From contig JACRJB010000014.1 of assembly GCA_016215605.1 (NCBI GenBank), positions 62,001-126,000 of the forward strand: a DNA stretch of 64,000 nt, given 5' to 3'. Below, piece after piece: positions 1 to 64,000 of this stretch. Made by a program: the position numbers and the translations under genes. Each line of letters begins with the position of its first letter. Positions within the stretch are counted from its first letter, which is position 1. The notes below the pieces were generated by a model. The model saw only the letters and a list, made by a program, of their open reading frames with translations. It was not told the origin of the DNA and searched no databases. The DNA comes from Rhodopseudomonas palustris (GTDB lineage Bacteria > Pseudomonadota > Alphaproteobacteria > Rhizobiales > Xanthobacteraceae).

Positions 1-783
1 GCGCGCTATCTCGCCGGCGGCCAGAGCCTGCTCGCGGCGATGAATCTGCGGTTGCTGGCGCCCGACCTCCTGATCGACATCTCCCAGATCGACGAACTGC
101 GCGGGATCGAGCGACGCGGCGACGACCTGCGGATCGGCGCGCTGACACGTCATGCCGAGGTGCTGACCTCGCCGCTGGTGGCGGAGCACGTTCCGCTGCT
201 CGCCGCCGCGGCGCCGTGGGTCGCGCATCCGGCGATCCGCAACAAGGGCACGTTCGGCGGCTCGATCGCCTTCGCCGATCCCGCGTCGGAATTTCCCGCG
301 GTCGCGCTGGCACTGAATGCGCGGATCGAACTCGACAACGGCGAGCAGCGCCGCCTCGTCGCAGCCGAAGACTTCTTTCGGGACCTGTACGAGACCGCCG
401 CCGCCCCCGTCGAGATCGTCAGCGCGGTGTATTTCCCGGCCGCCGGCGCGAATGATCGCTTCGCCTTCGACGAGCTGGCGCGTCGTCGCGGCGACTACGC
501 CATCGTCGGCACGGCGATCGCTGCGCGTTTTTCCAGTGAGGCGGTCGACAGCATTCGGATTGCGTTGTTCTCTGTCGGCGCGACGCCGGTCCTGGCGCGC
601 GATGCCGCCGCCGTGCTCGAGCGAACACGGCTCGGCGACGACGATATTGCGGCAGCGCAACGCGCACTCGCCGGGGAATTGTCGCCGAGCGAGGATGCGC
701 AGGTCTCGTCGGAGACCCGGCTGCATCTCGCATCGGTGTTGCTGAAGCGACAACTGCACAAGCTGCGGGAGGGCGCGCGATGA
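1..783 (+). CDS. FAD-binding subunit of a xanthine/CO dehydrogenase-type molybdenum hydroxylase (5' truncated)
   Basis: The reading frame is open from base 1 and the true start lies upstream, so about 30 N-terminal residues are missing. The first visible residues, AGGQSLLAAMNLRL, are the FAD-pyrophosphate loop of the CoxM/CutM family, and a second flavin motif, TFGGSIAFADPASEFP, follows near visible residue 85. The subunit carries electrons from the 2Fe-2S clusters to FAD in a cytoplasmic three-subunit hydroxylase. Its stop overlaps the start of the 2Fe-2S subunit by 4 bp, and the large subunit follows. Family assignment is secure. The substrate is unknown; no xanthine- or CO-specific accessory gene is visible. 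Confidence 0.9.
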   Translation, partial: ARYLAGGQSLLAAMNLRLLAPDLLIDISQIDELRGIERRGDDLRIGALTRHAEVLTSPLVAEHVPLLAAAAPWVAHPAIRNKGTFGGSIAFADPASEFPAVALALNARIELDNGEQRRLVAAEDFFRDLYETAAAPVEIVSAVYFPAAGANDRFAFDELARRRGDYAIVGTAIAARFSSEAVDSIRIALFSVGATPVLARDAAAVLERTRLGDDDIAAAQRALAGELSPSEDAQVSSETRLHLASVLLKRQLHKLREGAR

Positions 784-1268
784 CTGCGGTCGCGATCTCG
801 CTCACCGTCAACGGCGAGGCAGTCGCCGCGCTGGTCGAGCCGCGGCTGTCGCTCGCCGATTTTCTGCGGCATCAGCTGCGTCTGACCGGCACCCATGTCG
901 GCTGCGAGATGGGCGCATGCGGGGCCTGCCTGGTGCTGCAGAATGGCCGCGCGGTGCATGGCTGTCTCAGTCTCGCGGTGCAGGCCGATGGGGCCGAGAT
1001 CGTCACGGTCGAAGGCCTGTCCGAAAGCGGCGCGATCGCCGATCTGCAGGCGGCGTTTCATCGTCGCAACGCGCTGCAATGCGGGTTCTGCACGCCGGGC
1101 ATGCTGATGACCGCGCAGGAACTGCTGCAGCACAATGCCGAACCATCGCGCGAGCAGATCCGCGATGCGTTGTCGGGCAATTACTGCCGCTGCACCGGCT
1201 ACGAAGCGATCGTCGACGCGATCGAGGCCACCGCGCAGGCGCGTCAGACCGCGGAGAGCGCGGCATGA
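780..1268 (+). CDS. 2Fe-2S subunit of molybdenum hydroxylase (CoxS/CutS family)
   Basis: The protein has 162 aa, the usual size for the small subunit. The plant-ferredoxin-like cluster ligands are Cys42, Cys47, Cys50 and Cys62 (motif GCEMGACGAC). The second, helical cluster uses Cys101, Cys104, Cys136 and Cys138 (motifs QCGFCTPGM and NYCRCTGYE). All eight ligands are present, so the subunit should be functional. It passes electrons between the molybdopterin site and the FAD subunit. ATGA overlaps on both sides indicate translational coupling with the two neighbouring subunits. Confidence 0.95.
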   Translation: MTAVAISLTVNGEAVAALVEPRLSLADFLRHQLRLTGTHVGCEMGACGACLVLQNGRAVHGCLSLAVQADGAEIVTVEGLSESGAIADLQAAFHRRNALQCGFCTPGMLMTAQELLQHNAEPSREQIRDALSGNYCRCTGYEAIVDAIEATAQARQTAESAA

Positions 1269-3640
1269 ATACGCCGCTTTCCCAAATCGATCGCCCCAAC
1301 AGCTACATCGGAAAGGCGCTGCCGCGGCCGAACGCCAAGCGCTTGCTCGCCGGCCGTGGCCGCTTCGTCGACGACATCCAGCTGCCGCGGATGCTGCACG
1401 CGGCTTTCGTGCGCAGCCCGCACGCGCATGCGGCGATCGCCGCGATCGACATCTCCGAGGCGGCTGGCATGCCGGGCGTTCGCAGGGTCGCGACCGGCGC
1501 CGATCTCGCGTCACTGTGCGAGCCGTGGGTCGGCACGCTGCGGCACTTCAAGGGCATGAAATCGCCGCCGCAGACACCGCTGGCGCTGGATCGCGTGCTG
1601 TGGGTCGGCCAGCCGGTGGTGGCGATCCTCGCCGATACGCGAGCGCAGGCGGAAGACGCCGCCGAGCGGGTCAACGTCGACTACAACGAGCGCGATGCCG
1701 TGGTTGGTCTCGACGCCGCGCTGGCGCCGGGCGGGCCGGTGCTGCACGAGGCGCTCGGCGACAATCTGGCGTTTCAAACGACGATCGCGAACGGCGATGT
1801 CGATGACGCCTTCGCGCAGGCGCATGCCGTGGTCGAGGTCGATCTCACCTTCGGCCGCCATACGCCGGTGACACTGGAGCCACGCTCGATCGTGGCCGAT
1901 TTCGAACCCGGCGAGCGCGCCCTGACCGTGCATCACTCGACACAGACGCCGTATCAGTTTCAGGATCTGTTTGCGCGCCATTTCCGGCTCGACGAATCCC
2001 GCGTCCGCGTCATCGCGCCGGACATCGGCGGCTCGTTCGGGATGAAGCTGCACGTCTATCCGGAAGACATGGCGGTGGTGGCGCTCAGCATGCTGGTTGC
2101 GCGCCCGGTGAAATACATCGCCGATCGCAGCGAGTCGTTCTCCAACGACATTCACCTGCGCGATCACCGGCTGTACGCCGAGCTGGCGCTGGCGCAGGAT
2201 GGCCGCTTCCTCGGCATGCGGGTGCGGGACGACACCGCGATCGGCGCGTATTCCGCATACCCGCGGACCAGCGCGGTGGAAGGCAACCAGGTCGTCCGGC
2301 TGATGGGTGCGCCCTACAAGATCAGCGACTACAAGGCCGATCTGCGGGTGATCTTCCAGAACAAGACACAGACCAGCCAGTACCGCGGCGTCGGCCATCC
2401 GATCGCCTGCGCCGCGACCGAGCGGCTGGTCGATCGCGCGGCGCAGAAGCTCGGGCTCGATCCGTTCGAGATCCGCCGGCTCAACTACGTCACCGACGAC
2501 ATGTACCCGCACACGACCGCGAGCGGCTATCGCTTCGAGCGGCTGTCGCTCGATCAATGCCTGACCAAGCTGCACGCGCTGATCGACTATCCGGCGCTGC
2601 GCGCCGAGCAGGAGCGGCTGCGGGAGCAGGGCGTGTATCGCGGCATCGGACTGGCGACCTATGTGGAGATCACCAATCCGTCGCCGGCGTTCTACGGCGT
2701 CGGCGGTGCACATATTTCGGCGCAGGACGGCTGTGTGCTGAAGCTGACGCCGTCCGGCGAGGTGCAGTGCGCGATCAGCGTCACCGAGCAAGGGCAGGGC
2801 ACCGAGACCATCATCGGCCAGATCGTCGCCGACGAACTCGGCGTCGATCGCGAACGGGTGAAGGTGCTGACCGGCGACACCGAGACGACGCCGCATGGCG
2901 GCGCGACCTGGGCCTGCCGCGGCGCCGGCATCGGCGGCGAAACCGCGCTGCAGGCCGCGCGCAAACTCAAGGCCAATGTGTTGAAGATCGGCGCCGCCAT
3001 TCTGCAATCGGCGCCGGAGCAACTCGCGATCTCGGACGGTCGCCTGATCGAGCGCGACAGCGGTGTGGTGCGGATGCCGCTCGGCGAGCTCGCGGCGCTG
3101 GTGTACTTCCGCTCGGACACGCTGCCGCCGGACCTGAAGACCGACCTGACTGTGGCGCATCACTATGCGCCCCAGGGCTTTCCGTTCGCCTTCACCAACG
3201 GCATTCATGCCAGCCTGGTCGAGGTCGACGTCGAAACCGGCTTCATCAAGCTGCTGAAGCATTGGGTGGTCGAGGATTGCGGCCGAGTCATCAATCCACT
3301 GCTGGTCGAGGAGCAGGTTCGCGGCGGCACCATCCAGGGCATCGGCGCGGCGCTGTTCGAAGAGTGCCTGTATGGCGAGGACGGGCAGTTGCTGAACGGA
3401 TCGATGGCCGACTATCTGGTGCCGATGGCGTGCGAGATGCCGGATATCGTCGTCGCCCATGTCGAGACGCCGACGAAGGACACCGAGCTGGGCGCCAAGG
3501 GTTGCGGCGAGGCCGGCACGTCCGCCGCTTCGGGCGCAGTGCTGAACGCGGTCAACGACGCGCTCGCGCCGCTCGGTCGGTCGATCTCGCAAATTCCGAT
3601 GACGCCGCAGCGGATGCTGCGCGCCCTCGGCGTGGTGTGA
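1265..3640 (+). CDS. molybdopterin-binding catalytic subunit of molybdenum hydroxylase (CoxL/CutL family)
   Basis: The protein has 791 aa from the ATG that overlaps the preceding stop by 4 bp. The frame stays open upstream, but that part is only antisense to the neighbour's logic. The N-terminal RGRFVDD motif, the cofactor-binding IGGSFGMK segment and the C-terminal CGEAGTSAASGAVLNAV segment, with the catalytic glutamate, are typical of xanthine dehydrogenase-family large subunits. The usual YRGxGRPE stretch reads YRGVGHPIAC here, so the conserved Arg position is His. CO-dehydrogenase active-loop residues were not recognised, so this is probably a hydroxylase of an organic substrate. A LivKHMGF importer follows directly, and its ligand may be that substrate (inference). 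Confidence 0.92.
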   Translation: MNTPLSQIDRPNSYIGKALPRPNAKRLLAGRGRFVDDIQLPRMLHAAFVRSPHAHAAIAAIDISEAAGMPGVRRVATGADLASLCEPWVGTLRHFKGMKSPPQTPLALDRVLWVGQPVVAILADTRAQAEDAAERVNVDYNERDAVVGLDAALAPGGPVLHEALGDNLAFQTTIANGDVDDAFAQAHAVVEVDLTFGRHTPVTLEPRSIVADFEPGERALTVHHSTQTPYQFQDLFARHFRLDESRVRVIAPDIGGSFGMKLHVYPEDMAVVALSMLVARPVKYIADRSESFSNDIHLRDHRLYAELALAQDGRFLGMRVRDDTAIGAYSAYPRTSAVEGNQVVRLMGAPYKISDYKADLRVIFQNKTQTSQYRGVGHPIACAATERLVDRAAQKLGLDPFEIRRLNYVTDDMYPHTTASGYRFERLSLDQCLTKLHALIDYPALRAEQERLREQGVYRGIGLATYVEITNPSPAFYGVGGAHISAQDGCVLKLTPSGEVQCAISVTEQGQGTETIIGQIVADELGVDRERVKVLTGDTETTPHGGATWACRGAGIGGETALQAARKLKANVLKIGAAILQSAPEQLAISDGRLIERDSGVVRMPLGELAALVYFRSDTLPPDLKTDLTVAHHYAPQGFPFAFTNGIHASLVEVDVETGFIKLLKHWVVEDCGRVINPLLVEEQVRGGTIQGIGAALFEECLYGEDGQLLNGSMADYLVPMACEMPDIVVAHVETPTKDTELGAKGCGEAGTSAASGAVLNAVNDALAPLGRSISQIPMTPQRMLRALGVV

Positions 3641-3688
3641 AGCATGACGGACAACGACAACGACAATAAGTCGATCGGGAGGGAAACC

Positions 3689-4936
3689 ATGACGCAAACG
3701 ACGAAGCAGGGTCTTTCGCGGCGGAGCTTGATCAAGGGTACCGCCTCTGTGGCGGCGCTGGGCGTGCTCGGCGCACCGCGGATCGCACGGGCCGACGAAG
3801 GTCCGATCAAGATCGGCTTTCCCGTGCCGATCACCGGACCGTTCGGCGCCGAGGCCAAGGATCAGGTCAAGAGCGCCGAACTGGCGGTGAAGCAGTTCAA
3901 CGCCGCCGGCGGCCTCAACGGCCGGCTCGCCGAGCTGCTGGTTCGTGACGACAAGCTCAATCCCGGCGAAGCCGCGACGCGAACGCTGGAGTTGATCGAA
4001 AAGGACAAGGCGCATTTCATCGTCGGGGCGCTGTCGAGCGCCGTGCAGCTCTCGGTCAACGAGGTGACGCGGGCGCGGGGGGTGATCTACATCTCGATCA
4101 GCCAGTCGGACACCATCAACGAGGCCAAGGATTTCTCGCGCTTCACCTTCCACGAAGCGCTGAATCCGCAGATGACCGCTGGCGCGGTGGCGCGGCATGC
4201 TTTCAAAAAGGGCCAGAAGGTCGCCTATCTCGCGGCCGACTACGCCTACGGTCACGAGATGCTCGCCGCGTTCAAGCGCACGGCGGCGCCGATCGGCGTC
4301 GAGACGGTGGGCGAGGTGCTGCATCCGTTCGGCGCCCCGGACTATTCGGCATTCATGCCGCGCCTGATGTCGATGAAGGCCGACATCCTGTGCATCTGCA
4401 ATTTCGGCCGCGACCAGGCCAATTCGATCAAGCAGGCGGTGGATTTCGGCCTGAAGGGGCCATCGAAGATCGTCGTTCCCGTGCTGCTGCACAATCAGCG
4501 ACTGGCGTCGAGCCCGGACGTGTTCGAGGGTGTGGTCGGCGGCGCCAATTACTACTGGGGCATCGAAGATCACAACGCCTCGGCCAAGACCTTCAACGAC
4601 GCCTTCCGCGCCGCCTATAACGGTGCGATTCCGACCGATTACGGCACTTACGGCTACACCGCGGTGCGCTCGTTGCTGATGGCCGTGAAGGAAGCAGGCG
4701 GCACCGACACCGACAAGGTCATCACGGCGCTGGAAGGCCTGAAATACGACGTCGCCAAGGGCCCGCAGAGCTATCGCAAGTGCGATCACCAGTCGGTGCA
4801 GTCGGTATTCGTGATCGAGTCGAAGAAGAAGTCGGAAATGAAGACCGATGCCGATCTGTTCAAGGTGCTGGCGACCGAAGCGGGCGACCCCGCGACGCTG
4901 CGCTCCTGCGAACAACTCGGTCACAAGCCGTCCTGA
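3689..4936 (+). CDS. ABC transporter periplasmic ligand-binding protein (LivK/Peripla_BP_6 type)
   Basis: The protein has 415 aa. I chose the ATG after a strong GGGAGGG ribosome site; an in-frame ATG 45 bp upstream at 3644 is less likely. The N-terminus carries a twin-arginine-like signal (SRRSLIKG, then a hydrophobic run ending ARA), so the mature receptor is periplasmic. The mature part begins IKIGFPVPITGPFG, as in leucine/amide-type receptors, and keeps the AAGGLNG motif. It is the receptor for the HMGF genes that follow and lies in the same operon as the molybdenum hydroxylase. Ligand unknown; aromatic acids, amino acids and heterocycles are all possible. Confidence 0.9.
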   Translation: MTQTTKQGLSRRSLIKGTASVAALGVLGAPRIARADEGPIKIGFPVPITGPFGAEAKDQVKSAELAVKQFNAAGGLNGRLAELLVRDDKLNPGEAATRTLELIEKDKAHFIVGALSSAVQLSVNEVTRARGVIYISISQSDTINEAKDFSRFTFHEALNPQMTAGAVARHAFKKGQKVAYLAADYAYGHEMLAAFKRTAAPIGVETVGEVLHPFGAPDYSAFMPRLMSMKADILCICNFGRDQANSIKQAVDFGLKGPSKIVVPVLLHNQRLASSPDVFEGVVGGANYYWGIEDHNASAKTFNDAFRAAYNGAIPTDYGTYGYTAVRSLLMAVKEAGGTDTDKVITALEGLKYDVAKGPQSYRKCDHQSVQSVFVIESKKKSEMKTDADLFKVLATEAGDPATLRSCEQLGHKPS

Positions 4937-4959
4937 CGGACGGCTTTGACCAACACGCG

Positions 4960-5046
4960 CGTCATTGCGACGAGCAAAGCGACGAAGGAATCCAGCCCAG
5001 GGCTCGGCGCTGGATGGCTTCGTCGGCTCGCCGCATCGCAATGACG
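4960..5046. repeat. REP-like inverted repeat in the receptor-permease gap
   Basis: The left arm begins CGTCATTGCGACGAGC and the right arm ends CGCATCGCAATGACG; the inner parts GAATCCAGC and GCTGGAT also pair. It could fold into a hairpin of about 87 nt. The form resembles the common CGTCATTGCGAGCGAAGCG... elements of Bradyrhizobium and Rhodopseudomonas chromosomes. It sits inside an operon between binding protein and permease, where it could cap the 3' end of the receptor message. Confidence 0.75.
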
Positions 5047-5069
5047 AACTGAAAGAGGCCGGGGACGCC

Positions 5070-5945
5070 ATGGACCTTCAACTGATCTCCCTGCAATTGT
5101 TCTCCGGCATCGCGCTCGGCGCGATCCTGATCATGCTGGCGCTCGGGCTGTCGATCATTTTCGGCATCCTCGGCGTGGTCAATTTCGCCCATGGCAGCTT
5201 CTTCATGGTCGGCGCTTATGCCGGGGTCTTCTTCCTCGGCTACACCGGCAATTTCTGGTGGGCGCTGTTGCTGGCGCCTCTGGTGGTCGGGGTGCTCGGG
5301 CTCGGCGTCGAGCGATTGCTGATCCGGCCGTTGTACGGCCGGCCGGTCGACGATCCGATCCTGCTCACCTTCGGCCTCAGCTACGTTCTGGTCGAAGGCG
5401 TCCGCATCCTGTTCGGCACAGACGGCGTGCCGTTCGACACCCCCGCGGCTCTGCGCGGCGTCACCAACATCGGCATCGGCTATTTCCCGACCTACCGGCT
5501 GTTCGTCATCGGCGTGGTCGCGGTGGTGCTCGTGGCGTTGTGGCTGGTGCTGGAGAAGACCAAGGTCGGGCTGATCGTCCGTGCCGGCGCGCGTGATCCG
5601 CAGATCATGCGCGTGCTCGGCGTCGACATCCAGAAACTCTGGCTGGTCGTGTTCGGCATCGGCATCGGGCTCGCCGCGCTTGGCGGCGTGCTGGCGGCGC
5701 CGATGCGGACGGTCAATCCGGAGATGGGAAATTTCGTGCTGTCGGAGGCGTTCGTGGTCACCGTGATCGGCGGCATGGGCTCGCTGCTCGGCTCGGTGGT
5801 GGCGGGCCTGCTGGTCGGCATCGTGGTCAACATGACGTCGCTGGTCGCGCCCGAGATGGCGACGATCGCGATGTTCGCCTTCATGGCGCTGGTGCTGCTG
5901 GTGCGGCCGCACGGGCTGTTCGGCAAACCGGGCTTCGGGACCTGA
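5070..5945 (+). CDS. livH: branched-chain amino acid-type ABC transporter permease LivH
   Basis: The protein has 291 aa and about eight hydrophobic segments. The N-terminal GLSIIFGILGVVNFAHGSFFMVGAY block is characteristic of LivH permeases, and the C-terminal VIGGMGSLLGSVVAG block is the family signature near the last helices. I chose the ATG at 5070 (SD-like GGCCGGGG) because the frame upstream runs through the repeat element. It pairs with the LivM permease that starts 3 bp after its stop, forming the inner-membrane channel of the importer. Confidence 0.92.
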   Translation: MDLQLISLQLFSGIALGAILIMLALGLSIIFGILGVVNFAHGSFFMVGAYAGVFFLGYTGNFWWALLLAPLVVGVLGLGVERLLIRPLYGRPVDDPILLTFGLSYVLVEGVRILFGTDGVPFDTPAALRGVTNIGIGYFPTYRLFVIGVVAVVLVALWLVLEKTKVGLIVRAGARDPQIMRVLGVDIQKLWLVVFGIGIGLAALGGVLAAPMRTVNPEMGNFVLSEAFVVTVIGGMGSLLGSVVAGLLVGIVVNMTSLVAPEMATIAMFAFMALVLLVRPHGLFGKPGFGT

Positions 5946-5948
5946 GCC

Positions 5949-6956
5949 ATGGAAATGGCCGCGTCGAAACCGATGACGAAGATCGCGACCGCTCCGGCCG
6001 CCGCGCCGCGCCGCGAGCGGCTCGGTCGCTGGCGGGTGCCGCTGTCGATCGCGGTGCTGTGCGTGCTGCCGTGGCTGCTGCCGTCGAAGGCGCTGGCGGT
6101 GAACGTGCTGATCTACGGCCTGTACGCGATGGGCTACAATCTGCTGTTCGGATACACCGGCCTGTTGTCGTTCGGCCACGCCGCCTTGTTCGGCACCGGC
6201 GCTTACGTCACCGGCATTGCGATCGGTCAATTCGGCACCAATTGGTTCTTGGGCATGCTGGCCGGCGTGATCGCCGCGGGTCTGATGGCGGCGGCGATGG
6301 GCGCGCTGTCGACCCGCACACGCGGCATCTATTTCGCGATGGTGACGCTGGCGCTGGCGCAACTCGTCTACTACGTCGCGCTGCAGGCGTCGTCCTGGAC
6401 CGGCGGCGAGAACGGCCTGCGCGGTTTCACGGTCTCCAAGGTCGGGATCGGACCGCTCAGCGTCGATTTTCTCAATCCGATCGTCAAATACTATGTCGTT
6501 CTCGCCTTCGTCGCGCTCGCGATTTGGACGCTGTCGCGTATTCTCAACTCGCCGTTCGGCGGCGTCGTCGAGGCGATCCGCGAAAACGAAACCCGCGCCA
6601 AGGCCTGCGGCTACGACGTCGTGCGCACGCGGCTGTTGGCCTTCGTTCTGTCCGGACTGTTTTGCGGCCTCGCCGGCACGCTGTCGGCGCTGCATCTGGC
6701 GATCGTGCCGCTCGACAGCCTCGGCTACATGATGTCCGGCCAGGCGGTGATGATGACCATGCTGGGCGGGGTGGGCACCTTCTTCGGCCCGTTCATCGGC
6801 GCGCTGGCCTTCCTGGTGATGGAAGACGTGCTGTCGCTGTGGACCGCGCACTGGCAGTTGTTCCTCGGCGCGATCTTCGTCGCGCTGGTGCTGTACATGC
6901 CGAAGGGCATTTGGGGGACAGGTCTCGTCTGGTTCGAACGCTGGAGGGGGCGATGA
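5949..6956 (+). CDS. livM: branched-chain amino acid-type ABC transporter permease LivM
   Basis: The protein has 335 aa. A soluble N-terminal stretch of about 30 residues rich in Ala, Pro and Arg precedes the membrane part. The GYNLLFGYTGLLSFGHAALFGTGAYV motif block and the EAIRENETRAKACGYD cytoplasmic loop, which contacts the ATPases, identify LivM. The start follows LivH by 3 bp, and the stop overlaps the first ATPase gene by ATGA. It is the second channel subunit of the importer. Confidence 0.92.
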   Translation: MEMAASKPMTKIATAPAAAPRRERLGRWRVPLSIAVLCVLPWLLPSKALAVNVLIYGLYAMGYNLLFGYTGLLSFGHAALFGTGAYVTGIAIGQFGTNWFLGMLAGVIAAGLMAAAMGALSTRTRGIYFAMVTLALAQLVYYVALQASSWTGGENGLRGFTVSKVGIGPLSVDFLNPIVKYYVVLAFVALAIWTLSRILNSPFGGVVEAIRENETRAKACGYDVVRTRLLAFVLSGLFCGLAGTLSALHLAIVPLDSLGYMMSGQAVMMTMLGGVGTFFGPFIGALAFLVMEDVLSLWTAHWQLFLGAIFVALVLYMPKGIWGTGLVWFERWRGR

Positions 6957-7703
6957 GCAACGACGATCTGCTGCAGGTCGACGATCTCGGCCGTTCGTTC
7001 GGTGGTTTCGTCGCGCTGAAGGGCATCACCGCAAGCTTCGGCCGCAACCGCGTGACCGCGATCATTGGCCCGAACGGCGCGGGCAAGAGCACGTTCTTCA
7101 ATATTCTTTCCGGCGCCCTGAAGCCGTCGACCGGATCGATGCGGTTTCGCGGTAACGACCTCGCCAGGCTGCCACAGCACCGTTTCGTGCATCTCGGCAT
7201 CGCGCGCTCGTATCAGATCACCAGCATCTTCCCGCAACTGACCGCGCATGAAAACGTGCGGATCGGCGCGCAGGCGTTCGCGTCCCGCTACAACATCTGG
7301 ACGCCGCGGGCGTCGTATCACGACGTCTCCGAGCGGGCCGAGCAGGCGCTGGCCGATGTCGGTCTGAGCGCCGCGCGTAACCGGATCGCCGCGACGCTGG
7401 CGCATGGCGAGCAACGCGCGCTGGAGATCGCGATCGCGCTGGTCGCCGACCCGAAACTGCTGCTGCTCGACGAGCCGACCGCCGGGATGGGACCGGAGGA
7501 GACGCGCGCGATGGTGGCGCTGATCGAGCGGCTCGCCGCGGATCGCACCATTCTGCTGGTCGAGCACAAGATGAAGATGGTGCTCGGCCTGTGCGACCGC
7601 ATTCTGGTGCTGCATCACGGCCGGCTGATCGCCGACGGCACGCCGGCGGACATTCAAAACGACGCCAACGTCCGCAGCGTCTATCTCGGACAGAGTCTGG
7701 GCT

Positions 7704-7711
<8 letters not shown>
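6953..7711 (+). CDS. livG: branched-chain amino acid-type ABC transporter ATPase LivG
   Basis: The protein has 252 aa. Walker A is GPNGAGKST at about residue 40, the Walker B region reads LLLLDEPTAGMGPEE, and the H-loop is VEHKM. The ABC signature is atypical: AHGEQRALEIA replaces the usual LSYGQQRxLEIA. The long insertion after the Q-loop and the C-terminal VYLG ending are typical of LivG. The start overlaps the LivM stop and the end overlaps LivF by 8 bp. Confidence 0.92.
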
Positions 7712-8408
<697 letters not shown>

Positions 8409-8438
8409 CGGCGGCTCTTTCAAAAGATCCGCGAGCGG

Positions 8439-9656
8439 CTAGGCTCTCAGCGCTGCAAGGATGGGGCGCAGGTACTCCAGCAGCTTCGGCGGATTTTCCG
8501 TCATCGGGAAGTGCCCGAGTTCGGGCATCTCCGTCACTGTCGCGCCGTCGATCCATTCAGCAAGTGCGGTTGCGTCGCTGACGGTGGCGGAAAAGTCGTA
8601 GTGGCCGATCAGGAAGTGCACCGGGGTCCGGCGTCCGTCGATGCGACGGGCGATCGGTTCGCCGTCGAACTCGTCCGAATAGAACGCCAGGTCACCGTCG
8701 TAGATGCCCGGCGCGCTCTGCGAATAGATCCAGGCGGCGCGGCGGCGATCCTCGGCGGGGCTCGATGGACTCATCAATCCGCGTACATAAGCGGCGGAAT
8801 GCCAGCCGCCATTGACCTGCGCGTGGGTGAGAAACCGGTTGCGCCGGCCGCGCGGCCGCAGCGGCGCTTCGAGCGCGATCACCGCGGTGACGAGGTCCGG
8901 CCGCTCGGCGGCAAGCGCCAGCGCAATGCCGGCGCCCATCGAACAGCCGATCAGGCCGACCGGCTGACCGATGACCTGTTCGATGAAGCTCACGCACCAA
9001 TCGAGATAGGTCGCCTGATCGAGCCGGTAGACGCCGCCGTCCCAGCCGGCGGGAGGCATCGAACGGCCGTGATGCGGCAGATCGAACCCCGTCAGCGTCC
9101 AGGAACGGCCGAGTTCGGGATCGCACATCACTCCGTGAAACTGTCGCGTGTCGGCGCCGGCCGTGTGCAGACACAACAACGGTGCACCCTGACCTGCGGT
9201 CTCGGCGTAGATGTCCGCGATCTGGCCATCGGCGCTGCGAACGCGATGATAGCGTCCGGTGAGCCGCGACAGATCAACCGCCACGCGCGCAAACGGGGGC
9301 TTTGCGAGGTTGGCAAACACCGCTTCGAGAAATGCGCGGGCCTGCGCGATCGCGAGGTCATCGCCCGTCACGGCGAAGTTCGGATTGCGCAATTGGATCG
9401 ATGAGAACGAGTGATAGGTCGGCGGCGGACAGGGCGCCAGCACCTCACCCCAAGCGCTCGCCGGCCCGGTCAGCTTAATGTCGGCGGGCGTGCCGGCCGC
9501 GGCAAGCACGGGCACGCCGGCGCGGCAGTGCACCGTGATGGTCGCATCATCGATTCCGAACGCGATCGCCAAATCGAGCCCGCGCGCGAATGACGCCGCT
9601 TCGGGCGCCGCGATCGCCTGCGTCAGCCGTTCGCGCAACAGATCGATCAGGGCCAT
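8439..9656 (-). CDS. SCP2-like N-domain fused to an alpha/beta hydrolase
   Basis: The protein has 405 aa, with a domain of about 130 residues ahead of an alpha/beta hydrolase (about 135-405). The hydrolase has a CLHTAGAD oxyanion region, nucleophile elbow GCSMG with Ser239, acid in GHYDFS and His in ELGHFPM. The N-domain, with its SAW...PCPPPTYHSF...VTGDD pattern, resembles an SCP2 lipid-binding fold. It is recognisably related to the stand-alone protein at 18980-19372, whose downstream neighbour is a paralogue of this hydrolase. The gene heads away from its own regulator and follows a HIBADH-family gene by 12 bp. The substrate is probably an ester or C-C bond intermediate of the local pathway (inference). 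Confidence 0.8.
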   Translation of the reverse strand: MALIDLLRERLTQAIAAPEAASFARGLDLAIAFGIDDATITVHCRAGVPVLAAAGTPADIKLTGPASAWGEVLAPCPPPTYHSFSSIQLRNPNFAVTGDDLAIAQARAFLEAVFANLAKPPFARVAVDLSRLTGRYHRVRSADGQIADIYAETAGQGAPLLCLHTAGADTRQFHGVMCDPELGRSWTLTGFDLPHHGRSMPPAGWDGGVYRLDQATYLDWCVSFIEQVIGQPVGLIGCSMGAGIALALAAERPDLVTAVIALEAPLRPRGRRNRFLTHAQVNGGWHSAAYVRGLMSPSSPAEDRRRAAWIYSQSAPGIYDGDLAFYSDEFDGEPIARRIDGRRTPVHFLIGHYDFSATVSDATALAEWIDGATVTEMPELGHFPMTENPPKLLEYLRPILAALRA

Positions 9657-9668
9657 GGATGTGGTCTG

Positions 9669-10559
9669 CTAGTGCTTTGCCGTCAGAAAGCGGCCGATCT
9701 CGACATGATCGGCGGTCGGTCCGAGTTCCTGCATGGCGGCGTCCCACAGCGCCGCGACCTCGTCGGCCAGCGGCGCGCTGACGCCGATCTGATGTGCCAG
9801 CTCGTCGGCGGTGCGGATGTCCTTGGCCATCAGCGCCAGCGAGAAACCCGTGGTGTATTTCTCCGGGATGACGAATTGCTTGAGCTTGTTCTCGGTCGAG
9901 TTGTTGCGTCCCGTCGATGCGTTCAGCACGTCGACGAGAACCTCGGGTTCGATGCCGAAGCGGCCGCCGATCGCCACGGCTTCGACCGCGGCGGCGAGGC
10001 CGGCGGCGGAGACGTAGTTGTTCAGCGCCTTGGCGGCGTGGCCGGAGCCGAGCGGGCCGGTGCGAAAGATCGACTTGCCCATCGCCTTCAGCACCGGTTC
10101 GGCACGATCGATGCTGGCGCCGTCGCCGCCGGCCATGATCGCCAGCGATCCGTCGATGGCGCGTTTCACGCCGCCCGACACCGGCGCGTCGATGAAGGCG
10201 ACGCCGGCCGCGATCAGCTCTTCGCCGAGGGTGCGTGTGCCCATCGGGGCCGACGAGCTCATGTCGATCACCACCGTGCCGGGCTTGAGGCGGTCTTTGA
10301 TGCCGTCGATCGCGGCCCGTACGATTTTGCCGTCGGGCAGCAGGGTGATCACCGCGGCCGCGCCGTGGACGGCGTCGACGGCAGTCGCGGTCGCGGTGCC
10401 GCCGGTCTCGACGTATTTGTTGCGGGCCTCGGCAAACGTATCGAAGCCGACGACCTGATAGCCGGCATGCACCAGGCACGCCGCCATCGGGCGGCCCATA
10501 TTGCCGAGCCCGATCACGGCGATCCTGGCGGGCGGATGGATGGCGGCTGACTGGGTCAC
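9669..10559 (-). CDS. NAD(P)-dependent 3-hydroxyisobutyrate dehydrogenase-family oxidoreductase
   Basis: The protein has 296 aa. The N-terminal Rossmann motif is VIGLGNMGRPMA (residues 15-26), followed by the family loop DAPVSGGVKRAIDG and the catalytic-Lys helix KALNNYVSAAG. These are standard for the beta-hydroxyacid dehydrogenase family (MmsB, GarR and relatives), which oxidises or reduces short 3-hydroxy acids or semialdehydes. It sits between the hydrolase and the GntR-type regulator on the same strand and is likely under that regulator. A second family member lies at 21522-22406. Exact substrate unknown. Confidence 0.88.
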   Translation of the reverse strand: MTQSAAIHPPARIAVIGLGNMGRPMAACLVHAGYQVVGFDTFAEARNKYVETGGTATATAVDAVHGAAAVITLLPDGKIVRAAIDGIKDRLKPGTVVIDMSSSAPMGTRTLGEELIAAGVAFIDAPVSGGVKRAIDGSLAIMAGGDGASIDRAEPVLKAMGKSIFRTGPLGSGHAAKALNNYVSAAGLAAAVEAVAIGGRFGIEPEVLVDVLNASTGRNNSTENKLKQFVIPEKYTTGFSLALMAKDIRTADELAHQIGVSAPLADEVAALWDAAMQELGPTADHVEIGRFLTAKH

Positions 10560-10622
10560 GGGCGTTTCCTCGTTATATCGTTTTATCGTTGGGTCGGACG
10601 TATTGGACGGCGGATTGCGCCG

Positions 10623-11306
10623 TCAGGATTCGGCGCGACCGAGTGCGTCGAGCGCGATCGCGGCGGCATTCTTGATGTGCTGCACGCAGGCCTGTTCGGC
10701 GCCGTCCTCGTCACCGGACTCGATGGCGAGCAGGATGGTCTCGATTTCAGCGAGGCTGCGGCCGATGCGGTTGGGCTGGGTCATCGATGTCATGCGCAGC
10801 ACCGTCACCCGGTTCAGCAACATTTTGAGAAAGCGCTCGACGAACACGTTGCCGCATCCTTCGAGCAGTGCGGCGTAGAACTCGGTCTTTGCGGCCAACA
10901 GATCGCTGCGATCTTCCTGGCCGGCAACGGCGCCCATCTGTTCGAATTGCTTGCGCAGCCGGCCGATGATCACGGGATCGCGCCGCCGCGCGCATTCACG
11001 GCCGGCATAGCCTTCGAGCAGCGCACGCAGATCGTACAGCTGCGCGGCTTCTTCAGCGGTGATGGTGCTGACGATCGGGCCGCGGTGCGGGATCGTTGTG
11101 ACCAGCCCTTCGGCCTCGAGTTGCCGCAGCGCCTCGCGGATCGAGGTGCGGCCGACGCCGGTCTGTTCGCACAGCTCGCGTTCGATCAGCCGCTGGCCCG
11201 GCTTGAACACGCCGCTGCCGATCGCCGAACGCAGCCGATTTTCGACCAGCAATCTCAGGCTGGTCGATTCCCGCGAGACATTGAGGTCCGATTCAATCTT
11301 CGCCAT
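10623..11306 (-). CDS. GntR-family transcriptional regulator, FCD (FadR-like) subfamily
   Basis: The protein has 227 aa from the ATG nearest the family start; the frame continues upstream but overlaps the divergent gene. The N-terminal winged helix-turn-helix contains GVGRTSIREALRQLEAEGLV. The C-terminal all-helical FCD domain carries YDLRALLEGYAGRECA and the metal-binding histidine region EIETILLAIESGDEDGAEQACVQH. FCD regulators usually sense small carboxylates. Its position, divergent from a binding-protein gene and upstream of the dehydrogenase/hydrolase pair, suggests control of both directions. Confidence 0.88.
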   Translation of the reverse strand: MAKIESDLNVSRESTSLRLLVENRLRSAIGSGVFKPGQRLIERELCEQTGVGRTSIREALRQLEAEGLVTTIPHRGPIVSTITAEEAAQLYDLRALLEGYAGRECARRRDPVIIGRLRKQFEQMGAVAGQEDRSDLLAAKTEFYAALLEGCGNVFVERFLKMLLNRVTVLRMTSMTQPNRIGRSLAEIETILLAIESGDEDGAEQACVQHIKNAAAIALDALGRAES

Positions 11307-11414
11307 GTGGCAGAATTGACCGACTATCAGACAATCTGTCAAGCCGCTTGACCGATCGTCTGTTTTGTGGCGAGTTTGGCTCAAGCAAAAGAAACACAAC
11401 GGGAGGAAAGCGTC
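11307..11414. promoter_or_regulatory. divergent promoter region with candidate GntR operator
   Basis: This 108-bp gap separates the FCD regulator from the divergent binding-protein gene. An interrupted palindrome, CAGACAATCTG, lies at 11328-11338, inside the longer GACTATCAGACAATCTGTC. A partial copy of the half-site (GATCGTCTG) lies near 11355. FCD regulators bind short palindromes of this kind, but the exact operator is inference. A good ribosome site, GGGAGGAAAG, precedes the rightward ATG. Confidence 0.4.
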
Positions 11415-12638
11415 ATGTCGAAGATTTCGCGCAACCGTGCCGGACTGAGCCGACGAACCTTGCTCGCGGGCGCCGCGTCGGTGCTGGCCAGCCCGATGGT
11501 GATCTCGTCGGCCCGTGCGCAGGCAAAGCCGGTCAATGTCGGCGTCATCCTGCCGCTGTCGGGCGCCAACGCGCAGTTCGGCATCAATTCCCGCAACGGC
11601 ATCGAACTGGTCGCCGATGAAATCAACGCGGCCGGCGGCATCAAGGCGCTCGGCGGCGCGAAGATCAATCTGATCGTCGCGGACGCGACCTCGACGCCGA
11701 CCACGGCGGGCACCGTCGCGCAGCGTCTGATCACCCAGAACGAAGTCACCGCCATTCTCGGCGCGTTCGCCTCGTCGCTGACCATCGCGATTTCGGAAGT
11801 CACCGAACGGCGCGATATCCCGTTGCTGACCATGTCGTTCGCCGACCAGATCACCGGGCGCGGCTTCAAGAACATCTTCCAGGTCGTCGCCAAGGCGTCG
11901 GCGATCGGCAAGGCACAGCTCGACTATTCCGTCGCTCTGGCCCAGGCGGCTGGCAGCAAGATCGACAAGATCGCGATCATGTACGAAGACACCGCCTACG
12001 GCACGGCGCAGGCCGGCGGCCTTCGGGCCGCAGCCAAGGCGGCCAACATCGAGATCGCAATGGATGACGCCTATCCGCTGGGCATCACCGACACCACGCC
12101 GCTGATCAACAAGCTGCGGGCCTCGGGCGCCCAGGCGGTTTTCCCGGTCTCTTATCTCAACGACAGCCTGCTGCTGATCCGCACCATGCGGCAGCAGCGC
12201 ATCACCATCCCGGCCATCGGCGGCGCCGCCGGCTACGTCATTCCGGATTTCGAGAAGGGCCTCGGCGAATTTGCCGAAAACGTGCTGTCGATCGCGCCCG
12301 CCAATTACGATCTGGCGCCGGATCTCACCGAGCGATTCCGCAAACGCTATGGCTACTTCATGGTGCACGAGGCGCTGGAGCACGCGGTCGCGCTCGACGT
12401 GCTGGTGCAGGCGATCGAGAAGGTGAAATCGGCCAAGGCCGAGGACGTCGCCGCCGGGCTGCGCGGCGCCAAGTTCACTGGTGGTTGGACCAAGGCGATG
12501 ACCGGCGGCGCTGTCGAATTCGACAGCACGGGCCTCAACGTCTTGTCCGTTCCGGTGATGGTGCAGTGGCGAAACAAGGAACTGGTCACCGTGTGGCCGA
12601 AGGATGTCGCCAAGGGCAGTGCGGTCTGGAAGTCCTGA
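11415..12638 (+). CDS. ABC transporter periplasmic ligand-binding protein (LivK-type) with Tat-like signal
   Basis: The protein has 407 aa. The N-terminus has a twin-arginine-like SRRTLLAGAASVLAS signal ending at SARAQA. The mature part begins VNVGVILPLSGANAQFG and keeps the EINAAGG motif, as in the HAAT receptor family. The start follows a GGGAGGAAAG ribosome site. A complete permease/ATPase set follows 13 bp downstream, so this is its receptor. The receptor differs clearly in sequence from the one at 3689-4936, so a different ligand is likely. Confidence 0.9.
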   Translation: MSKISRNRAGLSRRTLLAGAASVLASPMVISSARAQAKPVNVGVILPLSGANAQFGINSRNGIELVADEINAAGGIKALGGAKINLIVADATSTPTTAGTVAQRLITQNEVTAILGAFASSLTIAISEVTERRDIPLLTMSFADQITGRGFKNIFQVVAKASAIGKAQLDYSVALAQAAGSKIDKIAIMYEDTAYGTAQAGGLRAAAKAANIEIAMDDAYPLGITDTTPLINKLRASGAQAVFPVSYLNDSLLLIRTMRQQRITIPAIGGAAGYVIPDFEKGLGEFAENVLSIAPANYDLAPDLTERFRKRYGYFMVHEALEHAVALDVLVQAIEKVKSAKAEDVAAGLRGAKFTGGWTKAMTGGAVEFDSTGLNVLSVPVMVQWRNKELVTVWPKDVAKGSAVWKS

Positions 12639-12651
12639 TCGGACGATCGTA

Positions 12652-13512
12652 GTGGCTTTTCTGCAGGCAATCATCGACGGGCTGCTGGTGGGCGGCGTCT
12701 ATGCCGTCATCTCCATCGGCCTGACGCTGGTCTACGGCGTGATGGGCATCGTGAATTTCGCGCAGGCGGAATTCGTGATGATCGGCATGTTCGTGTCCTG
12801 GTTCGCGTGGGCCTATCTCGGCCTCGATCCGGTGCTGGCCGCGCCGCTGTCGTTCGCGGTGGCGTTCGGCATCGGCTGGCTGGTGCAGGGGCAACTGATC
12901 GCGCGTGTGCTGAAGGCGCCGTCGGTGGCGCAGATCTTTCTCACCGTCGGCTTGCTGATTGTGCTGGAAAACGGGTCGCTGTTGCTGTTCGGCTCGCAGT
13001 TTCGTTCGGTGACGACCTCGTATCAGACGCAGTCGCTGTCGCTCGGGGCGCTGTTCATCAGTGTGCCGTATCTGATCGCCTTCGGAATGTCGCTGCTGTG
13101 CGGCGTCGCGCTGTGGTGGTTCATGCGCACGTCGTGGTTCGGCCGGGCGATGCGGGCCACTGCGCAAAATCCGATGGCCGCGCAACTGATGGGGATCGAC
13201 ACCGCGCTGATGTACAAGATCGCGTTCGCGCTCGGCGTCGGGCTGACCGCGTTCGGCGGCGCCGTGATCCTGCCTTACGTCACGGTGTTCCCGGGCGTCG
13301 GCGGCCAGTTCGTCGTGCTGATGTTCACCGTCGTGGTGCTCGGCGGTCTCGGCAGCGTCGCGGGTGCGGTCGTCGGCGGCTTGGCGGTCGGCGTGATCCA
13401 GGCGCTGTCGTCGCTGGTGTTTCCGATCCAGCTGCAGAATCTCGTGCTGTTCATCGTCTTCATCGTCGTGCTCGCGGTCCGCCCGCAAGGTCTGGTGGGG
13501 GCAAGCCGATGA
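12652..13512 (+). CDS. livH: branched-chain amino acid-type ABC transporter permease LivH
   Basis: The protein has 286 aa if translation starts at the GTG 13 bp after the receptor stop (VAFLQAIIDGLLVGG). An in-frame ATG at 12604 would extend it into the receptor gene and is less likely. GLTLVYGVMGIVNFAQAEFVMIGMF and VVLGGLGSVAGAVVGG are the LivH motif blocks. It overlaps the LivM start by ATGA. It forms the membrane channel of the second importer. Confidence 0.9.
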   Translation: MAFLQAIIDGLLVGGVYAVISIGLTLVYGVMGIVNFAQAEFVMIGMFVSWFAWAYLGLDPVLAAPLSFAVAFGIGWLVQGQLIARVLKAPSVAQIFLTVGLLIVLENGSLLLFGSQFRSVTTSYQTQSLSLGALFISVPYLIAFGMSLLCGVALWWFMRTSWFGRAMRATAQNPMAAQLMGIDTALMYKIAFALGVGLTAFGGAVILPYVTVFPGVGGQFVVLMFTVVVLGGLGSVAGAVVGGLAVGVIQALSSLVFPIQLQNLVLFIVFIVVLAVRPQGLVGASR

Positions 13513-14480
13513 AGCGCTGGATCGCGATTGCGGCGGTCATCGCGGTGGCCGCCGTACTGCCACTGCTGCTCAACCCGACCGGATACTGGATCCGCATCCT
13601 GACCTTCACGCTGTTGTTCGCAGCGATGGCGCAGGTCTGGAACATCATCGGCGGGCTCGCCAATCAGACGTCGCTCGGCCATGCGGCGTTCTTCGGCATC
13701 GGCGCCTACACCTCGACGATCCTGTTGCTGAAGTTCGGTCTCAGCCCGTGGATCGGGATGTTCGCCGGCGGCCTGCTCGGCGGGATCGCGGCCCTGATCA
13801 TCGCTGTGCCGACGATGCGCCTGCAGGGCCATTACTTCGCGCTGGCGACGCTGGCGTTCGGTGAAGTCATGCGCGTTATCGCCAACGTCTGGACGCCGCT
13901 CACCGGCGGGCCCGGTGGGCTCTCCGTACCCTTCATGCCACCCAGCGTGGCGGCGTATTCTTTCAAGCAGCTGTTGCCGCACGCCTACATTGCGCTGATC
14001 GCCTTGATCGTCGTGACCTTCATTTTCGAGGCGATCCGCCGCGGCGCGATGGGCTATCGGCTGCGCGCCATCAAGGAAAACGCGGCCGCGGCCGAAGTGA
14101 TCGGCATCGACACCACCAAGGTGAAGCTGCAGACCGCGGTGATCTCCGGCGTGCTGATGGCGATGCTCGGCACACTTTACGCTCAGGTCGCGGTGTTCTT
14201 CGATCCGGACACGGTGTTCAGCGCGGCGTCGATCTCGATCCGGGTGGCGCTGATCGCGATCCTCGGCGGCGTCGGCACCGCGATCGGTCCGATCCTCGGA
14301 GCGCTGTTCATCATCCCGGTCGAGGAACTGATGAACGATCTGTTCTCCGCGAGCGCTGCCGGACTATCGCAGTTGATCTTCGGCGTGATTCTGATCGCCG
14401 TCATTCTGTGGCGGCCGCGCGGATTCATCACGGTTTTCGACGCGATGGTGGCGCGGCTGTCGGGCAGGGCAGGTTCATGA
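13509..14480 (+). CDS. livM: branched-chain amino acid-type ABC transporter permease LivM
   Basis: The protein has 323 aa with about nine hydrophobic segments. Motif blocks are GGLANQTSLGHAAFFGIGAY, the loop RAIKENAAAAEVIGIDTTKVK that couples to the ATPases, and ILGGVGTAIGPILGA near the C-terminus. Four-base overlaps with both neighbours place it in one translationally coupled operon with LivH and LivG. Confidence 0.92.
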   Translation: MKRWIAIAAVIAVAAVLPLLLNPTGYWIRILTFTLLFAAMAQVWNIIGGLANQTSLGHAAFFGIGAYTSTILLLKFGLSPWIGMFAGGLLGGIAALIIAVPTMRLQGHYFALATLAFGEVMRVIANVWTPLTGGPGGLSVPFMPPSVAAYSFKQLLPHAYIALIALIVVTFIFEAIRRGAMGYRLRAIKENAAAAEVIGIDTTKVKLQTAVISGVLMAMLGTLYAQVAVFFDPDTVFSAASISIRVALIAILGGVGTAIGPILGALFIIPVEELMNDLFSASAAGLSQLIFGVILIAVILWRPRGFITVFDAMVARLSGRAGS

Positions 14481-15202
14481 CGATTCTCGATGTGCGTGGC
14501 CTCTCCAAACGCTTCGGCGGTCTTCAGGCGCTGTCCGATGTGACCTTCTCGGTGCCGAAAGGCCAGATCGTCGGCCTGATCGGGCCGAACGGCGCCGGCA
14601 AGACCACGTTCTTCAGCACGTTGGTCGGGCTGATCCGCCCGGACAGCGGCAGTGTCACGCTCGACGGCACCAGCCTGGTCGGCCTCAAGCCGCACAAGGT
14701 CGCTGCGCTGGGGATGACCAAGACCTTCCAGAACGTGGCACTGTTCGCCGAAAGCTCGGTGCTCGACAACGTTCTCACCGCGGGCTTGCTGCGCCACGAT
14801 GTCGAGACCGCGCGCGCCGAGGCGTTGCGCTGCCTCGATCGTGTCGGCCTCCGGTCGGTCGCGCACAAGCTGGCCGGCAATCTGTCGTTTCCCGAGCGCG
14901 CGCGGGTCGAGCTGGCGCGGGCGCTATGTACCGGCCCCAAGGTGTTGCTGCTCGACGAGGTGATGGCCGCGCTGAATCCGGTCGAGATGCAGGAGATCAT
15001 GGATCTGATCCGTTCGCTGCGCGACGACGGCATCACCCTGCTGGTGGTCGAGCATCACATGCGGGCGATCATGACGATCTGCGATCGCATCGTGGTGCTG
15101 AACTTCGGACGTCTGCTGGCGGATGGCACGCCGGAGCAGGTCGCCAACGACCCGCAGGTGGTGGAAGCCTATCTCGGCCGCTCGATGGAGGCGCGGGCAT
15201 GA
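14477..15202 (+). CDS. livG: branched-chain amino acid-type ABC transporter ATPase LivG
   Basis: The protein has 241 aa. Walker A is GPNGAGKTT near residue 38, Walker B is KVLLLDEVMAALNPVE, and the H-loop is VVEHHM. Two deviations from LivG consensus are visible: DEVMAAL replaces the usual DEPxAGL after the catalytic Asp-Glu, and the signature reads LSFPERARVELARAL. The Asp-Glu and the Walker lysine are intact, so ATPase function is still expected. Confidence 0.9.
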   Translation: MTILDVRGLSKRFGGLQALSDVTFSVPKGQIVGLIGPNGAGKTTFFSTLVGLIRPDSGSVTLDGTSLVGLKPHKVAALGMTKTFQNVALFAESSVLDNVLTAGLLRHDVETARAEALRCLDRVGLRSVAHKLAGNLSFPERARVELARALCTGPKVLLLDEVMAALNPVEMQEIMDLIRSLRDDGITLLVVEHHMRAIMTICDRIVVLNFGRLLADGTPEQVANDPQVVEAYLGRSMEARA

Positions 15203-15921
15203 GTGAGTCAGCTCTGCTGCTCGAGATCGCGGGCCTCAACGCCGGCTATGGCGAGATCGAGGTGCTGCACGGCATCGACCTGCAGGTGCGCGACGGCGAG
15301 TTCGTCTGCATCATCGGAGCCAATACCGCCGGCAAGAGCACCATCCTGCGTGCTATCTCGCGGCTGGTCCCGCACGTCACCGGCACATTGCGCTTCGCCG
15401 GCGCCGATCTCGCCGGTCGGGCGTCGCACGAGATTCCGGCGCTCGGGATTGCCCACGTGCCGGAAGGCCGTCACGTGTTCGCCGACATGACGGTTGAGGA
15501 GAACCTGTTGCTCGGCGCGTTCACGTTGCGCCACCAGCCGGACCTTCCGGCGCGCATGGACGGCGTGTTCGAATTGTTCCCGCGGCTGCGCGAGCGGCGC
15601 GCCCAGCTCGCCGGCACCTTGTCCGGAGGCGAGCAGCAGATGGTGGCGGTCGGCCGCGCCTTGATGCTGCAGCCGCGGCTGCTGCTGCTCGACGAACCCA
15701 GCCACGGCCTTGCGCCGAAGGTGGTCGAGGAGATGCACGACGCATTCACAACGATTCATCGCCGCGGCACGTCGATCCTGCTGGTGGAGCAGAATGTCGG
15801 GCTGGCGCTCGATGTCGCGACGCGCGGCTACGTGCTCGAGAGCGGCCGTATCGCACTGCAGGGCTCGTCCGCAGAACTGAATCAAAATCCTGCCGTTCGC
15901 GCCGCCTATCTGGGTATATGA
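15199..15921 (+). CDS. livF: branched-chain amino acid-type ABC transporter ATPase LivF
   Basis: The protein has 240 aa. The P-loop reads GANTAGKST at about residues 41-49. It satisfies the general GxxxxGK[ST] pattern, but the usual Gly of GRNGAGKT is replaced by Thr. The AHVPEGRHVFADMTV Q-loop region, LSGGEQQMVAVGRAL signature and LLLLDEPSHGLAP Walker B are normal for LivF. It ends the second importer set, and the carboxymuconolactone-decarboxylase-family gene starts 53 bp later. Confidence 0.9.
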   Translation: MSESALLLEIAGLNAGYGEIEVLHGIDLQVRDGEFVCIIGANTAGKSTILRAISRLVPHVTGTLRFAGADLAGRASHEIPALGIAHVPEGRHVFADMTVEENLLLGAFTLRHQPDLPARMDGVFELFPRLRERRAQLAGTLSGGEQQMVAVGRALMLQPRLLLLDEPSHGLAPKVVEEMHDAFTTIHRRGTSILLVEQNVGLALDVATRGYVLESGRIALQGSSAELNQNPAVRAAYLGI

Positions 15922-15974
15922 CCCGACCGGCCTGCGCTGTCGACGCAGGCCAATCAAACTGGAAGGACGACCTC

Positions 15975-16379
15975 ATGAGCTATGATCAGACAATCACCCT
16001 CGGCGGCATGTTCGACATCGGGCTTTCGGCGCGACGCGAAGTGCTGGGCGCCGCCTATGTCGACAAGTCGATGCAGTCGACCAACGACTTCATGATGGCG
16101 TTCCAGCACATCACCACCGAATGGTGCTGGGGCTACGCGTGGAATCGGCCCGGCCTCGATCGCAAGACCCGCAGCATGCTCAATTTGGCGATGCTGACAG
16201 CGCTGAATCGCGCGCCGGAGATCAAGCTGCACACCCGCGGCGCGATCACCAACGGCGTCACCGTCGAGGAGATCAAGGAAGTGCTGCTGCACGCTACCGT
16301 GTATTGCGGCATCCCCGCCGGCCTCGACGCGTTCAAGGCCGCCAACGAGGTCCTCAAGGAAATGGGCAAGGTGGAGTAG
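15975..16379 (+). CDS. carboxymuconolactone decarboxylase-family protein (PcaC-like)
   Basis: The protein has 134 aa, the length of PcaC. The core LDRKTRSMLNLAMLTALNRAPEIKLHTRGA and the later VEEIKEVLLHATVYCGIPAGLDAF block match the CMD family, including 4-carboxymuconolactone decarboxylase of the protocatechuate branch. No other beta-ketoadipate gene is nearby, so a related decarboxylase or isomerase role in the local pathway is as likely as true PcaC. The start was chosen from the ATG after GGAAGGACGACC. It probably shares the transcript of the second importer. Confidence 0.82.
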   Translation: MSYDQTITLGGMFDIGLSARREVLGAAYVDKSMQSTNDFMMAFQHITTEWCWGYAWNRPGLDRKTRSMLNLAMLTALNRAPEIKLHTRGAITNGVTVEEIKEVLLHATVYCGIPAGLDAFKAANEVLKEMGKVE

Positions 16380-16392
16380 CGACGACGTCGCT
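16378..16392. terminator. short palindrome between convergent genes, possible weak bidirectional terminator
   Basis: AGCGAC-GAC-GTCGCT spans the 11-bp gap between the CMD-family gene and the opposing aldehyde dehydrogenase. It has only 6 stem pairs and no T-run on either side, so termination is doubtful. Confidence 0.25.
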
Positions 16393-17824
16393 ACCCCGCC
16401 AGCGCGAATTGGTGTGAGACGTTCTTGGTGATCGTGTAGCACCCAAGCCCTTCGGTGCCGCCTTCGCGGCCGTAGCCGCTGTCCTTGACGCCGCCGAACG
16501 GGGTTTCGGCGGTCGATGCCACAAAGTGATTGATGGTGAGATTGCCGGTTTCGACCTCGTTCGACAGCCGTTGCACGTTGTCGGCCGATCGCGTGAAGGC
16601 GTAGGCGGCGAGGCCGAACGGCAGGGCGTTGGCCTTGGCGATCGCCTCGTCGAGGTCGCGCACCGGATTGACCAGCGCCAACGGGCCGAACGGCTCCTCG
16701 TTCATCGCCAGCGCATCGTCGGGAAGATCGGCCAGCACCGTCAGCGGATAGTAATAGCCGCGGTTGCCGATCCGCTGTCCGCCGGCCATCACGCGGGCGC
16801 CGCGCGATTTGGCATCCGCCACCAACCGCTCCATCGCTTCGATCCGGCGAACATTCGCCAGCGGTCCGAGCTGGGTCGTCCGATCCAGTCCGTTGCCGAT
16901 CTTCAACTGCGCGGCGCGCTCCGCGAACGTGGTGGCGAAGCGCTCGTAGAGTGATTCATGGACAAAGAACCGCGTCGGTGCGACGCACACCTGACCGGCG
17001 TTGCGCGACTTGGCGACCGCCGACGCGGCGGCGGTCGCGACCGGATCGACGTCGTCGCAAACGATCACCGGCCCGTGGCCGCCGAGCTCCATGATCGCCG
17101 GCTTCATCGCGCGGCCCGCCATTGCGGCCAGATGCTTGCCGACCGGCACCGAGCCGGTGAAGGTGATCAGGCGGATCGTCGGATGCGGCACCAGATGATC
17201 GGAGATCGCCGCAGGATCGCCGTACACCAGGTTGAGCACGCCCGGCGGCAGGCCGGCGTCGTGGAAGGCGCGGACCAGTTGCAGCGCGCCGGCCGGTGTT
17301 TCTTCCGATGCTTTCAGGATGATCGAGCAGCCCGACGCCAGTGCGCCGGCGACTTTGCGCGCCGGTGAACTCATCGGAAAATTCCACGGCGAGAACGCCG
17401 CGACCGGGCCGATCGGCTGGCGATACACGGTGTGCTGCAGTCCGGGGCCGGCCGGAATGACGCGGCCATACAGCCGCATGCCTTCGGTCGCGTCCCATTC
17501 GATGATGTCGCAGCCGCGCAGGATTTCCAAGCGCGCCTGATCGAGCGGCTTGCCTTGCTCGAGCGTCATCGCCACCGCCATCTGATCGACGCGTTCGCGG
17601 ATCAGCGCGGCGGCACGCAGGATGATCTGCGCCCGCGCGTTCGGGGCCGTCTTGCGCCACAGCGCGAAGCCGCGCGCCGCTGCGTCGAGCGCGTCGTCGA
17701 GATCGGCGATCGTCGCGTGCGGCACGGTGCCGAGCACGCTTTCGTCTGCAGGATTGATGATCGGGGCGCCTGGCCTGCGGAGCCAGTGCCCGCCGACATA
17801 GAGCTCGATCCCTGGATAGGTCAT
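16391..17824 (-). CDS. NAD(P)-dependent aldehyde dehydrogenase (succinate-semialdehyde dehydrogenase-like)
   Basis: The protein has 477 aa. The catalytic cysteine is Cys280 in NAGQVCVAPTR, the general-base Glu246 sits in MELGGHGPVIV, and the cofactor region reads FTGSVPVGKHLA. SPWNFPM and EEPFGPLALV complete the class signature. I used the ATG at 17824; an upstream ATG at 17881 would add 19 residues without family similarity. It probably oxidises an aldehyde or semialdehyde from the local pathway. It faces the CMD gene and is divergent from the TctC-like gene, sharing a short promoter region with it. Confidence 0.9.
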   Translation of the reverse strand: MTYPGIELYVGGHWLRRPGAPIINPADESVLGTVPHATIADLDDALDAAARGFALWRKTAPNARAQIILRAAALIRERVDQMAVAMTLEQGKPLDQARLEILRGCDIIEWDATEGMRLYGRVIPAGPGLQHTVYRQPIGPVAAFSPWNFPMSSPARKVAGALASGCSIILKASEETPAGALQLVRAFHDAGLPPGVLNLVYGDPAAISDHLVPHPTIRLITFTGSVPVGKHLAAMAGRAMKPAIMELGGHGPVIVCDDVDPVATAAASAVAKSRNAGQVCVAPTRFFVHESLYERFATTFAERAAQLKIGNGLDRTTQLGPLANVRRIEAMERLVADAKSRGARVMAGGQRIGNRGYYYPLTVLADLPDDALAMNEEPFGPLALVNPVRDLDEAIAKANALPFGLAAYAFTRSADNVQRLSNEVETGNLTINHFVASTAETPFGGVKDSGYGREGGTEGLGCYTITKNVSHQFALAG

Positions 17825-17887
17825 TGCCACGTCCGCTTGCTGATGAAGCGCGGGCGATGCTGCCCGCTTGCGTCCCATCAAATCATA

Positions 17888-17913
17888 TGTTCATATAATA
17901 GAACAAGCGTTCT
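17888..17913. promoter_or_regulatory. overlapping inverted repeats around a TATAAT box
   Basis: TGTTC (17888-17892) and GAACA (17901-17905) are inverted arms eight bases apart. The second arm overlaps another inverted repeat, AGAAC-AAGC-GTTCT (17900-17913). A perfect -10-like TATAAT lies between the first arms at 17894-17899 on the + strand. The layout fits a repressible promoter for the rightward TctC-like operon, and possibly also the leftward aldehyde dehydrogenase. The IclR-type regulator at 22403 is the nearest candidate binder (inference). No convincing -35 box was found. Confidence 0.45.
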
Positions 17914-17997
17914 GCTGGACAGAATGACACGAAGTTGGATCGTGAGCCGGCATCGTTCAGCGCCGATCCAACAAAACAAAAAGCAGCGGGGAGAGAG

Positions 17998-18993
17998 ATG
18001 ACAGCGAAGCACAAGCCGCCACCGCCCACACGGCGCACAGTACTGGCGATGATGGTCAGCGGCGCGGCTCTGGCGCCGTCATGGCTGCATGCGGCGGAGC
18101 CGTACCCGAGTCGGCTGATCAAGCTGCTGGTGCCGTTTCCCGCCGGCAGCGCCACCGCTGTCGAAGGGCGCTATCTCGCCGACAAGGTCGGCGCGCTGCT
18201 CCATCAGAAGATCATCGTCGAGAACAAGCCGGGCGCGAACGGCAACCTCGGAGCCGCCGAGGCCGCACGTGCCGCGCCGGACGGCTACGCGCTGTATCTC
18301 GCGACCAATTCGACCCATTCGGCCAATGTGCATCTCTATCGCAAGATGCCGTTCGACCCGGTCGCGGACTTCACGCCCATCGCGCGGTTGACGCGCAATC
18401 CGCTGGTGATGGTGGTCGGCAAGGACTTCCCCGCCAAGACGCTGGCGGAGTTCATCGCCTACGCCAAGGCCAATCCCGGCAAGCTCAGCTACGGCACCGG
18501 CAACACCGGCAGCATGGCCGCCGTCCAACTCATCAAGTCGATGGCCGGGATCGATGCGGTGCGCGTGTCGTATCCGGGCACGCCGCAGGCGATCACCGAT
18601 CTGCTCGGCGGGCGCATCGAATTCGTCATCACCGACATCGCGGTGACGCGCGAATTCGTCCAGAGCGGCAGCCTCCGCGCGCTCGGTGTGACCACGGCTC
18701 AGCGCGTCGGATCGCTGCCGGACGTGCCGACGATCGCCGAGGCAGGCCTGCCCGGCTACGACTTTGCTTCCTGGAGCGGTCTGTTCGCGCCCAAGAACAC
18801 GCCGGACGACATCGTGCAAACGCTCAACAAGGCGTTCGTCAGCGTGATGGCGACGCCGGAGTCGCAGAAATTCTTCGCCGACATCGGCCTCGAGCCGGAC
18901 ACCAGCACGCCGCAAGGCCTCGCCGATCACGTCAAGGCGCAGACCGAACTGTGGGGCCGTATCATCAAGGAGTCCGGCCTTGAAAAAATCTGA
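17998..18993 (+). CDS. tripartite tricarboxylate transporter substrate-binding protein (TctC/Bug family)
   Basis: The protein has 331 aa. The start was chosen at the ATG after GGGGAGAGAG. An N-terminal signal has TRR and a hydrophobic stretch ending at WLHAA. The mature part has the Bug features LLVPFPAGSATA, ENKPGANGNLGAAEAARAAPDGY and LPDVPTIAEAGLPGYD. This family binds carboxylates in the periplasm for TctA/TctB membrane partners, but none is in the window, so the receptor is an orphan here. It starts the operon that contains the TcuA/TcuB-type genes, so a tri- or dicarboxylate ligand is plausible. Confidence 0.9.
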   Translation: MTAKHKPPPPTRRTVLAMMVSGAALAPSWLHAAEPYPSRLIKLLVPFPAGSATAVEGRYLADKVGALLHQKIIVENKPGANGNLGAAEAARAAPDGYALYLATNSTHSANVHLYRKMPFDPVADFTPIARLTRNPLVMVVGKDFPAKTLAEFIAYAKANPGKLSYGTGNTGSMAAVQLIKSMAGIDAVRVSYPGTPQAITDLLGGRIEFVITDIAVTREFVQSGSLRALGVTTAQRVGSLPDVPTIAEAGLPGYDFASWSGLFAPKNTPDDIVQTLNKAFVSVMATPESQKFFADIGLEPDTSTPQGLADHVKAQTELWGRIIKESGLEKI

Positions 18994-19372
18994 TCCGGTG
19001 AGCGAGGCGTTTACGCGTCTGCCGGCGATGCTGGAGCAGGGCGCTGCGCTGATCCAGCGCGGCCGGCTGCTCGACGTCGATTGTCTGCTGGGCTCGACCG
19101 AGCAGGCCTTTCACGTGGCGATCCGCGGCGGACGTATCGTGGACTTGGCGCCGGCGCCGGTGTTGATGCGGGTCTGGACCTTCGCATACCGGGCGACGCC
19201 GGAGGCGTGGACGGCGTATTGGCAGCCGATGCCGGCCGCCGGCTGGCACGATCTGTTGGCGCTCACCAAGCGCGGCGCCGCGACGCTCGAAGGCGACATC
19301 AAGCCGTTCATGACGCATCTGCAGTACTTCAAGGATCTGCTGGCGCTGCCGCGCACGGGGGCTGCGCGATGA
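18980..19372 (+). CDS. stand-alone SCP2-like domain protein
   Basis: The protein has 130 aa. The TTG at 18980 has a near-ideal AAGGAG seven bases upstream and overlaps the preceding gene by 14 bp; the first ATG, at 19028, would cut the family region. The sequence contains TPEAWTAYWQPMPAAGWHDL and a following EGDI, which align with the N-domain of the fused hydrolase at 8439-9656 (SAWGEVLAPCPPPTYHSF and TGDD). The general pattern resembles SCP2 sterol/lipid-carrier folds. The stop overlaps the hydrolase start by 4 bp, so the two products probably act together as the split form of the fused protein. Confidence 0.7.
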   Translation: MKKSDPVSEAFTRLPAMLEQGAALIQRGRLLDVDCLLGSTEQAFHVAIRGGRIVDLAPAPVLMRVWTFAYRATPEAWTAYWQPMPAAGWHDLLALTKRGAATLEGDIKPFMTHLQYFKDLLALPRTGAAR

Positions 19373-20226
19373 CCGGCCGGATCGAGCCAATGGTCGGCCG
19401 CTACGTGCACGTCGAGATCGACGGCACGGCGCACCGGATCTATTTCGAGGAAGCGGGCCGGGGCATTCCGCTGGTCTGCCTGCACACCGCGGGCTCGGAC
19501 GGACGGCAGTGGCGCCATCTGCTCGCCGACGAAGAGTTCGCCAAGGACTTTCGCATCATCGCTTTCGACCTGCCGTGGCACGGCAAGTCGAACCCGCCGG
19601 CGGATTGGAACGGTACCGAGTATCAGCTGACGACCGCGCGCTATACCGAGACGATCCGCGCCTTCTGCGCCGCACTCGACCTCGAGCGGCCCGTCGTGAT
19701 GGGCTGCTCGATCGGCGGCCGCATCGTGCTCAATCTGGCGATTGATCACGCGCGCGAGTTCAGGGCGCTGATCGGCCTCGAAGCGGCGGACTTCCAGGCG
19801 CCCTGGTACGATACGAGCTGGTTGAACCGCCCGGACGTTCATGGCGGCGAGGTCTGCGCGGCCCTGGTGTCCGGTCTGGTCGCGCCGCAGAGTCCGGCCG
19901 AGACGCGTATGGAGACGCTGTGGGCCTACAAGCAAGGCGGTCCCGGCGTGTTCAAGGGCGACCTGTATTTCTATCGCGTCGATGGCGATCTGCGCGGCCG
20001 CACCGGCGCGATCGATACCAGCGTGTGCCCGCTCTATCTGCTCACCGGCGAATACGACTTCTCCTGCATGCCAGAGGACACACTGCGGACCGCAGCCGGC
20101 ATCGTCGGCGCGCAGGTGACCGTCATGGAGCAACTCGGTCATTTTCCGATGAGTGAAAACCCAGCGCAGTTCCGGAGCTACATCGCGCCGGTGCTCGAGA
20201 CCATCAAACAACAAAAGACATCCTGA
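19369..20226 (+). CDS. alpha/beta hydrolase, paralogue of the fused hydrolase
   Basis: The protein has 285 aa. The start is set by the 4-bp overlap with the SCP2-like gene. The nucleophile elbow is GCSIG with Ser114; the oxyanion region is CLHTAGSDGRQW; the acid is in TGEYDFSC and the His in QLGHFPMSENP. Several stretches match the hydrolase half of 8439-9656 almost word for word (LCLHTAG, FDLPHHG versus FDLPWHG, GHFPM). A soluble hydrolase of a carboxylic ester, lactone or diketone is expected; substrate unknown. Confidence 0.85.
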   Translation: MTGRIEPMVGRYVHVEIDGTAHRIYFEEAGRGIPLVCLHTAGSDGRQWRHLLADEEFAKDFRIIAFDLPWHGKSNPPADWNGTEYQLTTARYTETIRAFCAALDLERPVVMGCSIGGRIVLNLAIDHAREFRALIGLEAADFQAPWYDTSWLNRPDVHGGEVCAALVSGLVAPQSPAETRMETLWAYKQGGPGVFKGDLYFYRVDGDLRGRTGAIDTSVCPLYLLTGEYDFSCMPEDTLRTAAGIVGAQVTVMEQLGHFPMSENPAQFRSYIAPVLETIKQQKTS

Positions 20227-20237
20227 GGAGGAACCCG

Positions 20238-21449
20238 ATGACGGCCAAGGCACTTACGAGAAGCTTGCTTGTTTCAACCGCATTGTTGTTGGCGGCGCAT
20301 GCCGCTGCCGCCGCAGAGACCATCAAGATCGGCGTGCTCAACGATCAGTCCGGCGTGTTTGCCGACAATGGCGGCACCGGCTCGGTGGCGGCGGCGAAGC
20401 TCGCGGTCGAGGATTTCGGCGGCGAATTGTTGGGTCAGAAGATCGAGGTGGTCACCGCCGATCACCAGAACAAGCCGGATATCGCCGCGTCGACGGCGCG
20501 TCGCTGGATCGACAACGAGGGGGTCGACATGATCGCCGACGGCGCTGCGTCGTCGGCCGGCTTCGCGATCCTCGAGGTCGCGCGGCAGAAGAACAAGATC
20601 TTCGTGATCAGCGGTCCGGGATCGTCCGACTTCACCGGCAAGGCCTGCTCCCCGGTGAGTTTCCATTTCAATTACGATACATATGCCCTGTCCAAGATGA
20701 CCAGCGAGGCCGTGACCAAGGCCGGTGGCAACAGCTGGTATTTCATCTCGGCGGACTACGCCTTCGGTCACGCTTTGCAGCGTGACGCCACGAAGTTCAT
20801 CGAGGCCGCCGGCGGCAAGGTGCTCGGCGCCTCGGCGCACCCGCTGGGAACCACCGACATGGCTTCCTTCCTGCTGCAGGCGCAGGGATCCAAGGCCAAG
20901 GTCGTGGGTCTCGCGACGTCGGGCGCCGACGTCCAGACCGCGATCAAGCAGGCCGGGGAATTCGGCATCGTCGAGAGCGGCCAGCAGCTCGCCGGTCTGC
21001 TCGTGTTCATCACCGACGTCAACGCGCTCGGCCTCAAGGTGGCGCAGGGGCTGCAGGTGACGACGTCGTTCTATTGGGACCTCAACGATGACACGCGCGC
21101 CTGGGCCAAGCGCTATTTCGCGGCGACCGGCGGCAAGCCGCCGAGCATGGTGCAGGCCGGTGTCTACAGCGGCGTGCATCACTATCTCGCCGCCGTGAAG
21201 GCCGCGGGCACCAAGGACCCGACGGTCGTCGCCAAGAAGATGCACGAAATGAAGGTCAACGACATGTACAACAAGGACGTCGCCGTCCGGCCGGACGGGC
21301 GCGTCTTGCACACGATGTACCTGGTTCAGGTGAAGAAGCCGGACGAATCGAAGTACAAATACGACTACTACAAGGTTCTGAAGACCTCGCCCGGTGCGGA
21401 GGCGTTCCGCCCGATGAGCGAGGGCAATTGCCCGCTGGTGCAGAACTGA
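20238..21449 (+). CDS. ABC transporter periplasmic ligand-binding protein (LivK-type), no permease adjacent
   Basis: The protein has 403 aa with a Sec-type signal peptide (RSLLVSTALLLAAHAAAAA, cleavage near residue 26). The mature start, TIKIGVLNDQSGVFADNGG, and the internal SADYAFGHALQRD are typical of HAAT receptors. An AGGAGGAA ribosome site precedes the ATG. No permease or ATPase follows; a strong terminator does. It may deliver to one of the two complete importers earlier in the island, or to a distant one. Confidence 0.9.
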   Translation: MTAKALTRSLLVSTALLLAAHAAAAAETIKIGVLNDQSGVFADNGGTGSVAAAKLAVEDFGGELLGQKIEVVTADHQNKPDIAASTARRWIDNEGVDMIADGAASSAGFAILEVARQKNKIFVISGPGSSDFTGKACSPVSFHFNYDTYALSKMTSEAVTKAGGNSWYFISADYAFGHALQRDATKFIEAAGGKVLGASAHPLGTTDMASFLLQAQGSKAKVVGLATSGADVQTAIKQAGEFGIVESGQQLAGLLVFITDVNALGLKVAQGLQVTTSFYWDLNDDTRAWAKRYFAATGGKPPSMVQAGVYSGVHHYLAAVKAAGTKDPTVVAKKMHEMKVNDMYNKDVAVRPDGRVLHTMYLVQVKKPDESKYKYDYYKVLKTSPGAEAFRPMSEGNCPLVQN

Positions 21450-21461
21450 CAACGGTCCATG

Positions 21462-21495
21462 GCGGGCGCGTCGTCTCGACGCGCCCGCGGTTTTT
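21462..21495 (+). terminator. strong intrinsic terminator after the orphan binding protein
   Basis: A 12-bp perfect stem (GCGGGCGCGTCG and its complement) with a TCT loop is followed by GG and five T. It lies 12 bp after the receptor stop and 27 bp before the next gene, which would make the receptor message more abundant than the downstream genes or separate the two units. Confidence 0.85.
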
Positions 21496-21521
21496 GAATT
21501 GGGAATGAAAAGGAACTTGCA

Positions 21522-22406
21522 ATGGCGGCGATCGGATTCATCGGACTGGGTGTCATGGGCGAGCCGATGTGCCGCAATCTGGCGCGGAAGTCCGGCTCCC
21601 CGGTGCTCGGTTTCGATCGGGCGGACGAGCCGCTGCAGCGGCTGGCCGAGGTCGGCGTCAAGCGCGCCGCCTCGCTCGCGGATCTTGCCCGCGATGCCGA
21701 TGTGATCTTCATGGCCCTGCCCAGCGGCAAGCACGTGCAGGCCGTGTGCGACGGCGATGACGGGCTGCTGCGGCATGCCGAAGCGCGCCACACCATCGTC
21801 GATCTCGGCACCTCGCCGGTTCAGGCGAGCCGGGAACTTGCGGAGCGCTTCGCCGCCAAGGGCGCGGCGTTCGCCGATGCGCCGATCGCGCGGACCCGGC
21901 AGGCGGCAGAAGACGGCACGCTCAGCGTGATGGTCGGCGCCGATACGGCGACCTTCGCGAGGCTGCAGCCGCTGATCGCGACCTTTGCTACCGACATCAC
22001 CCATTGCGGCGACGTCGGCGCCGGCCAGGTGGTGAAGATCCTCAACAATATGGTGCTGATGCAGACTGTGGTCGCGCTCGGCGAGGCGCTGGAGACCGCC
22101 CGGCGCGCGGGTCTTGACGGCAAGCTGCTGTTCGAGACGCTGGCCAAAGGGTCGGCGGACAGCTTCGCGTTGCGCAATCACGGCATGAAGGCGATGCTGC
22201 CGGACGCCTTTCCGGAGCGTTCGTTCTCGACCGCCTATGCCCGCAAGGACATCGCCTACGCACTGGATCTCGCCAAATCGGTCGATATCCGGTTGCCGGG
22301 AGCCGAACTGGCCGATCGGCTGCTTGGCGAAGCGATCGACGCCGGCTTTGGCGACCTGTATTGGCCGGTGCTGGCGCGGGTCATCAAGGCGTCGCGCACG
22401 GCATGA
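21522..22406 (+). CDS. NAD(P)-dependent hydroxyacid dehydrogenase, 3-hydroxyisobutyrate dehydrogenase family
   Basis: The protein has 294 aa. The Rossmann motif is FIGLGVMGEPMCRNLA near the N-terminus, and the catalytic-Lys helix reads QVVKILNNMVLMQ. The family's DAPVSGG substrate loop is replaced by DAPIARTRQAAEDG, so substrate preference probably differs from the paralogue at 9669-10559, which keeps DAPVSGG. The stop overlaps the IclR gene by 4 bp. It belongs to the second copy of the hydrolase/dehydrogenase module. Confidence 0.88.
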   Translation: MAAIGFIGLGVMGEPMCRNLARKSGSPVLGFDRADEPLQRLAEVGVKRAASLADLARDADVIFMALPSGKHVQAVCDGDDGLLRHAEARHTIVDLGTSPVQASRELAERFAAKGAAFADAPIARTRQAAEDGTLSVMVGADTATFARLQPLIATFATDITHCGDVGAGQVVKILNNMVLMQTVVALGEALETARRAGLDGKLLFETLAKGSADSFALRNHGMKAMLPDAFPERSFSTAYARKDIAYALDLAKSVDIRLPGAELADRLLGEAIDAGFGDLYWPVLARVIKASRTA

Positions 22407-23173
22407 ACGGAACTGCGATGGCGAAATCCACGACCACGTCCAATGCAGCCGTTGGCCCTTCCTCGCGCGAAGCCGGCGAGGGGGTTGCGGCGGTGGAGCG
22501 AGCCCTGTCGATCGTGGCGGCGCTCGAGTCCTCGGATCAGGCCATGAGCCTCGCCGAACTCGCCCTGCGCACCAAGCTCTATAAGAGCACCATCCTGCGG
22601 TTGCTGGGTTCGCTGCTTGCGACCGGCTACGTGACGCGGCTGTCGGACGGCAGCTACGATCTCGGCCCCGCCGCATTTCGGCTCGGCCTCGCCTTCACCC
22701 GCAAGAATGCGCTCGGCCATCACGTGCTGCCGGCGCTGCAGGAACTGGTCGATCGCGGCACCGAAAGCGCGTCGTTTCACGTCCGACAGGATGCCGAGAA
22801 CCGCCTCTGCCTGTTCCGGGTGAATTCGCGCCACGCCACGCTGGACCGGGTCGAGGCGGGCCACAGCTACGCACTGCAGCGCGGTGCCGCCGGACACATC
22901 ATCCTGGCCTATGACGGCCAGAAGGGTGCGCGTTACGACGCGATCCGTGGCGACGGATTCGATGTCTCGCTGGGCGAGCGCGATCCGAGTTGCGCCGCGG
23001 TGGCTGCGCCGGTGTTCGGCCCGCGCGGTGTGCTGATCGGCGTGATCTCGCTGTCCGGGCCTCGCGAGCGCTTCGGCAAGACCGAAATCGCAGAAATGAA
23101 ACGTGTGCTTGGGCCGGTCGCGGAAAAGCTGACCGACAGTCTCGGGGGCGCATGGCCTGCTTTCCGGCGCTGA
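22403..23173 (+). CDS. IclR-family transcriptional regulator
   Basis: The protein has 256 aa from the ATG overlapping the dehydrogenase stop; an in-frame ATG at 22418 is an alternative. The N-terminal winged helix reads VERALSIVAALESSDQAMSL with LYKSTILRLLGSLLATGYV. The C-terminal effector domain has the IclR end pattern AAPVFGPRGVLIGVISLSGPRERF. It probably senses an aromatic or small carboxylic acid and controls the operon containing it and the TcuA/B genes. The inverted repeats at 17888-17913 are a candidate site. Confidence 0.88.
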   Translation: MNGTAMAKSTTTSNAAVGPSSREAGEGVAAVERALSIVAALESSDQAMSLAELALRTKLYKSTILRLLGSLLATGYVTRLSDGSYDLGPAAFRLGLAFTRKNALGHHVLPALQELVDRGTESASFHVRQDAENRLCLFRVNSRHATLDRVEAGHSYALQRGAAGHIILAYDGQKGARYDAIRGDGFDVSLGERDPSCAAVAAPVFGPRGVLIGVISLSGPRERFGKTEIAEMKRVLGPVAEKLTDSLGGAWPAFRR

Positions 23174-23216
23174 CGATGAAGCTGGCGTTGCCGCTAACCG
23201 CAAGGTGGTCCCGCTG

Positions 23217-24665
23217 ATGCAGGCCTCTTCATCCATTCCCGACGTGCTGGTGATCGGTGGCGGCAACGCGGCGCTGTGCGCGGCGCTGATGGCGCGCGAG
23301 GCGGGAGCGTCGGTATTGCTGCTGGAATCCGCGCCACGTGAATGGCGCGGCGGCAATTCGATGCATGTGCGCAATCTGCGCTGCATGCACGACGCGCCGC
23401 AGGACGTGCTGGTCGACGCCTATCCGGAAGAGGAATACTGGCAGGACCTGCTCAAGGTCACTGGCGGCTTGACCGACGAGGCGCTGGCGCGGCTGGTGAT
23501 CAGGCATTCGTCGCGCTGCCGGCCGTGGATGCGCCGGCACGGCGTTCGGTTTCAGCCGCCGCTGTCGGGCGCGCTGCATGTCGCACGTACCAACGCTTTC
23601 TTCATGGGCGGCGGCAAGGCGCTGGTGAACGCGTACTATCGCAGCGCCGAGGGGCTCGGCGTTCGGGTGCGTTACGACACTCCGGTGAGCAGCCTCGAAC
23701 TGGACGGCGGCCGGTTCGTTGCCGCCATTGCAGAGAGCGGTGAGCGCATCGTGGCCAGGAGTTGCGTCCTCGCCTGCGGCGGCTTCGAATCCAATTTGGA
23801 ATGGCAGCGTGAGGCCTGGGGCCAGAACGAGCGCGGTGAATGGCCGGCGGAGAACTTCCTGATCCGCGGCACGCGTTTCAATCAAGGCGTGATGCTGAAG
23901 TTCATGATCGAGGCCGGCGCGGATTCGATCGGCGACCCGACCCAGGCACACTGCGTCGCGATCGACGCGCGGGCGCCGCTGTATGACGGTGGCATCTGCA
24001 CCCGGATCGACTGCGTCTCGCTCGGCGTCGTCGTCAACCGCGAGGCGCGGCGGTTCTACGACGAGGGCGAGGATTTCTGGCCGAAACGCTACGCCATCTG
24101 GGGCCGGCTGGTGGCGCAGCAGCCCGGCCAGATCGCGTGGTCGATCATCGACGCCAAGGCGATCGGTCGTTTTATGCCGCCGGTGTTCGAAGGCACCCGC
24201 GCCGACACGCTGCCCGAGCTTGCCGGTCAGATCGGGCTGGATCCTGAGGTGTTTGTCGAGACGCTGTCGACCTACAACGCCGCCTGCCGTCCCGGGACGT
24301 TCGATCACACTGCGCTCGACGATTGTCGCACCGACGGCCTTGCGCCGGCGAAGACGCATTGGGCGAGGCCGATCGACACGCCGCCGTTCACCGCCTATCC
24401 GCTGCGCCCGGGCATCACCTTCACCTATCTCGGCATGAAGACCGACGCGACCGCCGCCGTGCGGTTCGGCGGTGCGCCGAGCGACAATCTCTTCGCGGCC
24501 GGCGAACTGGTGGCCGGCAACGTGCTCGGCAAAGGCTACACCGCCGGCGTCGGCATGAGCATAGGTACGGCGTTTGGTCGAATCGCCGGCGTCAATGCCG
24601 CTCGCGCTGTGGGCTTCCGGCACCCGACCTTTGAGGAGGAATTCGCCCATGCGGCCGCTCGCTGA
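23217..24665 (+). CDS. tcuA: FAD-dependent tricarballylate dehydrogenase-type flavoprotein TcuA
   Basis: The protein has 482 aa. The ATG at 23217 follows AAGGTGG; a GTG at 23205 is possible. The dinucleotide motif is [21 protein letters not shown] at the N-terminus, followed by [12 protein letters not shown] and C-terminal [20 protein letters not shown], as in fumarate reductase/TcuA flavoproteins. TcuA oxidises tricarballylate to cis-aconitate and passes electrons to TcuB. The adjacent TcuB gene supports the call, but no TcuC transporter is present, and a related substrate is possible. Confidence 0.85.
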
Positions 24666-25848
24666 TCCCGCCGTGCCGCTCGATCGTGGGGCATGCGAGA
24701 GCTTCGGCCTGACCGACATGCTCGGCGCCGACGAGGGCGAGGTCGCGCGGGTGATGCAGATCTGCAATGCCTGTCGCTATTGCGAAGGCTTCTGCGCCGT
24801 GTTCCCCGCGATGACGCGGCGGCTCGAGTTCAACGAGGCCGATACGCACTATCTCGCCAATCTCTGCCACAACTGCGGGGCGTGCCTGCACGCTTGCCAA
24901 TATGCTCCGCCGCATCAATTCGCCGTCAACGTGCCTCAGGCGATGGCTCGGGTGCGGGTACGCACCTACAAGGATTACGCTTGGCCGCGGGCATTCGGTC
25001 GTCTCTACGATCGCGCCGGCCTGACCGTGGCGTTGGCGCTGGCCGGTGGTCTGGCGCTGTTCCTGGTTCTCGCCGTAATGCTGACTGGGAGCCTGACGCA
25101 CGCGCCGCTTGCCGGCAATTTCTACGCGGTGTTCCCGCACAATCTGCTGGCGGTGCTGTTCAGCGCGGCGTTCTTCTACGCCGTGCTTGCGCTCGGTATC
25201 GGCGTGGTGAAATTCTGGCGGCAGATCTCGCCGGCGCGCAGCGGCGACACTGCCGAGGCGGCCCGCGCACGGATGCCGGCCGCGGCGGAGGCGCTCTCCG
25301 ACGTGGCGCGGATGCGCTATCTCGGCGGTGGTCATGGCGACGGCTGCAACGAGGAGAGCGACCGCTTCACGCTGTGGCGCCGGCGATTTCACCAGATCAC
25401 GTTGTACGGCTTTCTGGTGTGCTTCGCCGCCACCTGCGTCGCATCGGTCTATCACTACGCGCTCGGCTTGCACGCGCCCTACGGCCTTCTCAGCGCGCCG
25501 GTCATTCTGGGGGCGGTCGGCGGCCTCGGGCTGATCGTCGGGCCGATCGGGCTGTTCTGGCTCAACCTGCGGCGCGATCCGCAGCATGGCGATCCGGCTC
25601 AGCATTCCATGGATCGCGGCTTCATCGCACTGCTGCTGCTGGTCAGTGCCACCGGCTTCGCGCTGCTGCTGCTGCGCGACACGCAGTGGATGGCGCTCTG
25701 GCTGGCGATTCATCTCGGCACCGTGCTGGCGCTGTTCCTGACGTTGCCCTACGGCAAATTCGCCCACGGCATCTTTCGCTCCGCCGCCCTCCTGAAGTTC
25801 AACATTGAAAAGCGGATGCCGAACCGACTCGGCGTCGGCGGGGAGTAG
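24649..25848 (+). CDS. tcuB: tricarballylate utilisation iron-sulfur membrane protein TcuB
   Basis: The protein has 399 aa, overlapping tcuA by 17 bp, with a GAGGAGG ribosome site inside tcuA. The N-terminal soluble part carries two 4Fe-4S ligand sets: Cys39, 42, 45, 49 ([11 protein letters not shown]) and Cys73, 76, 79, 83 ([11 protein letters not shown]). About six hydrophobic segments follow, with histidines that could bind haem. TcuB reoxidises the TcuA flavin and feeds electrons to the quinone pool. Order and overlap match tcuAB of other bacteria. Confidence 0.87.
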
Positions 25849-25942
25849 GAAAGACTGGCGAGGTGGCGTGACGCGCTGTATCTGATGTCGCCACAACAAG
25901 ATGACGCCCGTCGAGGGCGCGCGGTGTCAGGGGAGGAAAACC

Positions 25943-26791
25943 ATGGTCAACCGGTTCATCGGAGCGGCCGTTCCGTCGAGCGGCATGATCCCGCAATATG
26001 AAGTGTTCGCGTTGCGCTACGCGACCATGCGCAACCGCGAGATCTTCCAGAACTTCATGTTCCCCGACGTACACGAGCAGGCGAGCGACCTCGATTACTT
26101 TGTCTGGGTGATCCGTGGCGAAGGCCGGACCATCCTGGTCGATACCGGTTTCGGCGAGGTCGCGGCACAGGAGCGCAATCGGAAGCTGACGATCGACCCG
26201 ATCGAGGCGTTGCGTCGCTTCGGGGTCGATCCGGGCGAGATCGAGGATGTCGTGATCACGCATCTTCACTACGACCATGCCGGCAATCTCGACGGCTTTC
26301 CGAATGCCCGCTTTCACGTTCAGGATCGCGAGGTCGCTTACGCCACCGGACGCTGCATGTGTCATCGCGCGCTGCGGCATCCGTTCTCGGTGACGGACGT
26401 GACCGCGCTGGTGCGTCACGTGTACGGTGGCCGCGTGACCTTTCACGACGGCGATGACGAACTGGCGCCCGGCATCAGCCTCCATTTGATCGGCGGTCAT
26501 TCCAACGGGCTTCAGGTGGTGCGCGTCGAGACCGCGCGCGGACCCATCGTGCTGGCCTCCGATGCTGCCCACTTCTACGACAATTTCCTCAAGGAAAATC
26601 CCTTTCCCATCGTCAGCAATGTCGGTGAGATGTGCGAGGGATGGATCGAGCTGAAGCGGCTCTCCGGCGATACCGACAGGATCGTTCCCGGGCACGATCC
26701 ATTGGTGGCTGCGCTGTATCCGCCTGTGCCGGGGCAGGTCGACGCCTTCATGCTGCATGCGCCGCCGCGGCGGCCGGCCCCGTCGAAGTAG
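25943..26791 (+). CDS. MBL-fold metallo-hydrolase (N-acyl-homoserine lactonase-like family)
   Basis: The protein has 282 aa with a GGGGAGGAAA ribosome site. The zinc motif HLHYDH is at residues 107-112. Later ligands are visible in GGHSNGLQ, LASDAAHFY and VPGHDP. The overall pattern resembles the AttM/AiiB-like lactonase group. In this setting a lactone or cyclic intermediate of the catabolic pathway is a more natural substrate than a quorum signal, but neither can be shown from sequence. It follows tcuB by 94 bp on the same strand. Confidence 0.85.
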   Translation: MVNRFIGAAVPSSGMIPQYEVFALRYATMRNREIFQNFMFPDVHEQASDLDYFVWVIRGEGRTILVDTGFGEVAAQERNRKLTIDPIEALRRFGVDPGEIEDVVITHLHYDHAGNLDGFPNARFHVQDREVAYATGRCMCHRALRHPFSVTDVTALVRHVYGGRVTFHDGDDELAPGISLHLIGGHSNGLQVVRVETARGPIVLASDAAHFYDNFLKENPFPIVSNVGEMCEGWIELKRLSGDTDRIVPGHDPLVAALYPPVPGQVDAFMLHAPPRRPAPSK

Positions 26792-27126
26792 TCACCTCGT
26801 CGCGGACGAAGGCCGGCCTCGACGCCTTGACCATTGGGCGAGAAGCCGCAATTGGGGCTGGGCCAACGCCGCGGCATCGCGACGTCGTCGTCCTGCACTT
26901 CGCAGGCCGTGCAGCGGCTGGTTGGGGCGCCTCAAGGCGCTCGTCGAGCGGCGTCGGCCCTTTAGTCGATCTGGGTGTCACCACGGGGGCGTGAGATCGC
27001 TGTTCTTTGCAAGCCGACCTGAGGCAGCATCCCGTACCGGGATGCCAAGGTCGGTCTTGCGCATTTCGCGCATCTGCATCATTTCTCGGTTGCTCAGCTT
27101 TGTTTCAGAGGATAGTTCTGAAAGAT
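26792..27126. other. 335-bp gap upstream of amiC with a long interrupted hairpin
   Basis: No convincing gene is present; frames crossing the gap lack family features and codon bias. The notable element is an imperfect hairpin at 27009-27060. GCAAG and CCGACCT pair with AGGTCGG and CTTGC, enclosing GCATCCCG-TAC-CGGGATGC. No T-run follows it, so it is not a classic terminator. It lies about 65 bp before the amiC start and may be a leader element or the end of the preceding transcript. No clear sigma-70 or sigma-54 promoter was identified. Confidence 0.55.
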
Positions 27127-28293
27127 ATGGCCTTGCACGAAGACACTTTACGAAGCTGGCGCGTCGGCGTGTTGTTCTCGCAGACCGGCGTGACGTCCGC
27201 GGTCGAGCGCTCTCAACTCAATGCGACGCTGCTGGCGATCGAGGAAATCAACGCCGCCGGGGGCGTGCTGGACCGTCCGGTCGAGCCGGTGATCTACGAT
27301 CCGGCGTCGAATCCCAAGCTGTTTCGCAGTCTCGCCGAGCGACTGCTGCAATCGGACCGGGTCCGACTGCTGTTCGGTTGCTACATGACCAGCACCCGCA
27401 AGGCGATCCTCCCGGTCGTCGAGGCGTATCGCGGCCTGCTGTTCTATCCGACGCTGTATGAGGGGTTCGAGTATTCCCGGAACTGCATCTACACCGGTGC
27501 CGCGCCGAACCAGAATTCGATCCAACTCGCCAAATATCTGCTGTCGGCGTACGGCAATCGGTTCTTTTTCGTCGGGTCGAACTACATCTACCCCTACGAA
27601 TCCAATCGCCTGATGGCGGATTTCGTGGCGCAGGACCGCGGCAAGATTCTCGACGAGCTCTACGTGCCGCTGCAGGTGCAAGCGAAGGATTTCGAGCGCG
27701 TCATCGCCAAGATCAAGAAGGCCTCTCCGGACGTGATCTTCTCGACTGTGGTCGGCAGTGGCACCGCGATGTTCTATCAGGCCTACCGCGAAGCGGGATT
27801 CGATCCCGCCAAGATGCCGATCGCCAGCCTGAGCACCAGCGAAGCCGAGCTCGCGGAAATGTCGGCGGAAGCCGCCGAGGGCCACATCACCGCGGCGCCG
27901 TTCTTCGAAACGCTGTCGACGCCATCGGCGCGGCGTTTCGTGAGCAATTTCAAGCGGCGCTTCGGGCCAGATGCGCCGGTGACGGCGGCGGCGGAGGCGG
28001 CCTATTTCCAGGTGCATCTGGCGATGCGGGCGGTCGCCAAATGCGGCTCGGACGATCCGGAACGGGTGTTGCCGGAACTCCGCGATTCCGAATTCGACGC
28101 CCCCCAGGGGCGAGTTCGGATCGACAAGGAAAACAACCACACTTATCTCTGGCCGCGCATCGCCCGCGTTGACGGCCAAGGTCGGTTTCGCGCCGTGTGG
28201 AATCCGGGCGTCCGGATCAAGCCCGATCCGTATTGCGTGGTGCAAAGCCTGGACGACTGGTCCGCGGACGAACTTCACGCCTCGGTCACGTAA
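27127..28293 (+). CDS. amiC: AmiC-type cytosolic amide sensor / negative regulator
   Basis: The protein has 388 aa, close to the 385 of Pseudomonas AmiC. It has the type I periplasmic-binding fold (VGVLFSQTGVTSAVERS, EINAAGG, FYPTLYEGFEYS, VGSNYIYPYESNR) but no signal peptide. That absence separates a cytoplasmic sensor from the related secreted receptor at 29170-30426. In the Pseudomonas system AmiC holds AmiR inactive until an amide binds. amiR follows 22 bp downstream, which strongly supports this role. Confidence 0.9.
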   Translation: MALHEDTLRSWRVGVLFSQTGVTSAVERSQLNATLLAIEEINAAGGVLDRPVEPVIYDPASNPKLFRSLAERLLQSDRVRLLFGCYMTSTRKAILPVVEAYRGLLFYPTLYEGFEYSRNCIYTGAAPNQNSIQLAKYLLSAYGNRFFFVGSNYIYPYESNRLMADFVAQDRGKILDELYVPLQVQAKDFERVIAKIKKASPDVIFSTVVGSGTAMFYQAYREAGFDPAKMPIASLSTSEAELAEMSAEAAEGHITAAPFFETLSTPSARRFVSNFKRRFGPDAPVTAAAEAAYFQVHLAMRAVAKCGSDDPERVLPELRDSEFDAPQGRVRIDKENNHTYLWPRIARVDGQGRFRAVWNPGVRIKPDPYCVVQSLDDWSADELHASVT

Positions 28294-28315
28294 GCCTCGG
28301 ACACGGAGCTGAAGG

Positions 28316-28924
28316 GTGACCATTCAAATTCTCCGGGACCTGCGTGGCTTACGCGTCCATGTGGTGCATCCCGCGGATGTCGAGCGCGTGCAGCTCGTCG
28401 AGCATCTGCGCCGCATCGGCTGCATGGTGGAGTCGCAATGGCCGGTGCCGTCGGCCTGGCCTGACGGCACCGACGTCGTCATTCTGGCGATCGAGCACGA
28501 TGTCCGCGCCGAGATTCACAAGCTGCTGAAATCCGACGGCGCGACTCGGCCGACGCTGATCGCCGTCGTCAGCTATGAAGATCCGTCGACACTACAACTT
28601 GTGCTAGAAGCCGGCGCCGTGGCGGTGATCGAGCGTCCGATCCGGCCGTTCGGTCTGCTCACGAATCTGACGATCGCGCGCAGCCTCTGGTTGGAACGAC
28701 GCGAGACGACCAAGCGAATCCGCAAGCTCGAGCGCAAACTGTCTGGCATTCAGCGCATTCAAAAAGCCAAGGCGATTCTGATGGATGGTCAGGGCTTGAA
28801 CGAGGCCGAAGCCTACGAGAGCATCCGCCGCCAAGCGATGTCGAAGCGTCTGTCGATGGACGATATGGCAGCAGCTATCATCCACGCAAATGAGCTCTTG
28901 CAGTACCGCGCAAAAGATGATTAG
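28316..28924 (+). CDS. amiR: AmiR-type ANTAR antitermination regulator
   Basis: The protein has 202 aa with a GTG start after GGAGCTGAAGG. The N-terminal part is a receiver-like fold lacking the normal phospho-acceptor context, followed by a coiled-coil region (RETTKRIRKLERKLSGIQRI). The C-terminal ANTAR RNA-binding domain is clear: KAKAILMDGQGLNEAEAYESIRRQAM. In the AmiR family the domain binds leader RNA and prevents termination. A strong terminator lies 80 bp downstream of its stop, ahead of the transporter, amidase and urease genes, which is the expected target position. Confidence 0.92.
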   Translation: MTIQILRDLRGLRVHVVHPADVERVQLVEHLRRIGCMVESQWPVPSAWPDGTDVVILAIEHDVRAEIHKLLKSDGATRPTLIAVVSYEDPSTLQLVLEAGAVAVIERPIRPFGLLTNLTIARSLWLERRETTKRIRKLERKLSGIQRIQKAKAILMDGQGLNEAEAYESIRRQAMSKRLSMDDMAAAIIHANELLQYRAKDD

Positions 28925-29003
28925 TCTTTAATCGTCGCTGAGGCATTGCCTGTTAGTGACGCAGCCGCACCATCGATGAAGCTGGTTCGGCACTAGGCTG
29001 TGT

Positions 29004-29046
29004 AGCCCGAAGGGTCCGCGAGGACCTCTCGGGCTTTTTTGTTTTT
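29004..29046 (+). terminator. intrinsic terminator in the amiR-transporter leader, likely antitermination target
   Basis: GCCCGA (29005-29010) pairs with TCGGGC (29029-29034), and GGTCC pairs with GGACC around a GCGA loop. Six T, a G and five more T follow. It lies between amiR and the receptor gene at 29170. An ANTAR protein encoded just upstream makes regulated read-through likely. Two short upstream hairpins, such as GCAC-TAGGCT-GTGT just before the terminator, may belong to the RNA signal, but the consensus ANTAR hexaloops could not be assigned with confidence. Confidence 0.8.
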
Positions 29047-29169
29047 GCGGCTGGCGTGGCCGGCGAACGTCGTTCGACCGGCTGTGCGACAGGCGGATTA
29101 GAGAATCTTTGGGTCGAAACAACGCGCTCGGGCGCGAACGACGAGTCATGCCTGAGGAAAGGGAGCAGT

Positions 29170-30426
29170 ATGGCAATCGATCGGCGTAAATTCATTAAGG
29201 GCGGCTTGCTCGCCACGGGTGCAGCTATCACCTCGCCCGCCGTGTTCTCGACCGGGGCGCAGGCTGCGGGCGAAATCAAGGTCGGTGTGTTGTTCAGCCT
29301 CACCGGCGGTCTGTCGATCGTCGAGAAGTCGCTGCACGACGCCACCATGATGGCGATCAGCGAGATCAACGCCGCCGGCGGCGTCAAGGGCATGAAGATC
29401 ACCGCGATCGCCGAGGACGGTGCGTCCGACCCCAAGACCTATAACGAGAAGGCCTCCAAGCTGGTCATCCAGGACCGCGTGCCGACCGTGTTCGGCTCCT
29501 ACACGTCGGCCAGCCGCAAGGCGGTGCTGCCGGTGTTCGAGAAGCGCAACAATCTCTATTTCTACCCGACCTATTACGAAGGCTTCGAGTGCTCGAAGAA
29601 CGTAGTCTACACCGGCGCCGTGCCGAACCAGCAGCTCTCGAACTTCATCCCGTGGATCATCAAGACGCTCGGCAAGAAGAAGTTCTTCATCGTCGGATCG
29701 AACTACATCTATCCGCGTGAGATGGCCAAGGTCTCGAAGATCCTGATCGAGAAGAACGGCGGCGAATGGATCGCCGACGAATATCTCGAGCTCGGCCATT
29801 CCGAATGGGGGTCGATGGTCAACAAGATCAAGAACTCCGGCTGCGACGTCGTGTTGTCGAACGTCGTCGGGGATTCGGTGATCGCGTTCTATCGCGAGTT
29901 CAAGAATCAGGGCCTGACCCACGACAAGCTGCCGATTTGCGCGACCGTGACTTCGGAGATCGAGATCGCGGCGATGGGACCGGAATACGCGGTCGGCAGC
30001 TACACCTCGTTCCCGTATTTCCAGGCGATCGACACCGACCGCAACAAGGCGTTCATCGAGCGTTACCGCGCCTTCGTCAAAGACCCGAAGGCGGTGACTC
30101 ACCACGCGCTCGAATCGTCCTACTTCCAGGTGTTCCTGTGGAAGCAGGCTGTCGAGAAGGCCACCGAAATCACGCCGACTGCGATCCGCGAAGCGGTGAA
30201 GGGGCAAGAGTTCGACGCGCCGAACGGCCACGTCAAGATCGATCCGCAGAACCTGCATTGCTACCTGACACCCCGCATCGCGCAGTGGGGGGCCGACGGC
30301 CAGGGCAAGATCATCGACGCCTACAAGGAGCCGGTGATGCCACTTCCCTATGTGGCCTATGGCGAGACCGAGTCGAACCTGTTCTGCACCGCCAAGGGTC
30401 TCGACACCGCCAAGCTGAAGATCTGA
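29170..30426 (+). CDS. UrtA/FmdD-type ABC transporter binding protein for urea or short amides
   Basis: The protein has 418 aa with a twin-arginine-like signal (DRRKFIKGGLLATG, ending at AQAA). The mature part reads VGVLFSLTGGLSIVEKS, with FYPTYYEGFECSKNVVYTGAVPNQQ, the diagnostic pattern of urea/short-amide receptors. It is clearly paralogous to the cytosolic AmiC at 27127 (shared VGSNYIYP, EINAAGG and YEGFE). Permeases, ATPases, an amidase and urease follow, so urea or short-chain amide uptake is very likely; which one cannot be told from sequence. Confidence 0.88.
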   Translation: MAIDRRKFIKGGLLATGAAITSPAVFSTGAQAAGEIKVGVLFSLTGGLSIVEKSLHDATMMAISEINAAGGVKGMKITAIAEDGASDPKTYNEKASKLVIQDRVPTVFGSYTSASRKAVLPVFEKRNNLYFYPTYYEGFECSKNVVYTGAVPNQQLSNFIPWIIKTLGKKKFFIVGSNYIYPREMAKVSKILIEKNGGEWIADEYLELGHSEWGSMVNKIKNSGCDVVLSNVVGDSVIAFYREFKNQGLTHDKLPICATVTSEIEIAAMGPEYAVGSYTSFPYFQAIDTDRNKAFIERYRAFVKDPKAVTHHALESSYFQVFLWKQAVEKATEITPTAIREAVKGQEFDAPNGHVKIDPQNLHCYLTPRIAQWGADGQGKIIDAYKEPVMPLPYVAYGETESNLFCTAKGLDTAKLKI

Positions 30427-30441
30427 CACCTGTAAGACTGC

Positions 30442-30466
30442 GCCGCCGCGCGACGGGCGCGGCGGC
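30442..30466 (+). other. GC-rich hairpin after the binding-protein gene
   Basis: A 10-bp perfect stem, GCCGCCGCGC with its complement, encloses a GACGG loop 15 bp after the receptor stop. No T-run follows, so it more likely stabilises the receptor message or pauses transcription than terminates it. Such hairpins often give more receptor than permease. Confidence 0.6.
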
Positions 30467-30486
30467 CTTCCTCCACGGGAGTTGCG

Positions 30487-31380
30487 ATGCTGGACGTCCT
30501 GTTCATCGGACTGAGCCTCGGCTCGGTGCTGCTTCTGGTCGCACTGGGCTTGGCGATCACCTATGGCGCCATGGGCGTCATCAACATGGCCCACGGCGAG
30601 ATGGTGATGATCGGCGCCTATGTCACGGTGCTGTCCGGCATCTGGCTCGGCACCAATATTTTCGTAGCGATTCCGCTCGCATTCATCGTCACGGCGTTGC
30701 TCGGACTTCTGATCGAGCGTGTCGTGGTGCGCAAGCTCTACGGCCGGCTGCTCGACACGCTGCTCGCGACCTGGGGCATCGCCATCCTGATCCAGCAGGC
30801 GGTCCGGCTCGAATTCGGACTCTCGTTCTTCGGCATTCACATCCAGGGTCTCGGCCCCGGCCTGCAGAACGTGTCTGTGCCCGCCATTCTGCAGGGCACG
30901 TTCATGATCGGCGGCGCCGAGATCAACCGTTATCGCACCTTCATCATCGTCGTCACGACGATCCTGGCGCTGCTGACCTGGTTGATCATGTACCGGACAG
31001 CGATCGGCACCCAGGTCCGCGCGATCATCCGCAATCCGAAGATGGCGGCGGCCTGCGGCATCAATGTCGAACGCGTCAATGCGCTGACTTTCGCCTTCGG
31101 CTCCGGCCTTGCCGGCATCGCCGGCGTGATGATGTCGGGCTTCAAGACAGTGTTCCCGGACATGGGGACGTCGATGGTGGTCGACGGCTTCCTCGTCGTC
31201 GTGATGGGTGGCGTCGGCAGCCTGCTCGGGTCGGTGCTGTCCGCGGGCATTCTCGGTGAGATCAACGGCCTCGTCGCCGCGGCCACCAACGACATTCTCG
31301 CCCGCGCCGTGGTGTTCGGCATCGTGATTGCGATCATCATCCTCAAGCCGAAGGGGCTGTTCGCCCTGAAGGGACGCTGA
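30487..31380 (+). CDS. urea/amide-type ABC transporter permease (LivH/UrtB family)
   Basis: The protein has 297 aa with about eight hydrophobic segments. Motifs are GLAITYGAMGVINMAHGEMVMIGAY and VMGGVGSLLGSVLSAG. It lacks the long N-terminal extension seen in many UrtB proteins and so looks like a plain LivH or FmdE-type permease. It starts the membrane part of the importer for the receptor at 29170 and is followed 2 bp later by its partner permease. Confidence 0.88.
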   Translation: MLDVLFIGLSLGSVLLLVALGLAITYGAMGVINMAHGEMVMIGAYVTVLSGIWLGTNIFVAIPLAFIVTALLGLLIERVVVRKLYGRLLDTLLATWGIAILIQQAVRLEFGLSFFGIHIQGLGPGLQNVSVPAILQGTFMIGGAEINRYRTFIIVVTTILALLTWLIMYRTAIGTQVRAIIRNPKMAAACGINVERVNALTFAFGSGLAGIAGVMMSGFKTVFPDMGTSMVVDGFLVVVMGGVGSLLGSVLSAGILGEINGLVAAATNDILARAVVFGIVIAIIILKPKGLFALKGR

Positions 31381-31382
31381 CG

Positions 31383-32528
31383 ATGGTTTCGAACCGCACC
31401 GTCACCTGGGCCGCCTACGCCGCCTTCATCGTGCTGATCATGGCGGCGCCGCTGTTCATGGACCCGTTCTGGCTGAACCGCGTCGCCAAATATCTCGTCT
31501 ACGGCATGCTCGGCATCGCGATCGCACTGTCCTGGGGCTACGCCGGCATCCTCAATCTCGGCCAGGGCCTGTTCTTCGGTGCCGGCGCCTACATGCTGGC
31601 GATGTCGCTCAAGCTGGCGAGCCCGACCAGCCTGCAGCAGGGCTCGGACAAGCCGGTGCCCGACTTCATGCTGTGGAACGCCGAACCGGGCGCACAGACC
31701 GATCTTTGCTGTATCAACAAGGCGTCGTTTCTCTGGATTCCGTTCAAGAGCGAGTGGTTCGGCGTGGCGATGGGAATCGCACTGCCGGTGCTGATCGCGG
31801 GCCTGATCGGCACCATCGTGTTCCGCAAGCGTATCTCCGGCGTGTTCGTCTCGATCATCACGCTGGCTTTGGTGTTGCTGGTGCGGCTGGTGGTGATCGA
31901 CGCGCAGCCGATCACCAACGGCTTCAACGGCCTTACCGACCTCGGCTGGCTGACCATCGGCGGCTTCGAATTCGATCCCTATGTGGTGCCGACCTATTAT
32001 CTGATCGCGGTGTCGCTGTCGGTCGTGCTGATCGCGACGCGGCTGCTGGTCGAGACCCGCGCCGGCCTGATTCTGCAGGCGATCCGCGATGACGAGAACC
32101 GGGCGCGCTATCTCGGCTTCGACGTGCCGACCTATCAGACGTTCTTCTTTGCGGTGTCGGCGGCGATCGCAGGCTTCGCCGGCATGCTCTACGTCGTCAT
32201 TTCGGAGTTCGCCTCGCCGACCTTCATGGATCTCGCGTTCTCGATCACCATGGTGGTGTGGGCGGCAGTCGGCGGTCGAAAGTCGATCCTCGGCGCTTGC
32301 ATCGGTGCGATCCTGATCAACACCATCTCGGCCACGGTCAGCGAGACCGAAGGTTTCGCCGAGGCGTGGAAGGCGATCATCGGGCTGATCTTTGTGCTGG
32401 TCGTGCTGTATCTGCCCCATGGCATCGCCGGGTTGGCGCACGATCTGATCGATCGCTTGCGGCGTCGCAAGCCGAAATCGCCATCTCGCCAGGTCGATAC
32501 GACCGGCGTTTCGCAACTCGCGGAGTAA
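31383..32528 (+). CDS. urea/amide-type ABC transporter permease (LivM/UrtC family)
   Basis: The protein has 381 aa, longer than ordinary LivM because of an extracytoplasmic insertion around residues 80-120 (GSDKPVPDFMLWNAEPGAQTD and following). This is a known feature of UrtC-type permeases and supports urea/amide specificity. SWGYAGILNLGQGLFFGAGAY and the loop QAIRDDENRARYLGFD are the conserved blocks. The C-terminal tail is Arg/Lys/Ser-rich. The first ATPase starts 4 bp after the stop. Confidence 0.9.
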   Translation: MVSNRTVTWAAYAAFIVLIMAAPLFMDPFWLNRVAKYLVYGMLGIAIALSWGYAGILNLGQGLFFGAGAYMLAMSLKLASPTSLQQGSDKPVPDFMLWNAEPGAQTDLCCINKASFLWIPFKSEWFGVAMGIALPVLIAGLIGTIVFRKRISGVFVSIITLALVLLVRLVVIDAQPITNGFNGLTDLGWLTIGGFEFDPYVVPTYYLIAVSLSVVLIATRLLVETRAGLILQAIRDDENRARYLGFDVPTYQTFFFAVSAAIAGFAGMLYVVISEFASPTFMDLAFSITMVVWAAVGGRKSILGACIGAILINTISATVSETEGFAEAWKAIIGLIFVLVVLYLPHGIAGLAHDLIDRLRRRKPKSPSRQVDTTGVSQLAE

Positions 32529-32532
32529 AGCG

Positions 32533-33282
32533 ATGGATCGAGTCGCACTCACCATCGACGGCCTCGGAGTCGATTTCGAAGGCTTCAAGGCGGTCAACAA
32601 CGTCTCGCTGACGATCGGCGACGGCGAGTTGCGGGTCGTGCTCGGTGCCAACGGCGCCGGCAAAACGACCCTGATGGACCTGATTTCGGGCAAGACCCAA
32701 AGCACGACGGGGCGGGTGTTCCTCGACGACACCGAAATCACCAATTGGCCGGAGCACAAGATCGCGCGCGCGGGGATCGGGCGGAAGTTTCAGATTCCCA
32801 GCGTGTTCAAGGAACTCAGCGTCCGCCGCAACCTCGAAGTCGCTAGCTGCAAGAACCCCGGCGTGTTCGCCAATCTCGGCTTCGGCTTCAACGCCGATAC
32901 CAAACGTCGGGTCGCCGAGGTGCTGGACCTGATCGGGCTGACCGAGGAGGCCGACCAGATCGCGGCGTATCTGAGCCACGGCCAGACGCAATGGCTGGAA
33001 CTCGGCCTGCTGATCATTCAGGACCCCAAGGTGATCCTGCTCGACGAGCCGACCGCCGGCATGACACAGGCGGAGACCCACAAGACCTCGCAGATCGTCA
33101 ATAATCTGAAGGGACGGCACACCATCATCGTGGTCGAACACGACATGGCGTTCGTGCGCGAGATCGCGGAGCGTATCACCGTGCTGCATCTCGGCCAGGT
33201 GCTGGCCGAGGGCAGTGTCGCGGAGATCGAAACCGATCCGCGGGTCAAGGAAGCCTATCTCGGCGCGCAGGGGATCACCTGA
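32533..33282 (+). CDS. urea/amide-type ABC transporter ATPase (UrtD/LivG family)
   Basis: The protein has 249 aa. Walker A is GANGAGKTT; the following LMDLISGKTQSTTGRVF block and the IGRKFQIPSVFKELSV Q-loop region are typical of UrtD. The signature is unusual, LSHGQTQWLELG, as in urea-type ATPases. Walker B is VILLDEPTAGMTQAE and the H-loop VVEHDM. Its last base is the first base of the next ATPase gene. Confidence 0.9.
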   Translation: MDRVALTIDGLGVDFEGFKAVNNVSLTIGDGELRVVLGANGAGKTTLMDLISGKTQSTTGRVFLDDTEITNWPEHKIARAGIGRKFQIPSVFKELSVRRNLEVASCKNPGVFANLGFGFNADTKRRVAEVLDLIGLTEEADQIAAYLSHGQTQWLELGLLIIQDPKVILLDEPTAGMTQAETHKTSQIVNNLKGRHTIIVVEHDMAFVREIAERITVLHLGQVLAEGSVAEIETDPRVKEAYLGAQGIT

Positions 33283-33977
33283 TGCTGACCTTCACCAACG
33301 TCAACAGTTTCTACGATCGCAGCCATATCCTGCACGACATCAGTCTCGAGATTCCGAGCGGCAAGATCACCGCCATTCTCGGTCGCAACGGCACCGGCAA
33401 GACCACGCTTTTGAAGACGCTGATGGGACTGACCGATCGCAGCGAAGGCCAGATCCGGCTCGACAGCGCCGATCTCGCCACGATGCCGACCTTTCGCCGC
33501 GCCCGGGCCGGGATCGCCTATGTGCCACAGGGCCGCGAGATCATTCCCGACTTCAGCATTCGCAACAACATCCTGATGGGTGCGTTCGCGCGCAACGACG
33601 GCAAGCGCGAGATCCCGTCGCTGGTGGCCGAGCTGTTTCCGTATCTGATGCAGAATCTCGACCGCAACGGCGGCGTGCTTTCCGGCGGCCAGCAGCAGCA
33701 GCTGGCGATCGCGCGGGCGCTCGCGGCCGACCCGAAGATCATTCTGCTCGACGAACCGAACGAAGGGATTCAGCCGTCGATCGTCCAGGAGATCGAAGCG
33801 ATCATCGTCAAACTGAATCGGGAGCTCGGACTGACCGTGCTTCTGGTCGAACAGAATATTTCGTTCGTCCGGCGCGCCGCGCAGCGGTTCGCCATGATGG
33901 AGAAAGGACGCGTCGTCGAGTCCGGCGCCATCGAACAGCTCTCCGACGACATGGTGCATCGCCACATGGCGGTGTGA
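33282..33977 (+). CDS. urea/amide-type ABC transporter ATPase (UrtE/LivF family)
   Basis: The protein has 231 aa. It has Walker [11 protein letters not shown]-loop [15 protein letters not shown], signature [15 protein letters not shown] and Walker [15 protein letters not shown]. The QGREIIP and EGIQPS wording matches UrtE better than general LivF. It completes the importer, and the amidase gene starts 79 bp later. Confidence 0.9.
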
Positions 33978-34056
33978 GCATGTCGTCGTCAACCGGCCCA
34001 ACGCCGCGCCGGCAATCTGCCTGAAACAGAAGTTTGCTCAGCAAAGGGAGTGCGAC

Positions 34057-35094
34057 ATGCATCATGGTGATATCTCGTCCAGCAACGACACGGTCGGCGT
34101 CGCCGTCGTAAACTACAAGATGCCCCGGCTGCATACCAAGGCCGAGGTGCTCGCCAATGCGAAGAAGATCGCCGACATGATCGTCGGCATGAAGGTCGGC
34201 CTGCCGGGCATGGATCTGGTGATCTTCCCGGAATATTCGACCCACGGCATCATGTACGACTCCAAGGAGATGTACGAAACCGCCTCGACCGTGCCGGGCG
34301 ACGAGACCGAGATCTTCGCCGAAGCCTGCCGCAAGGCGAAGGTGTGGGGCGTGTTCTCGCTGACCGGCGAGCGCCACGAAGAGCATCCGAACAAGGCGCC
34401 GTACAACACGCTGATCCTGATGAACGACAAGGGCGAGATCGTTCAGAAGTATCGAAAGATCATGCCCTGGGTTCCGATCGAAGGTTGGTATCCCGGCAAT
34501 TGCACCTACGTCTCCGAAGGCCCGAAGGGCCTCAAGGTGTCGCTGATCATCTGCGACGACGGCAACTACCCCGAGATCTGGCGGGATTGCGCGATGAAGG
34601 GCGCCGAGCTGATCGTCCGCTGCCAGGGCTACATGTATCCGGCCAAGGACCAGCAGGTGATCATGGCCAAGGCGATGGCCTGGGCCAACAACGTCTACGT
34701 CGCGGTCGCCAACGCGGCGGGATTCGACGGCGTCTACTCTTACTTCGGCCATTCGGCGATCGTCGGCTTCGACGGCCGCACGCTCGGCGAGTGCGGCGAG
34801 GAAGAGTACGGCATCCAGTACGCCCAGCTCTCCAAGTCGCTGATCCGCGACGCCCGCAAGACCGGTCAGTCCAACAACCATCTCTTCAAACTGCTGCATC
34901 GCGGCTACACCGGCATGATCAATTCCGGTGACGGCGACAAGGGTGTGGCGGCGTGCCCCTACGACTTCTACGCCAAGTGGATCTCAGATCCCGAGGGGAC
35001 GCGGGAGATGGTCGAGTCGTTCACGCGCGACACCATCGGCACCGAGGAGTGTCCGATCGAAGGCATTCCGAACAAGAAGGTCGTGCATCGATAG
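34057..35094 (+). CDS. amiE: aliphatic amidase AmiE
   Basis: The protein has 345 aa, versus 346 in Pseudomonas AmiE, with long identical stretches such as [20 protein letters not shown]. Catalytic residues align at Glu59 (FPEYS), Lys134 (QKYRKI), Glu142 and Cys166 ([10 protein letters not shown]). It hydrolyses short aliphatic amides to carboxylate and ammonia in the cytoplasm. AmiC/AmiR upstream and an amide/urea importer directly before it match the classical ami logic. An AAAGGGAG ribosome site precedes the ATG. Confidence 0.97.
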
Positions 35095-35107
35095 GGCCAG
35101 CACGAGG

Positions 35108-35137
35108 CGTCGCCCGCGGAAGTCACCGCGGGCGACG
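35108..35137 (+). other. 12-bp-stem hairpin between amiE and ureE
   Basis: CGTCGCCCGCGG and its exact complement enclose an AAGTCA loop, starting 13 bp after the amiE stop. No T-run follows. It could partly terminate or protect the amiE message, giving more amidase than urease maturation factors. Confidence 0.6.
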
Positions 35138-35161
35138 GAATCCGGAATGGAAGGGAATGCA

Positions 35162-35695
35162 ATGCTGCGGATCGATCATGTGCTCGGAAGTCGTCTCGAT
35201 CCGGACATTTCCGAAGGTCTGCATCGACTCGAACATCGCGGCGGCGTGGATGTCGTCAGCATTCCGGTTGCCGATCTGGCGCGCCGGCGATTGCTGGCGA
35301 CCACGCGCGGCGGTCAGGAACTGGCAATCGCGTTGCCGCGGAACGAGAAGCTGTTCGACGGTGCCGTTCTGTTCATCGACGACGAGCGCGCGATCGTCGT
35401 GCACGCGGGAACCGAGCGATGGCTTCGCCTGGCGCCGCGCTCGATCGCCGATGCGATCGAGCTCGGCTATCAGGCGGGCAATCTGCATTGGCGGGTCCGG
35501 TTCGAAGGCGAGGCGTTGTTTGTCGCGATGGAAGGACGCGCCGAGGACTACATGGCGCGGCTCGATGAATTGATCGGCAGCCGGCGCATCGGGGTGGCGA
35601 TCGTCGACCAGGAGAGCGGCGAGGATAGCGATAAGCGCACGTCGGCAGCCACGCACGACCATGCGCACCCCCACAGCCACGGCCACGATCATTGA
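35162..35695 (+). CDS. ureE: urease accessory protein UreE (nickel metallochaperone)
   Basis: The protein has 177 aa. The ATG at 35162 was chosen; an ATG at 35147 in the same frame would add five residues. The core has the UreE pattern (GNLHWRVRFEGEALFV, the conserved GNxH region). The C-terminus ends in a His-rich nickel-binding tail, HDHAHPHSHGHDH. It delivers nickel to the urease apoenzyme. The stop overlaps the ureF start. Confidence 0.92.
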   Translation: MLRIDHVLGSRLDPDISEGLHRLEHRGGVDVVSIPVADLARRRLLATTRGGQELAIALPRNEKLFDGAVLFIDDERAIVVHAGTERWLRLAPRSIADAIELGYQAGNLHWRVRFEGEALFVAMEGRAEDYMARLDELIGSRRIGVAIVDQESGEDSDKRTSAATHDHAHPHSHGHDH

Positions 35696-36366
35696 TGATG
35701 CAATCCGCCCTTCTTGCGATCTGGCAGGCCGACAGCGGTTTCCCGAACGGCTCGTTTGCGTTTTCCTATGGCATGGAGGCGATTGCTGCGCTGCGCGGCA
35801 GATTCTCGGCGCAGGCGCTCACCGACCTGATCGAATCGGTGCTCCGGCTGCGCTGGGCGACATTCGACCGGTTGTTGCTGCTGCGCGCCTTCCGCGCTGG
35901 CGACGATCTGGCGGAGCTCCACACACTTGATCGGACCTGCGAGGCCATGACGTTGATCGAGTCGCTTCGGCTCGGCACGCGCCGCAACGGCGGCTCGTTC
36001 GTCGCCGCGCATGCGCGGCTCGGCAACCCGACCGCCGCAAGGCTGCGCGATGCGATTGCCGCGGGCGATTGTCTCGGTCATCTGCCGGTGATGCAGGGCG
36101 CAATCTGGCGCTCCCTGCAATTCGACGAGCCGTCGGCACAGCTGGCCTCGGGCTACGTCACGGCGTCCGGCATGATCGCTGCGGCGGTGCGGCTGGGTGC
36201 GATCGGCGCGCTGCAGGCGCAGTCCGCCCTGCAGAGCTCGCTGCCGATCATCGAACAACTCGTCATCGAGGCCGACGACGCGGCCGAGCTGTCGAGCTTT
36301 CTTCCCTTCATCGACATCGCCGCCGCCCGCCATACGCGGGCTGATCTGCGGCTCTTCGTGAACTGA
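35695..36366 (+). CDS. ureF: urease accessory protein UreF
   Basis: The protein has 223 aa. The ATG overlaps the ureE stop by one base (TGATG); a TTG one codon earlier is possible. The N-terminal SGFPNGSFAFSYGMEA stretch is the UreF signature, and the rest is helical as in the family. UreF acts with UreD and UreG in the complex that carbamylates the active-site lysine and inserts nickel. Confidence 0.92.
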   Translation: MMQSALLAIWQADSGFPNGSFAFSYGMEAIAALRGRFSAQALTDLIESVLRLRWATFDRLLLLRAFRAGDDLAELHTLDRTCEAMTLIESLRLGTRRNGGSFVAAHARLGNPTAARLRDAIAAGDCLGHLPVMQGAIWRSLQFDEPSAQLASGYVTASGMIAAAVRLGAIGALQAQSALQSSLPIIEQLVIEADDAAELSSFLPFIDIAAARHTRADLRLFVN

Positions 36367-36375
36367 GAGGCCCTC

Positions 36376-37071
36376 ATGCTGCTCACCCCGACCGAACTCG
36401 AACGTCTGACGATTTTCAATGCCGCCGAGCTGGCGCGCCGCCGCCGCGCGCGCGGGCTGAAGCTGAACTATCCGGAAGCGGTCGCGCTGATCACCGATGA
36501 CATCCTCGAAGGCGCCCGCGACGGCCGGATGGTGGCCGATCTGATCGGCTACGGCTCGACCATTCTCACCACCGACGACGTGTTGCCGGGCATCGCCGCG
36601 ATGATCGACATGATCCAGGTCGAGTGCGTGTTTCCGGACGGCACCAAGCTCGTCACCGTGCACGAGCCGATCCGCCCCGCGCCGGGCAGCGCGGCCGATC
36701 CCGAACATCCGGGCCTGATCACCGCCGCGGAAGGCTCGCTCGAACTCAACGCCGGCCGGCGGCGGCTGACGCTCACCGCGGTCAACACCGGCGATCGGCC
36801 GATCCAGGTCGGCTCGCACTATCATTTCTTCGAGGTCAACCGCGCGCTCGAATTCGATCGCGGCGCGGCCTTCAACATGCGGCTAGATATTCCGGCCGGG
36901 ACCGCCGTGCGGTTCGAGCCGGGTGCTTCGAAGGAGGTCACGCTGGTCGAGTTCGGCGGCAGCGGCGAACTGACCGGGCTCAACAATCTCACTGCGGGCC
37001 GCGGCTCGGATCCGCGCGTGCGCGAAGCGGCGTTGGCGCGTGCCAAGGCGCGCGGCTTCAGGGGAGCTTGA
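36376..37071 (+). CDS. ureAB: urease gamma-beta fusion subunit (UreA-UreB)
   Basis: The protein has 231 aa. Residues 1-101 are the gamma subunit ([40 protein letters not shown] region). Residues from about 114 on are the beta subunit ([44 protein letters not shown]). Fusion of the two small subunits is known from Helicobacter and some other bacteria. The linker is Pro/Ala-rich with [10 protein letters not shown]. The ureC start follows 1 bp after the stop. Confidence 0.93.
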
Positions 37072-37072
37072 C

Positions 37073-38782
37073 ATGGTGAAGATCCAGAAGCGCGACTACG
37101 CCGCGCTGTACGGCCCGACCACCGGCGACAGCGTCCGGCTCGGCGACACCGCGCTGCAGGCCGTGGTCGAGAAGGACTACGCGGTGTACGGCGACGAGTG
37201 TCTGCACGGCGGCGGCAAGACGCTGCGCGACGGCATCGGCATGGCCGGCATCACCAGCGCCGAAGGCGCGCTCGATTTCCTGCTGTGCAACGTGTTGGTG
37301 ATCGATCCGGTGCTCGGCATCGTCAAGGGCGATCTCGGCATCCGCCACGGTCGCATCGTCGGCCTCGGCAAGGCCGGCAATCCGGCGATCATGGACGGCG
37401 TCGATCCGCGGCTGATCGTGTCGACCGGCACGACGGTGCGCGATTGCGAAGGCATGATCGCGACGCCGGGCGCGATCGACGTCCATGTGCATTTCGACAG
37501 CGCCGGCCTGGTCGAGCACGCGCTCGCCTCGGGCATCACCACGATGATCGGCGGCTCGCTCGGCCCGATCACGGTCGGGATCGATTCCGGCGGGCCGTTC
37601 AACACCGGCAAGATGCTGCAGGCCGCCGAAGCCTGGCCGATGAATTTCGGCTTCCTCGGCCGCGGTAATGCGCACGTCGCGGCGCCGATGGTCGAGCAGC
37701 TCGAAACCGGCGTGATGGGGCTGAAGCTGCACGAGGACTGGGGCTCGATGCCGGCGGCGATCGACTGCTGTCTGCGCGTCGCCGACGAATACGACTTCCA
37801 GGTCCAGATCCACACCGACACGCTGAACGAGTCGGGCTTCGTCGAGGATACGCTGCAGGCGATCGGCGGCCGTACTATCCACATGTATCACACCGAGGGC
37901 GCCGGCGGCGGCCACGCGCCGGACATCATCCGCGTCGCCGGCGAGATGCACTGCCTGCCGTCGTCGACCAATCCGACCAATCCCTACACGGTCAACACCT
38001 TCGACGAACATCTCGACATGACGATGGTGTGCCACCATCTCAATCCGGCGATCCCCGAGGACGTGGCCTTTGCCGAAAGCCGCATCCGCGCCCAGACCAT
38101 CGCGGCCGAAGACGTGCTGCACGACATCGGTGCGATCTCGATGCTCGGCTCCGACAGCCAGGGTATGGGCCGCATCCACGAAGTGATCTGCCGGACCTGG
38201 CAGCTCGCCTCCAAGATGAAGCAGCAGCGCGGCGCACTGCCGGACGATCAGCCGGGCATGGGCGACAATGCCCGCATCAAGCGCTACATCGCCAAATACA
38301 CGATCAACGCCGCCAAGACCTTCGGCATCGCCGATCACATCGGCTCGCTGGAAGACGGCAAGCTGGCCGACATCGTGGTGTGGAAGCCGGCGTTCTTCGG
38401 CATCAAGCCGGAGCTGGTGATCAAGGGCGGCTTCATCGCCTGGGGCGCGATGGGCGACAGCGCCGCGTCGCTGATGACCTGCGAGCCGATCCTGATGCGG
38501 CCGCAATGGGGTTCGTTCGGCCGCGCGCCGTCTGCGCTGTCGGCCTGCTTCGTGCATCCGCTGGCGATCGATGGCGGCATCGGCGGCCGGCTCGGCCTGT
38601 CGAAATCGCTGCTGCCGGTGAAGGGTACGCGCAAGCTCAGCAAGCGCGACATGCTGCACAACGATGCCTGTCCGCGGATCACCGTCAATCCGGATACGTT
38701 CGACGTCTTCGTCGACGGCGAACTCGCCACCTGCGAGCCCGCGACCGAGCTGCCGCTGGCGCGGCGCTACATGTTGAGGTGA
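37073..38782 (+). CDS. ureC: urease catalytic alpha subunit UreC
   Basis: The protein has 569 aa, the standard size; the ATG follows GGGGAGCTTG. Nickel ligands and catalytic residues are present: the His pair in DVHVHF, the carbamylated Lys in LKLHEDWG, His in [12 protein letters not shown], His in [11 protein letters not shown], the flap Cys-His in MVCHHLNP and Asp in GSDSQGMG. Around them the sequence departs from ordinary urease: the usual TNATTCTPGPW region is [10 protein letters not shown] and MRPMFGAFG is MRPQWGSFG. This is therefore a divergent but probably active urease. Confidence 0.96.
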
Positions 38783-38785
38783 TAC

Positions 38786-39442
38786 ATGGGATTGCAGCAG
38801 ACGCCGTCGGCGACGAGTGGCGGGGCCAAGCCGTCGGTCGCCGCGCGCATCGGCATCGGCGGGCCGGTCGGCTCCGGCAAGACCGCGCTGATCGAAGCGC
38901 TGATCCCGGTGCTGCAGCGTCGCGGTGTCGATTTCGCCGTCGTTACGAACGACCTCGTCACTAAGGAGGACGCCGAGCGGCTGCGGCGATCTGGCTTGAT
39001 CGATCCGGCGCGGGTGTCGGCGGTCGAAGCCGGCGCCTGTCCGCACACCGTGATCCGCGAAGACCCGACGTTGAACATCGCGGCGGGCGACGAGCTGGAG
39101 GCGAAGTTTCCGGGGCTCGAACTGATTCTGTTCGAATCCGGCGGCGACAACCTCGCCTCGACGTTTTCGCTCGATCTGGTCGACTGGTGGATCTTCGTCA
39201 TCGACGTCGCCGGCGGCGACGATATACCGCGCAAGCGGGGGCCGGGTGTGATCAAGTGCGACCTGCTGGTGGTCAACAAGGTCGATCTTGCACCGCATGT
39301 CGGCGTCGTGCTCGACTCCATGCTGACCGAGGCGGAGCGGGTTCGCGGCGGGCGACCGGTGATCGCCACCAATGCGCGGTCGGGTTTGGGGATCGAGGCG
39401 GTGGCCGATGCAATTAGTTCCGCCGTCCTGTTTCAAGCCTGA
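38786..39442 (+). CDS. ureG: urease accessory GTPase UreG
   Basis: The protein has 218 aa. The P-loop is GPVGSGKT at residues 26-33. The metal-binding CPH motif is in [14 protein letters not shown], and VVNKVDLAP is the G4 guanine-recognition motif. GTP hydrolysis by UreG drives nickel transfer into UreC. It starts 3 bp after ureC and overlaps ureD by 35 bp. Confidence 0.95.
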
Positions 39443-40262
39443 GCCGTCCCGCGTTTCCGCCGCGCACCTCACGGCCGAGTTCGCCGGTGGCCGGACGATC
39501 CTGCGCCGGCAGCAGGTCGGCTACCCGTGGCATCTGACCCGCGGCTTCTATCTGGACGGCGCGCGCCCGGATCTGCTGACGCTGTATCTGCAGTCGGCCG
39601 CCGGCGGCATGTACGGCGCGGACGATCTGCAGTTCGACGTCACGGTCGGCGACGGCGCCGCGCTGCATCTGACGACGCAATCGGCGACCGTGGTGCATCC
39701 GGGCCGAGATCGCCCCGCCGCGTTGCGCCAGCGCATCCGGGTCGGAGCGTGCGGCTTCGCGGCGCTCACCAGCGATCCTTATATTCTGTTTCCCGACGCT
39801 GAACTGATGCTGTCGACGACCGCCGTGGTCGAGCAGAACGGCGTGCTGCTGATCGCCGATGGATTTTCGACGCATTGCCCGCCGCGGTCCACCGGCGTGT
39901 TTCGCCGCTTCGCGAGCGAGCTGCGGATCGAGCGGCCCGACGGCCGGCTGCTGATACTGGACCGCGGCGCCTTGCGTGGCAGCGATCTGTCGGGCGACTT
40001 CGATGCGCTCGGTGGTGCACGCGCGGCAGCATCTGTCGTGCTGATCGCGGCGCCGGAGCAGTTGCCGCCTGCCGAAGAGATCGAGGCAGAAGCCGATCGC
40101 GCCGGCTGCTTCGCCGGCGTCTCGATGGCGCCGAACGAGGCGGGGCTGGTGCTGCGGATGACGGCGCCCGACGCCGGCGGCCTGACACGCGGCATCACCG
40201 CTGCATTTCATGTTGTCACCCGCCATCTGCTCTGTGCCGAGCTGGCGCCGCGGCGCAAGTAA
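39408..40262 (+). CDS. ureD: urease accessory protein UreD
   Basis: The protein has 284 aa from the ATG inside the ureG end. The family pattern is clear: [36 protein letters not shown], then the [21 protein letters not shown] core. UreD forms the scaffold with UreF and UreG. Its last base directly abuts the stop of the opposing CbbO-type gene, so the urease operon ends here with no intergenic space. Confidence 0.93.
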
Positions 40263-42560
40263 TCAGCGGCGGGCGAGGCGGAAGTACAGCTCGGACAAAC
40301 GGCTCGGCAGATCCTCGACGCGGTGGACCAGCATGGTGTTGCCGCGGCCGAAGATCCGGGAAGCGGCCGTGATGCCGGCACTGCCGAGCACGACGCCAAA
40401 ACTGTCGATGCCGCGCGCATGCAGATTCATTACGGCGCGCCGCGCGTCTTCGATCAGATCGGCGGGATCGTCGACGTCGATATCCGACGGTTCGCCGTCG
40501 GTGAGCACCAGCACCAGCTTGCGGAAGCTGGTGGCCGGGGCGATCACCGCGCCGGCATGACGCAGCGCGGTGCCGAGCCGGGTCGAGTAGCCGGAGGCCA
40601 GCCCGTCGAGCCGCGCCATGCTGTCGGCACCGTAGCTCTCGCCGAACGCTTTCACCGTGGTCAGCTTGACGTCGTCGCGTCCGTCCGAGGCGAAGGCGAG
40701 CAGGCCGAACGGATCCTGCAGCGCCTGCATGGCCTCGGCGAGAACAGCGACGGCGAGACGCTCGACATCGAGCACGGTGGCTCCCGACGCGAGCCGGTCG
40801 CTGGTCGATTGCGAGGTGTCGATCAGCAGCAGCGTCGCGAGATCGCGATGCTTGGAGGTCGAGGAGCGGAACACGCGCGGGTCGGGATCCTGCCCGGTGC
40901 GCAGCGCCAGCCCGGCATCGATCACCGCGTCGAGATCGAGATCGTGGCCGTCGTGCTGACGATTGAGCCGGACCGAACGGCCGACGCGCAGCCCGCGCAC
41001 CAGTTGCGCAACGCGGCCGCGCAGTACGTCGGCACGATCGAGCGCTTCAGTAATGCGTTTCGGATCGCCGCGCACGGCGGCGACTTCGCGCACCGTCGTC
41101 CATTCCGGACGTTCGATGCCGTGGCGGCGATCCCATTCCGGATAGGTCGCCAGCACGGTGCCGCGTTGATCCGGGGCAACTGAGCGAGCTTTGCCGGCCT
41201 CGCTGTCGGGCGCCTGGTTTTCCTGCCGCGGCGCGTCGTCGGATTCCTGTTGTTCAATGCGGGCGGCATCGACGAACATCTCCAGTACTTCGGCGTTCGC
41301 CTGCGGCGGCTCGTCGAAATCCCACAGGCCGAGATTGTCGTCGCGATACACCGGCTCGACCACATAGGTCTTGGCGTTGAACTGCACCCGCATCTGGCCG
41401 AGATCGTTGCCGAGCAGCATGCCGATCTCGCGCGAGATCGCCGGATCTTCCAGTCGCGGCGAGCTCTGCCCGAACAGCGCGCGGCCCTTGGCGACGAAGC
41501 CGTCGTCATCTGCGTAGTCCGGATCGAACAGCGTACGAGACAGCCGTGCCAGCAGCGCCGGCGCGGTGGCGATGCCCGCGGGCTTCGCGGTGTGATACGG
41601 CGCCCACAGCCGGCGCAGGCCGGGGAGTTGGCGCATCGCCAGCGTCTCGATGCGGGCGTCCTCGATCAGGCCGACCAGCACGATCTGCAGCGGCTTCAGC
41701 TTGCCGACGATGAAGCGGTCGCTGCCAAGGACGAGGTGGGCGTGCGCATGAGCGGCCGCGGCGCGATACAGCGACCACGCGGCGTCGCCCTCGAAGCCGC
41801 GATACACGTCCGGCAGCCGGATCAGCGGCCCGGCGATCGAGGCCCGCCGCGGAATCGCCGTGTCGGCCGGCGGCAGGCTGCGCAGCAGCGGCACCCGGCC
41901 CAACAGCGCGGTGACGAACGTCTTGAGATGCCGCTCGGTCTCGGCGAAATCGACGCCGCCGAACTCCCGGCTGACCAGCCGCCGCGTCAATTCGTGCTGC
42001 AGCGTGAAGTAGTCGAGCCGAACCGCTTTGTTGCCCGCGGCAAGCTTCAGGCCGGCAGCGATGAAGTTCTCGAACGCATCGATCGAGCCGGGCGCAAGGA
42101 TGGTCGACATCCGCAGCGCCATCGGCTCGATCACCTCGGGCGCCTCGCGGGATAGGCCGCGCAGCGCGCTCCACCAGCGCGTCAGCATCGGCTCCGAGGC
42201 GAAGGCATTGCGGGCGATCGGCAGCGACTTCAGGCTGAGCGCGGCTGCGCGCGCGCCGGCGTTGCGGCAGATCTCCGTAGCGGCGTCTGCGGCCTCCAGC
42301 AGCGGAGCGATGCCCGCGGCCGTGTCACTCCGGCTGACATCCCAATAGGCGATCAGCCCTGTCGGGCCGATATTGACGTTGGCCAAAGCGAGTACCGCGG
42401 CGGCCCAGGCGTCGAGATCGTCCGTGCTCCATCGCTTACTCAGCTCTTTCCACGTCGCCTCGAACGGTGCCCGCAACGCATCGCGCTGGCGCATCATCTG
42501 GCGCAGCGTCTGCGTCGCAGATGTCGCCTGCACCGGGCTGAGCGGGGCGGCCGTGCTCAC
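40263..42560 (-). CDS. cbbO: CbbO/NorD-type von Willebrand factor A domain protein
   Basis: The protein has 765 aa. I start it at the GTG giving a 4-bp GTGA overlap with the CbbQ stop; a GTG 9 bp upstream (42569) is the alternative. The C-terminal VWA domain has the MIDAS motif [12 protein letters not shown] and [15 protein letters not shown]. The long N-terminal helical part and the length favour CbbO over the shorter NorD. CbbO and CbbQ together remodel inhibited RuBisCO, but no RuBisCO or nitric-oxide reductase gene is in the window, so the target is open. Confidence 0.8.
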
Positions 42561-43357
42561 GGCATGCACGCGTCGATCGCGGCCCGCAGCGCGGCGCGCA
42601 CGTCGGGATTGTCGGTGATCGGCAGGACGATGCTCGATTGCACGGCGGTGGCGAGCGGCAAGCCGCCGCGCACCAGCCGGCCGGCATGGATCAGCATCCG
42701 GGTCGAGGCGCCTTCGTCGAGGCCGTGGCCCTGCAGATTGCGCGAGCGCTGGCCGATCGCCACCAGGATATCGGCGAGCGCCGCATCGGCGCCGCTCTCG
42801 CGGGTGACGATCGCGCTCTCGATCTGCGGCGGCGGGTAGGAGAAGTCGATCGCCAGGAAGCGCTGCTTGGTGGATTCCTTGAGATCCTTGACGGCGCTCT
42901 GATAGCCCGGGTTGTAGGAGATCGTCAGCTGGAAGTCGGCGTGTGCCGGCACGATCTCGTTGTGCTTCTCCAGCGGCAGCACCCGCCGCGCGTCGGTCAG
43001 CGGATGGATCACGACGGTGGTGTCCTGCCGGGCTTCGACGATCTCGTCGAGATAGCAGATCGCGCCCTGGCGCACCGCCTGGGTCAGCGGGCCGTCGTGC
43101 CAGACGGTGCCTTCGGGCTCGAGCAGATAGCGGCCGGCGAGGTCGGCGGCGGTCATGTCCTCGTGCGCCGCCACGGTGATCAGCGGCCTGCCGAGCCGCC
43201 AGGCCATGTGCTCGACGAACCGCGTCTTGCCGCAGCCGGTCGGCCCCTTGAGCATGACGGGCAGCCGCTCGTCATAAGCCGCGCGAAAAATCTCGATCTC
43301 TTCGCCGTGCGGCTGATAATAAGGCTCGGATGTGATCCGGTACGCGTCCAGGCTCAT
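42557..43357 (-). CDS. cbbQ: CbbQ/NirQ/NorQ-type MoxR AAA+ ATPase
   Basis: The protein has 266 aa. It begins [15 protein letters not shown], the CbbQ/NirQ start, after a GGAGG ribosome site. Walker A is GPTGCGKT at residues 38-45, Walker [12 protein letters not shown] at 100-110, and the pore-loop/sensor region ISYNPGYQS is typical. It partners with the VWA protein encoded downstream. Sequence alone does not separate the RuBisCO-activating, NO-reductase or other metal-enzyme versions. Confidence 0.85.
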
Positions 43358-43565
43358 GCAATCCTCCGGTGTGTGAACGAAGGACGGACGCCGCGGAATG
43401 GAGATCGGAACATGCGGCAGCCACCGTCCCTGCAAAAGGGATCATGGCAATCACTGCCGCTCCGGCGCGCTGCTGCCTCGAAGCACGCTTGATAGCTGAC
43501 AATAGCCCGAAACCGGCCGAGCGCAAGGGTGAAGCCCGGCAAGGATCGCCGGCTCAAATGCACAA

Positions 43566-43672
43566 CCTCATGGTGAGGAGGCGCGTAGCGCCGTCTCGAA
43601 CCATGGGCCGCGGGCGAATGCGCGGCCCCATCCTTCGAGACGCCCGGCTTTGCCGGGCTCCTCAGGATGAGG
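43566..43672. repeat. long inverted repeat in the 43358-43741 gap
   Basis: The left arm is CCTCATGGTGAGGAGGCGCG and the right arm GGCTCCTCAGGATGAGG. The internal pieces TCTCGAACCATGGGCCGC and GCGGCCCCATCCTTCGAGA also pair. The form matches a repeat class frequent between genes in Bradyrhizobium and Rhodopseudomonas chromosomes. The rest of the 384-bp gap, upstream of cbbQ and downstream of the phn operon, shows no gene and no promoter I can support. Confidence 0.75.
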
Positions 43673-43741
43673 ACTCAGTGCAGTTTGGACAGGGCCGTAC
43701 TGCCTCAACTCAACGATGAAGCGCTCTAACCCGTACGACCG

Positions 43742-44359
43742 CTACCACATCGTCTCGGCGGCGCGCTGCGGCCAGGCGCGGTCGTAGGCGTCGCCGCCGA
43801 CCCGGCCCTCGGTCATCGACGCCAGGATCTGGCCCGGCGTCGGCAGGGTCGCAGGATCGATGTGCTTGTCGGGATTCCACAGTTCGGAGCGGATCAGCGC
43901 CCGGCCGCACTGGAAGTAGATCTCCTCGACCGTCATCACCATCACGCTGCGCGGCGCCTTGCCCTCGACACGAAACGTCTCCAGCAGCGCCGCGTCGGCG
44001 CTGATCCGCGCGCGGCCGTTGATACGCAGCGCGTTGAGCGAGCCCGGGATCAGCAGCATCAAGGCGACGCGCGGATCGCGGACGATGTTGCGCAGCGAGT
44101 CGATGCGGTTGTTGCCGCGCCGGTCGGGTAGCATCAGCGTGGTGTCGTCGTGGATGTGGATGAAGCCGGGCAGGTCTCCGCGCGGCGAGCAGTCGAGGCC
44201 TTCCGGACCGACGGTCGCCAGCGCCGCGAACGGCGAGCGCTCGATCAGCGTGCGATAGGCAGAGGTGACGCGGTGCGCGACCTTTTCGGTCGAGGCGTCG
44301 TTCGGCACGCCGTAGAGCGCTTCGAGTTCGGCGACGGAGCTGATGGCCGGGAACGTCAT
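43742..44359 (-). CDS. pyridoxamine-phosphate-oxidase-fold (PPOX) FMN-binding family protein
   Basis: The protein has 205 aa. The split-barrel core reads FAALATVGPEGLDCSPRGDLPGF, DRRGNNRIDSLRNIV and RINGRARISAD, as in the MSMEG_1061-like PPOX subgroup. The gene overlaps phnN by ATGA and closes the phnG-N operon, so it is co-translated with C-P lyase genes. A flavin-dependent redox or cofactor-binding role linked to phosphonate use is possible but not shown. It is not the vitamin B6 enzyme PdxH by pattern. Confidence 0.82.
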   Translation of the reverse strand: MTFPAISSVAELEALYGVPNDASTEKVAHRVTSAYRTLIERSPFAALATVGPEGLDCSPRGDLPGFIHIHDDTTLMLPDRRGNNRIDSLRNIVRDPRVALMLLIPGSLNALRINGRARISADAALLETFRVEGKAPRSVMVMTVEEIYFQCGRALIRSELWNPDKHIDPATLPTPGQILASMTEGRVGGDAYDRAWPQRAAETMW

Positions 44360-44958
44360 GGCACTACTTTCCTTCCAGCCTCGGGTGCGCCGCGAATGAT
44401 CGCCAGCAGTTCGCCGGCGTGATCGTCGGGGCTCGCGATATTCATGATGGTGAAGTCGGCGATCTCGCCGCCGACGGTGCGTCCGATCCGGTCCGAGCTC
44501 ATCGCATCGCTGCTCCGTGCCCGCAGCGCGATGCGCCGCGCCAGCACGTCGGGCGGCGCCGTGATCTGGACCACCACGGCGTTGGCATAGGCCTGCCGCG
44601 CCTGCGCGATCACCGTGCGCGAGACGTTCGCCACCACGGTGCGGCCGGCGCGGATGTCGTTGTCGATGGTGCGCAGCACGCCGTAGGAGTGGCCGTGCGC
44701 CTGCCAGTGCAGCGCGAATTCGCCCGCCGCGATCATGGCGCGAAACGCCTCGGGCGTGCTCTGCAGATTGTCCTCGGCGGGCGAGGGCTCGCGCGTCACC
44801 ACGCGCCGCGCGAAGGTGACGCCGCTTTCGCCGAGGCAGGCGATCCTGGCGATGCCGAGCAGCGTATCCTTGCCGGCGCCGCTCGGCCCGACGACCAGCA
44901 CCAGCCGGCCCGGTCCGATCCGGCTTTGCTGTGCGGCGATCGGCGCGAGTTCGGTCAT
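44356..44958 (-). CDS. phnN: ribose 1,5-bisphosphate phosphokinase PhnN
   Basis: The protein has 200 aa from the ATG that overlaps the phnM stop. The P-loop is GPSGAGKDT (residues 24-32), and the rest follows the guanylate-kinase-like PhnN pattern (RRVVTREPSP, EFALHWQAHGHSYGV). It phosphorylates ribose 1,5-bisphosphate to PRPP, the last step after C-P cleavage. ATGA overlaps occur on both sides. Confidence 0.93.
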   Translation of the reverse strand: MTELAPIAAQQSRIGPGRLVLVVGPSGAGKDTLLGIARIACLGESGVTFARRVVTREPSPAEDNLQSTPEAFRAMIAAGEFALHWQAHGHSYGVLRTIDNDIRAGRTVVANVSRTVIAQARQAYANAVVVQITAPPDVLARRIALRARSSDAMSSDRIGRTVGGEIADFTIMNIASPDDHAGELLAIIRGAPEAGRKVVP

Positions 44959-46109
44959 GCCACCCGGTGTCCTTCGCGCCAGACGCTGCGCACCGCCGGC
45001 ACGTCGTGCGCTACATGGACGCGGATCAGATCGGCGCGCTTGCCGACCGCGATCTCGCCGCGATCCGGCAGGCCGACCGCTTCGGCCGGCGCCTTGGTGA
45101 CGGTGCGCACCGCGGCCGGCAGATCGATCGCCGGCGCCCGCAGCGGCAGCTGCAGCGCCGCCATCAGCAGGCTCGACGGGATGTAGTCCGACGACAGGAT
45201 GTCCAACAGGCCCTCGCGCGCCAAATCGATCGCCGCGATATTGCCGGAGTGCGAGCCGCCGCGCACCACGTTGGGCGCGCCCATCAGGATGTCGATGCCG
45301 GCGTCGTGCAGGCTGCGTGCGGCCTCCAGCGTGGTCGGGAATTCGGCGACCGCCACCTTGTCGCGGATCGCCTCGACGACGTTCTCCTCGGTGGTGTCGT
45401 CGTGGCTCGCCAGCGGGATCGCATGCTGATGCGCCAGCGCGACGATCGCGCGCATATTGGCGTCGGCGTAATTCTCCTTGCAGTACACCCGCCGCGCGAA
45501 CATCACGTCGAGCTCGGCGTCGGTCATGCCGGCGCCCTTGCCGCGATAGTAATCGCGCAGCTTCTCCTCGTCGCGGAACTGGCGTTGCCCGGGCGTATGG
45601 TCCATCAGCGACATCAGCCGGATATCGGGCCGGTCGATCAACTGCTTGGCTTCCTCGACCACGTTGGGCATCGGAATCTCGCAGCGCAGATGCAGGAAAT
45701 GATCGGCGCGCAGCAGATTGGCGTCGCGCGCGGCCGAGATCGCACCGGCCAGCACGATCGCCTGGCCGTCGACGTCCTCGGCGCCTTCCTCGCGCCACAC
45801 CCGCAGCGAGTCCAGCACGGTGGTGATGCCGCAGGTCGCGAGCTGTCCATCGTACGAGACCACGGCAGCCACCGGATTCCACTGCACCTTCGGGCGCGGC
45901 ATGTAGTGCGCTTCGAGGTGATCAGTGTGCAGTTCGATCAGGCCGGGGATCAGCAGATCACCGCCCATGTCGAGGCCGCCGGTGGGTACGCCGCTGTCGC
46001 CGATCTCGGCGATGCGGCCGTCCGCGACCGCCAGCCAGCCGTGCTCGATCACCCGGTCGGCCAGCACGATGCGGGCGTTGCGAAGGATGAAATCGGAATT
46101 CGTCGTCAT
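44955..46109 (-). CDS. phnM: alpha-D-ribose 1-methylphosphonate 5-triphosphate diphosphatase PhnM
   Basis: The protein has 384 aa of the amidohydrolase superfamily. Metal-site patterns are ELHTDHLEAHYMPRP near residue 60, LMDHTPGQRQF and SHDDTTEENV, followed by GAPNVVRGGSHSGN. It removes pyrophosphate from the ribosyl phosphonate triphosphate before C-P cleavage. It lies in the canonical order between phnL and phnN. A second, divergent PhnM is encoded at 55988-57181. Confidence 0.94.
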   Translation of the reverse strand: MTTNSDFILRNARIVLADRVIEHGWLAVADGRIAEIGDSGVPTGGLDMGGDLLIPGLIELHTDHLEAHYMPRPKVQWNPVAAVVSYDGQLATCGITTVLDSLRVWREEGAEDVDGQAIVLAGAISAARDANLLRADHFLHLRCEIPMPNVVEEAKQLIDRPDIRLMSLMDHTPGQRQFRDEEKLRDYYRGKGAGMTDAELDVMFARRVYCKENYADANMRAIVALAHQHAIPLASHDDTTEENVVEAIRDKVAVAEFPTTLEAARSLHDAGIDILMGAPNVVRGGSHSGNIAAIDLAREGLLDILSSDYIPSSLLMAALQLPLRAPAIDLPAAVRTVTKAPAEAVGLPDRGEIAVGKRADLIRVHVAHDVPAVRSVWREGHRVA

Positions 46110-46123
46110 CTCGGTCTCTCTCG

Positions 46124-46834
46124 TCAGGCGGCCGCGGCAAAGCCGGTGACGTCGATCAGGCGATCGGCGATCCGGGCACGCACCTCGTCGTCGTGCACGA
46201 TAGCGATCATCGCGACGCCGTCGCGTTTCTTCTCGGCGACCAGATCCATCACCACTTCGCGGTTGGCTGCGTCCAGCGACGCGGTCGGCTCGTCCAGCAG
46301 CAGGATCGGAAAATGCGCGATGAAGCCACGCGCGATATTGACGCGCTGCTGCTCGCCGCCCGAAAAGGTCGCGGGCGGCAGCGTCCACAACCGTTCGGCG
46401 ATGTTCAGCCGCTTCAGCAATTCGCCGGCGCGCGCGCGGGCTTCCTCTTTCGCCATGCCGTTGGCGAGCAGCGGCTCGGCGACGACGTCGATCGCCGCGA
46501 CGCGCGGCACCGCGCGCAGGAACTGGCTGACATAGCCGATCGTGCAGCGGCGCAGCTCCAGCACCTGGCGCGGTTCGGCGCTGGCGAGGTCGATGGTCGC
46601 GCCGCGATGCAGGATGTCGATCCGTCCGCCGTCGCAGCGATAATTGCCGAAGATCATCTTCAGGATCGACGACTTGCCGGCGCCGGACGGGCCGGCCAGC
46701 ACGACGCATTCGCCGGCGCCGACCTCGAACGACACGCCGCGCACCACCGGCAGGCGCAGGCCGCCCTGCAGGTGCATCACGAACGACTTCTGGGCATTGC
46801 TGAGTTGGATCATCGCGGTCATGGGCGGGCTCAT
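46124..46834 (-). CDS. phnL: C-P lyase complex ABC-type protein PhnL
   Basis: The protein has 236 aa from the ATG overlapping the phnK stop by 4 bp. Walker A is GPSGAGKSS (residues 48-56), the signature FSGGEQQRVNIARGF, and Walker B ILLLDEPTASLD. PhnL is an ATPase-like subunit needed for formation of ribosyl phosphonate triphosphate with PhnGHI, not an importer part. Confidence 0.94.
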   Translation of the reverse strand: MSPPMTAMIQLSNAQKSFVMHLQGGLRLPVVRGVSFEVGAGECVVLAGPSGAGKSSILKMIFGNYRCDGGRIDILHRGATIDLASAEPRQVLELRRCTIGYVSQFLRAVPRVAAIDVVAEPLLANGMAKEEARARAGELLKRLNIAERLWTLPPATFSGGEQQRVNIARGFIAHFPILLLDEPTASLDAANREVVMDLVAEKKRDGVAMIAIVHDDEVRARIADRLIDVTGFAAAA

Positions 46835-47628
46835 GCGGGCAGGATCGAGGCGACGAGGAGCTGGGTGTAGGGCTCGTGCGGATCGTCGAGCACCTGGTCG
46901 GTCAGACCGGTTTCGATCACGCGGCCACCCTGCATCACCATCACCCGATGCGACAACAGCCGCGCCACCGCGAGATCGTGCGTCACGACGACGGCGGCGA
47001 GGCCGAGTTCGGTGACGAGGCCGCGCAAGAGATCGAGTAGCCGCGCCTGCACCGAGACGTCGAGGCCGCCGGTCGGCTCGTCCATGAACATCAGCCGCGG
47101 CTCGGTGACGAGATTGCGCGCGATCTGCAGCCGTTGCCGCATGCCGCCCGAATAGGTGCGCGGCGCGTCGTCGATGCGGTCCTGCGCGATCTCGACGCGC
47201 GACAGCCAGGACGACGCGGTGTCGCGGATCTGGCCGTAGTGATTCCAGCCGACCGCCATCAGCCGTTCGCCGACATTGGCGCCGGCCGACACCGCCATGC
47301 GCAGGCCCTGCGCCGGGTCCTGATGCACGTAGCCCCAATCGGTGCGGAACAGAAACCGCCGCTCCGCTTCGCCGAGCGCGGCGAGGTCGCGCAGCACGCC
47401 GTCACGCATCCGGTAGGAGACGGTGCCGGTGCTCGGCGCGAGCTGCGCCGACAGCATCTGCAGTAGCGTCGACTTGCCCGAGCCGGATTCGCCGACGATC
47501 GCCAGCACTTCGCCGGGATACAGCTTGAACGAGATGTCGCGGCAGGCCTGCAGCCGGCCGTAGGATTTCGACAGACGCTCGGCGACGAGCAGCGGCTGAT
47601 CGGCCGGGATGGCGGTGCGGTCAAGCAT
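46831..47628 (-). CDS. phnK: C-P lyase complex ABC-type protein PhnK
   Basis: The protein has 265 aa. Walker A is GESGSGKST (46-54), the signature YSGGMRQRLQIARNL and Walker B LMFMDEPTGGLD. FRTDWGYVHQDPAQGLRM is typical of PhnK, which binds the PhnGHIJ core. Its start lies inside the end of phnJ (8-bp overlap). Confidence 0.95.
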   Translation of the reverse strand: MLDRTAIPADQPLLVAERLSKSYGRLQACRDISFKLYPGEVLAIVGESGSGKSTLLQMLSAQLAPSTGTVSYRMRDGVLRDLAALGEAERRFLFRTDWGYVHQDPAQGLRMAVSAGANVGERLMAVGWNHYGQIRDTASSWLSRVEIAQDRIDDAPRTYSGGMRQRLQIARNLVTEPRLMFMDEPTGGLDVSVQARLLDLLRGLVTELGLAAVVVTHDLAVARLLSHRVMVMQGGRVIETGLTDQVLDDPHEPYTQLLVASILPA

Positions 47629-48502
47629 CGGCGTGCTCCTGATGCGGCGCGCTTTCGCTGCCGCGATGGCCTTGCGCCTGACGGGTCTCACAATAGTCGG
47701 TGTCGGAACAGACGAACATCCGCCCGCCGCGATCGTCGATGACGATCTCGTCGAGATAGGAGTCGTTCGAGCCGCACAGCGCGCAGGGCGCATCCTGCCG
47801 ATAGCGCGTGAACGGGTGATCCTCGAAATCGAGCGACACCACCTGCGTATAAGGCGGGATCGCGTAGATCCGCTTCTCGCGGCCGGCGCCGAACAATTGC
47901 AGCGCCGCGCAATCGTCCATTTTCGGATTGTCGAATTTCGGCGTCGGCGACGGGTCCATCACGTAGCGCGCATTGACCTTCACCGGATAGGCGTAGGACG
48001 TGGCGATGTGGCCGAATTTGGCGATGTCCTCGTACAGCTTGACGTGCATCAGCCCGTATTCGGCGAGCGCGTGCATCCGCCGCGTCTCGGTCTCGCGCGG
48101 TTCGAGGAAGCGCAGCGGCTCCGGGATCGGCACCTGATACACCAGCACCTGGCCCTCGTGCAGCGGCGCCTCGGGGATGCGATGCCGCGTCTGGATCACG
48201 GTCGCGTCGCTCGTGTTTGTGGTGGTGGCGACACCCGCGGTCTTGGCGAAGAACTTGCGGATCGAGATCGCGTTGGTGGTGTCGTCGCTGCCCTGGTCGA
48301 TCACCTTGAGCACGTCGGTGCGGCCGAGGATCGCCGCGGTCACCTGCACGCCGCCGGTGCCCCAGCCGTAAGGCATCGGCATCTCGCGGCTGGCGAACGG
48401 CACCTGATAGCCGGGGATCGCGATCGCCTTGAGGATCGCGCGGCGGATCATCCGCTTGGTCTGTTCGTCGAGATAGGCGAAGTTGTAGTCGGGCGCGTTC
48501 AT
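47621..48502 (-). CDS. phnJ: alpha-D-ribose 1-methylphosphonate 5-phosphate C-P lyase PhnJ
   Basis: The protein has 293 aa. The four essential cysteines align with the E. coli set at Cys240, 243, 265 and 271 (CALCGSNDSYLDE and VCSDTDYC). N-terminal YNFAYLDEQTKRMIRRAILKA is family-typical. PhnJ is the radical-SAM enzyme that breaks the carbon-phosphorus bond. The short His/Glu-rich tail after Cys271 carries the phnK overlap. The start overlaps the phnI stop by 4 bp. Confidence 0.97.
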   Translation of the reverse strand: MNAPDYNFAYLDEQTKRMIRRAILKAIAIPGYQVPFASREMPMPYGWGTGGVQVTAAILGRTDVLKVIDQGSDDTTNAISIRKFFAKTAGVATTTNTSDATVIQTRHRIPEAPLHEGQVLVYQVPIPEPLRFLEPRETETRRMHALAEYGLMHVKLYEDIAKFGHIATSYAYPVKVNARYVMDPSPTPKFDNPKMDDCAALQLFGAGREKRIYAIPPYTQVVSLDFEDHPFTRYRQDAPCALCGSNDSYLDEIVIDDRGGRMFVCSDTDYCETRQAQGHRGSESAPHQEHADA

Positions 48503-49605
48503 TCCGCTGCCTCCGGCAGTGCATCGGGTTGTTCGGCGGCATCGGCGAAGTCCTGACGCAGCCGGCGGATCAGTCCGAGTTCGGACTGGAAGTCGACATA
48601 GTGCGGCAGCTTCAGATGCTCGACGAAGCCGGTGGATTGCACATTGTCGGAATGCGACAGCACGAACTCCTCGTCCTGTGCCGGCGCCAGCGCTTCCTCG
48701 CCGAGTTCGCGCGCGCGTAGCGCACGATCGACCAGCGCCATCGCCATCGTCTTGCGTTCGCTCTGGCCGAAGGCGAGGCCGTAGCCGCGGGTGAAGCAGG
48801 GCGGTTCGGTGGCCGAGCCCTTGAACTGATTCACCATCTGGCATTCCGTCAGCGCGATGCTGCCGAGCGGCACCGCAAAGCCGGCGTCTTCAGCCACGAA
48901 CTCGAGCTCGACTTCGCCGAACCTGATCTCGCCGGCGAACGGATGGCTGCGGCCGTAACCGCGCTGTGTCGAATAGCCGAGTGCGAGCAGGAAGCCTTCG
49001 TCGCCGCGCGCCAGATTCTGCAGCCGCAGATCGCGGTCCGCCGGAAAGCTCAGCGGCTCGCGGGTGAGATCGCCGACCGGCGCGCCCGGCTCCGGCTTCG
49101 ATGTCGGCTCGATCAGGCCGTCACGGCCGAGAATGTCGGTGACGCGCGGCGTCGCCTCGGTGGGCGCGGGCGCGCTCGCCGGCTGCTCCGGCTCGCCGCC
49201 GGCGGCGAGTTGCGGATCGAGCAGACGATGCGTGTAGTCGAAGGTCGGGCCGAGGATCTGGCCGCCCGGGACATCCTTGAAGGTCGACGACACCCGGCGC
49301 CGCACCGCCATCACGCCGGTGTCGAGCGGCTCGGTGGCGCCGAACCGCGGCAGCGTGGCGCGGAAGGCGCGCAGCAGAAAGATCGCTTCGATCATGTCGC
49401 CGCGCGCCTGCTTGATCGCCAGCGCGGCCAGTTCGCGATCATACAGCGAGCCTTCGGCCATCACCCGGTCGACGCCGAGCGCGAGCTGTTCGGAGATCTG
49501 TGCCAGCGTGACTTCGGGCACGTCACGATCGCCGCGGCGTTCGTGGGCCAGCAGCCGGTGCGCATTGTCGATGGCGCGCTCGCCACCTTTGACGGCGACA
49601 TACAT
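48499..49605 (-). CDS. phnI: C-P lyase core subunit PhnI
   Basis: The protein has 368 aa, the full family length. The N-terminus reads MYVAVKGGERAIDNAH and the C-terminal half carries the QSTGFVEHLKLPHYVDFQSEL block. PhnI, with PhnG, H and L, couples phosphonate to ATP-derived ribose. The start and the phnH stop share one base. Confidence 0.96.
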   Translation of the reverse strand: MYVAVKGGERAIDNAHRLLAHERRGDRDVPEVTLAQISEQLALGVDRVMAEGSLYDRELAALAIKQARGDMIEAIFLLRAFRATLPRFGATEPLDTGVMAVRRRVSSTFKDVPGGQILGPTFDYTHRLLDPQLAAGGEPEQPASAPAPTEATPRVTDILGRDGLIEPTSKPEPGAPVGDLTREPLSFPADRDLRLQNLARGDEGFLLALGYSTQRGYGRSHPFAGEIRFGEVELEFVAEDAGFAVPLGSIALTECQMVNQFKGSATEPPCFTRGYGLAFGQSERKTMAMALVDRALRARELGEEALAPAQDEEFVLSHSDNVQSTGFVEHLKLPHYVDFQSELGLIRRLRQDFADAAEQPDALPEAAE

Positions 49606-50213
49606 CAGTTGCCTCCCTGCAGGGCGAGCCGCGTGGTGCGCGGGATCGCGACGATCGCGTCGCCCGCCGCGAGGATGAAATCGAGGCCGCGCGGAAACAG
49701 CGGCGTCAGCGCGTCGCGCTGCGTGAGCAGTTCGGCCGGCAGCGCTGCGTGCAGCACGGCCGTGCCGCGAATGCCCGGGCCGCTCAGATCGAACGCGGGG
49801 CCGTCGTCGAGGCTGCCGAGTTGCAGGATCAGCGTGGTCGAGCGATCCGGATAGTCGTTGCTACCGAGCGCGAAGCGCTCGAGCGGGGGCATCGCGCCGG
49901 GATCGGCGATCAGCGCGAACGCGGCGGCGTCCGGCTCGCTCACCAGCGGCGCCGAGGTGTGGAAGCGCAGCCACTGCGTCACCGCCGCGACGCGCGTGGC
50001 CTCGTCGAGCCACAGCGGCGTGTCGTGATCGAACAGCGTCAGTGCGATCGCAGCCGTCGCCGCGGTGAGCGGGGCGGGGACCTGCTGCAGACCGGTGTCG
50101 AGTCGCTGCACCGTGCCGGGCCGCGCCATCGCCTGCATCACCGCGCGGAACGTCGTTTGCGCCGACGTCACCTTGTCGGCGAAACCTGCGGAGAGTTCGA
50201 ACGCCGTGCTCAT
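49605..50213 (-). CDS. phnH: C-P lyase core subunit PhnH
   Basis: The protein has 202 aa. The features TFRAVMQAMARPG near the N-terminus, ALTLFDHDTPLWLD and the C-terminal FPRGLDFILA segment are those of PhnH. It is part of the PhnGHIJ core complex and is encoded 2 bp after phnG. Confidence 0.95.
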   Translation of the reverse strand: MSTAFELSAGFADKVTSAQTTFRAVMQAMARPGTVQRLDTGLQQVPAPLTAATAAIALTLFDHDTPLWLDEATRVAAVTQWLRFHTSAPLVSEPDAAAFALIADPGAMPPLERFALGSNDYPDRSTTLILQLGSLDDGPAFDLSGPGIRGTAVLHAALPAELLTQRDALTPLFPRGLDFILAAGDAIVAIPRTTRLALQGGN

Positions 50214-50215
50214 GA

Positions 50216-50674
50216 TCAGCCCTCGCCTCGCACCATCGTGTAGAAATCGACCTTAGTGGCGGCGGTCTGCTCGGCCTTGCGCCGCCGTTCCGCAGCCTGC
50301 TCGGCGCGCAGCGGCGCCAGCACATTGGTTTCAATCGCCGCCGCGGTGTCGCGGCGCTGGATCAGCGCGTCGCACAGCGCGATCAGCCGCGCCTTCTCTC
50401 TGTCTCGCCCGAGCGTGTAGCCGAAGCCGCATTCGCCGCTGGCGAGCCGCACCGCTGCGCGCGTCACCGTCGCTTCGCCGAGATTGAACGGCGCGCCGTC
50501 GCCGCCGACGCGGCCGCGCACCATCACCAGGCCGTTCTCCGGCTCGCGCAGAGCTTCGCTCGGCGGCAGATCGATCGCGGCGAGGCGCGTCGCGATGTCG
50601 TCGGTGCGGGCATGAACCAGCACGGCCATTGCGGCCTGCCGGGTCTGCGTGGTGGTGTCGAAGGGCGTCGCCAT
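50216..50674 (-). CDS. phnG: C-P lyase core subunit PhnG
   Basis: The protein has 152 aa, the usual PhnG size, from the ATG closest to the phnF-phnG promoter region; the frame continues upstream but over the operator. Family features are ENGLVMVRGRVGGDGAPFNLGEATVTRAAVRL and the C-terminal KVDFYTMVRG. It is the first gene of the C-P lyase operon. Confidence 0.93.
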   Translation of the reverse strand: MATPFDTTTQTRQAAMAVLVHARTDDIATRLAAIDLPPSEALREPENGLVMVRGRVGGDGAPFNLGEATVTRAAVRLASGECGFGYTLGRDREKARLIALCDALIQRRDTAAAIETNVLAPLRAEQAAERRRKAEQTAATKVDFYTMVRGEG

Positions 50675-50691
50675 CTTGCCTCTAGCTTGCC

Positions 50692-50721
50692 TGAAGTTGT
50701 CTGTGATATTAGACAACTTCA
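50692..50721. promoter_or_regulatory. 30-bp palindrome with 11-bp perfect arms, candidate PhnF operator
   Basis: TGAAGTTGTCT (50692-50702) and AGACAACTTCA (50711-50721) are exact inverted copies with an 8-bp AT-rich centre. The element lies 18 bp upstream of phnG and 77 bp upstream of the divergent phnF. GntR/HutC regulators such as PhnF bind palindromes of this type, so it is the obvious operator for both directions. Confidence 0.75.
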
Positions 50722-50733
50722 TACCGGCGCGCC

Positions 50734-50749
50734 ATGACCTTTTGATGAC
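50734..50749 (-). promoter_or_regulatory. candidate PHO box upstream of phnG
   Basis: On the minus strand two GTCAT half-sites start 11 bp apart (GTCATC-AAAAG-GTCAT), the spacing of PhoB sites. The pair reads toward phnG and stands just upstream of the palindrome. The -35-proximal position relative to a start inside the palindrome is plausible. Two half-sites only, so the call is moderate. Confidence 0.5.
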
Positions 50750-50798
50750 GAGGTCGTGAAATGCTAGACTGGCCCGGAGCGTCGGAGCGAAGGACAAG

Positions 50799-51527
50799 AT
50801 GTCGACACTGCAGCCGGATTCCGGCGTCACCTTGTGGCGCAAGGTGGCGGACTCGATCGAGCGCGAGATCGCCCAGGGCGGCTATCCGGCCGGCGAGAAG
50901 CTGCCGGGCGAGGTCGAACTGGCGCAGTCGCACCGCGTCAATCGCCACACCGTGCGCCGCGCGCTGGCGGCGCTGGCGGAGCGTGGGCTGGTGCGGGCCG
51001 AGCGCGGCAGCGGCACCTATGTGGAAACGGCGCGGATCGCCTATCCGCTGCGGTCACGCACGCGGTTTTCCGAAATCGTCGGCGCCGGTGGCCGCGAGCC
51101 GCGTGGGCAATTGCTGTCTGCTCATCGCGAAGAGGCGACGCGCGAACTCGCGCGCGAACTGGGTCTTCCGGTCGGCGCGCCGCTGATCCGGATCGATGGG
51201 CTGCGGCTCGCCGACCGGGCGCCGATCTGCGTCGGCAGCACCTGGATGTCGGCCGAGCGTTTTCCCGATGCGGAGGAGCTGTATCGCCGCTTCGGCTCGA
51301 TGACCAAGCTGCTGGCGCAGCACGGCATCCGCGACTATCGCCGCGCCTCGACCCGGATCACCGCGGCGATCGCCGACGCCGGCGACGCCGCGCGACTCGA
51401 CCTCGGCATCGGCCGCCCGGTGCTGATCGTTGAAGGCCTCGACGTCGACGCCAAAGGCGCCCCGCTGCTGTCGATCCGCGCGCGGTTTGCGGCGGAGCGC
51501 GTGCAGTTCGTGGTGGATACGGAGTAG
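50799..51527 (+). CDS. phnF: GntR/HutC-type phosphonate regulator PhnF
   Basis: The protein has 242 aa. The N-terminal winged helix contains VELAQSHRVNRHTVRRALAALAERGLVRAERGSGTYVE. The C-terminal UTRA domain reads TRFSEIVGAGGREPRGQLLSA and ends in a strand pattern typical of PhnF. It lies on the opposite strand between the two phn operons, divergent from phnG, and probably represses one or both. Confidence 0.92.
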   Translation: MSTLQPDSGVTLWRKVADSIEREIAQGGYPAGEKLPGEVELAQSHRVNRHTVRRALAALAERGLVRAERGSGTYVETARIAYPLRSRTRFSEIVGAGGREPRGQLLSAHREEATRELARELGLPVGAPLIRIDGLRLADRAPICVGSTWMSAERFPDAEELYRRFGSMTKLLAQHGIRDYRRASTRITAAIADAGDAARLDLGIGRPVLIVEGLDVDAKGAPLLSIRARFAAERVQFVVDTE

Positions 51528-51534
51528 TCGGCGC

Positions 51535-52383
51535 CTACGCGATCGCTCGCTTCCCGATGATCGCGAACCGCAGCCGCGTCGAGATCCAGTCGATCGCGGC
51601 GACCGCGACCAGGATCATCAGGATCAGGAACGACACCTTCTGCCATTCCAGCACGCGGATCTGCTCGGCGAGTTGCAGGCCGATGCCGCCGGCGCCGACG
51701 ATGCCGATGATGGTGGCCGAGCGGGTGTTGGACTCGATGAAGTACAGCACCTGGCCGGCGATCACCGGCAGCACCTGCGGCATCAGGCCGAAGCGGATCT
51801 CGTGCAGCGCCGATCCGCCTGAGGCACGGACGCCTTCGACCTGCTTGCGGTCGGCGGTCTCGATCGCTTCGGAGAACAGCTTGCCGAAGGCGCCGAAGTC
51901 CGACACCGCGATCGCCAGCACGCCGGCGAACGGGCCGAGCCCGACCACGTTGATCCAGACCAGCGCCCAGATCAGCGTATCGATGCCGCGTACGCCGTCG
52001 AGGAAGCGGCGCACCGGGAAGCGGATCAGCTGCGTCGGGATGATGTTGCGCGCGGCGAGCAGGCTGACCGGCAGCGCCATCAGCGCCGCCAGCGTGGTGC
52101 CGAGCAGCGCGATCGACAGCGTCTCGCCCATCGCCGAGAGATAAGCGGGGAGCGACGAGCCGGGATCCGGCGGGATCATCAGCAGCGCGAACCAGCCGAG
52201 CTGGCTCAGCCCGGCCATGATCCGCTGCGGCGAGAAGTCCAGTTCGATCAGGCCGTAGATGAACAGCGCGAGCGCCGCCAGCGCGATCGTCGGGACGCCG
52301 AGCCGTGCCGCGGCGGGGCGTTCGAATAGATGCGGATGACGCGCCTTCAGGTCGGCGAGGTCGGTTTCGGTCTGCGCGGTCAT
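51535..52383 (-). CDS. phnE: phosphonate ABC transporter permease PhnE (second of pair)
   Basis: The protein has 282 aa. The binding-protein-dependent permease loop is EAIETADRKQVEGVRASGGSALHEIRFGLMPQVLPVIAG, and the IIGIVGAGGIGLQL ending matches PhnE. About six membrane segments are visible. The start overlaps the first permease's stop by 4 bp. It meets phnF tail to tail 7 bp away. Confidence 0.93.
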   Translation of the reverse strand: MTAQTETDLADLKARHPHLFERPAAARLGVPTIALAALALFIYGLIELDFSPQRIMAGLSQLGWFALLMIPPDPGSSLPAYLSAMGETLSIALLGTTLAALMALPVSLLAARNIIPTQLIRFPVRRFLDGVRGIDTLIWALVWINVVGLGPFAGVLAIAVSDFGAFGKLFSEAIETADRKQVEGVRASGGSALHEIRFGLMPQVLPVIAGQVLYFIESNTRSATIIGIVGAGGIGLQLAEQIRVLEWQKVSFLILMILVAVAAIDWISTRLRFAIIGKRAIA

Positions 52384-53258
52384 GCCCGGCCTCCGGTCAG
52401 GCGGCCGCGGATCCAGCCGGTCGAGATGTCGATGACGAACACGGTGACGATGATCAGCAGCAGGATCGCGCTGACGTCCGAATAATAGAACTTGCGGATC
52501 GACACGATCAGTTCCTGGCCGATGCCGCCGGCGCCGACGAAGCCCATCACCGAGGCGCCGCGGACGTTGATCTCGAACCGCAGCAGCGCGTAGCTGGCGA
52601 AGCCGGAGATCACCTGCGGCAGCACGGCGAAGCGCATGCAGGCGACCCAGCCGGCGCCGGTGGAGCGCACGCCCTCGACCGGCTTCATGTCGACGTTCTC
52701 GACGATCTCCGAGAACAGCTTGCCGAGCGCGCCGGTGGAGTGGATCGCGATCGCCAGCACGCCGGCCATCGGGCCGAGCCCGAACGCGATCACGAACACC
52801 AGCGCGAACACGATGTCCGGCACGGTGCGGCAGATTTCGAGAAAGCGCCGGATCACGAACAGCAGCCAGGGCAGCGGCGCGGTGTTGCGGGCGGCGAAGA
52901 AGTTCAGCAGCAGCGCCAGCACGGCGCCGGCCAGGGTGCCGACATAGCTGATCAGCAGCGTTTCGCCGAGCAACCCGAGCCATTTCTGCCAGCCCCAGAA
53001 CCATTCGGCCGGGTCGGTCCACACCCGCGCGCCGCTGTCGAGCCGGAAGATACGATCGAAATAGCTGAAGAAATTGCCGATCTTGCCGAAGAAGGTGCCG
53101 AGATCGACCTCGGCGCCGACCGCCGCGACGGCGAGCGCGGCGACGGCGATGGTGAAGCCGAGGATGGTGCGCCATCGCCGCCGCGCGATCGAAGCGTTGT
53201 AGGCCGCGTTCAGCGCGTCGAGCTGAGACTCGGGAAGCAGCGATACGGCCAGGGCCAT
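52380..53258 (-). CDS. phnE: phosphonate ABC transporter permease PhnE (first of pair)
   Basis: The protein has 292 aa from the ATG at 53258; a TTG at 53282 would add 8 residues but has no ribosome site. It has a cytoplasmic N-terminus of about 35 residues, then membrane segments and the EAA loop EIVENVDMKPVEGVRSTGAGWVACMRFAVLPQV. VMGFVGAGGIGQEL is the permease end motif. It forms a heterodimeric channel with the second PhnE. A terminator separates it from phnD. Confidence 0.92.
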   Translation of the reverse strand: MALAVSLLPESQLDALNAAYNASIARRRWRTILGFTIAVAALAVAAVGAEVDLGTFFGKIGNFFSYFDRIFRLDSGARVWTDPAEWFWGWQKWLGLLGETLLISYVGTLAGAVLALLLNFFAARNTAPLPWLLFVIRRFLEICRTVPDIVFALVFVIAFGLGPMAGVLAIAIHSTGALGKLFSEIVENVDMKPVEGVRSTGAGWVACMRFAVLPQVISGFASYALLRFEINVRGASVMGFVGAGGIGQELIVSIRKFYYSDVSAILLLIIVTVFVIDISTGWIRGRLTGGRA

Positions 53259-53280
53259 GCGGTGAGGGCTCTCGATGCGC

Positions 53281-53313
53281 AAAAAACAAGGCCGGATCCC
53301 GAAGGATCCGGCC
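53281..53313 (-). terminator. intrinsic terminator between phnD and phnE
   Basis: On the minus strand a 10-bp perfect stem, GGCCGGATCC, with a TTCG tetraloop is followed by TTGTTTTTT. It lies 18 bp after the phnD stop and 22 bp before the phnE start. Partial read-through would give far more binding protein than permease. Confidence 0.88.
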
Positions 53314-53331
53314 CGTGGGACGAGATGAAAC

Positions 53332-54273
53332 TCAGGACGCCTTCTTCTTACGCAGGGCGTCGACGAACTTGATCAGCTCGATGGTGCCGTCCCAATCCTT
53401 GGTGGTGGCGGCGTGGAAGCCCTTCTTCTGACCGTCCGAGAGACGATCGAACGCGGCCTTGTCCTTGGTCGGCGCGTCCATGAAGGCCTTGGCGATCGCC
53501 GCCTTGAGGTCTTCCGGCAGGTCGGAATTGTAGGCGTAGGGGCCGTTGATGATCGGCGCCGACTTGTGGATGATGCGGAAGTCGTCCTTCTTCATCGCGC
53601 TGCCGTCGGAATTCTTCAGCATGCCCTTGTGCAGCATCTGCTGCAGCGTCGAGTCGTCGTCGTTGGTCCACTGGTTGGCGGCGACGTCGACGGTGCCCTG
53701 CGCCAGCGCCAGCACGGCGTTCTCGTGGCTGCCGGTGAACACCACCTTGCCGAAATAGGCCTCGGCGTCCGAGATGCCCATCTTGTCGAGTTCGAAGCGC
53801 GGCACGTTGTTGCCGGAGGTCGAGTTCGGATCGACCAGGCCGAGGTTCTTGCCCTTGAGGCCGTCGATCGACGTGTAGGGGCTCGCCGCCTTGACGAAGA
53901 ACACCGAGTAGTAGCCGGTCGAGCCGTCGGCGTTAATGTCGTTGGCAAAGGCGTCGGTCTTGACGCCGGTGAGGCGGGCGCGGGCGAACGAGGCCGAGCC
54001 GTAGCTGGCGATCTGGATGTTGCCGGCGCGCTGACCCTCGATCACCGCGGCGTAGTCGTTGGCGATGCGCAGGTTGACCTTCACGCCGAGTTCCTTCGAC
54101 AGGTACGCGACGAACGGTGTCCAGCGCTCGGTGACGCCCGAGGCGTTCTCGGCGGGCACGACCGCGAAGGTCAGCTCCGGATACTTCGCCTTGTAGTCCT
54201 GCGCCAGCGCGGTGGAGCCCGTGAACGCCAGCGTGGCGGCGGCGAGCAGAATGGATCGGCGATCGATGGTCAT
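53332..54273 (-). CDS. phnD: phosphonate ABC transporter binding protein PhnD
   Basis: The protein has 313 aa with a signal peptide (DRRSILLAAATLAFTGSTALA). The mature part contains LTFAVVPAENASGVTERWTPF and the phosphonate-site wording LVDPNSTSGNNVPRF. The C-terminus is Lys-rich. It is the periplasmic receptor of the PhnCDEE importer. The 76-bp gap to phnC holds no evident terminator. Confidence 0.94.
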   Translation of the reverse strand: MTIDRRSILLAAATLAFTGSTALAQDYKAKYPELTFAVVPAENASGVTERWTPFVAYLSKELGVKVNLRIANDYAAVIEGQRAGNIQIASYGSASFARARLTGVKTDAFANDINADGSTGYYSVFFVKAASPYTSIDGLKGKNLGLVDPNSTSGNNVPRFELDKMGISDAEAYFGKVVFTGSHENAVLALAQGTVDVAANQWTNDDDSTLQQMLHKGMLKNSDGSAMKKDDFRIIHKSAPIINGPYAYNSDLPEDLKAAIAKAFMDAPTKDKAAFDRLSDGQKKGFHAATTKDWDGTIELIKFVDALRKKKAS

Positions 54274-54349
54274 CGTGACATCCCTGTCGGTTGATGTGTT
54301 TGTTGAACCCGCGTGTGCCGCGGGCCTCCGTTCGGGCGCGCGTGCGGCG

Positions 54350-55162
54350 TTAGGCCGCGACGGTGCCGAGTTCGGGCATCAGGCCCTTCGCCGGGGCGTG
54401 AACCGGCGCGGCGCCCATCACCTCGTTGGCTTCGAGGTCGTACAGTTCGCGGGCGATGCCGTCGGTCAGCGCCGCCGGCACGTCGTCGAACACGATGCGG
54501 CCGCCCGCCATGCCGATCAGGCGATCGCAGTAGCTGCGGGCGAGATCGAGCGAGTGCAGATTGCACATCACGGTGATGCCGAAGTGCTTGTTGATGCGCA
54601 GCAGGGCGTCCATCACCACCTTGGTGTTGCGCGGGTCGAGCGAGGCGATCGGCTCGTCGGCGAGGATCAGGTCGGGCTCCTGCACCAGCGCGCGGGCGAT
54701 CGCGACGCGTTGCTGCTGACCGCCGGAGAGCTGATCGGCGCGCTGCGCGGCGAGCGGCGCGATATCGAACTGATCGAGCGCCGACATCGCCAGCGCGCGG
54801 TCTTTTTCCGGCCAGGCCTGCGCCAGCGAGCGCCAGGCGGGCACATGAGCGAGGCGGCCCATCAGCACGTTGGTCATGACGTCGAGCCGGCCGACCAGAT
54901 TGAATTGCTGGAAGATCATCGCCGAGCGGGCGCGCCACAGGCGCAGTTCGCGGCCCTGCAGCGCGGTGACGTCGGTCCCCTCGAACAGGATGCGGCCTTC
55001 GGTCGGATCGGCGAGGCGGTTGAGCATCCGCAGCAGCGTCGACTTGCCGGCGCCGGAGCGGCCGATCACGCCGACAAAGCTGCCGCGCTCGACCGAGAAC
55101 GACGCGTTGTCCACGGCGGCCTTGCTGCCGAAGCAACAGGTGAGTCCTTCAACAACCAGCAT
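54350..55162 (-). CDS. phnC: phosphonate ABC transporter ATPase PhnC
   Basis: The protein has 270 aa. Walker A is GRSGAGKST (34-42), the Q-loop [23 protein letters not shown] is diagnostic for PhnC, the signature is [15 protein letters not shown], and Walker B reads [13 protein letters not shown]. It is the first gene of phnCDEE and follows a PHO-box-like site. Confidence 0.95.
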
Positions 55163-55205
55163 GCGCGGCTCCCGGGAATGGTTGCTCTATCGCTAACGCT
55201 GGTAT

Positions 55206-55223
55206 TTTGCAGGCATATGACAG
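55206..55223 (-). promoter_or_regulatory. candidate PHO box upstream of phnC
   Basis: The minus strand reads CTGTCATATGCCTGCAAA. The first half-site is a perfect CTGTCAT; the second, 11 bp on, is weak (CTGCAAA). It lies 44 bp upstream of the phnC start. Confidence 0.5.
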
Positions 55224-55256
55224 TCGCGTAGTTTGCGACTTGTGCACAGGTAACAA

Positions 55257-55285
55257 CTGTCATCGCGACGTCACGACGCCGTCAT
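55257..55285 (+). promoter_or_regulatory. triple PHO-box-like repeat upstream of the acetyltransferase operon
   Basis: TGTCA (55258), CGTCA (55269) and CGTCA (55280) are spaced exactly 11 bp apart in one orientation. The first two units, CTGTCATCGCGACGTCAC, closely match the 18-bp PhoB consensus. The array lies about 48 bp before the start of the acetyltransferase gene and back to back with the site for phnC. Confidence 0.6.
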
Positions 55286-55332
55286 CGAGTGCGCCGAAGA
55301 ACCTTGTCCCCACCTCTCGAGTGACGGAACTC

Positions 55333-55965
55333 ATGGTCGCAAAATCGCTCTCGGTCGAACCCACCGTCGATCCCTCGGCGCGTCTGCACGACACCAAACT
55401 CGGCGCCTATTGCGAGGTCGGCGCGCGCACCATCCTGCACGAAGTGACGATGGACGACTATTCCTACGTGGTGAACGACTCGCAGATCACCTACACGAGC
55501 ATCGGCAAGTTCTGCTCGATCGCGGCGATGACGCGGGTCAACCCCGGCAACCACCCGATGCAGCGCGCCACGCAGGCGCACTTCACCTATCGGGCCAGCG
55601 CCTACTTTCCCGGTGAAGAAGACGACGCCGAATTCTTCGCCTGGCGCCGCGCGCATCACGTCAGCATCGGCCACGACGTCTGGATCGGCCATGGCGCCAT
55701 CGTGCTGCCGGGCCGCAACATCGGCACCGGCGCGGTGATCGCGGCCGGCGCCATCGTGACGCGCGACGTGCCGGCCTACACCATCGTGGCGGGCAATCCG
55801 GCGCGCGTGATCAAGCGCAGGTTTTCCGAGGAGGTCGCCGAGCGCCTGCTGAATCTGGCATGGTGGGACTGGGATCACGAGACGCTGCGCCGCGCGTTGC
55901 CGGATTTCCGCAAGTTGCCGGTCGAGGCGTTTCTCGATCACTACGAAGCCACTGTGCCCGCCTGA
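55333..55965 (+). CDS. phosphonate-cluster hexapeptide-repeat acetyltransferase
   Basis: The protein has 210 aa; the ATG at 55333 was chosen over a GTG at 55321. Left-handed beta-helix repeats run through the middle ([33 protein letters not shown]), with [13 protein letters not shown] at the end, as in Vat/CAT-type xenobiotic acyltransferases. Members of this subgroup are usual in phn loci and may acetylate aminoalkylphosphonates. It opens the rightward operon with phnM2. Confidence 0.87.
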
Positions 55966-55987
55966 CGCGCCGCAACGGGAGAACGAG

Positions 55988-57181
55988 ATGACCGATATCC
56001 TGATCGAAGGCGGCCGGGTGCTGCTGCAGGACGAACTGGCCGAGACGTCGCTGTCGGTGGTCGGCGGGATGATCGATGGCGCGGGGTCGGGCAGCGCGCA
56101 TGCCGCGATGCGGATCGATGCGGCCGGTCTGCTGGTGCTGCCGGGCATCGTCGATCTGCATGGCGACGCTTTCGAGCGGCAGATGATGCCGCGGCCCGGC
56201 GTCGACTTTCCGATCGACGTGGCGCTGGCGGACAGCGACCGGCAGGCGATCGCCAACGGCATCACCACGATGTTCCACGCCGTCACCTGGTCGTGGGAGC
56301 CGGGCCTGCGCAGCGCCGCCAATGCCCGCCGTATGCTCGACGCCATCGATCTGACGCGGCCGCGGCTCGCGGTCGACACCCGCATCCATCTGCGCCACGA
56401 GACCTTCAACCTCGACGCCGTCGACGAGATCGCGCAGTGGATCGGCGAGCGCCGCGTCGATTTGTTCGCCTTCAACGATCATATGGACTCGACGCTGGCG
56501 AATCTGTCGAAGCCGCACAAGCGCAATCGGATGGTCGAGCGAACCGGCCTGACCGATGCGGAGTTCGACCGGCTGGTCGAGCGCGTCGCCTCGCGCACGG
56601 CGGAGGTGCCCGCCGCCATTGCGCGACTCGCCGCCTGCGCCCGCGACGCCGGCCTGCCGATGCTGTCGCACGACGACGATACGCCGCAGATGCGCCAGGA
56701 CTATCGTTCGCTCGGCGTCCGCATCGCCGAATTCCCGACCACCGAGGAGACCGCGCGCGACGCCGCGGCGGCCGGCGATTTCATCGTGTTCGGCGCGCCC
56801 AACGTGGTGCGCGGCGGCAGCCACACCGGCTGGACCAAGGCGGCCGACATGATCGCCAAGGGGCTGTGTTCGGTGCTGGCGTCGGACTATTACTATCCGG
56901 CCCCGCTACTCGCGGCGTTCCGGCTGGTGCATGACGGCATCCTGCGGCTGCCGCAGGCCTGGAAGCTGATCTCGGAGGGGCCGGCGCGTGCCGCGGGCCT
57001 GACCGATCGCGGAGCGCTCGGCGCCGGCAAGCGCGCCGACATCCTGATCGTCGACGATCGCGTCGCGCTGCGGCCGCGGCTGGTCGCGGCGATCGCGGGC
57101 GGGCGCCTCGTTCATATCGACGAGCCGGAGCGCTTCGTGATGTCGCATCGGTTGCGGCCCGCGGCAGTTGCGGCGGCCTGA
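55988..57181 (+). CDS. phnM: second PhnM-type alpha-D-ribose 1-methylphosphonate 5-triphosphate diphosphatase
   Basis: The protein has 397 aa. Amidohydrolase metal-site patterns are DLHGDAFERQMMPRPGV, FNDHMDST, SHDDDTPQM and GAPNVVRGGSHTGW, so the family call is firm. It differs widely from the PhnM at 44955-46109 and is associated with the acetyltransferase and the 2H-like gene. It may serve the same step under other conditions or act on a modified substrate. A GGGAGAACGAG ribosome site precedes the ATG. Confidence 0.92.
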   Translation: MTDILIEGGRVLLQDELAETSLSVVGGMIDGAGSGSAHAAMRIDAAGLLVLPGIVDLHGDAFERQMMPRPGVDFPIDVALADSDRQAIANGITTMFHAVTWSWEPGLRSAANARRMLDAIDLTRPRLAVDTRIHLRHETFNLDAVDEIAQWIGERRVDLFAFNDHMDSTLANLSKPHKRNRMVERTGLTDAEFDRLVERVASRTAEVPAAIARLAACARDAGLPMLSHDDDTPQMRQDYRSLGVRIAEFPTTEETARDAAAAGDFIVFGAPNVVRGGSHTGWTKAADMIAKGLCSVLASDYYYPAPLLAAFRLVHDGILRLPQAWKLISEGPARAAGLTDRGALGAGKRADILIVDDRVALRPRLVAAIAGGRLVHIDEPERFVMSHRLRPAAVAAA

Positions 57182-57190
57182 CACGAGGGT

Positions 57191-57907
57191 ATGCTGCTGA
57201 CGATGTCGAACTTTCCCCGCTACGCCATCTATTATCTGCCGCCGCCCGGCAGCGCGCTCGACCGGTTCGGCGCGGCGCTGTTGGGCTACGATGTCGTCTC
57301 GGGCGCGGACGTGCCGTTTCCCGCCGAGATGCTGAGCGCCGTCCCGGACTGGGCCGAACTGACCACCGATCCGCGCAAATACGGCTTCCATGCCACGCTG
57401 AAGGCGCCGACCGCGCTGGCGCCCGGGCTCACCGAGGCGGAGCTGCTGTGGGCCTGCGCCACCTTCGCCGAAACGCCGCGCGCGATCCCGGTGATCAAGC
57501 CGGCGGTGCAGGCGATCGGCAGCTTCATCGCGCTGATGCCGGCGGCCCCTTCGGAAGAGCTGGCACAGCTCGCCGCCGACTGCGTGCGCAGCTTCGACAG
57601 TTTCCGCGCGCCGCTCTCCGCCGAAGACCGCGCACGCCGCAAGCCGGCGCAGCTCACGCCGCGGCAGGTGCAGTATCTCGATCAGTGGGGCTATCCCTAC
57701 GTCATGGAGGAATTCCGCTTCCACATGACGCTGACCGGATCGCTGCCACACGATCGGCAGCAGGAGTTGGTCGGCCGGCTGCGCGAGCAGTTCGCCGCGC
57801 TGGACCTTCACACGCTGTCGATCGACCGCATCGCGGTCTGCCGGCACGACAGCGCCGGCGAGCGGTTCCGCAGCATCGGCCAGTTTCAACTCCGGCCGAT
57901 GCTGTAG
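57191..57907 (+). CDS. DUF1045 phosphonate-cluster protein with 2H-phosphoesterase motifs
   Basis: The protein has 238 aa; ATG 57203 is an alternative start. Two H-x-T motifs, HATL at residue 67 and HMTL at 178, stand at symmetric positions, the hallmark of 2H cyclic phosphodiesterases. No PhnP gene is present in this locus, and the C-P lyase pathway needs a 1,2-cyclic phosphodiesterase after PhnJ. A PhnP-replacing role is therefore attractive, but it is inference. The gene follows phnM2 by 9 bp. Confidence 0.82.
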   Translation: MLLTMSNFPRYAIYYLPPPGSALDRFGAALLGYDVVSGADVPFPAEMLSAVPDWAELTTDPRKYGFHATLKAPTALAPGLTEAELLWACATFAETPRAIPVIKPAVQAIGSFIALMPAAPSEELAQLAADCVRSFDSFRAPLSAEDRARRKPAQLTPRQVQYLDQWGYPYVMEEFRFHMTLTGSLPHDRQQELVGRLREQFAALDLHTLSIDRIAVCRHDSAGERFRSIGQFQLRPML

Positions 57908-57920
57908 AGGGCGCGCGAGC

Positions 57921-59477
57921 TCAGCTCACGCGGCGTTCGCGGTTGTCCCAATAGGGCTGGCGCAGTTCGCGCTTCAGGATCTTGCCGGCGCCGGACAGCG
58001 GCAGCGGCGTCTCGGTGATCTCGACGCTGCGCGGGCATTTGTAGCCGGCGATCAGCGCCTTGCAGTGCGCGATCAGCTCGTCGGCCGTGACGCTGGCGCC
58101 GGCCTTGGTGACGACGACGGCGTGGACCTGCTCGCCCCAGGCGTCGTGCGGAATGCCGATCACCGCGCATTGCGCCACCGCCGGATGCTGCGCGACCGCG
58201 TTCTCGACCTCGACCGAGTACACGTTCTCGCCGCCCGAGATGATCATGTCCTTGACGCGGTCGACGACGAACACGAAGCCGTGCTCGTCCATGTAGCCGC
58301 CGTCGCCGGTGTGCATCCAGCCGCCGGCCAGGGCGCGTGCGGTTTCTTCCGGACGCTCCCAATAGCCCATCATCATGTTGTCGCCGCGCACGCAGATCTC
58401 GCCGACCGTGCCAGTGGGCACCGGCTTGTCGTCGGCATCGACGATCCGCACCTCGCAGCCGAGCGTGGCGCGGCCGGCGGCGCGCTGGCGGCCCTTGGCC
58501 TTGCCTTCGCCGATATGCTCCTTCCAATGCAGCAGCGTGGCGATCGGCGACAATTCGGTCATGCCGTAGGCCTGGGTGAACTGCACGTGCGGCAGCGCGG
58601 CGCTGGCGCGCGCCAGCACGGCCTCGCTGATCGGCGAGGCGCCGTAGACGATGTTCTTCAGCGACGACAGATCGTAATTCTTCAGCGCCGGGTGATCGAC
58701 CAGCATCTGGATCATGGTCGGCACCAGCAGCACGTCGGTGACGCGCTCGGTCTGCATCGCCTGCATCACGCCTTCGGGCGTGAACGACGGGATCATCACG
58801 TTGGAGCCGCCGGACAGCAGCAGCGAATACATCGCGGCGCCGTTGGCGAGGTGGAACATCGGCGCGGCGTGCAGATACACCGAAGTGCCGGGAAACAGCC
58901 CTTCGCCGAGCGCGTTGAGCGCGTTGGCCATCAGATTGCCGTGGCTCAGCATCACGCCCTTAGAGCGGCCGGTGGTGCCGCCGGTGTAGAAGATGCCGGC
59001 GAGATCGTCGCCCTTGCGCATCGCGTCCGGGATCGGCTCGTGCGCCGAGATGACGTCCTCGTAGCTGCGCATCCCCTCCGGCACGCCGCCGTCGTCGGCA
59101 TAGATCATTGCCATCCCGGGGATGGCTTTCGCCAGCGCGGCGCCGGTCGCCGCGAACGCCTTGTCGACCACCAGCGCGACGGCGCGGCAGTCGCGCAGCG
59201 CGTCCTCGTTCTCCAGCGCGCTCCAGCGGATGTTGAGCGGCACGATCACGCCACCGCACCAGCCCGCGGCCAGATACATTTCGAGATAGCGGTCGGAATT
59301 CATCGACAGAATGGCGACGCGTTCGCCTTCGCCGACGCCGAGCGCGCGCAGCCCGCCCGCGAGCCGCGCGACGCGGTCACCGACTTCGCCCCAGTTGCGC
59401 TTGCGCCCATTGAACACGGTGGCGAGGCCGTTCGCGTTGATCTGCAGCGCCCGCCGCAGGCCGTGAGTGATGTTCAT
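57921..59477 (-). CDS. acyl-CoA synthetase (AMP-forming fatty-acid/aromatic-acid-CoA ligase)
   Basis: The protein has 518 aa. The AMP-binding motif YTGGTTGRSKG is at residues 164-174, with later MTELSP and TGDGGYMDEHGFVFVVDRVKDMIISGGENVYSVEVE motifs. The C-terminal catalytic Lys region GKILKREL is intact. It activates a carboxylic acid, probably medium- or long-chain, for the beta-oxidation genes on the other strand. A TetR gene lies 31 bp upstream on the same strand. Confidence 0.92.
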   Translation of the reverse strand: MNITHGLRRALQINANGLATVFNGRKRNWGEVGDRVARLAGGLRALGVGEGERVAILSMNSDRYLEMYLAAGWCGGVIVPLNIRWSALENEDALRDCRAVALVVDKAFAATGAALAKAIPGMAMIYADDGGVPEGMRSYEDVISAHEPIPDAMRKGDDLAGIFYTGGTTGRSKGVMLSHGNLMANALNALGEGLFPGTSVYLHAAPMFHLANGAAMYSLLLSGGSNVMIPSFTPEGVMQAMQTERVTDVLLVPTMIQMLVDHPALKNYDLSSLKNIVYGASPISEAVLARASAALPHVQFTQAYGMTELSPIATLLHWKEHIGEGKAKGRQRAAGRATLGCEVRIVDADDKPVPTGTVGEICVRGDNMMMGYWERPEETARALAGGWMHTGDGGYMDEHGFVFVVDRVKDMIISGGENVYSVEVENAVAQHPAVAQCAVIGIPHDAWGEQVHAVVVTKAGASVTADELIAHCKALIAGYKCPRSVEITETPLPLSGAGKILKRELRQPYWDNRERRVS

Positions 59478-59508
59478 TCAGTCCTCCCTTGAGATGTTTC
59501 TTCTTGGA

Positions 59509-60225
59509 TTATTTTGTCCTGCGTGGGGTGGGCGCCTTGGTGGTGCTCTTCTTGGTCTTGGTAGCTGGTTTCTTCGGCCGCGGCTTGTTCGATCTTGCGG
59601 TTGCAAGGCCTTCGGTCAGGCGCTCGGCGAAATCGTCGGCGATCGCGTCCGGCGTCAGCGCGCCGCCGCGCTGGTACCAGTGCCCGATCCAGTTCAGCGA
59701 GCCGGCGATCGCGAACGCCGCCATCTTCGGATCGCACGGTTTGATCGAGCCGTCGGCGATGCCTTCGGTGATGTAGCGGCGAAACGTCTGGTCGATGCCG
59801 CGCTTGGCGGCGCGCACGATCTTGGCGTTGGCCGGGCTGAGGTCGCGCGGATCGAACCGCACCAGGCTGGCGCCGAAATCGGTCGCCATCGTCTCCGCAT
59901 AGGAGTGCACCAGCGCGCGCAGCTTGCCGAGGCCGGCCTGCCGGCTGCCGTCGATCGCCGCGATGAAGCCGTCGACCTGCTCCTGCCCCAGCGCCCAGCA
60001 TTCGAACAGAATGTCCTCCTTGCTGCGGAAGTAGTTGTACAGCGCCGGCTTGGTGATGTTCAGCCGCTCCGCCACTTCGTTGAGCGTGGCGCGATGATAG
60101 CCCTGCTCGAGAAACAATTGCACGGCCGTGCGCAGCACCGCCTCGCGCTTTTCGTCGCGGGCGCGGCGGCGGTTCTCGAACGGCATCCAGGGCGAGGTCT
60201 GATCGGTAGCGGGGCGTCCGTCCAT
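59509..60225 (-). CDS. TetR-family regulator with Lys-rich C-terminal tail
   Basis: The protein has 238 aa from the ATG at 60225; upstream in-frame starts reach the operator region. The N-terminal helix-turn-helix reads AVQLFLEQGYHRATLNEVAERLNITKPALYNYFRSKEDIL. The ligand domain is typical of acyl-CoA-related TetR proteins. The last 25 residues are Lys/Pro/Thr-rich (PRPKKPATKTKKSTTKAP), an unusual basic tail. It is divergent from the thiolase operon and co-oriented with the ligase gene. Confidence 0.87.
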   Translation of the reverse strand: MDGRPATDQTSPWMPFENRRRARDEKREAVLRTAVQLFLEQGYHRATLNEVAERLNITKPALYNYFRSKEDILFECWALGQEQVDGFIAAIDGSRQAGLGKLRALVHSYAETMATDFGASLVRFDPRDLSPANAKIVRAAKRGIDQTFRRYITEGIADGSIKPCDPKMAAFAIAGSLNWIGHWYQRGGALTPDAIADDFAERLTEGLATARSNKPRPKKPATKTKKSTTKAPTPRRTK

Positions 60226-60274
60226 CGTGCATCCGTGAAGCGGCGCCGATTGACTCCGGCGCCGACGGCTTATA

Positions 60275-60288
60275 TTACTCATGGGTAA
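60275..60288. promoter_or_regulatory. near-palindromic candidate TetR operator
   Basis: TTAC-TCATGG-GTAA is a 14-bp near-palindrome in the divergent promoter region, between the TetR start and the thiolase start. A second GAGTAA half-site stands near 60302. The TTAC...GTAA form resembles operators of TetR regulators of acyl-CoA genes. Confidence 0.5.
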
Positions 60289-60324
60289 GAAAAAGTCCAA
60301 CGAGTAAGATTGGGAGAGAAGCAG

Positions 60325-61509
60325 ATGGCGTCACCCGTCTACGTTGCCGGCGTCGGCATGATTCCGTTCATGAAGCCGGGCGCCAGCGAGCCCTATCACC
60401 TGATGGGCGCCGAGGCGGCGCGCCGCGCCCTCAGCGACGCCGGCATCGGCTACGACGCCATCGAGCAGGCCTTCGTCGGCTACGTCTACGGCGACTCCAC
60501 CTGCGGCCAGCGGGCGCTGTATCAGGTCGGCATGACCGGCGTGCCGATCGTCAACGTCAACAACAACTGCTCGACCGGCTCGACCGCGCTGTATCTGGCG
60601 CGGCAGGCGATCGCCTCGGGCGCGGCGGATTGCGTGCTGGCGCTCGGCTTCGAGCAGATGAAGCCCGGCGCGCTCGGCTCGGTGTTCATGGATCGTCCGA
60701 GTGCGTTCGAAGATTTCGACGCGGCCGCCGATCGCCTGATCGATGCGCCCGGCATTCCGCTGGCGCTGCGCTACTTCGGCGGCGCCGGCCTCAGCCACAT
60801 GCAGAAGCACGGCACGCCGCTGTCGTCCTTCGCCAAGGTGCGCGCCAAGGCGAGTCGTCACGCCGCAAAGAATCCGCTGGCGCTGTTCCGCAAGGAAGTC
60901 AGCGCCGACGACGTGCTGAACGACCAGGTGATCTGGCCCGGCGTGATGACGCGGCTGATGGCCTGTCCGCCGACCTGCGGCGGCGCGGCCGCCGTGCTGG
61001 TGTCGGAAGCCTTCGCCAAGAAGCACGGCCTCGACACCAAGGTCCGGATCGCCGCGCAGGCGATGACCACCGACACGACCTCGACCTTCGGCGCCGGCGA
61101 CATGATGCAGGTCGTCGGCTACGACATGGCGCGCACGGCGGCCAACAAGGTCTACGAGCAGGCCGGCGTCGGCCCCAAAGATATCGACGTCGTCGAGCTG
61201 CACGACTGCTTCGCCCATAACGAGCTGATCACCTACGAGGCGCTTGGCCTCTGCCCTGAGGGCGGCGCCGAGAAGTTCATCGACGACGGCGACAATACGT
61301 ATGGCGGCAAATTCGTCACCAACCCGTCGGGCGGCCTGCTGTCGAAGGGCCATCCGCTCGGCGCCACCGGCCTCGCGCAGTGCTACGAACTGACGCGGCA
61401 GCTGCGCGGCACCGCGGAAGCCACGCAGGTCGAGGGCGCCAAGCGGGCGCTGCAGCACAATCTCGGCCTCGGCGGCGCCTGCGTCGTCACGCTGTACGAA
61501 CGCGCCTGA
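60325..61509 (+). CDS. thiolase-family protein (SCP-x / acetyl-CoA acetyltransferase-like)
   Basis: The protein has 394 aa from the ATG after GGGAGAGAAG; a TTG at 60310 is possible. The nucleophilic cysteine is Cys82 in NNNCSTGST. The C-terminal HDCFAHNE and LSKGHPLGATGL motifs provide the other active-site residues. The pattern is of the lipid-transfer/SCP-x thiolase subgroup that cleaves 3-oxoacyl-CoA, often branched or sterol-like. It begins the rightward operon. Confidence 0.9.
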   Translation: MASPVYVAGVGMIPFMKPGASEPYHLMGAEAARRALSDAGIGYDAIEQAFVGYVYGDSTCGQRALYQVGMTGVPIVNVNNNCSTGSTALYLARQAIASGAADCVLALGFEQMKPGALGSVFMDRPSAFEDFDAAADRLIDAPGIPLALRYFGGAGLSHMQKHGTPLSSFAKVRAKASRHAAKNPLALFRKEVSADDVLNDQVIWPGVMTRLMACPPTCGGAAAVLVSEAFAKKHGLDTKVRIAAQAMTTDTTSTFGAGDMMQVVGYDMARTAANKVYEQAGVGPKDIDVVELHDCFAHNELITYEALGLCPEGGAEKFIDDGDNTYGGKFVTNPSGGLLSKGHPLGATGLAQCYELTRQLRGTAEATQVEGAKRALQHNLGLGGACVVTLYERA

Positions 61510-61517
61510 GCGTCGTC

Positions 61518-61964
61518 ATGGTCGATCAATCCGCTGTCGGTCACCGGTTCACCCCGGTGACGGCCCAGGTCGAGCCGGGCCGTCTGCGCTACTTCTTCGA
61601 AACGCTCGGTGAAACCAACTCCGTGTATCGCGACGCCGCCGCAGCCAAGGCCGCCGGCTACAAGGGCATCCCGATCCCGCCGACCTATCTGTTCTGTCTG
61701 GAGATGCTCGACAACGAGAAGCCGTTCGAATTCTTGACGGCGCTCGACATCGATCTCGGCAAAGTGCTGCACGGCGAGCAGAGCTTCACCTATCACGCCC
61801 CGGTCGTGGTCGGCGATACGCTGACCTTCAGCTCGCGCGTCGCCGGCGTCGCCGACAAGAAGGGCGGCGCGATGACGCTGATCGTGGTCGAGACCGCGGT
61901 CACCAATCAGGACGGCGTCCATGTGGCCGATACGGCCCGGACGATCGTCGTACGCAACGGGTGA
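61518..61964 (+). CDS. MaoC-like dehydratase N-terminal (hot-dog) domain protein
   Basis: The protein has 148 aa. The sequence GHRFTPVTAQVEPGRLRYFFETLGETN... with GIPIPPTYLFCLE and LHGEQSFTYHAPVVVGDTL fits FAS1/MaoC N-domain hot-dog proteins. These usually form a heterodimer with a catalytic MaoC partner, here the next gene. It follows the thiolase by 8 bp. Confidence 0.87.
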   Translation: MVDQSAVGHRFTPVTAQVEPGRLRYFFETLGETNSVYRDAAAAKAAGYKGIPIPPTYLFCLEMLDNEKPFEFLTALDIDLGKVLHGEQSFTYHAPVVVGDTLTFSSRVAGVADKKGGAMTLIVVETAVTNQDGVHVADTARTIVVRNG

Positions 61965-61969
61965 GCGCG

Positions 61970-62380
61970 ATGACCGATACCAAGACAGCGGCGGTCGGCG
62001 ACCGCGTCGTGCACAAGCAGTTTCCGGCGATCAGCCGGCATCGGCTGGCGCTGTATTGCGGCGCCTCGGGCGACCACAATCCGATCCACGTCGACATCGA
62101 CTTCGCCAAGGCGTCGGGATTTCCCGACGCGTTCAGCCACGGCATGCTGGTGATGGGCTATCTCGGACAGGCGCTGAGCGACGCGTTTCCGCCGAGCCGG
62201 ATCCGCAGCTTCTCGACTCGCTTCGCGGCGATCACGCAAGTCGGCGCCGAGCTGACCTGCGAAGGCACCGTCGCCGAGCTGTTCGAAGCCGGCAGCGAAC
62301 GCCGCGCCCGCATCGCGCTCACCACTAAGGACCAGCACGGCGAAACCAAGCTCGCCGGCGAGGCGGTGGTGGCTCTTTAG
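61970..62380 (+). CDS. MaoC-family (R)-specific enoyl-CoA hydratase/dehydratase
   Basis: The protein has 136 aa from the ATG at 61970; a GTG at 61961 overlaps the previous stop and is also possible. The hydratase-2 motif DHNPIHVD places Asp35 and His40 in the active site. Together with the preceding non-catalytic hot-dog protein it should hydrate enoyl-CoA in the pathway of the adjacent thiolase, SDR and acyl-CoA dehydrogenase. Confidence 0.9.
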   Translation: MTDTKTAAVGDRVVHKQFPAISRHRLALYCGASGDHNPIHVDIDFAKASGFPDAFSHGMLVMGYLGQALSDAFPPSRIRSFSTRFAAITQVGAELTCEGTVAELFEAGSERRARIALTTKDQHGETKLAGEAVVAL

Positions 62381-62393
62381 CACTCACCTATCC

Positions 62394-62482
62394 GTCATGG
62401 CCGGGCTTGTCCCGGCCATCCACGTCTTTGCTGTCGTTGACCGCCGTAAGGCGTGGATGCCCGGGACGAGCCCGGGCATGAC
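62394..62482. repeat. REP-like inverted repeat between MaoC and SDR genes
   Basis: The left arm is GTCATGGCCGGGCTTGTCCC and the right arm GGGACGAGCCCGGGCATGAC, with inner CCATCCACG/CGTGGATG. This GTCATGGCCGGGCTTGTCCCGG form is a common intergenic repeat in Rhodopseudomonas/Bradyrhizobium genomes. It interrupts the rightward acyl-CoA operon. Confidence 0.8.
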
Positions 62483-62513
62483 AATCCACTCCTAAGAACC
62501 CGAAGGAAATCAG

Positions 62514-63341
62514 ATGTCCAAACTGCAAGGCAAGGTGGCGCTGGTCACCGGATCGGGCCGCGGCATCGGCCGCGCCATCGCGCTGAAGCTCGCGTCCGAA
62601 GGCGCGCGCGTCGTCGTCAACGATCTCGACGTCGAACCGGGCGACGCCGTCGCCGCCGAGATCAAGGCGATGGGCAGCGACGCCATCGCCATCAATGGCA
62701 GCGTGTCGGAGCCCGGCTTCGCCGATCGCTTCGTCGGCGCTGCGGTCGAGCAGTTCGGCGGTCTCGACATCATCGTCAACAATGCCGGCTACACCTGGGA
62801 CTCGACCATCCAGAAGATGACCGACGAGCAGTTCCAGGCGATGCTCGACGTACATCTGGTGGCGCCGTTCCGCATCCTGCGCGCCGCCGCCGAGCCGATC
62901 CGTATCTTCGCCAAGAAGGAAGCCGAGGCCGGCCGCGAAGTGTTCCGCAAGGTCGTCAACATCTCGTCGATCGCTGGGCTCTACGGCAACGCCGGGCAGG
63001 CCAGCTATTCGTCGGCGAAAGCCTCGCTGGTCGGGCTGACGCGGACGCTGTGCAAGGAATGGGGCCGCTACAAGGTCAACGTCAATTGCGTCGCGTTCGG
63101 CCTGATCAACACCCGCCTCACCCAGCCGATCGAGACGCAGCAGAAGACCATCGACGTCGCCGGCCGCGACATCAAGGTCGGCGTGCAGCCGCAATTGCTC
63201 GACGCCATGGCGCGGATGATCCCGCTCGGCCGCGGCGGCACGCCCGAAGAGGCGGCCGACGCCGTCTATCTGTTCTGCAGCCCGGAATCAAACTACATCA
63301 GTGGGCAGGTCGTCGTGTGCGGCGGCGGACTTATTCTGTAG
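62514..63341 (+). CDS. short-chain dehydrogenase/reductase (3-hydroxyacyl-CoA dehydrogenase-like)
   Basis: The protein has 275 aa. The NAD(P) motif TGSGRGIG is at residues 12-19, NNAG at 89-92, Ser151/152, Tyr165 and Lys169 (SYSSAK). An insertion around residues 125-145 (IRIFAKKEAEAGREVFRK) is longer than in most SDRs. In context it probably oxidises a 3-hydroxyacyl-CoA intermediate between the hydratase and thiolase steps. Confidence 0.9.
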   Translation: MSKLQGKVALVTGSGRGIGRAIALKLASEGARVVVNDLDVEPGDAVAAEIKAMGSDAIAINGSVSEPGFADRFVGAAVEQFGGLDIIVNNAGYTWDSTIQKMTDEQFQAMLDVHLVAPFRILRAAAEPIRIFAKKEAEAGREVFRKVVNISSIAGLYGNAGQASYSSAKASLVGLTRTLCKEWGRYKVNVNCVAFGLINTRLTQPIETQQKTIDVAGRDIKVGVQPQLLDAMARMIPLGRGGTPEEAADAVYLFCSPESNYISGQVVVCGGGLIL

Positions 63342-63350
63342 CGAGGAAAA

Positions 63351-64000
63351 ATGCAGTATCGATCGCCCTGGATGACCGAAGAGCTGGAGGCGTTCCGCCA
63401 CCAGTTCCGCAAGTTCTTGGAAAAAGACCTGGCGCCGCACGCCGAGAAATGGCGCAAGCAGAAGATGGTCGATCGCTCGGCCTGGCTGAAGCTCGGCGAG
63501 ATGGGCGCGCTGGTGCCGAGCGTGCCGGAGGCCTATGGCGGGCTCGGTGCGAGCTTCGCCTATGACGCGGCGATCTACGAGGACATGGAGGCGATCGTGC
63601 CGGAGGCGCTGTCCGGCGTCACCGTGTCGAGCGGCATCGTCGCGCATTACATCCTGAACTACGGCTCGGAAGACCAGAAGCAGCGCTGGCTGCCGGCGAT
63701 GGCGCGCGGCGAACTGATCGGCGGCATCGCGATGACCGAGCCCGGCACCGGGTCGGATCTGCAGGCGGTGCGCACCACGGCCAAGCTCGACGGCGACAAC
63801 TACGTCATCAACGGCCAGAAAACCTTCATCACCAACGGTCAGAACGCCGACCTGATCATCGTGGTGGCGCGCACCGGCGGGCCCGGTGCCAAGGGCCTGT
63901 CGCTGATCGCGATGGAGACCAAGGACAATCCCGGCTTCAAGCGCGGCCGCAACCTCGACAAGATCGGCCTGCACGCCTCCGACACCTCGGAGCTGTTCTT
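63351..64000 (+). CDS. acyl-CoA dehydrogenase (3' truncated by window end)
   Basis: The frame is open from ATG 63351 (GCGAGGAAAA ribosome site) to the window end, giving 216 residues of a protein that is usually about 380. N-terminal PWMTEELEAFRHQFRKFLE and the FAD-contact stretch AMTEPGTGSDLQAVRTTA, then YVINGQKTFITNG and FKRGRNLDKIGLHASDT, identify the family. It would introduce the alpha-beta double bond in the same pathway. Confidence 0.93.
   Translation, partial: MQYRSPWMTEELEAFRHQFRKFLEKDLAPHAEKWRKQKMVDRSAWLKLGEMGALVPSVPEAYGGLGASFAYDAAIYEDMEAIVPEALSGVTVSSGIVAHYILNYGSEDQKQRWLPAMARGELIGGIAMTEPGTGSDLQAVRTTAKLDGDNYVINGQKTFITNGQNADLIIVVARTGGPGAKGLSLIAMETKDNPGFKRGRNLDKIGLHASDTSELF

Follow-up and report, generated by a model that had tools for sequence, protein, structure and literature searches.

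The window analysed here is a stretch of 64,000 nucleotides from Rhodopseudomonas palustris (contig JACRJB010000014.1, positions 62,001 to 126,000). Two versions of one two-domain unit lie in it (Table 1). In one, an SCP2-fold domain and an alpha/beta hydrolase form a single chain (P0001) beside a GntR/FCD regulator; in the other, the same two parts are encoded by overlapping genes (P0002 and P0003) in a cluster with an IclR-family regulator. The preliminary description had reported fused and split versions of one SCP2-like/hydrolase module near different regulators of a single island, and our analysis bears this observation out.

Table 1. Features surrounding the fused gene and the split pair in the window.
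Feature	Coordinates	Strand	Remarks
Fused protein P0001, alpha/beta hydrolase domain (residue 133 to stop)	8439..9260	-	S239, D354 and H382 are the likely triad, invariant
Fused protein P0001, SCP2-fold N-terminal domain (about residues 1-120)	9297..9656	-	AF2 model and profile homology to the split N-domain
HIBADH-family dehydrogenase (beta-hydroxyacid dehydrogenase superfamily)	9669..10559	-	PF03446, PF14833
GntR/FCD regulator	10623..11351	-	PF00392, PF07729
Liv-type ABC transporter (binding protein, two permeases, two ATPases)	11415..15921	+	Conserved beside many fusions; 80-96% identity in L066-L076
Carboxymuconolactone-decarboxylase (CMD)-family protein	15975..16379	+	PF02627; TIGR02425 139.7 bits, cut-off 155.7
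Aldehyde dehydrogenase, SSADH-like	16391..17881	-	PF00171; TIGR01780 419.7 bits, under cut-off 646.35
TctC/Bug-type tripartite transporter receptor	17935..18993	+	PF03401
Separate SCP2-fold protein (P0002)	18980..19372	+	Alternative start possibly GTG 18998
Separate alpha/beta hydrolase (P0003)	19369..20226	+	Start overlaps stop of the preceding SCP2-fold gene
Periplasmic binding protein without adjacent permease	20238..21449	+	PF13458; same position in L155 (G143) and L158 (G253)
Second HIBADH-family dehydrogenase	21522..22406	+	PF03446, PF14833
IclR-family regulator	22361..23173	+	PF09339, PF01614
TcuA-like flavoprotein and TcuB-like protein	23205..25848	+	Near the split pair in relatives too
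MBL-fold hydrolase, lactonase-like	25901..26791	+	PF00753; 86% identical in L071

AF2 modelled the complete fused chain with pLDDT 93.9 and pTM 0.92; helices and strands of its N-domain follow the same order as in P0002, and by predicted fold the domain is a member of the SCP2 superfamily. This assignment of the fused N-domain is based on the whole-chain model together with profile homology, VIA-align on the whole fusion having listed hydrolases only. With the Pfam SCP2 model PF02036, neither P0001 nor P0002 gave a row at E ≤ 10, and six of 40 family members matched at E ≤ 1 (best E 0.002). The profiles of the iterated search came to contain fused and split N-domains alike, so that search was not taken to prove their homology; homology was shown instead by fused-only and split-only profiles, membership of the two sets still deriving from the mixed search. 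No acid or base of the N-domain is fully invariant across the whole family, in which W, P, G and D, and less often H, are the only widely conserved residues; catalysis by the N-domain is accordingly a possibility rather than a finding. The small proteins encoded near catA/catB, referred to as the catechol type, are invariant at H84, D85, K91, D100, N107, R109 and K112 in a 14-row alignment, a set of residues that would suit a dicarboxylate-binding active site.

Both hydrolases exceed the gathering score of the alpha/beta hydrolase model PF00561 (59.1 and 69.1 bits vs 25.8), and their closest models and structures are enol-lactonases, AHL-degrading enzymes and esterases, the latter including 4uhe and 5h3h. 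Identity between the fused hydrolase and its split counterparts is about 33-43% (41% with P0003), and P0003 is 53% identical to the hydrolase of the benzoate cluster of Sulfitobacter D7; P0002 and the small protein of that cluster share 32% identity. Unrelated N-domains or hydrolases of unrelated branches would have refuted the module of the preliminary description, and neither was found. The equivalog cut-off of the PcaD model TIGR02427 (255.85 bits) was reached by none of P0001 (36.9 bits), P0003 (64.8 bits) and the D7 hydrolase (72.1 bits), and the CatC models PF02426 and TIGR03221 matched neither P0002 nor the D7 small protein. A function like that of the AAMS hydrolase (3kxp) was rejected, as this structure ranks far lower in the profile search than 5egn (E 1.3e-9 vs 1.8e-19).

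The pairing of the two parts is constant in the loci read. Since many loci were found with P0001, itself containing a hydrolase, the independent evidence for pairing comes from the search with P0002: it gave matches in 34 of 397 genomes of the order, and a family hydrolase was present in all 30 loci fetched, one of them the window's own. The collected loci contain 131 N-domain ORFs, some genes being counted in two overlapping loci; the different sequences among them number 108, of which 62 are fused and 46 split. The hydrolase is in the same frame in 66 of the 131 and directly downstream in the other 65, and the only two of 133 hydrolase ORFs lacking an N-domain both begin at a contig end. A quick tree of 85 hydrolases requires four changes between fused and split forms, two of them forced by well-supported branches; a very long outgroup branch leaves its root unsure. 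In this tree P0003 groups with the catechol-type hydrolases in one clade of 27 rows (SH-aLRT 98). The family extends over alpha-, beta- and gammaproteobacteria, actinomycetes, a Brevibacillus and a haloarchaeon, and P0001 matched 113 plasmid records, 48 of them from Rhizobium.

Among 52 named fused loci, the neighbours are CMD-family proteins (41), GntR regulators (40), HIBADH relatives (35), Liv or receptor genes (29) and MBL-fold proteins (17). Of the six named loci with a split pair only, two being contigs no longer than 4-5 kb, one has an HIBADH relative, and none is labelled in the five catA/catB-type genome loci. The two HIBADHs of the window are only 32% identical to each other; P0004 (198 bits) and P0005 (193.5 bits) both stay under the cut-off of the 3-hydroxyisobutyrate dehydrogenase model TIGR01692 (291.6 bits), and the dehydrogenase next to the fused gene reached the cut-off in none of the NCBIfam rows listed. 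HIBADH thus belongs to the TcuAB-type cluster and to many fusion clusters and is not a general partner of the family. Of the interpretation in the preliminary description, one two-domain unit, kept fused or split near two different regulators, is supported; hydroxyacid oxidation as the following step is not supported as a rule. Binding by the N-domain is suggested by its fold, and the domain may instead have a catalytic role; the best-understood contexts point to a lactone step.

The order of the split cluster (small protein, hydrolase, receptor, HIBADH, IclR, TcuA, TcuB) is kept in two other genomes, G143 and G253, with an extra GntR-like gene between IclR and TcuA, and a Martelella plasmid has a similar gene set around the pair. 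TcuA exceeds the cut-off of the tricarballylate dehydrogenase model NF006130 (761.3 vs 369 bits), while TcuB was named solely by its similarity to the annotated TcuB of locus L138. A third pair in the genome of the window (contig C64) lies beside relatives of an acyl-CoA ligase and an acyl-CoA dehydrogenase, as does a pair in Agrobacterium larrymoorei, and in Rhodococcus the pair lies beside an SSADH. Fused and split forms look interchangeable, because split pairs also occur in fusion-type neighbourhoods. One such pair (L160, genome G028) is surrounded by relatives of SBP_b (63%), LivH_b (72%) and other Liv_b genes, as well as of the MBL (50%), CMD (43%), HIBADH1 (37%) and GntR (40%) genes; another (L169, G092) has sugar-type ABC genes around it that share 51-58% identity with the ABC genes near the Agrobacterium fusion. 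Both forms occur in one region, as in the window, at the Rhodopseudomonas loci L070 and L072. Two other ideas about the family were rejected. LLM monooxygenase and flavin reductase genes near some copies had suggested ring opening of trigonelline or other N-heterocycles as the general function, but LLM relatives occur in eight of the 52 named fused loci, and the papers listed by a literature search were unrelated. As to a link to root exudates, the passages of PMC8581550 examined mention 'teu genes' in a single place, the title of a reference, and say nothing about this hydrolase.

The catechol-type copies are distributed complementarily to muconolactone isomerase, CatC. In a survey of the 397 genomes, CatB (TIGR02534, E ≤ 1e-80) was found in 19 and CatC (PF02426, E ≤ 1e-8) in 23, of which 10 are among the 19. 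The catechol-type small protein was detected in none of the 10 genomes with both enzymes and, near catA/catB, in five of the nine with CatB and no CatC (Fisher p = 0.011 over all 19 genomes, with no correction for relatedness). Without G081, G092 and G097, which score as CatB yet are about 40% identical to CatB and have no catA labelled nearby, the ratio is 5/6 vs 0/10 (p 0.0014). The five genomes (G151, G229, G300, G365 and G379) belong to four families of one order, and the CatB of G379 is the one of the 19 under the family cut-off. P0002 as single query identified these five and none of the 10 with CatC. The same division was obtained with a profile built from catechol-type small proteins (E < 1e-50 in the five, no match in the 10), although the size of these E-values proves nothing because the 14 rows of the profile include the five genomes' own sequences. 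The small gene lies directly 3' of catB in G151, G229 and G379 and beside catA, 2-3 kb from catB, in G300 and G365; for comparison, catC is within about 60 nt of catB in nine of the 10 genomes that have it. The TIGR02439 matches of G151 and G229 are on other contigs, as is a weak MIase-family match of G229 (30.6 bits, cut-off 26.7). In G347, catA/catB occur with neither CatC nor a small-protein match, and catB is followed by a GST-family gene and a canonical PcaD. Two genomes with CatC do have other family members, namely the fused gene in G236 and, on another contig of G045, a match spanning both parts, so that the complementarity applies to the catechol-type copies only. A class-wide survey of CatB in 200 genomes gave one weak, uninformative match.

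Plasmids show the same pattern. All 13 records with the CatB closest to that of D7 hold the small protein, and the pair is visible in each of the six that were read; among the remaining 47 plasmid CatB records listed, none holds the small protein and at least 32 have CatC, as judged from the 60 of 135 CatC records listed. On the roseobacter plasmids read, the pair lies inside ben/cat or cat clusters, in Alloyangia directly after catB. About 108 kb separate catB from the small gene in Leisingera thetidis. PF02426 at E ≤ 1 found nothing on nine plasmids carrying the small protein, plasmid sequence being all that was searched. Presence near catB where CatC is absent was thus observed for catechol-type copies, in the five genomes and the plasmids listed, and not for the window copies; at the thresholds used, the window genome itself gave no match to CatB, CatC or TIGR02439. 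Of 17 genomes or records searched for a canonical PcaD, 14 have one over the cut-off, among them G229, G300, G365 and the D7 plasmid; G151, G379 and G274 do not. In some strains, therefore, the CatC step alone is open, and in others maybe both steps.

Sulfitobacter D7 is reported to grow on benzoate as sole carbon source, to express the benzoate cluster of its plasmid and, by KEGG mapping, to have every gene of the catechol branch but CatC (PMC9873259). We found the pair in the ben/cat cluster of plasmid p5SUD7 (B5M07_RS19070, small protein; RS19065, hydrolase), beside a gene for a ring-cleavage dioxygenase that scores far under the catechol model cut-off (148 vs 392 bits). Among the titles and abstract openings listed by searches of open-licence PubMed Central, none described the pair or its use in place of CatC.

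The explanation we favour, at a probability of roughly 0.6, is that the SCP2-fold protein and the PcaD-like hydrolase act as one unit that processes a lactone intermediate and replaces muconolactone isomerase in catA/catB clusters. The unit would be made as one fused chain or as two coupled genes, whose products presumably form a complex. In the catA/catB clusters of some alphaproteobacteria, CatB would make muconolactone, and the unit would turn it into 3-oxoadipate, either by isomerisation to the enol-lactone and hydrolysis or by direct opening of the lactone. As the genome of the window has no match to CatB, the window copies would act on compounds other than muconolactone, and the catechol reading reaches them by analogy. 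Each would presumably open a different lactone, the fused copy serving the cluster with GntR, HIBADH, the CMD protein and the Liv importer, and the split copy that with the lone receptor, HIBADH, IclR and TcuAB; carboxylated lactones would fit the CMD, MBL and TcuAB neighbours. In a stronger and distinctly tentative form, which we regard as rather unlikely, the SCP2-fold part would itself isomerise the lactone, replacing CatC without being its orthologue, and the window fusion would combine isomerase and lactonase activities on a lactone that is not muconolactone.

How much of the chemistry falls to the N-domain is the point on which a serious alternative, somewhat short of an even chance, differs: the hydrolase would do all of it, and the SCP2-fold part would cap the active site, hold the substrate or stabilise the hydrolase as a non-catalytic partner. 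Constant 1:1 pairing is consistent with this, as are the fixed placement of the two parts suggested by the pTM of the fused chain, the few residues conserved family-wide in the N-domain, and the SCP2-fold parts that also form the C-terminal end of alkylsulfatase chains (for example residues 546-654 of 4axh). A purely structural partner is harder to reconcile with the seven invariant residues of the catechol-type small protein and with the canonical PcaD that three of the five genomes and the D7 plasmid encode, which makes an isomerase, rather than a hydrolase, the missing activity.

Two further readings question the lactone step or its extension to the window. Thioester or amide hydrolysis, for example, may be the chemistry to which the window copies have drifted, in which case the CatC link would say little about them; the acyl-CoA genes beside the third pair and that of A. 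larrymoorei, the SSADH beside the Rhodococcus pair and the distance of the fused hydrolase from the split ones agree with this, but motifs and pairing are retained and P0003 falls within the catechol-type clade. We consider this reading doubtful. Less probable still is an esterase that is linked to an importer and acts on hydrophobic esters of aromatic or plant origin, with SCP2 binding the lipophilic substrate and unrelated enzymes supplying the CatC activity. The SCP2 fold, the frequency of Liv or receptor genes at fused loci, esterases among the closest folds and the weak MIase-family gene of G229 could be accommodated by it. It leaves unexplained why catechol-type copies are distributed complementarily to CatC, and Alloyangia and Thioclava have the pair and catB with no ben genes within the stretch read.

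Known systems resemble the unit in part. Compared with the PcaD/CatD 3-oxoadipate enol-lactonases (TIGR02427; 2xua), the window hydrolases score well under the model cut-off and are paired with an SCP2-fold part. PcaD-CMD fusions (NF051488, NF051487) follow the same idea, a lactonase fused to an enzyme of a neighbouring lactone step, but the partner there is CMD, and NF051488 is matched through the hydrolase part with 52 and 70 bits against a cut-off of 390. With CatC, the catechol-type copies share the catB neighbourhood; PF02426, however, covers 90 positions, whereas the small proteins have about 125-130 amino acids and an SCP2 fold. From sterol carrier protein 2 and the UbiJ-SCP2 proteins (PF02036; 2cx7, 6h6o), the family differs in pairing with a hydrolase in catabolic clusters.

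The pair within the D7 benzoate cluster is a testable candidate for the missing CatC step, and the gap in a marine benzoate degrader published as having a catechol branch complete but for CatC (PMC9873259) becomes a two-gene experiment. Genes whose present annotation reads 'hypothetical protein' or 'alpha/beta hydrolase' would gain a functional context from the proposed unit. If the SCP2-fold part proves to be the isomerase, a fold known for lipid carriage would perform a catalytic step in the catabolism of aromatic and plant compounds.

The window opens with a xanthine-dehydrogenase-type molybdenum hydroxylase, which has its own Liv-type ABC importer encoded behind it; the large subunit was identified by a Pfam match, and the names of the two smaller subunits were assigned by eye. 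Elsewhere in the same genome, a third pair of small SCP2-fold protein and hydrolase adjoins relatives of acyl-CoA ligase, acyl-CoA dehydrogenase and SSADH.

Features at the window's start and at further loci
Feature	Locus	Coordinates
Molybdenum hydroxylase and importer	window	40-8408
Its large subunit	window	1265-3640
Third pair	L035	G000:C64:95293-96476
Fused relative, 47% identical	L126, Rhizobium etli plasmid p42d	13983-15212
Fused relative, 44.5% identical	L127, Agrobacterium plasmid	14001-15233
Haloarchaeal split pair	L140, Natronosalvus halobius plasmid	8953-10216
Two pairs	L131, Phaeobacter inhibens pP88_c	12025-13213; 16710-17932
Relative of the separate small protein P0002	L010	G253:C1:1576820-1577189
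Glutathione S-transferase-family gene (PF13409)	L167, G347:C1	8939-9574

Both plasmid-borne fused genes are accompanied by MBL/AHL-lactonase-like genes, flavin reductase, CMD and LLM oxidoreductase, together with a ribBA-type gene in R. etli, and a sugar-type ABC transporter comes next in Agrobacterium. These gene sets resemble the teu genes for bean-exudate uptake. The Natronosalvus pair adjoins an NAD(P)-dependent oxidoreductase, MBL hydrolases and an SDR, and each of the two Phaeobacter pairs, separated by a few kb, adjoins a ring-cleavage dioxygenase gene. Since the P0002 relative of G253 was matched in two overlapping frames, it may be broken or misread.

Neither CatC (muconolactone isomerase) nor the small protein was found at the catA-catB locus of G347, which also carries a LysR gene and then a canonical PcaD. 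The glutathione S-transferase-family gene immediately downstream of catB is possibly another CatC stand-in.
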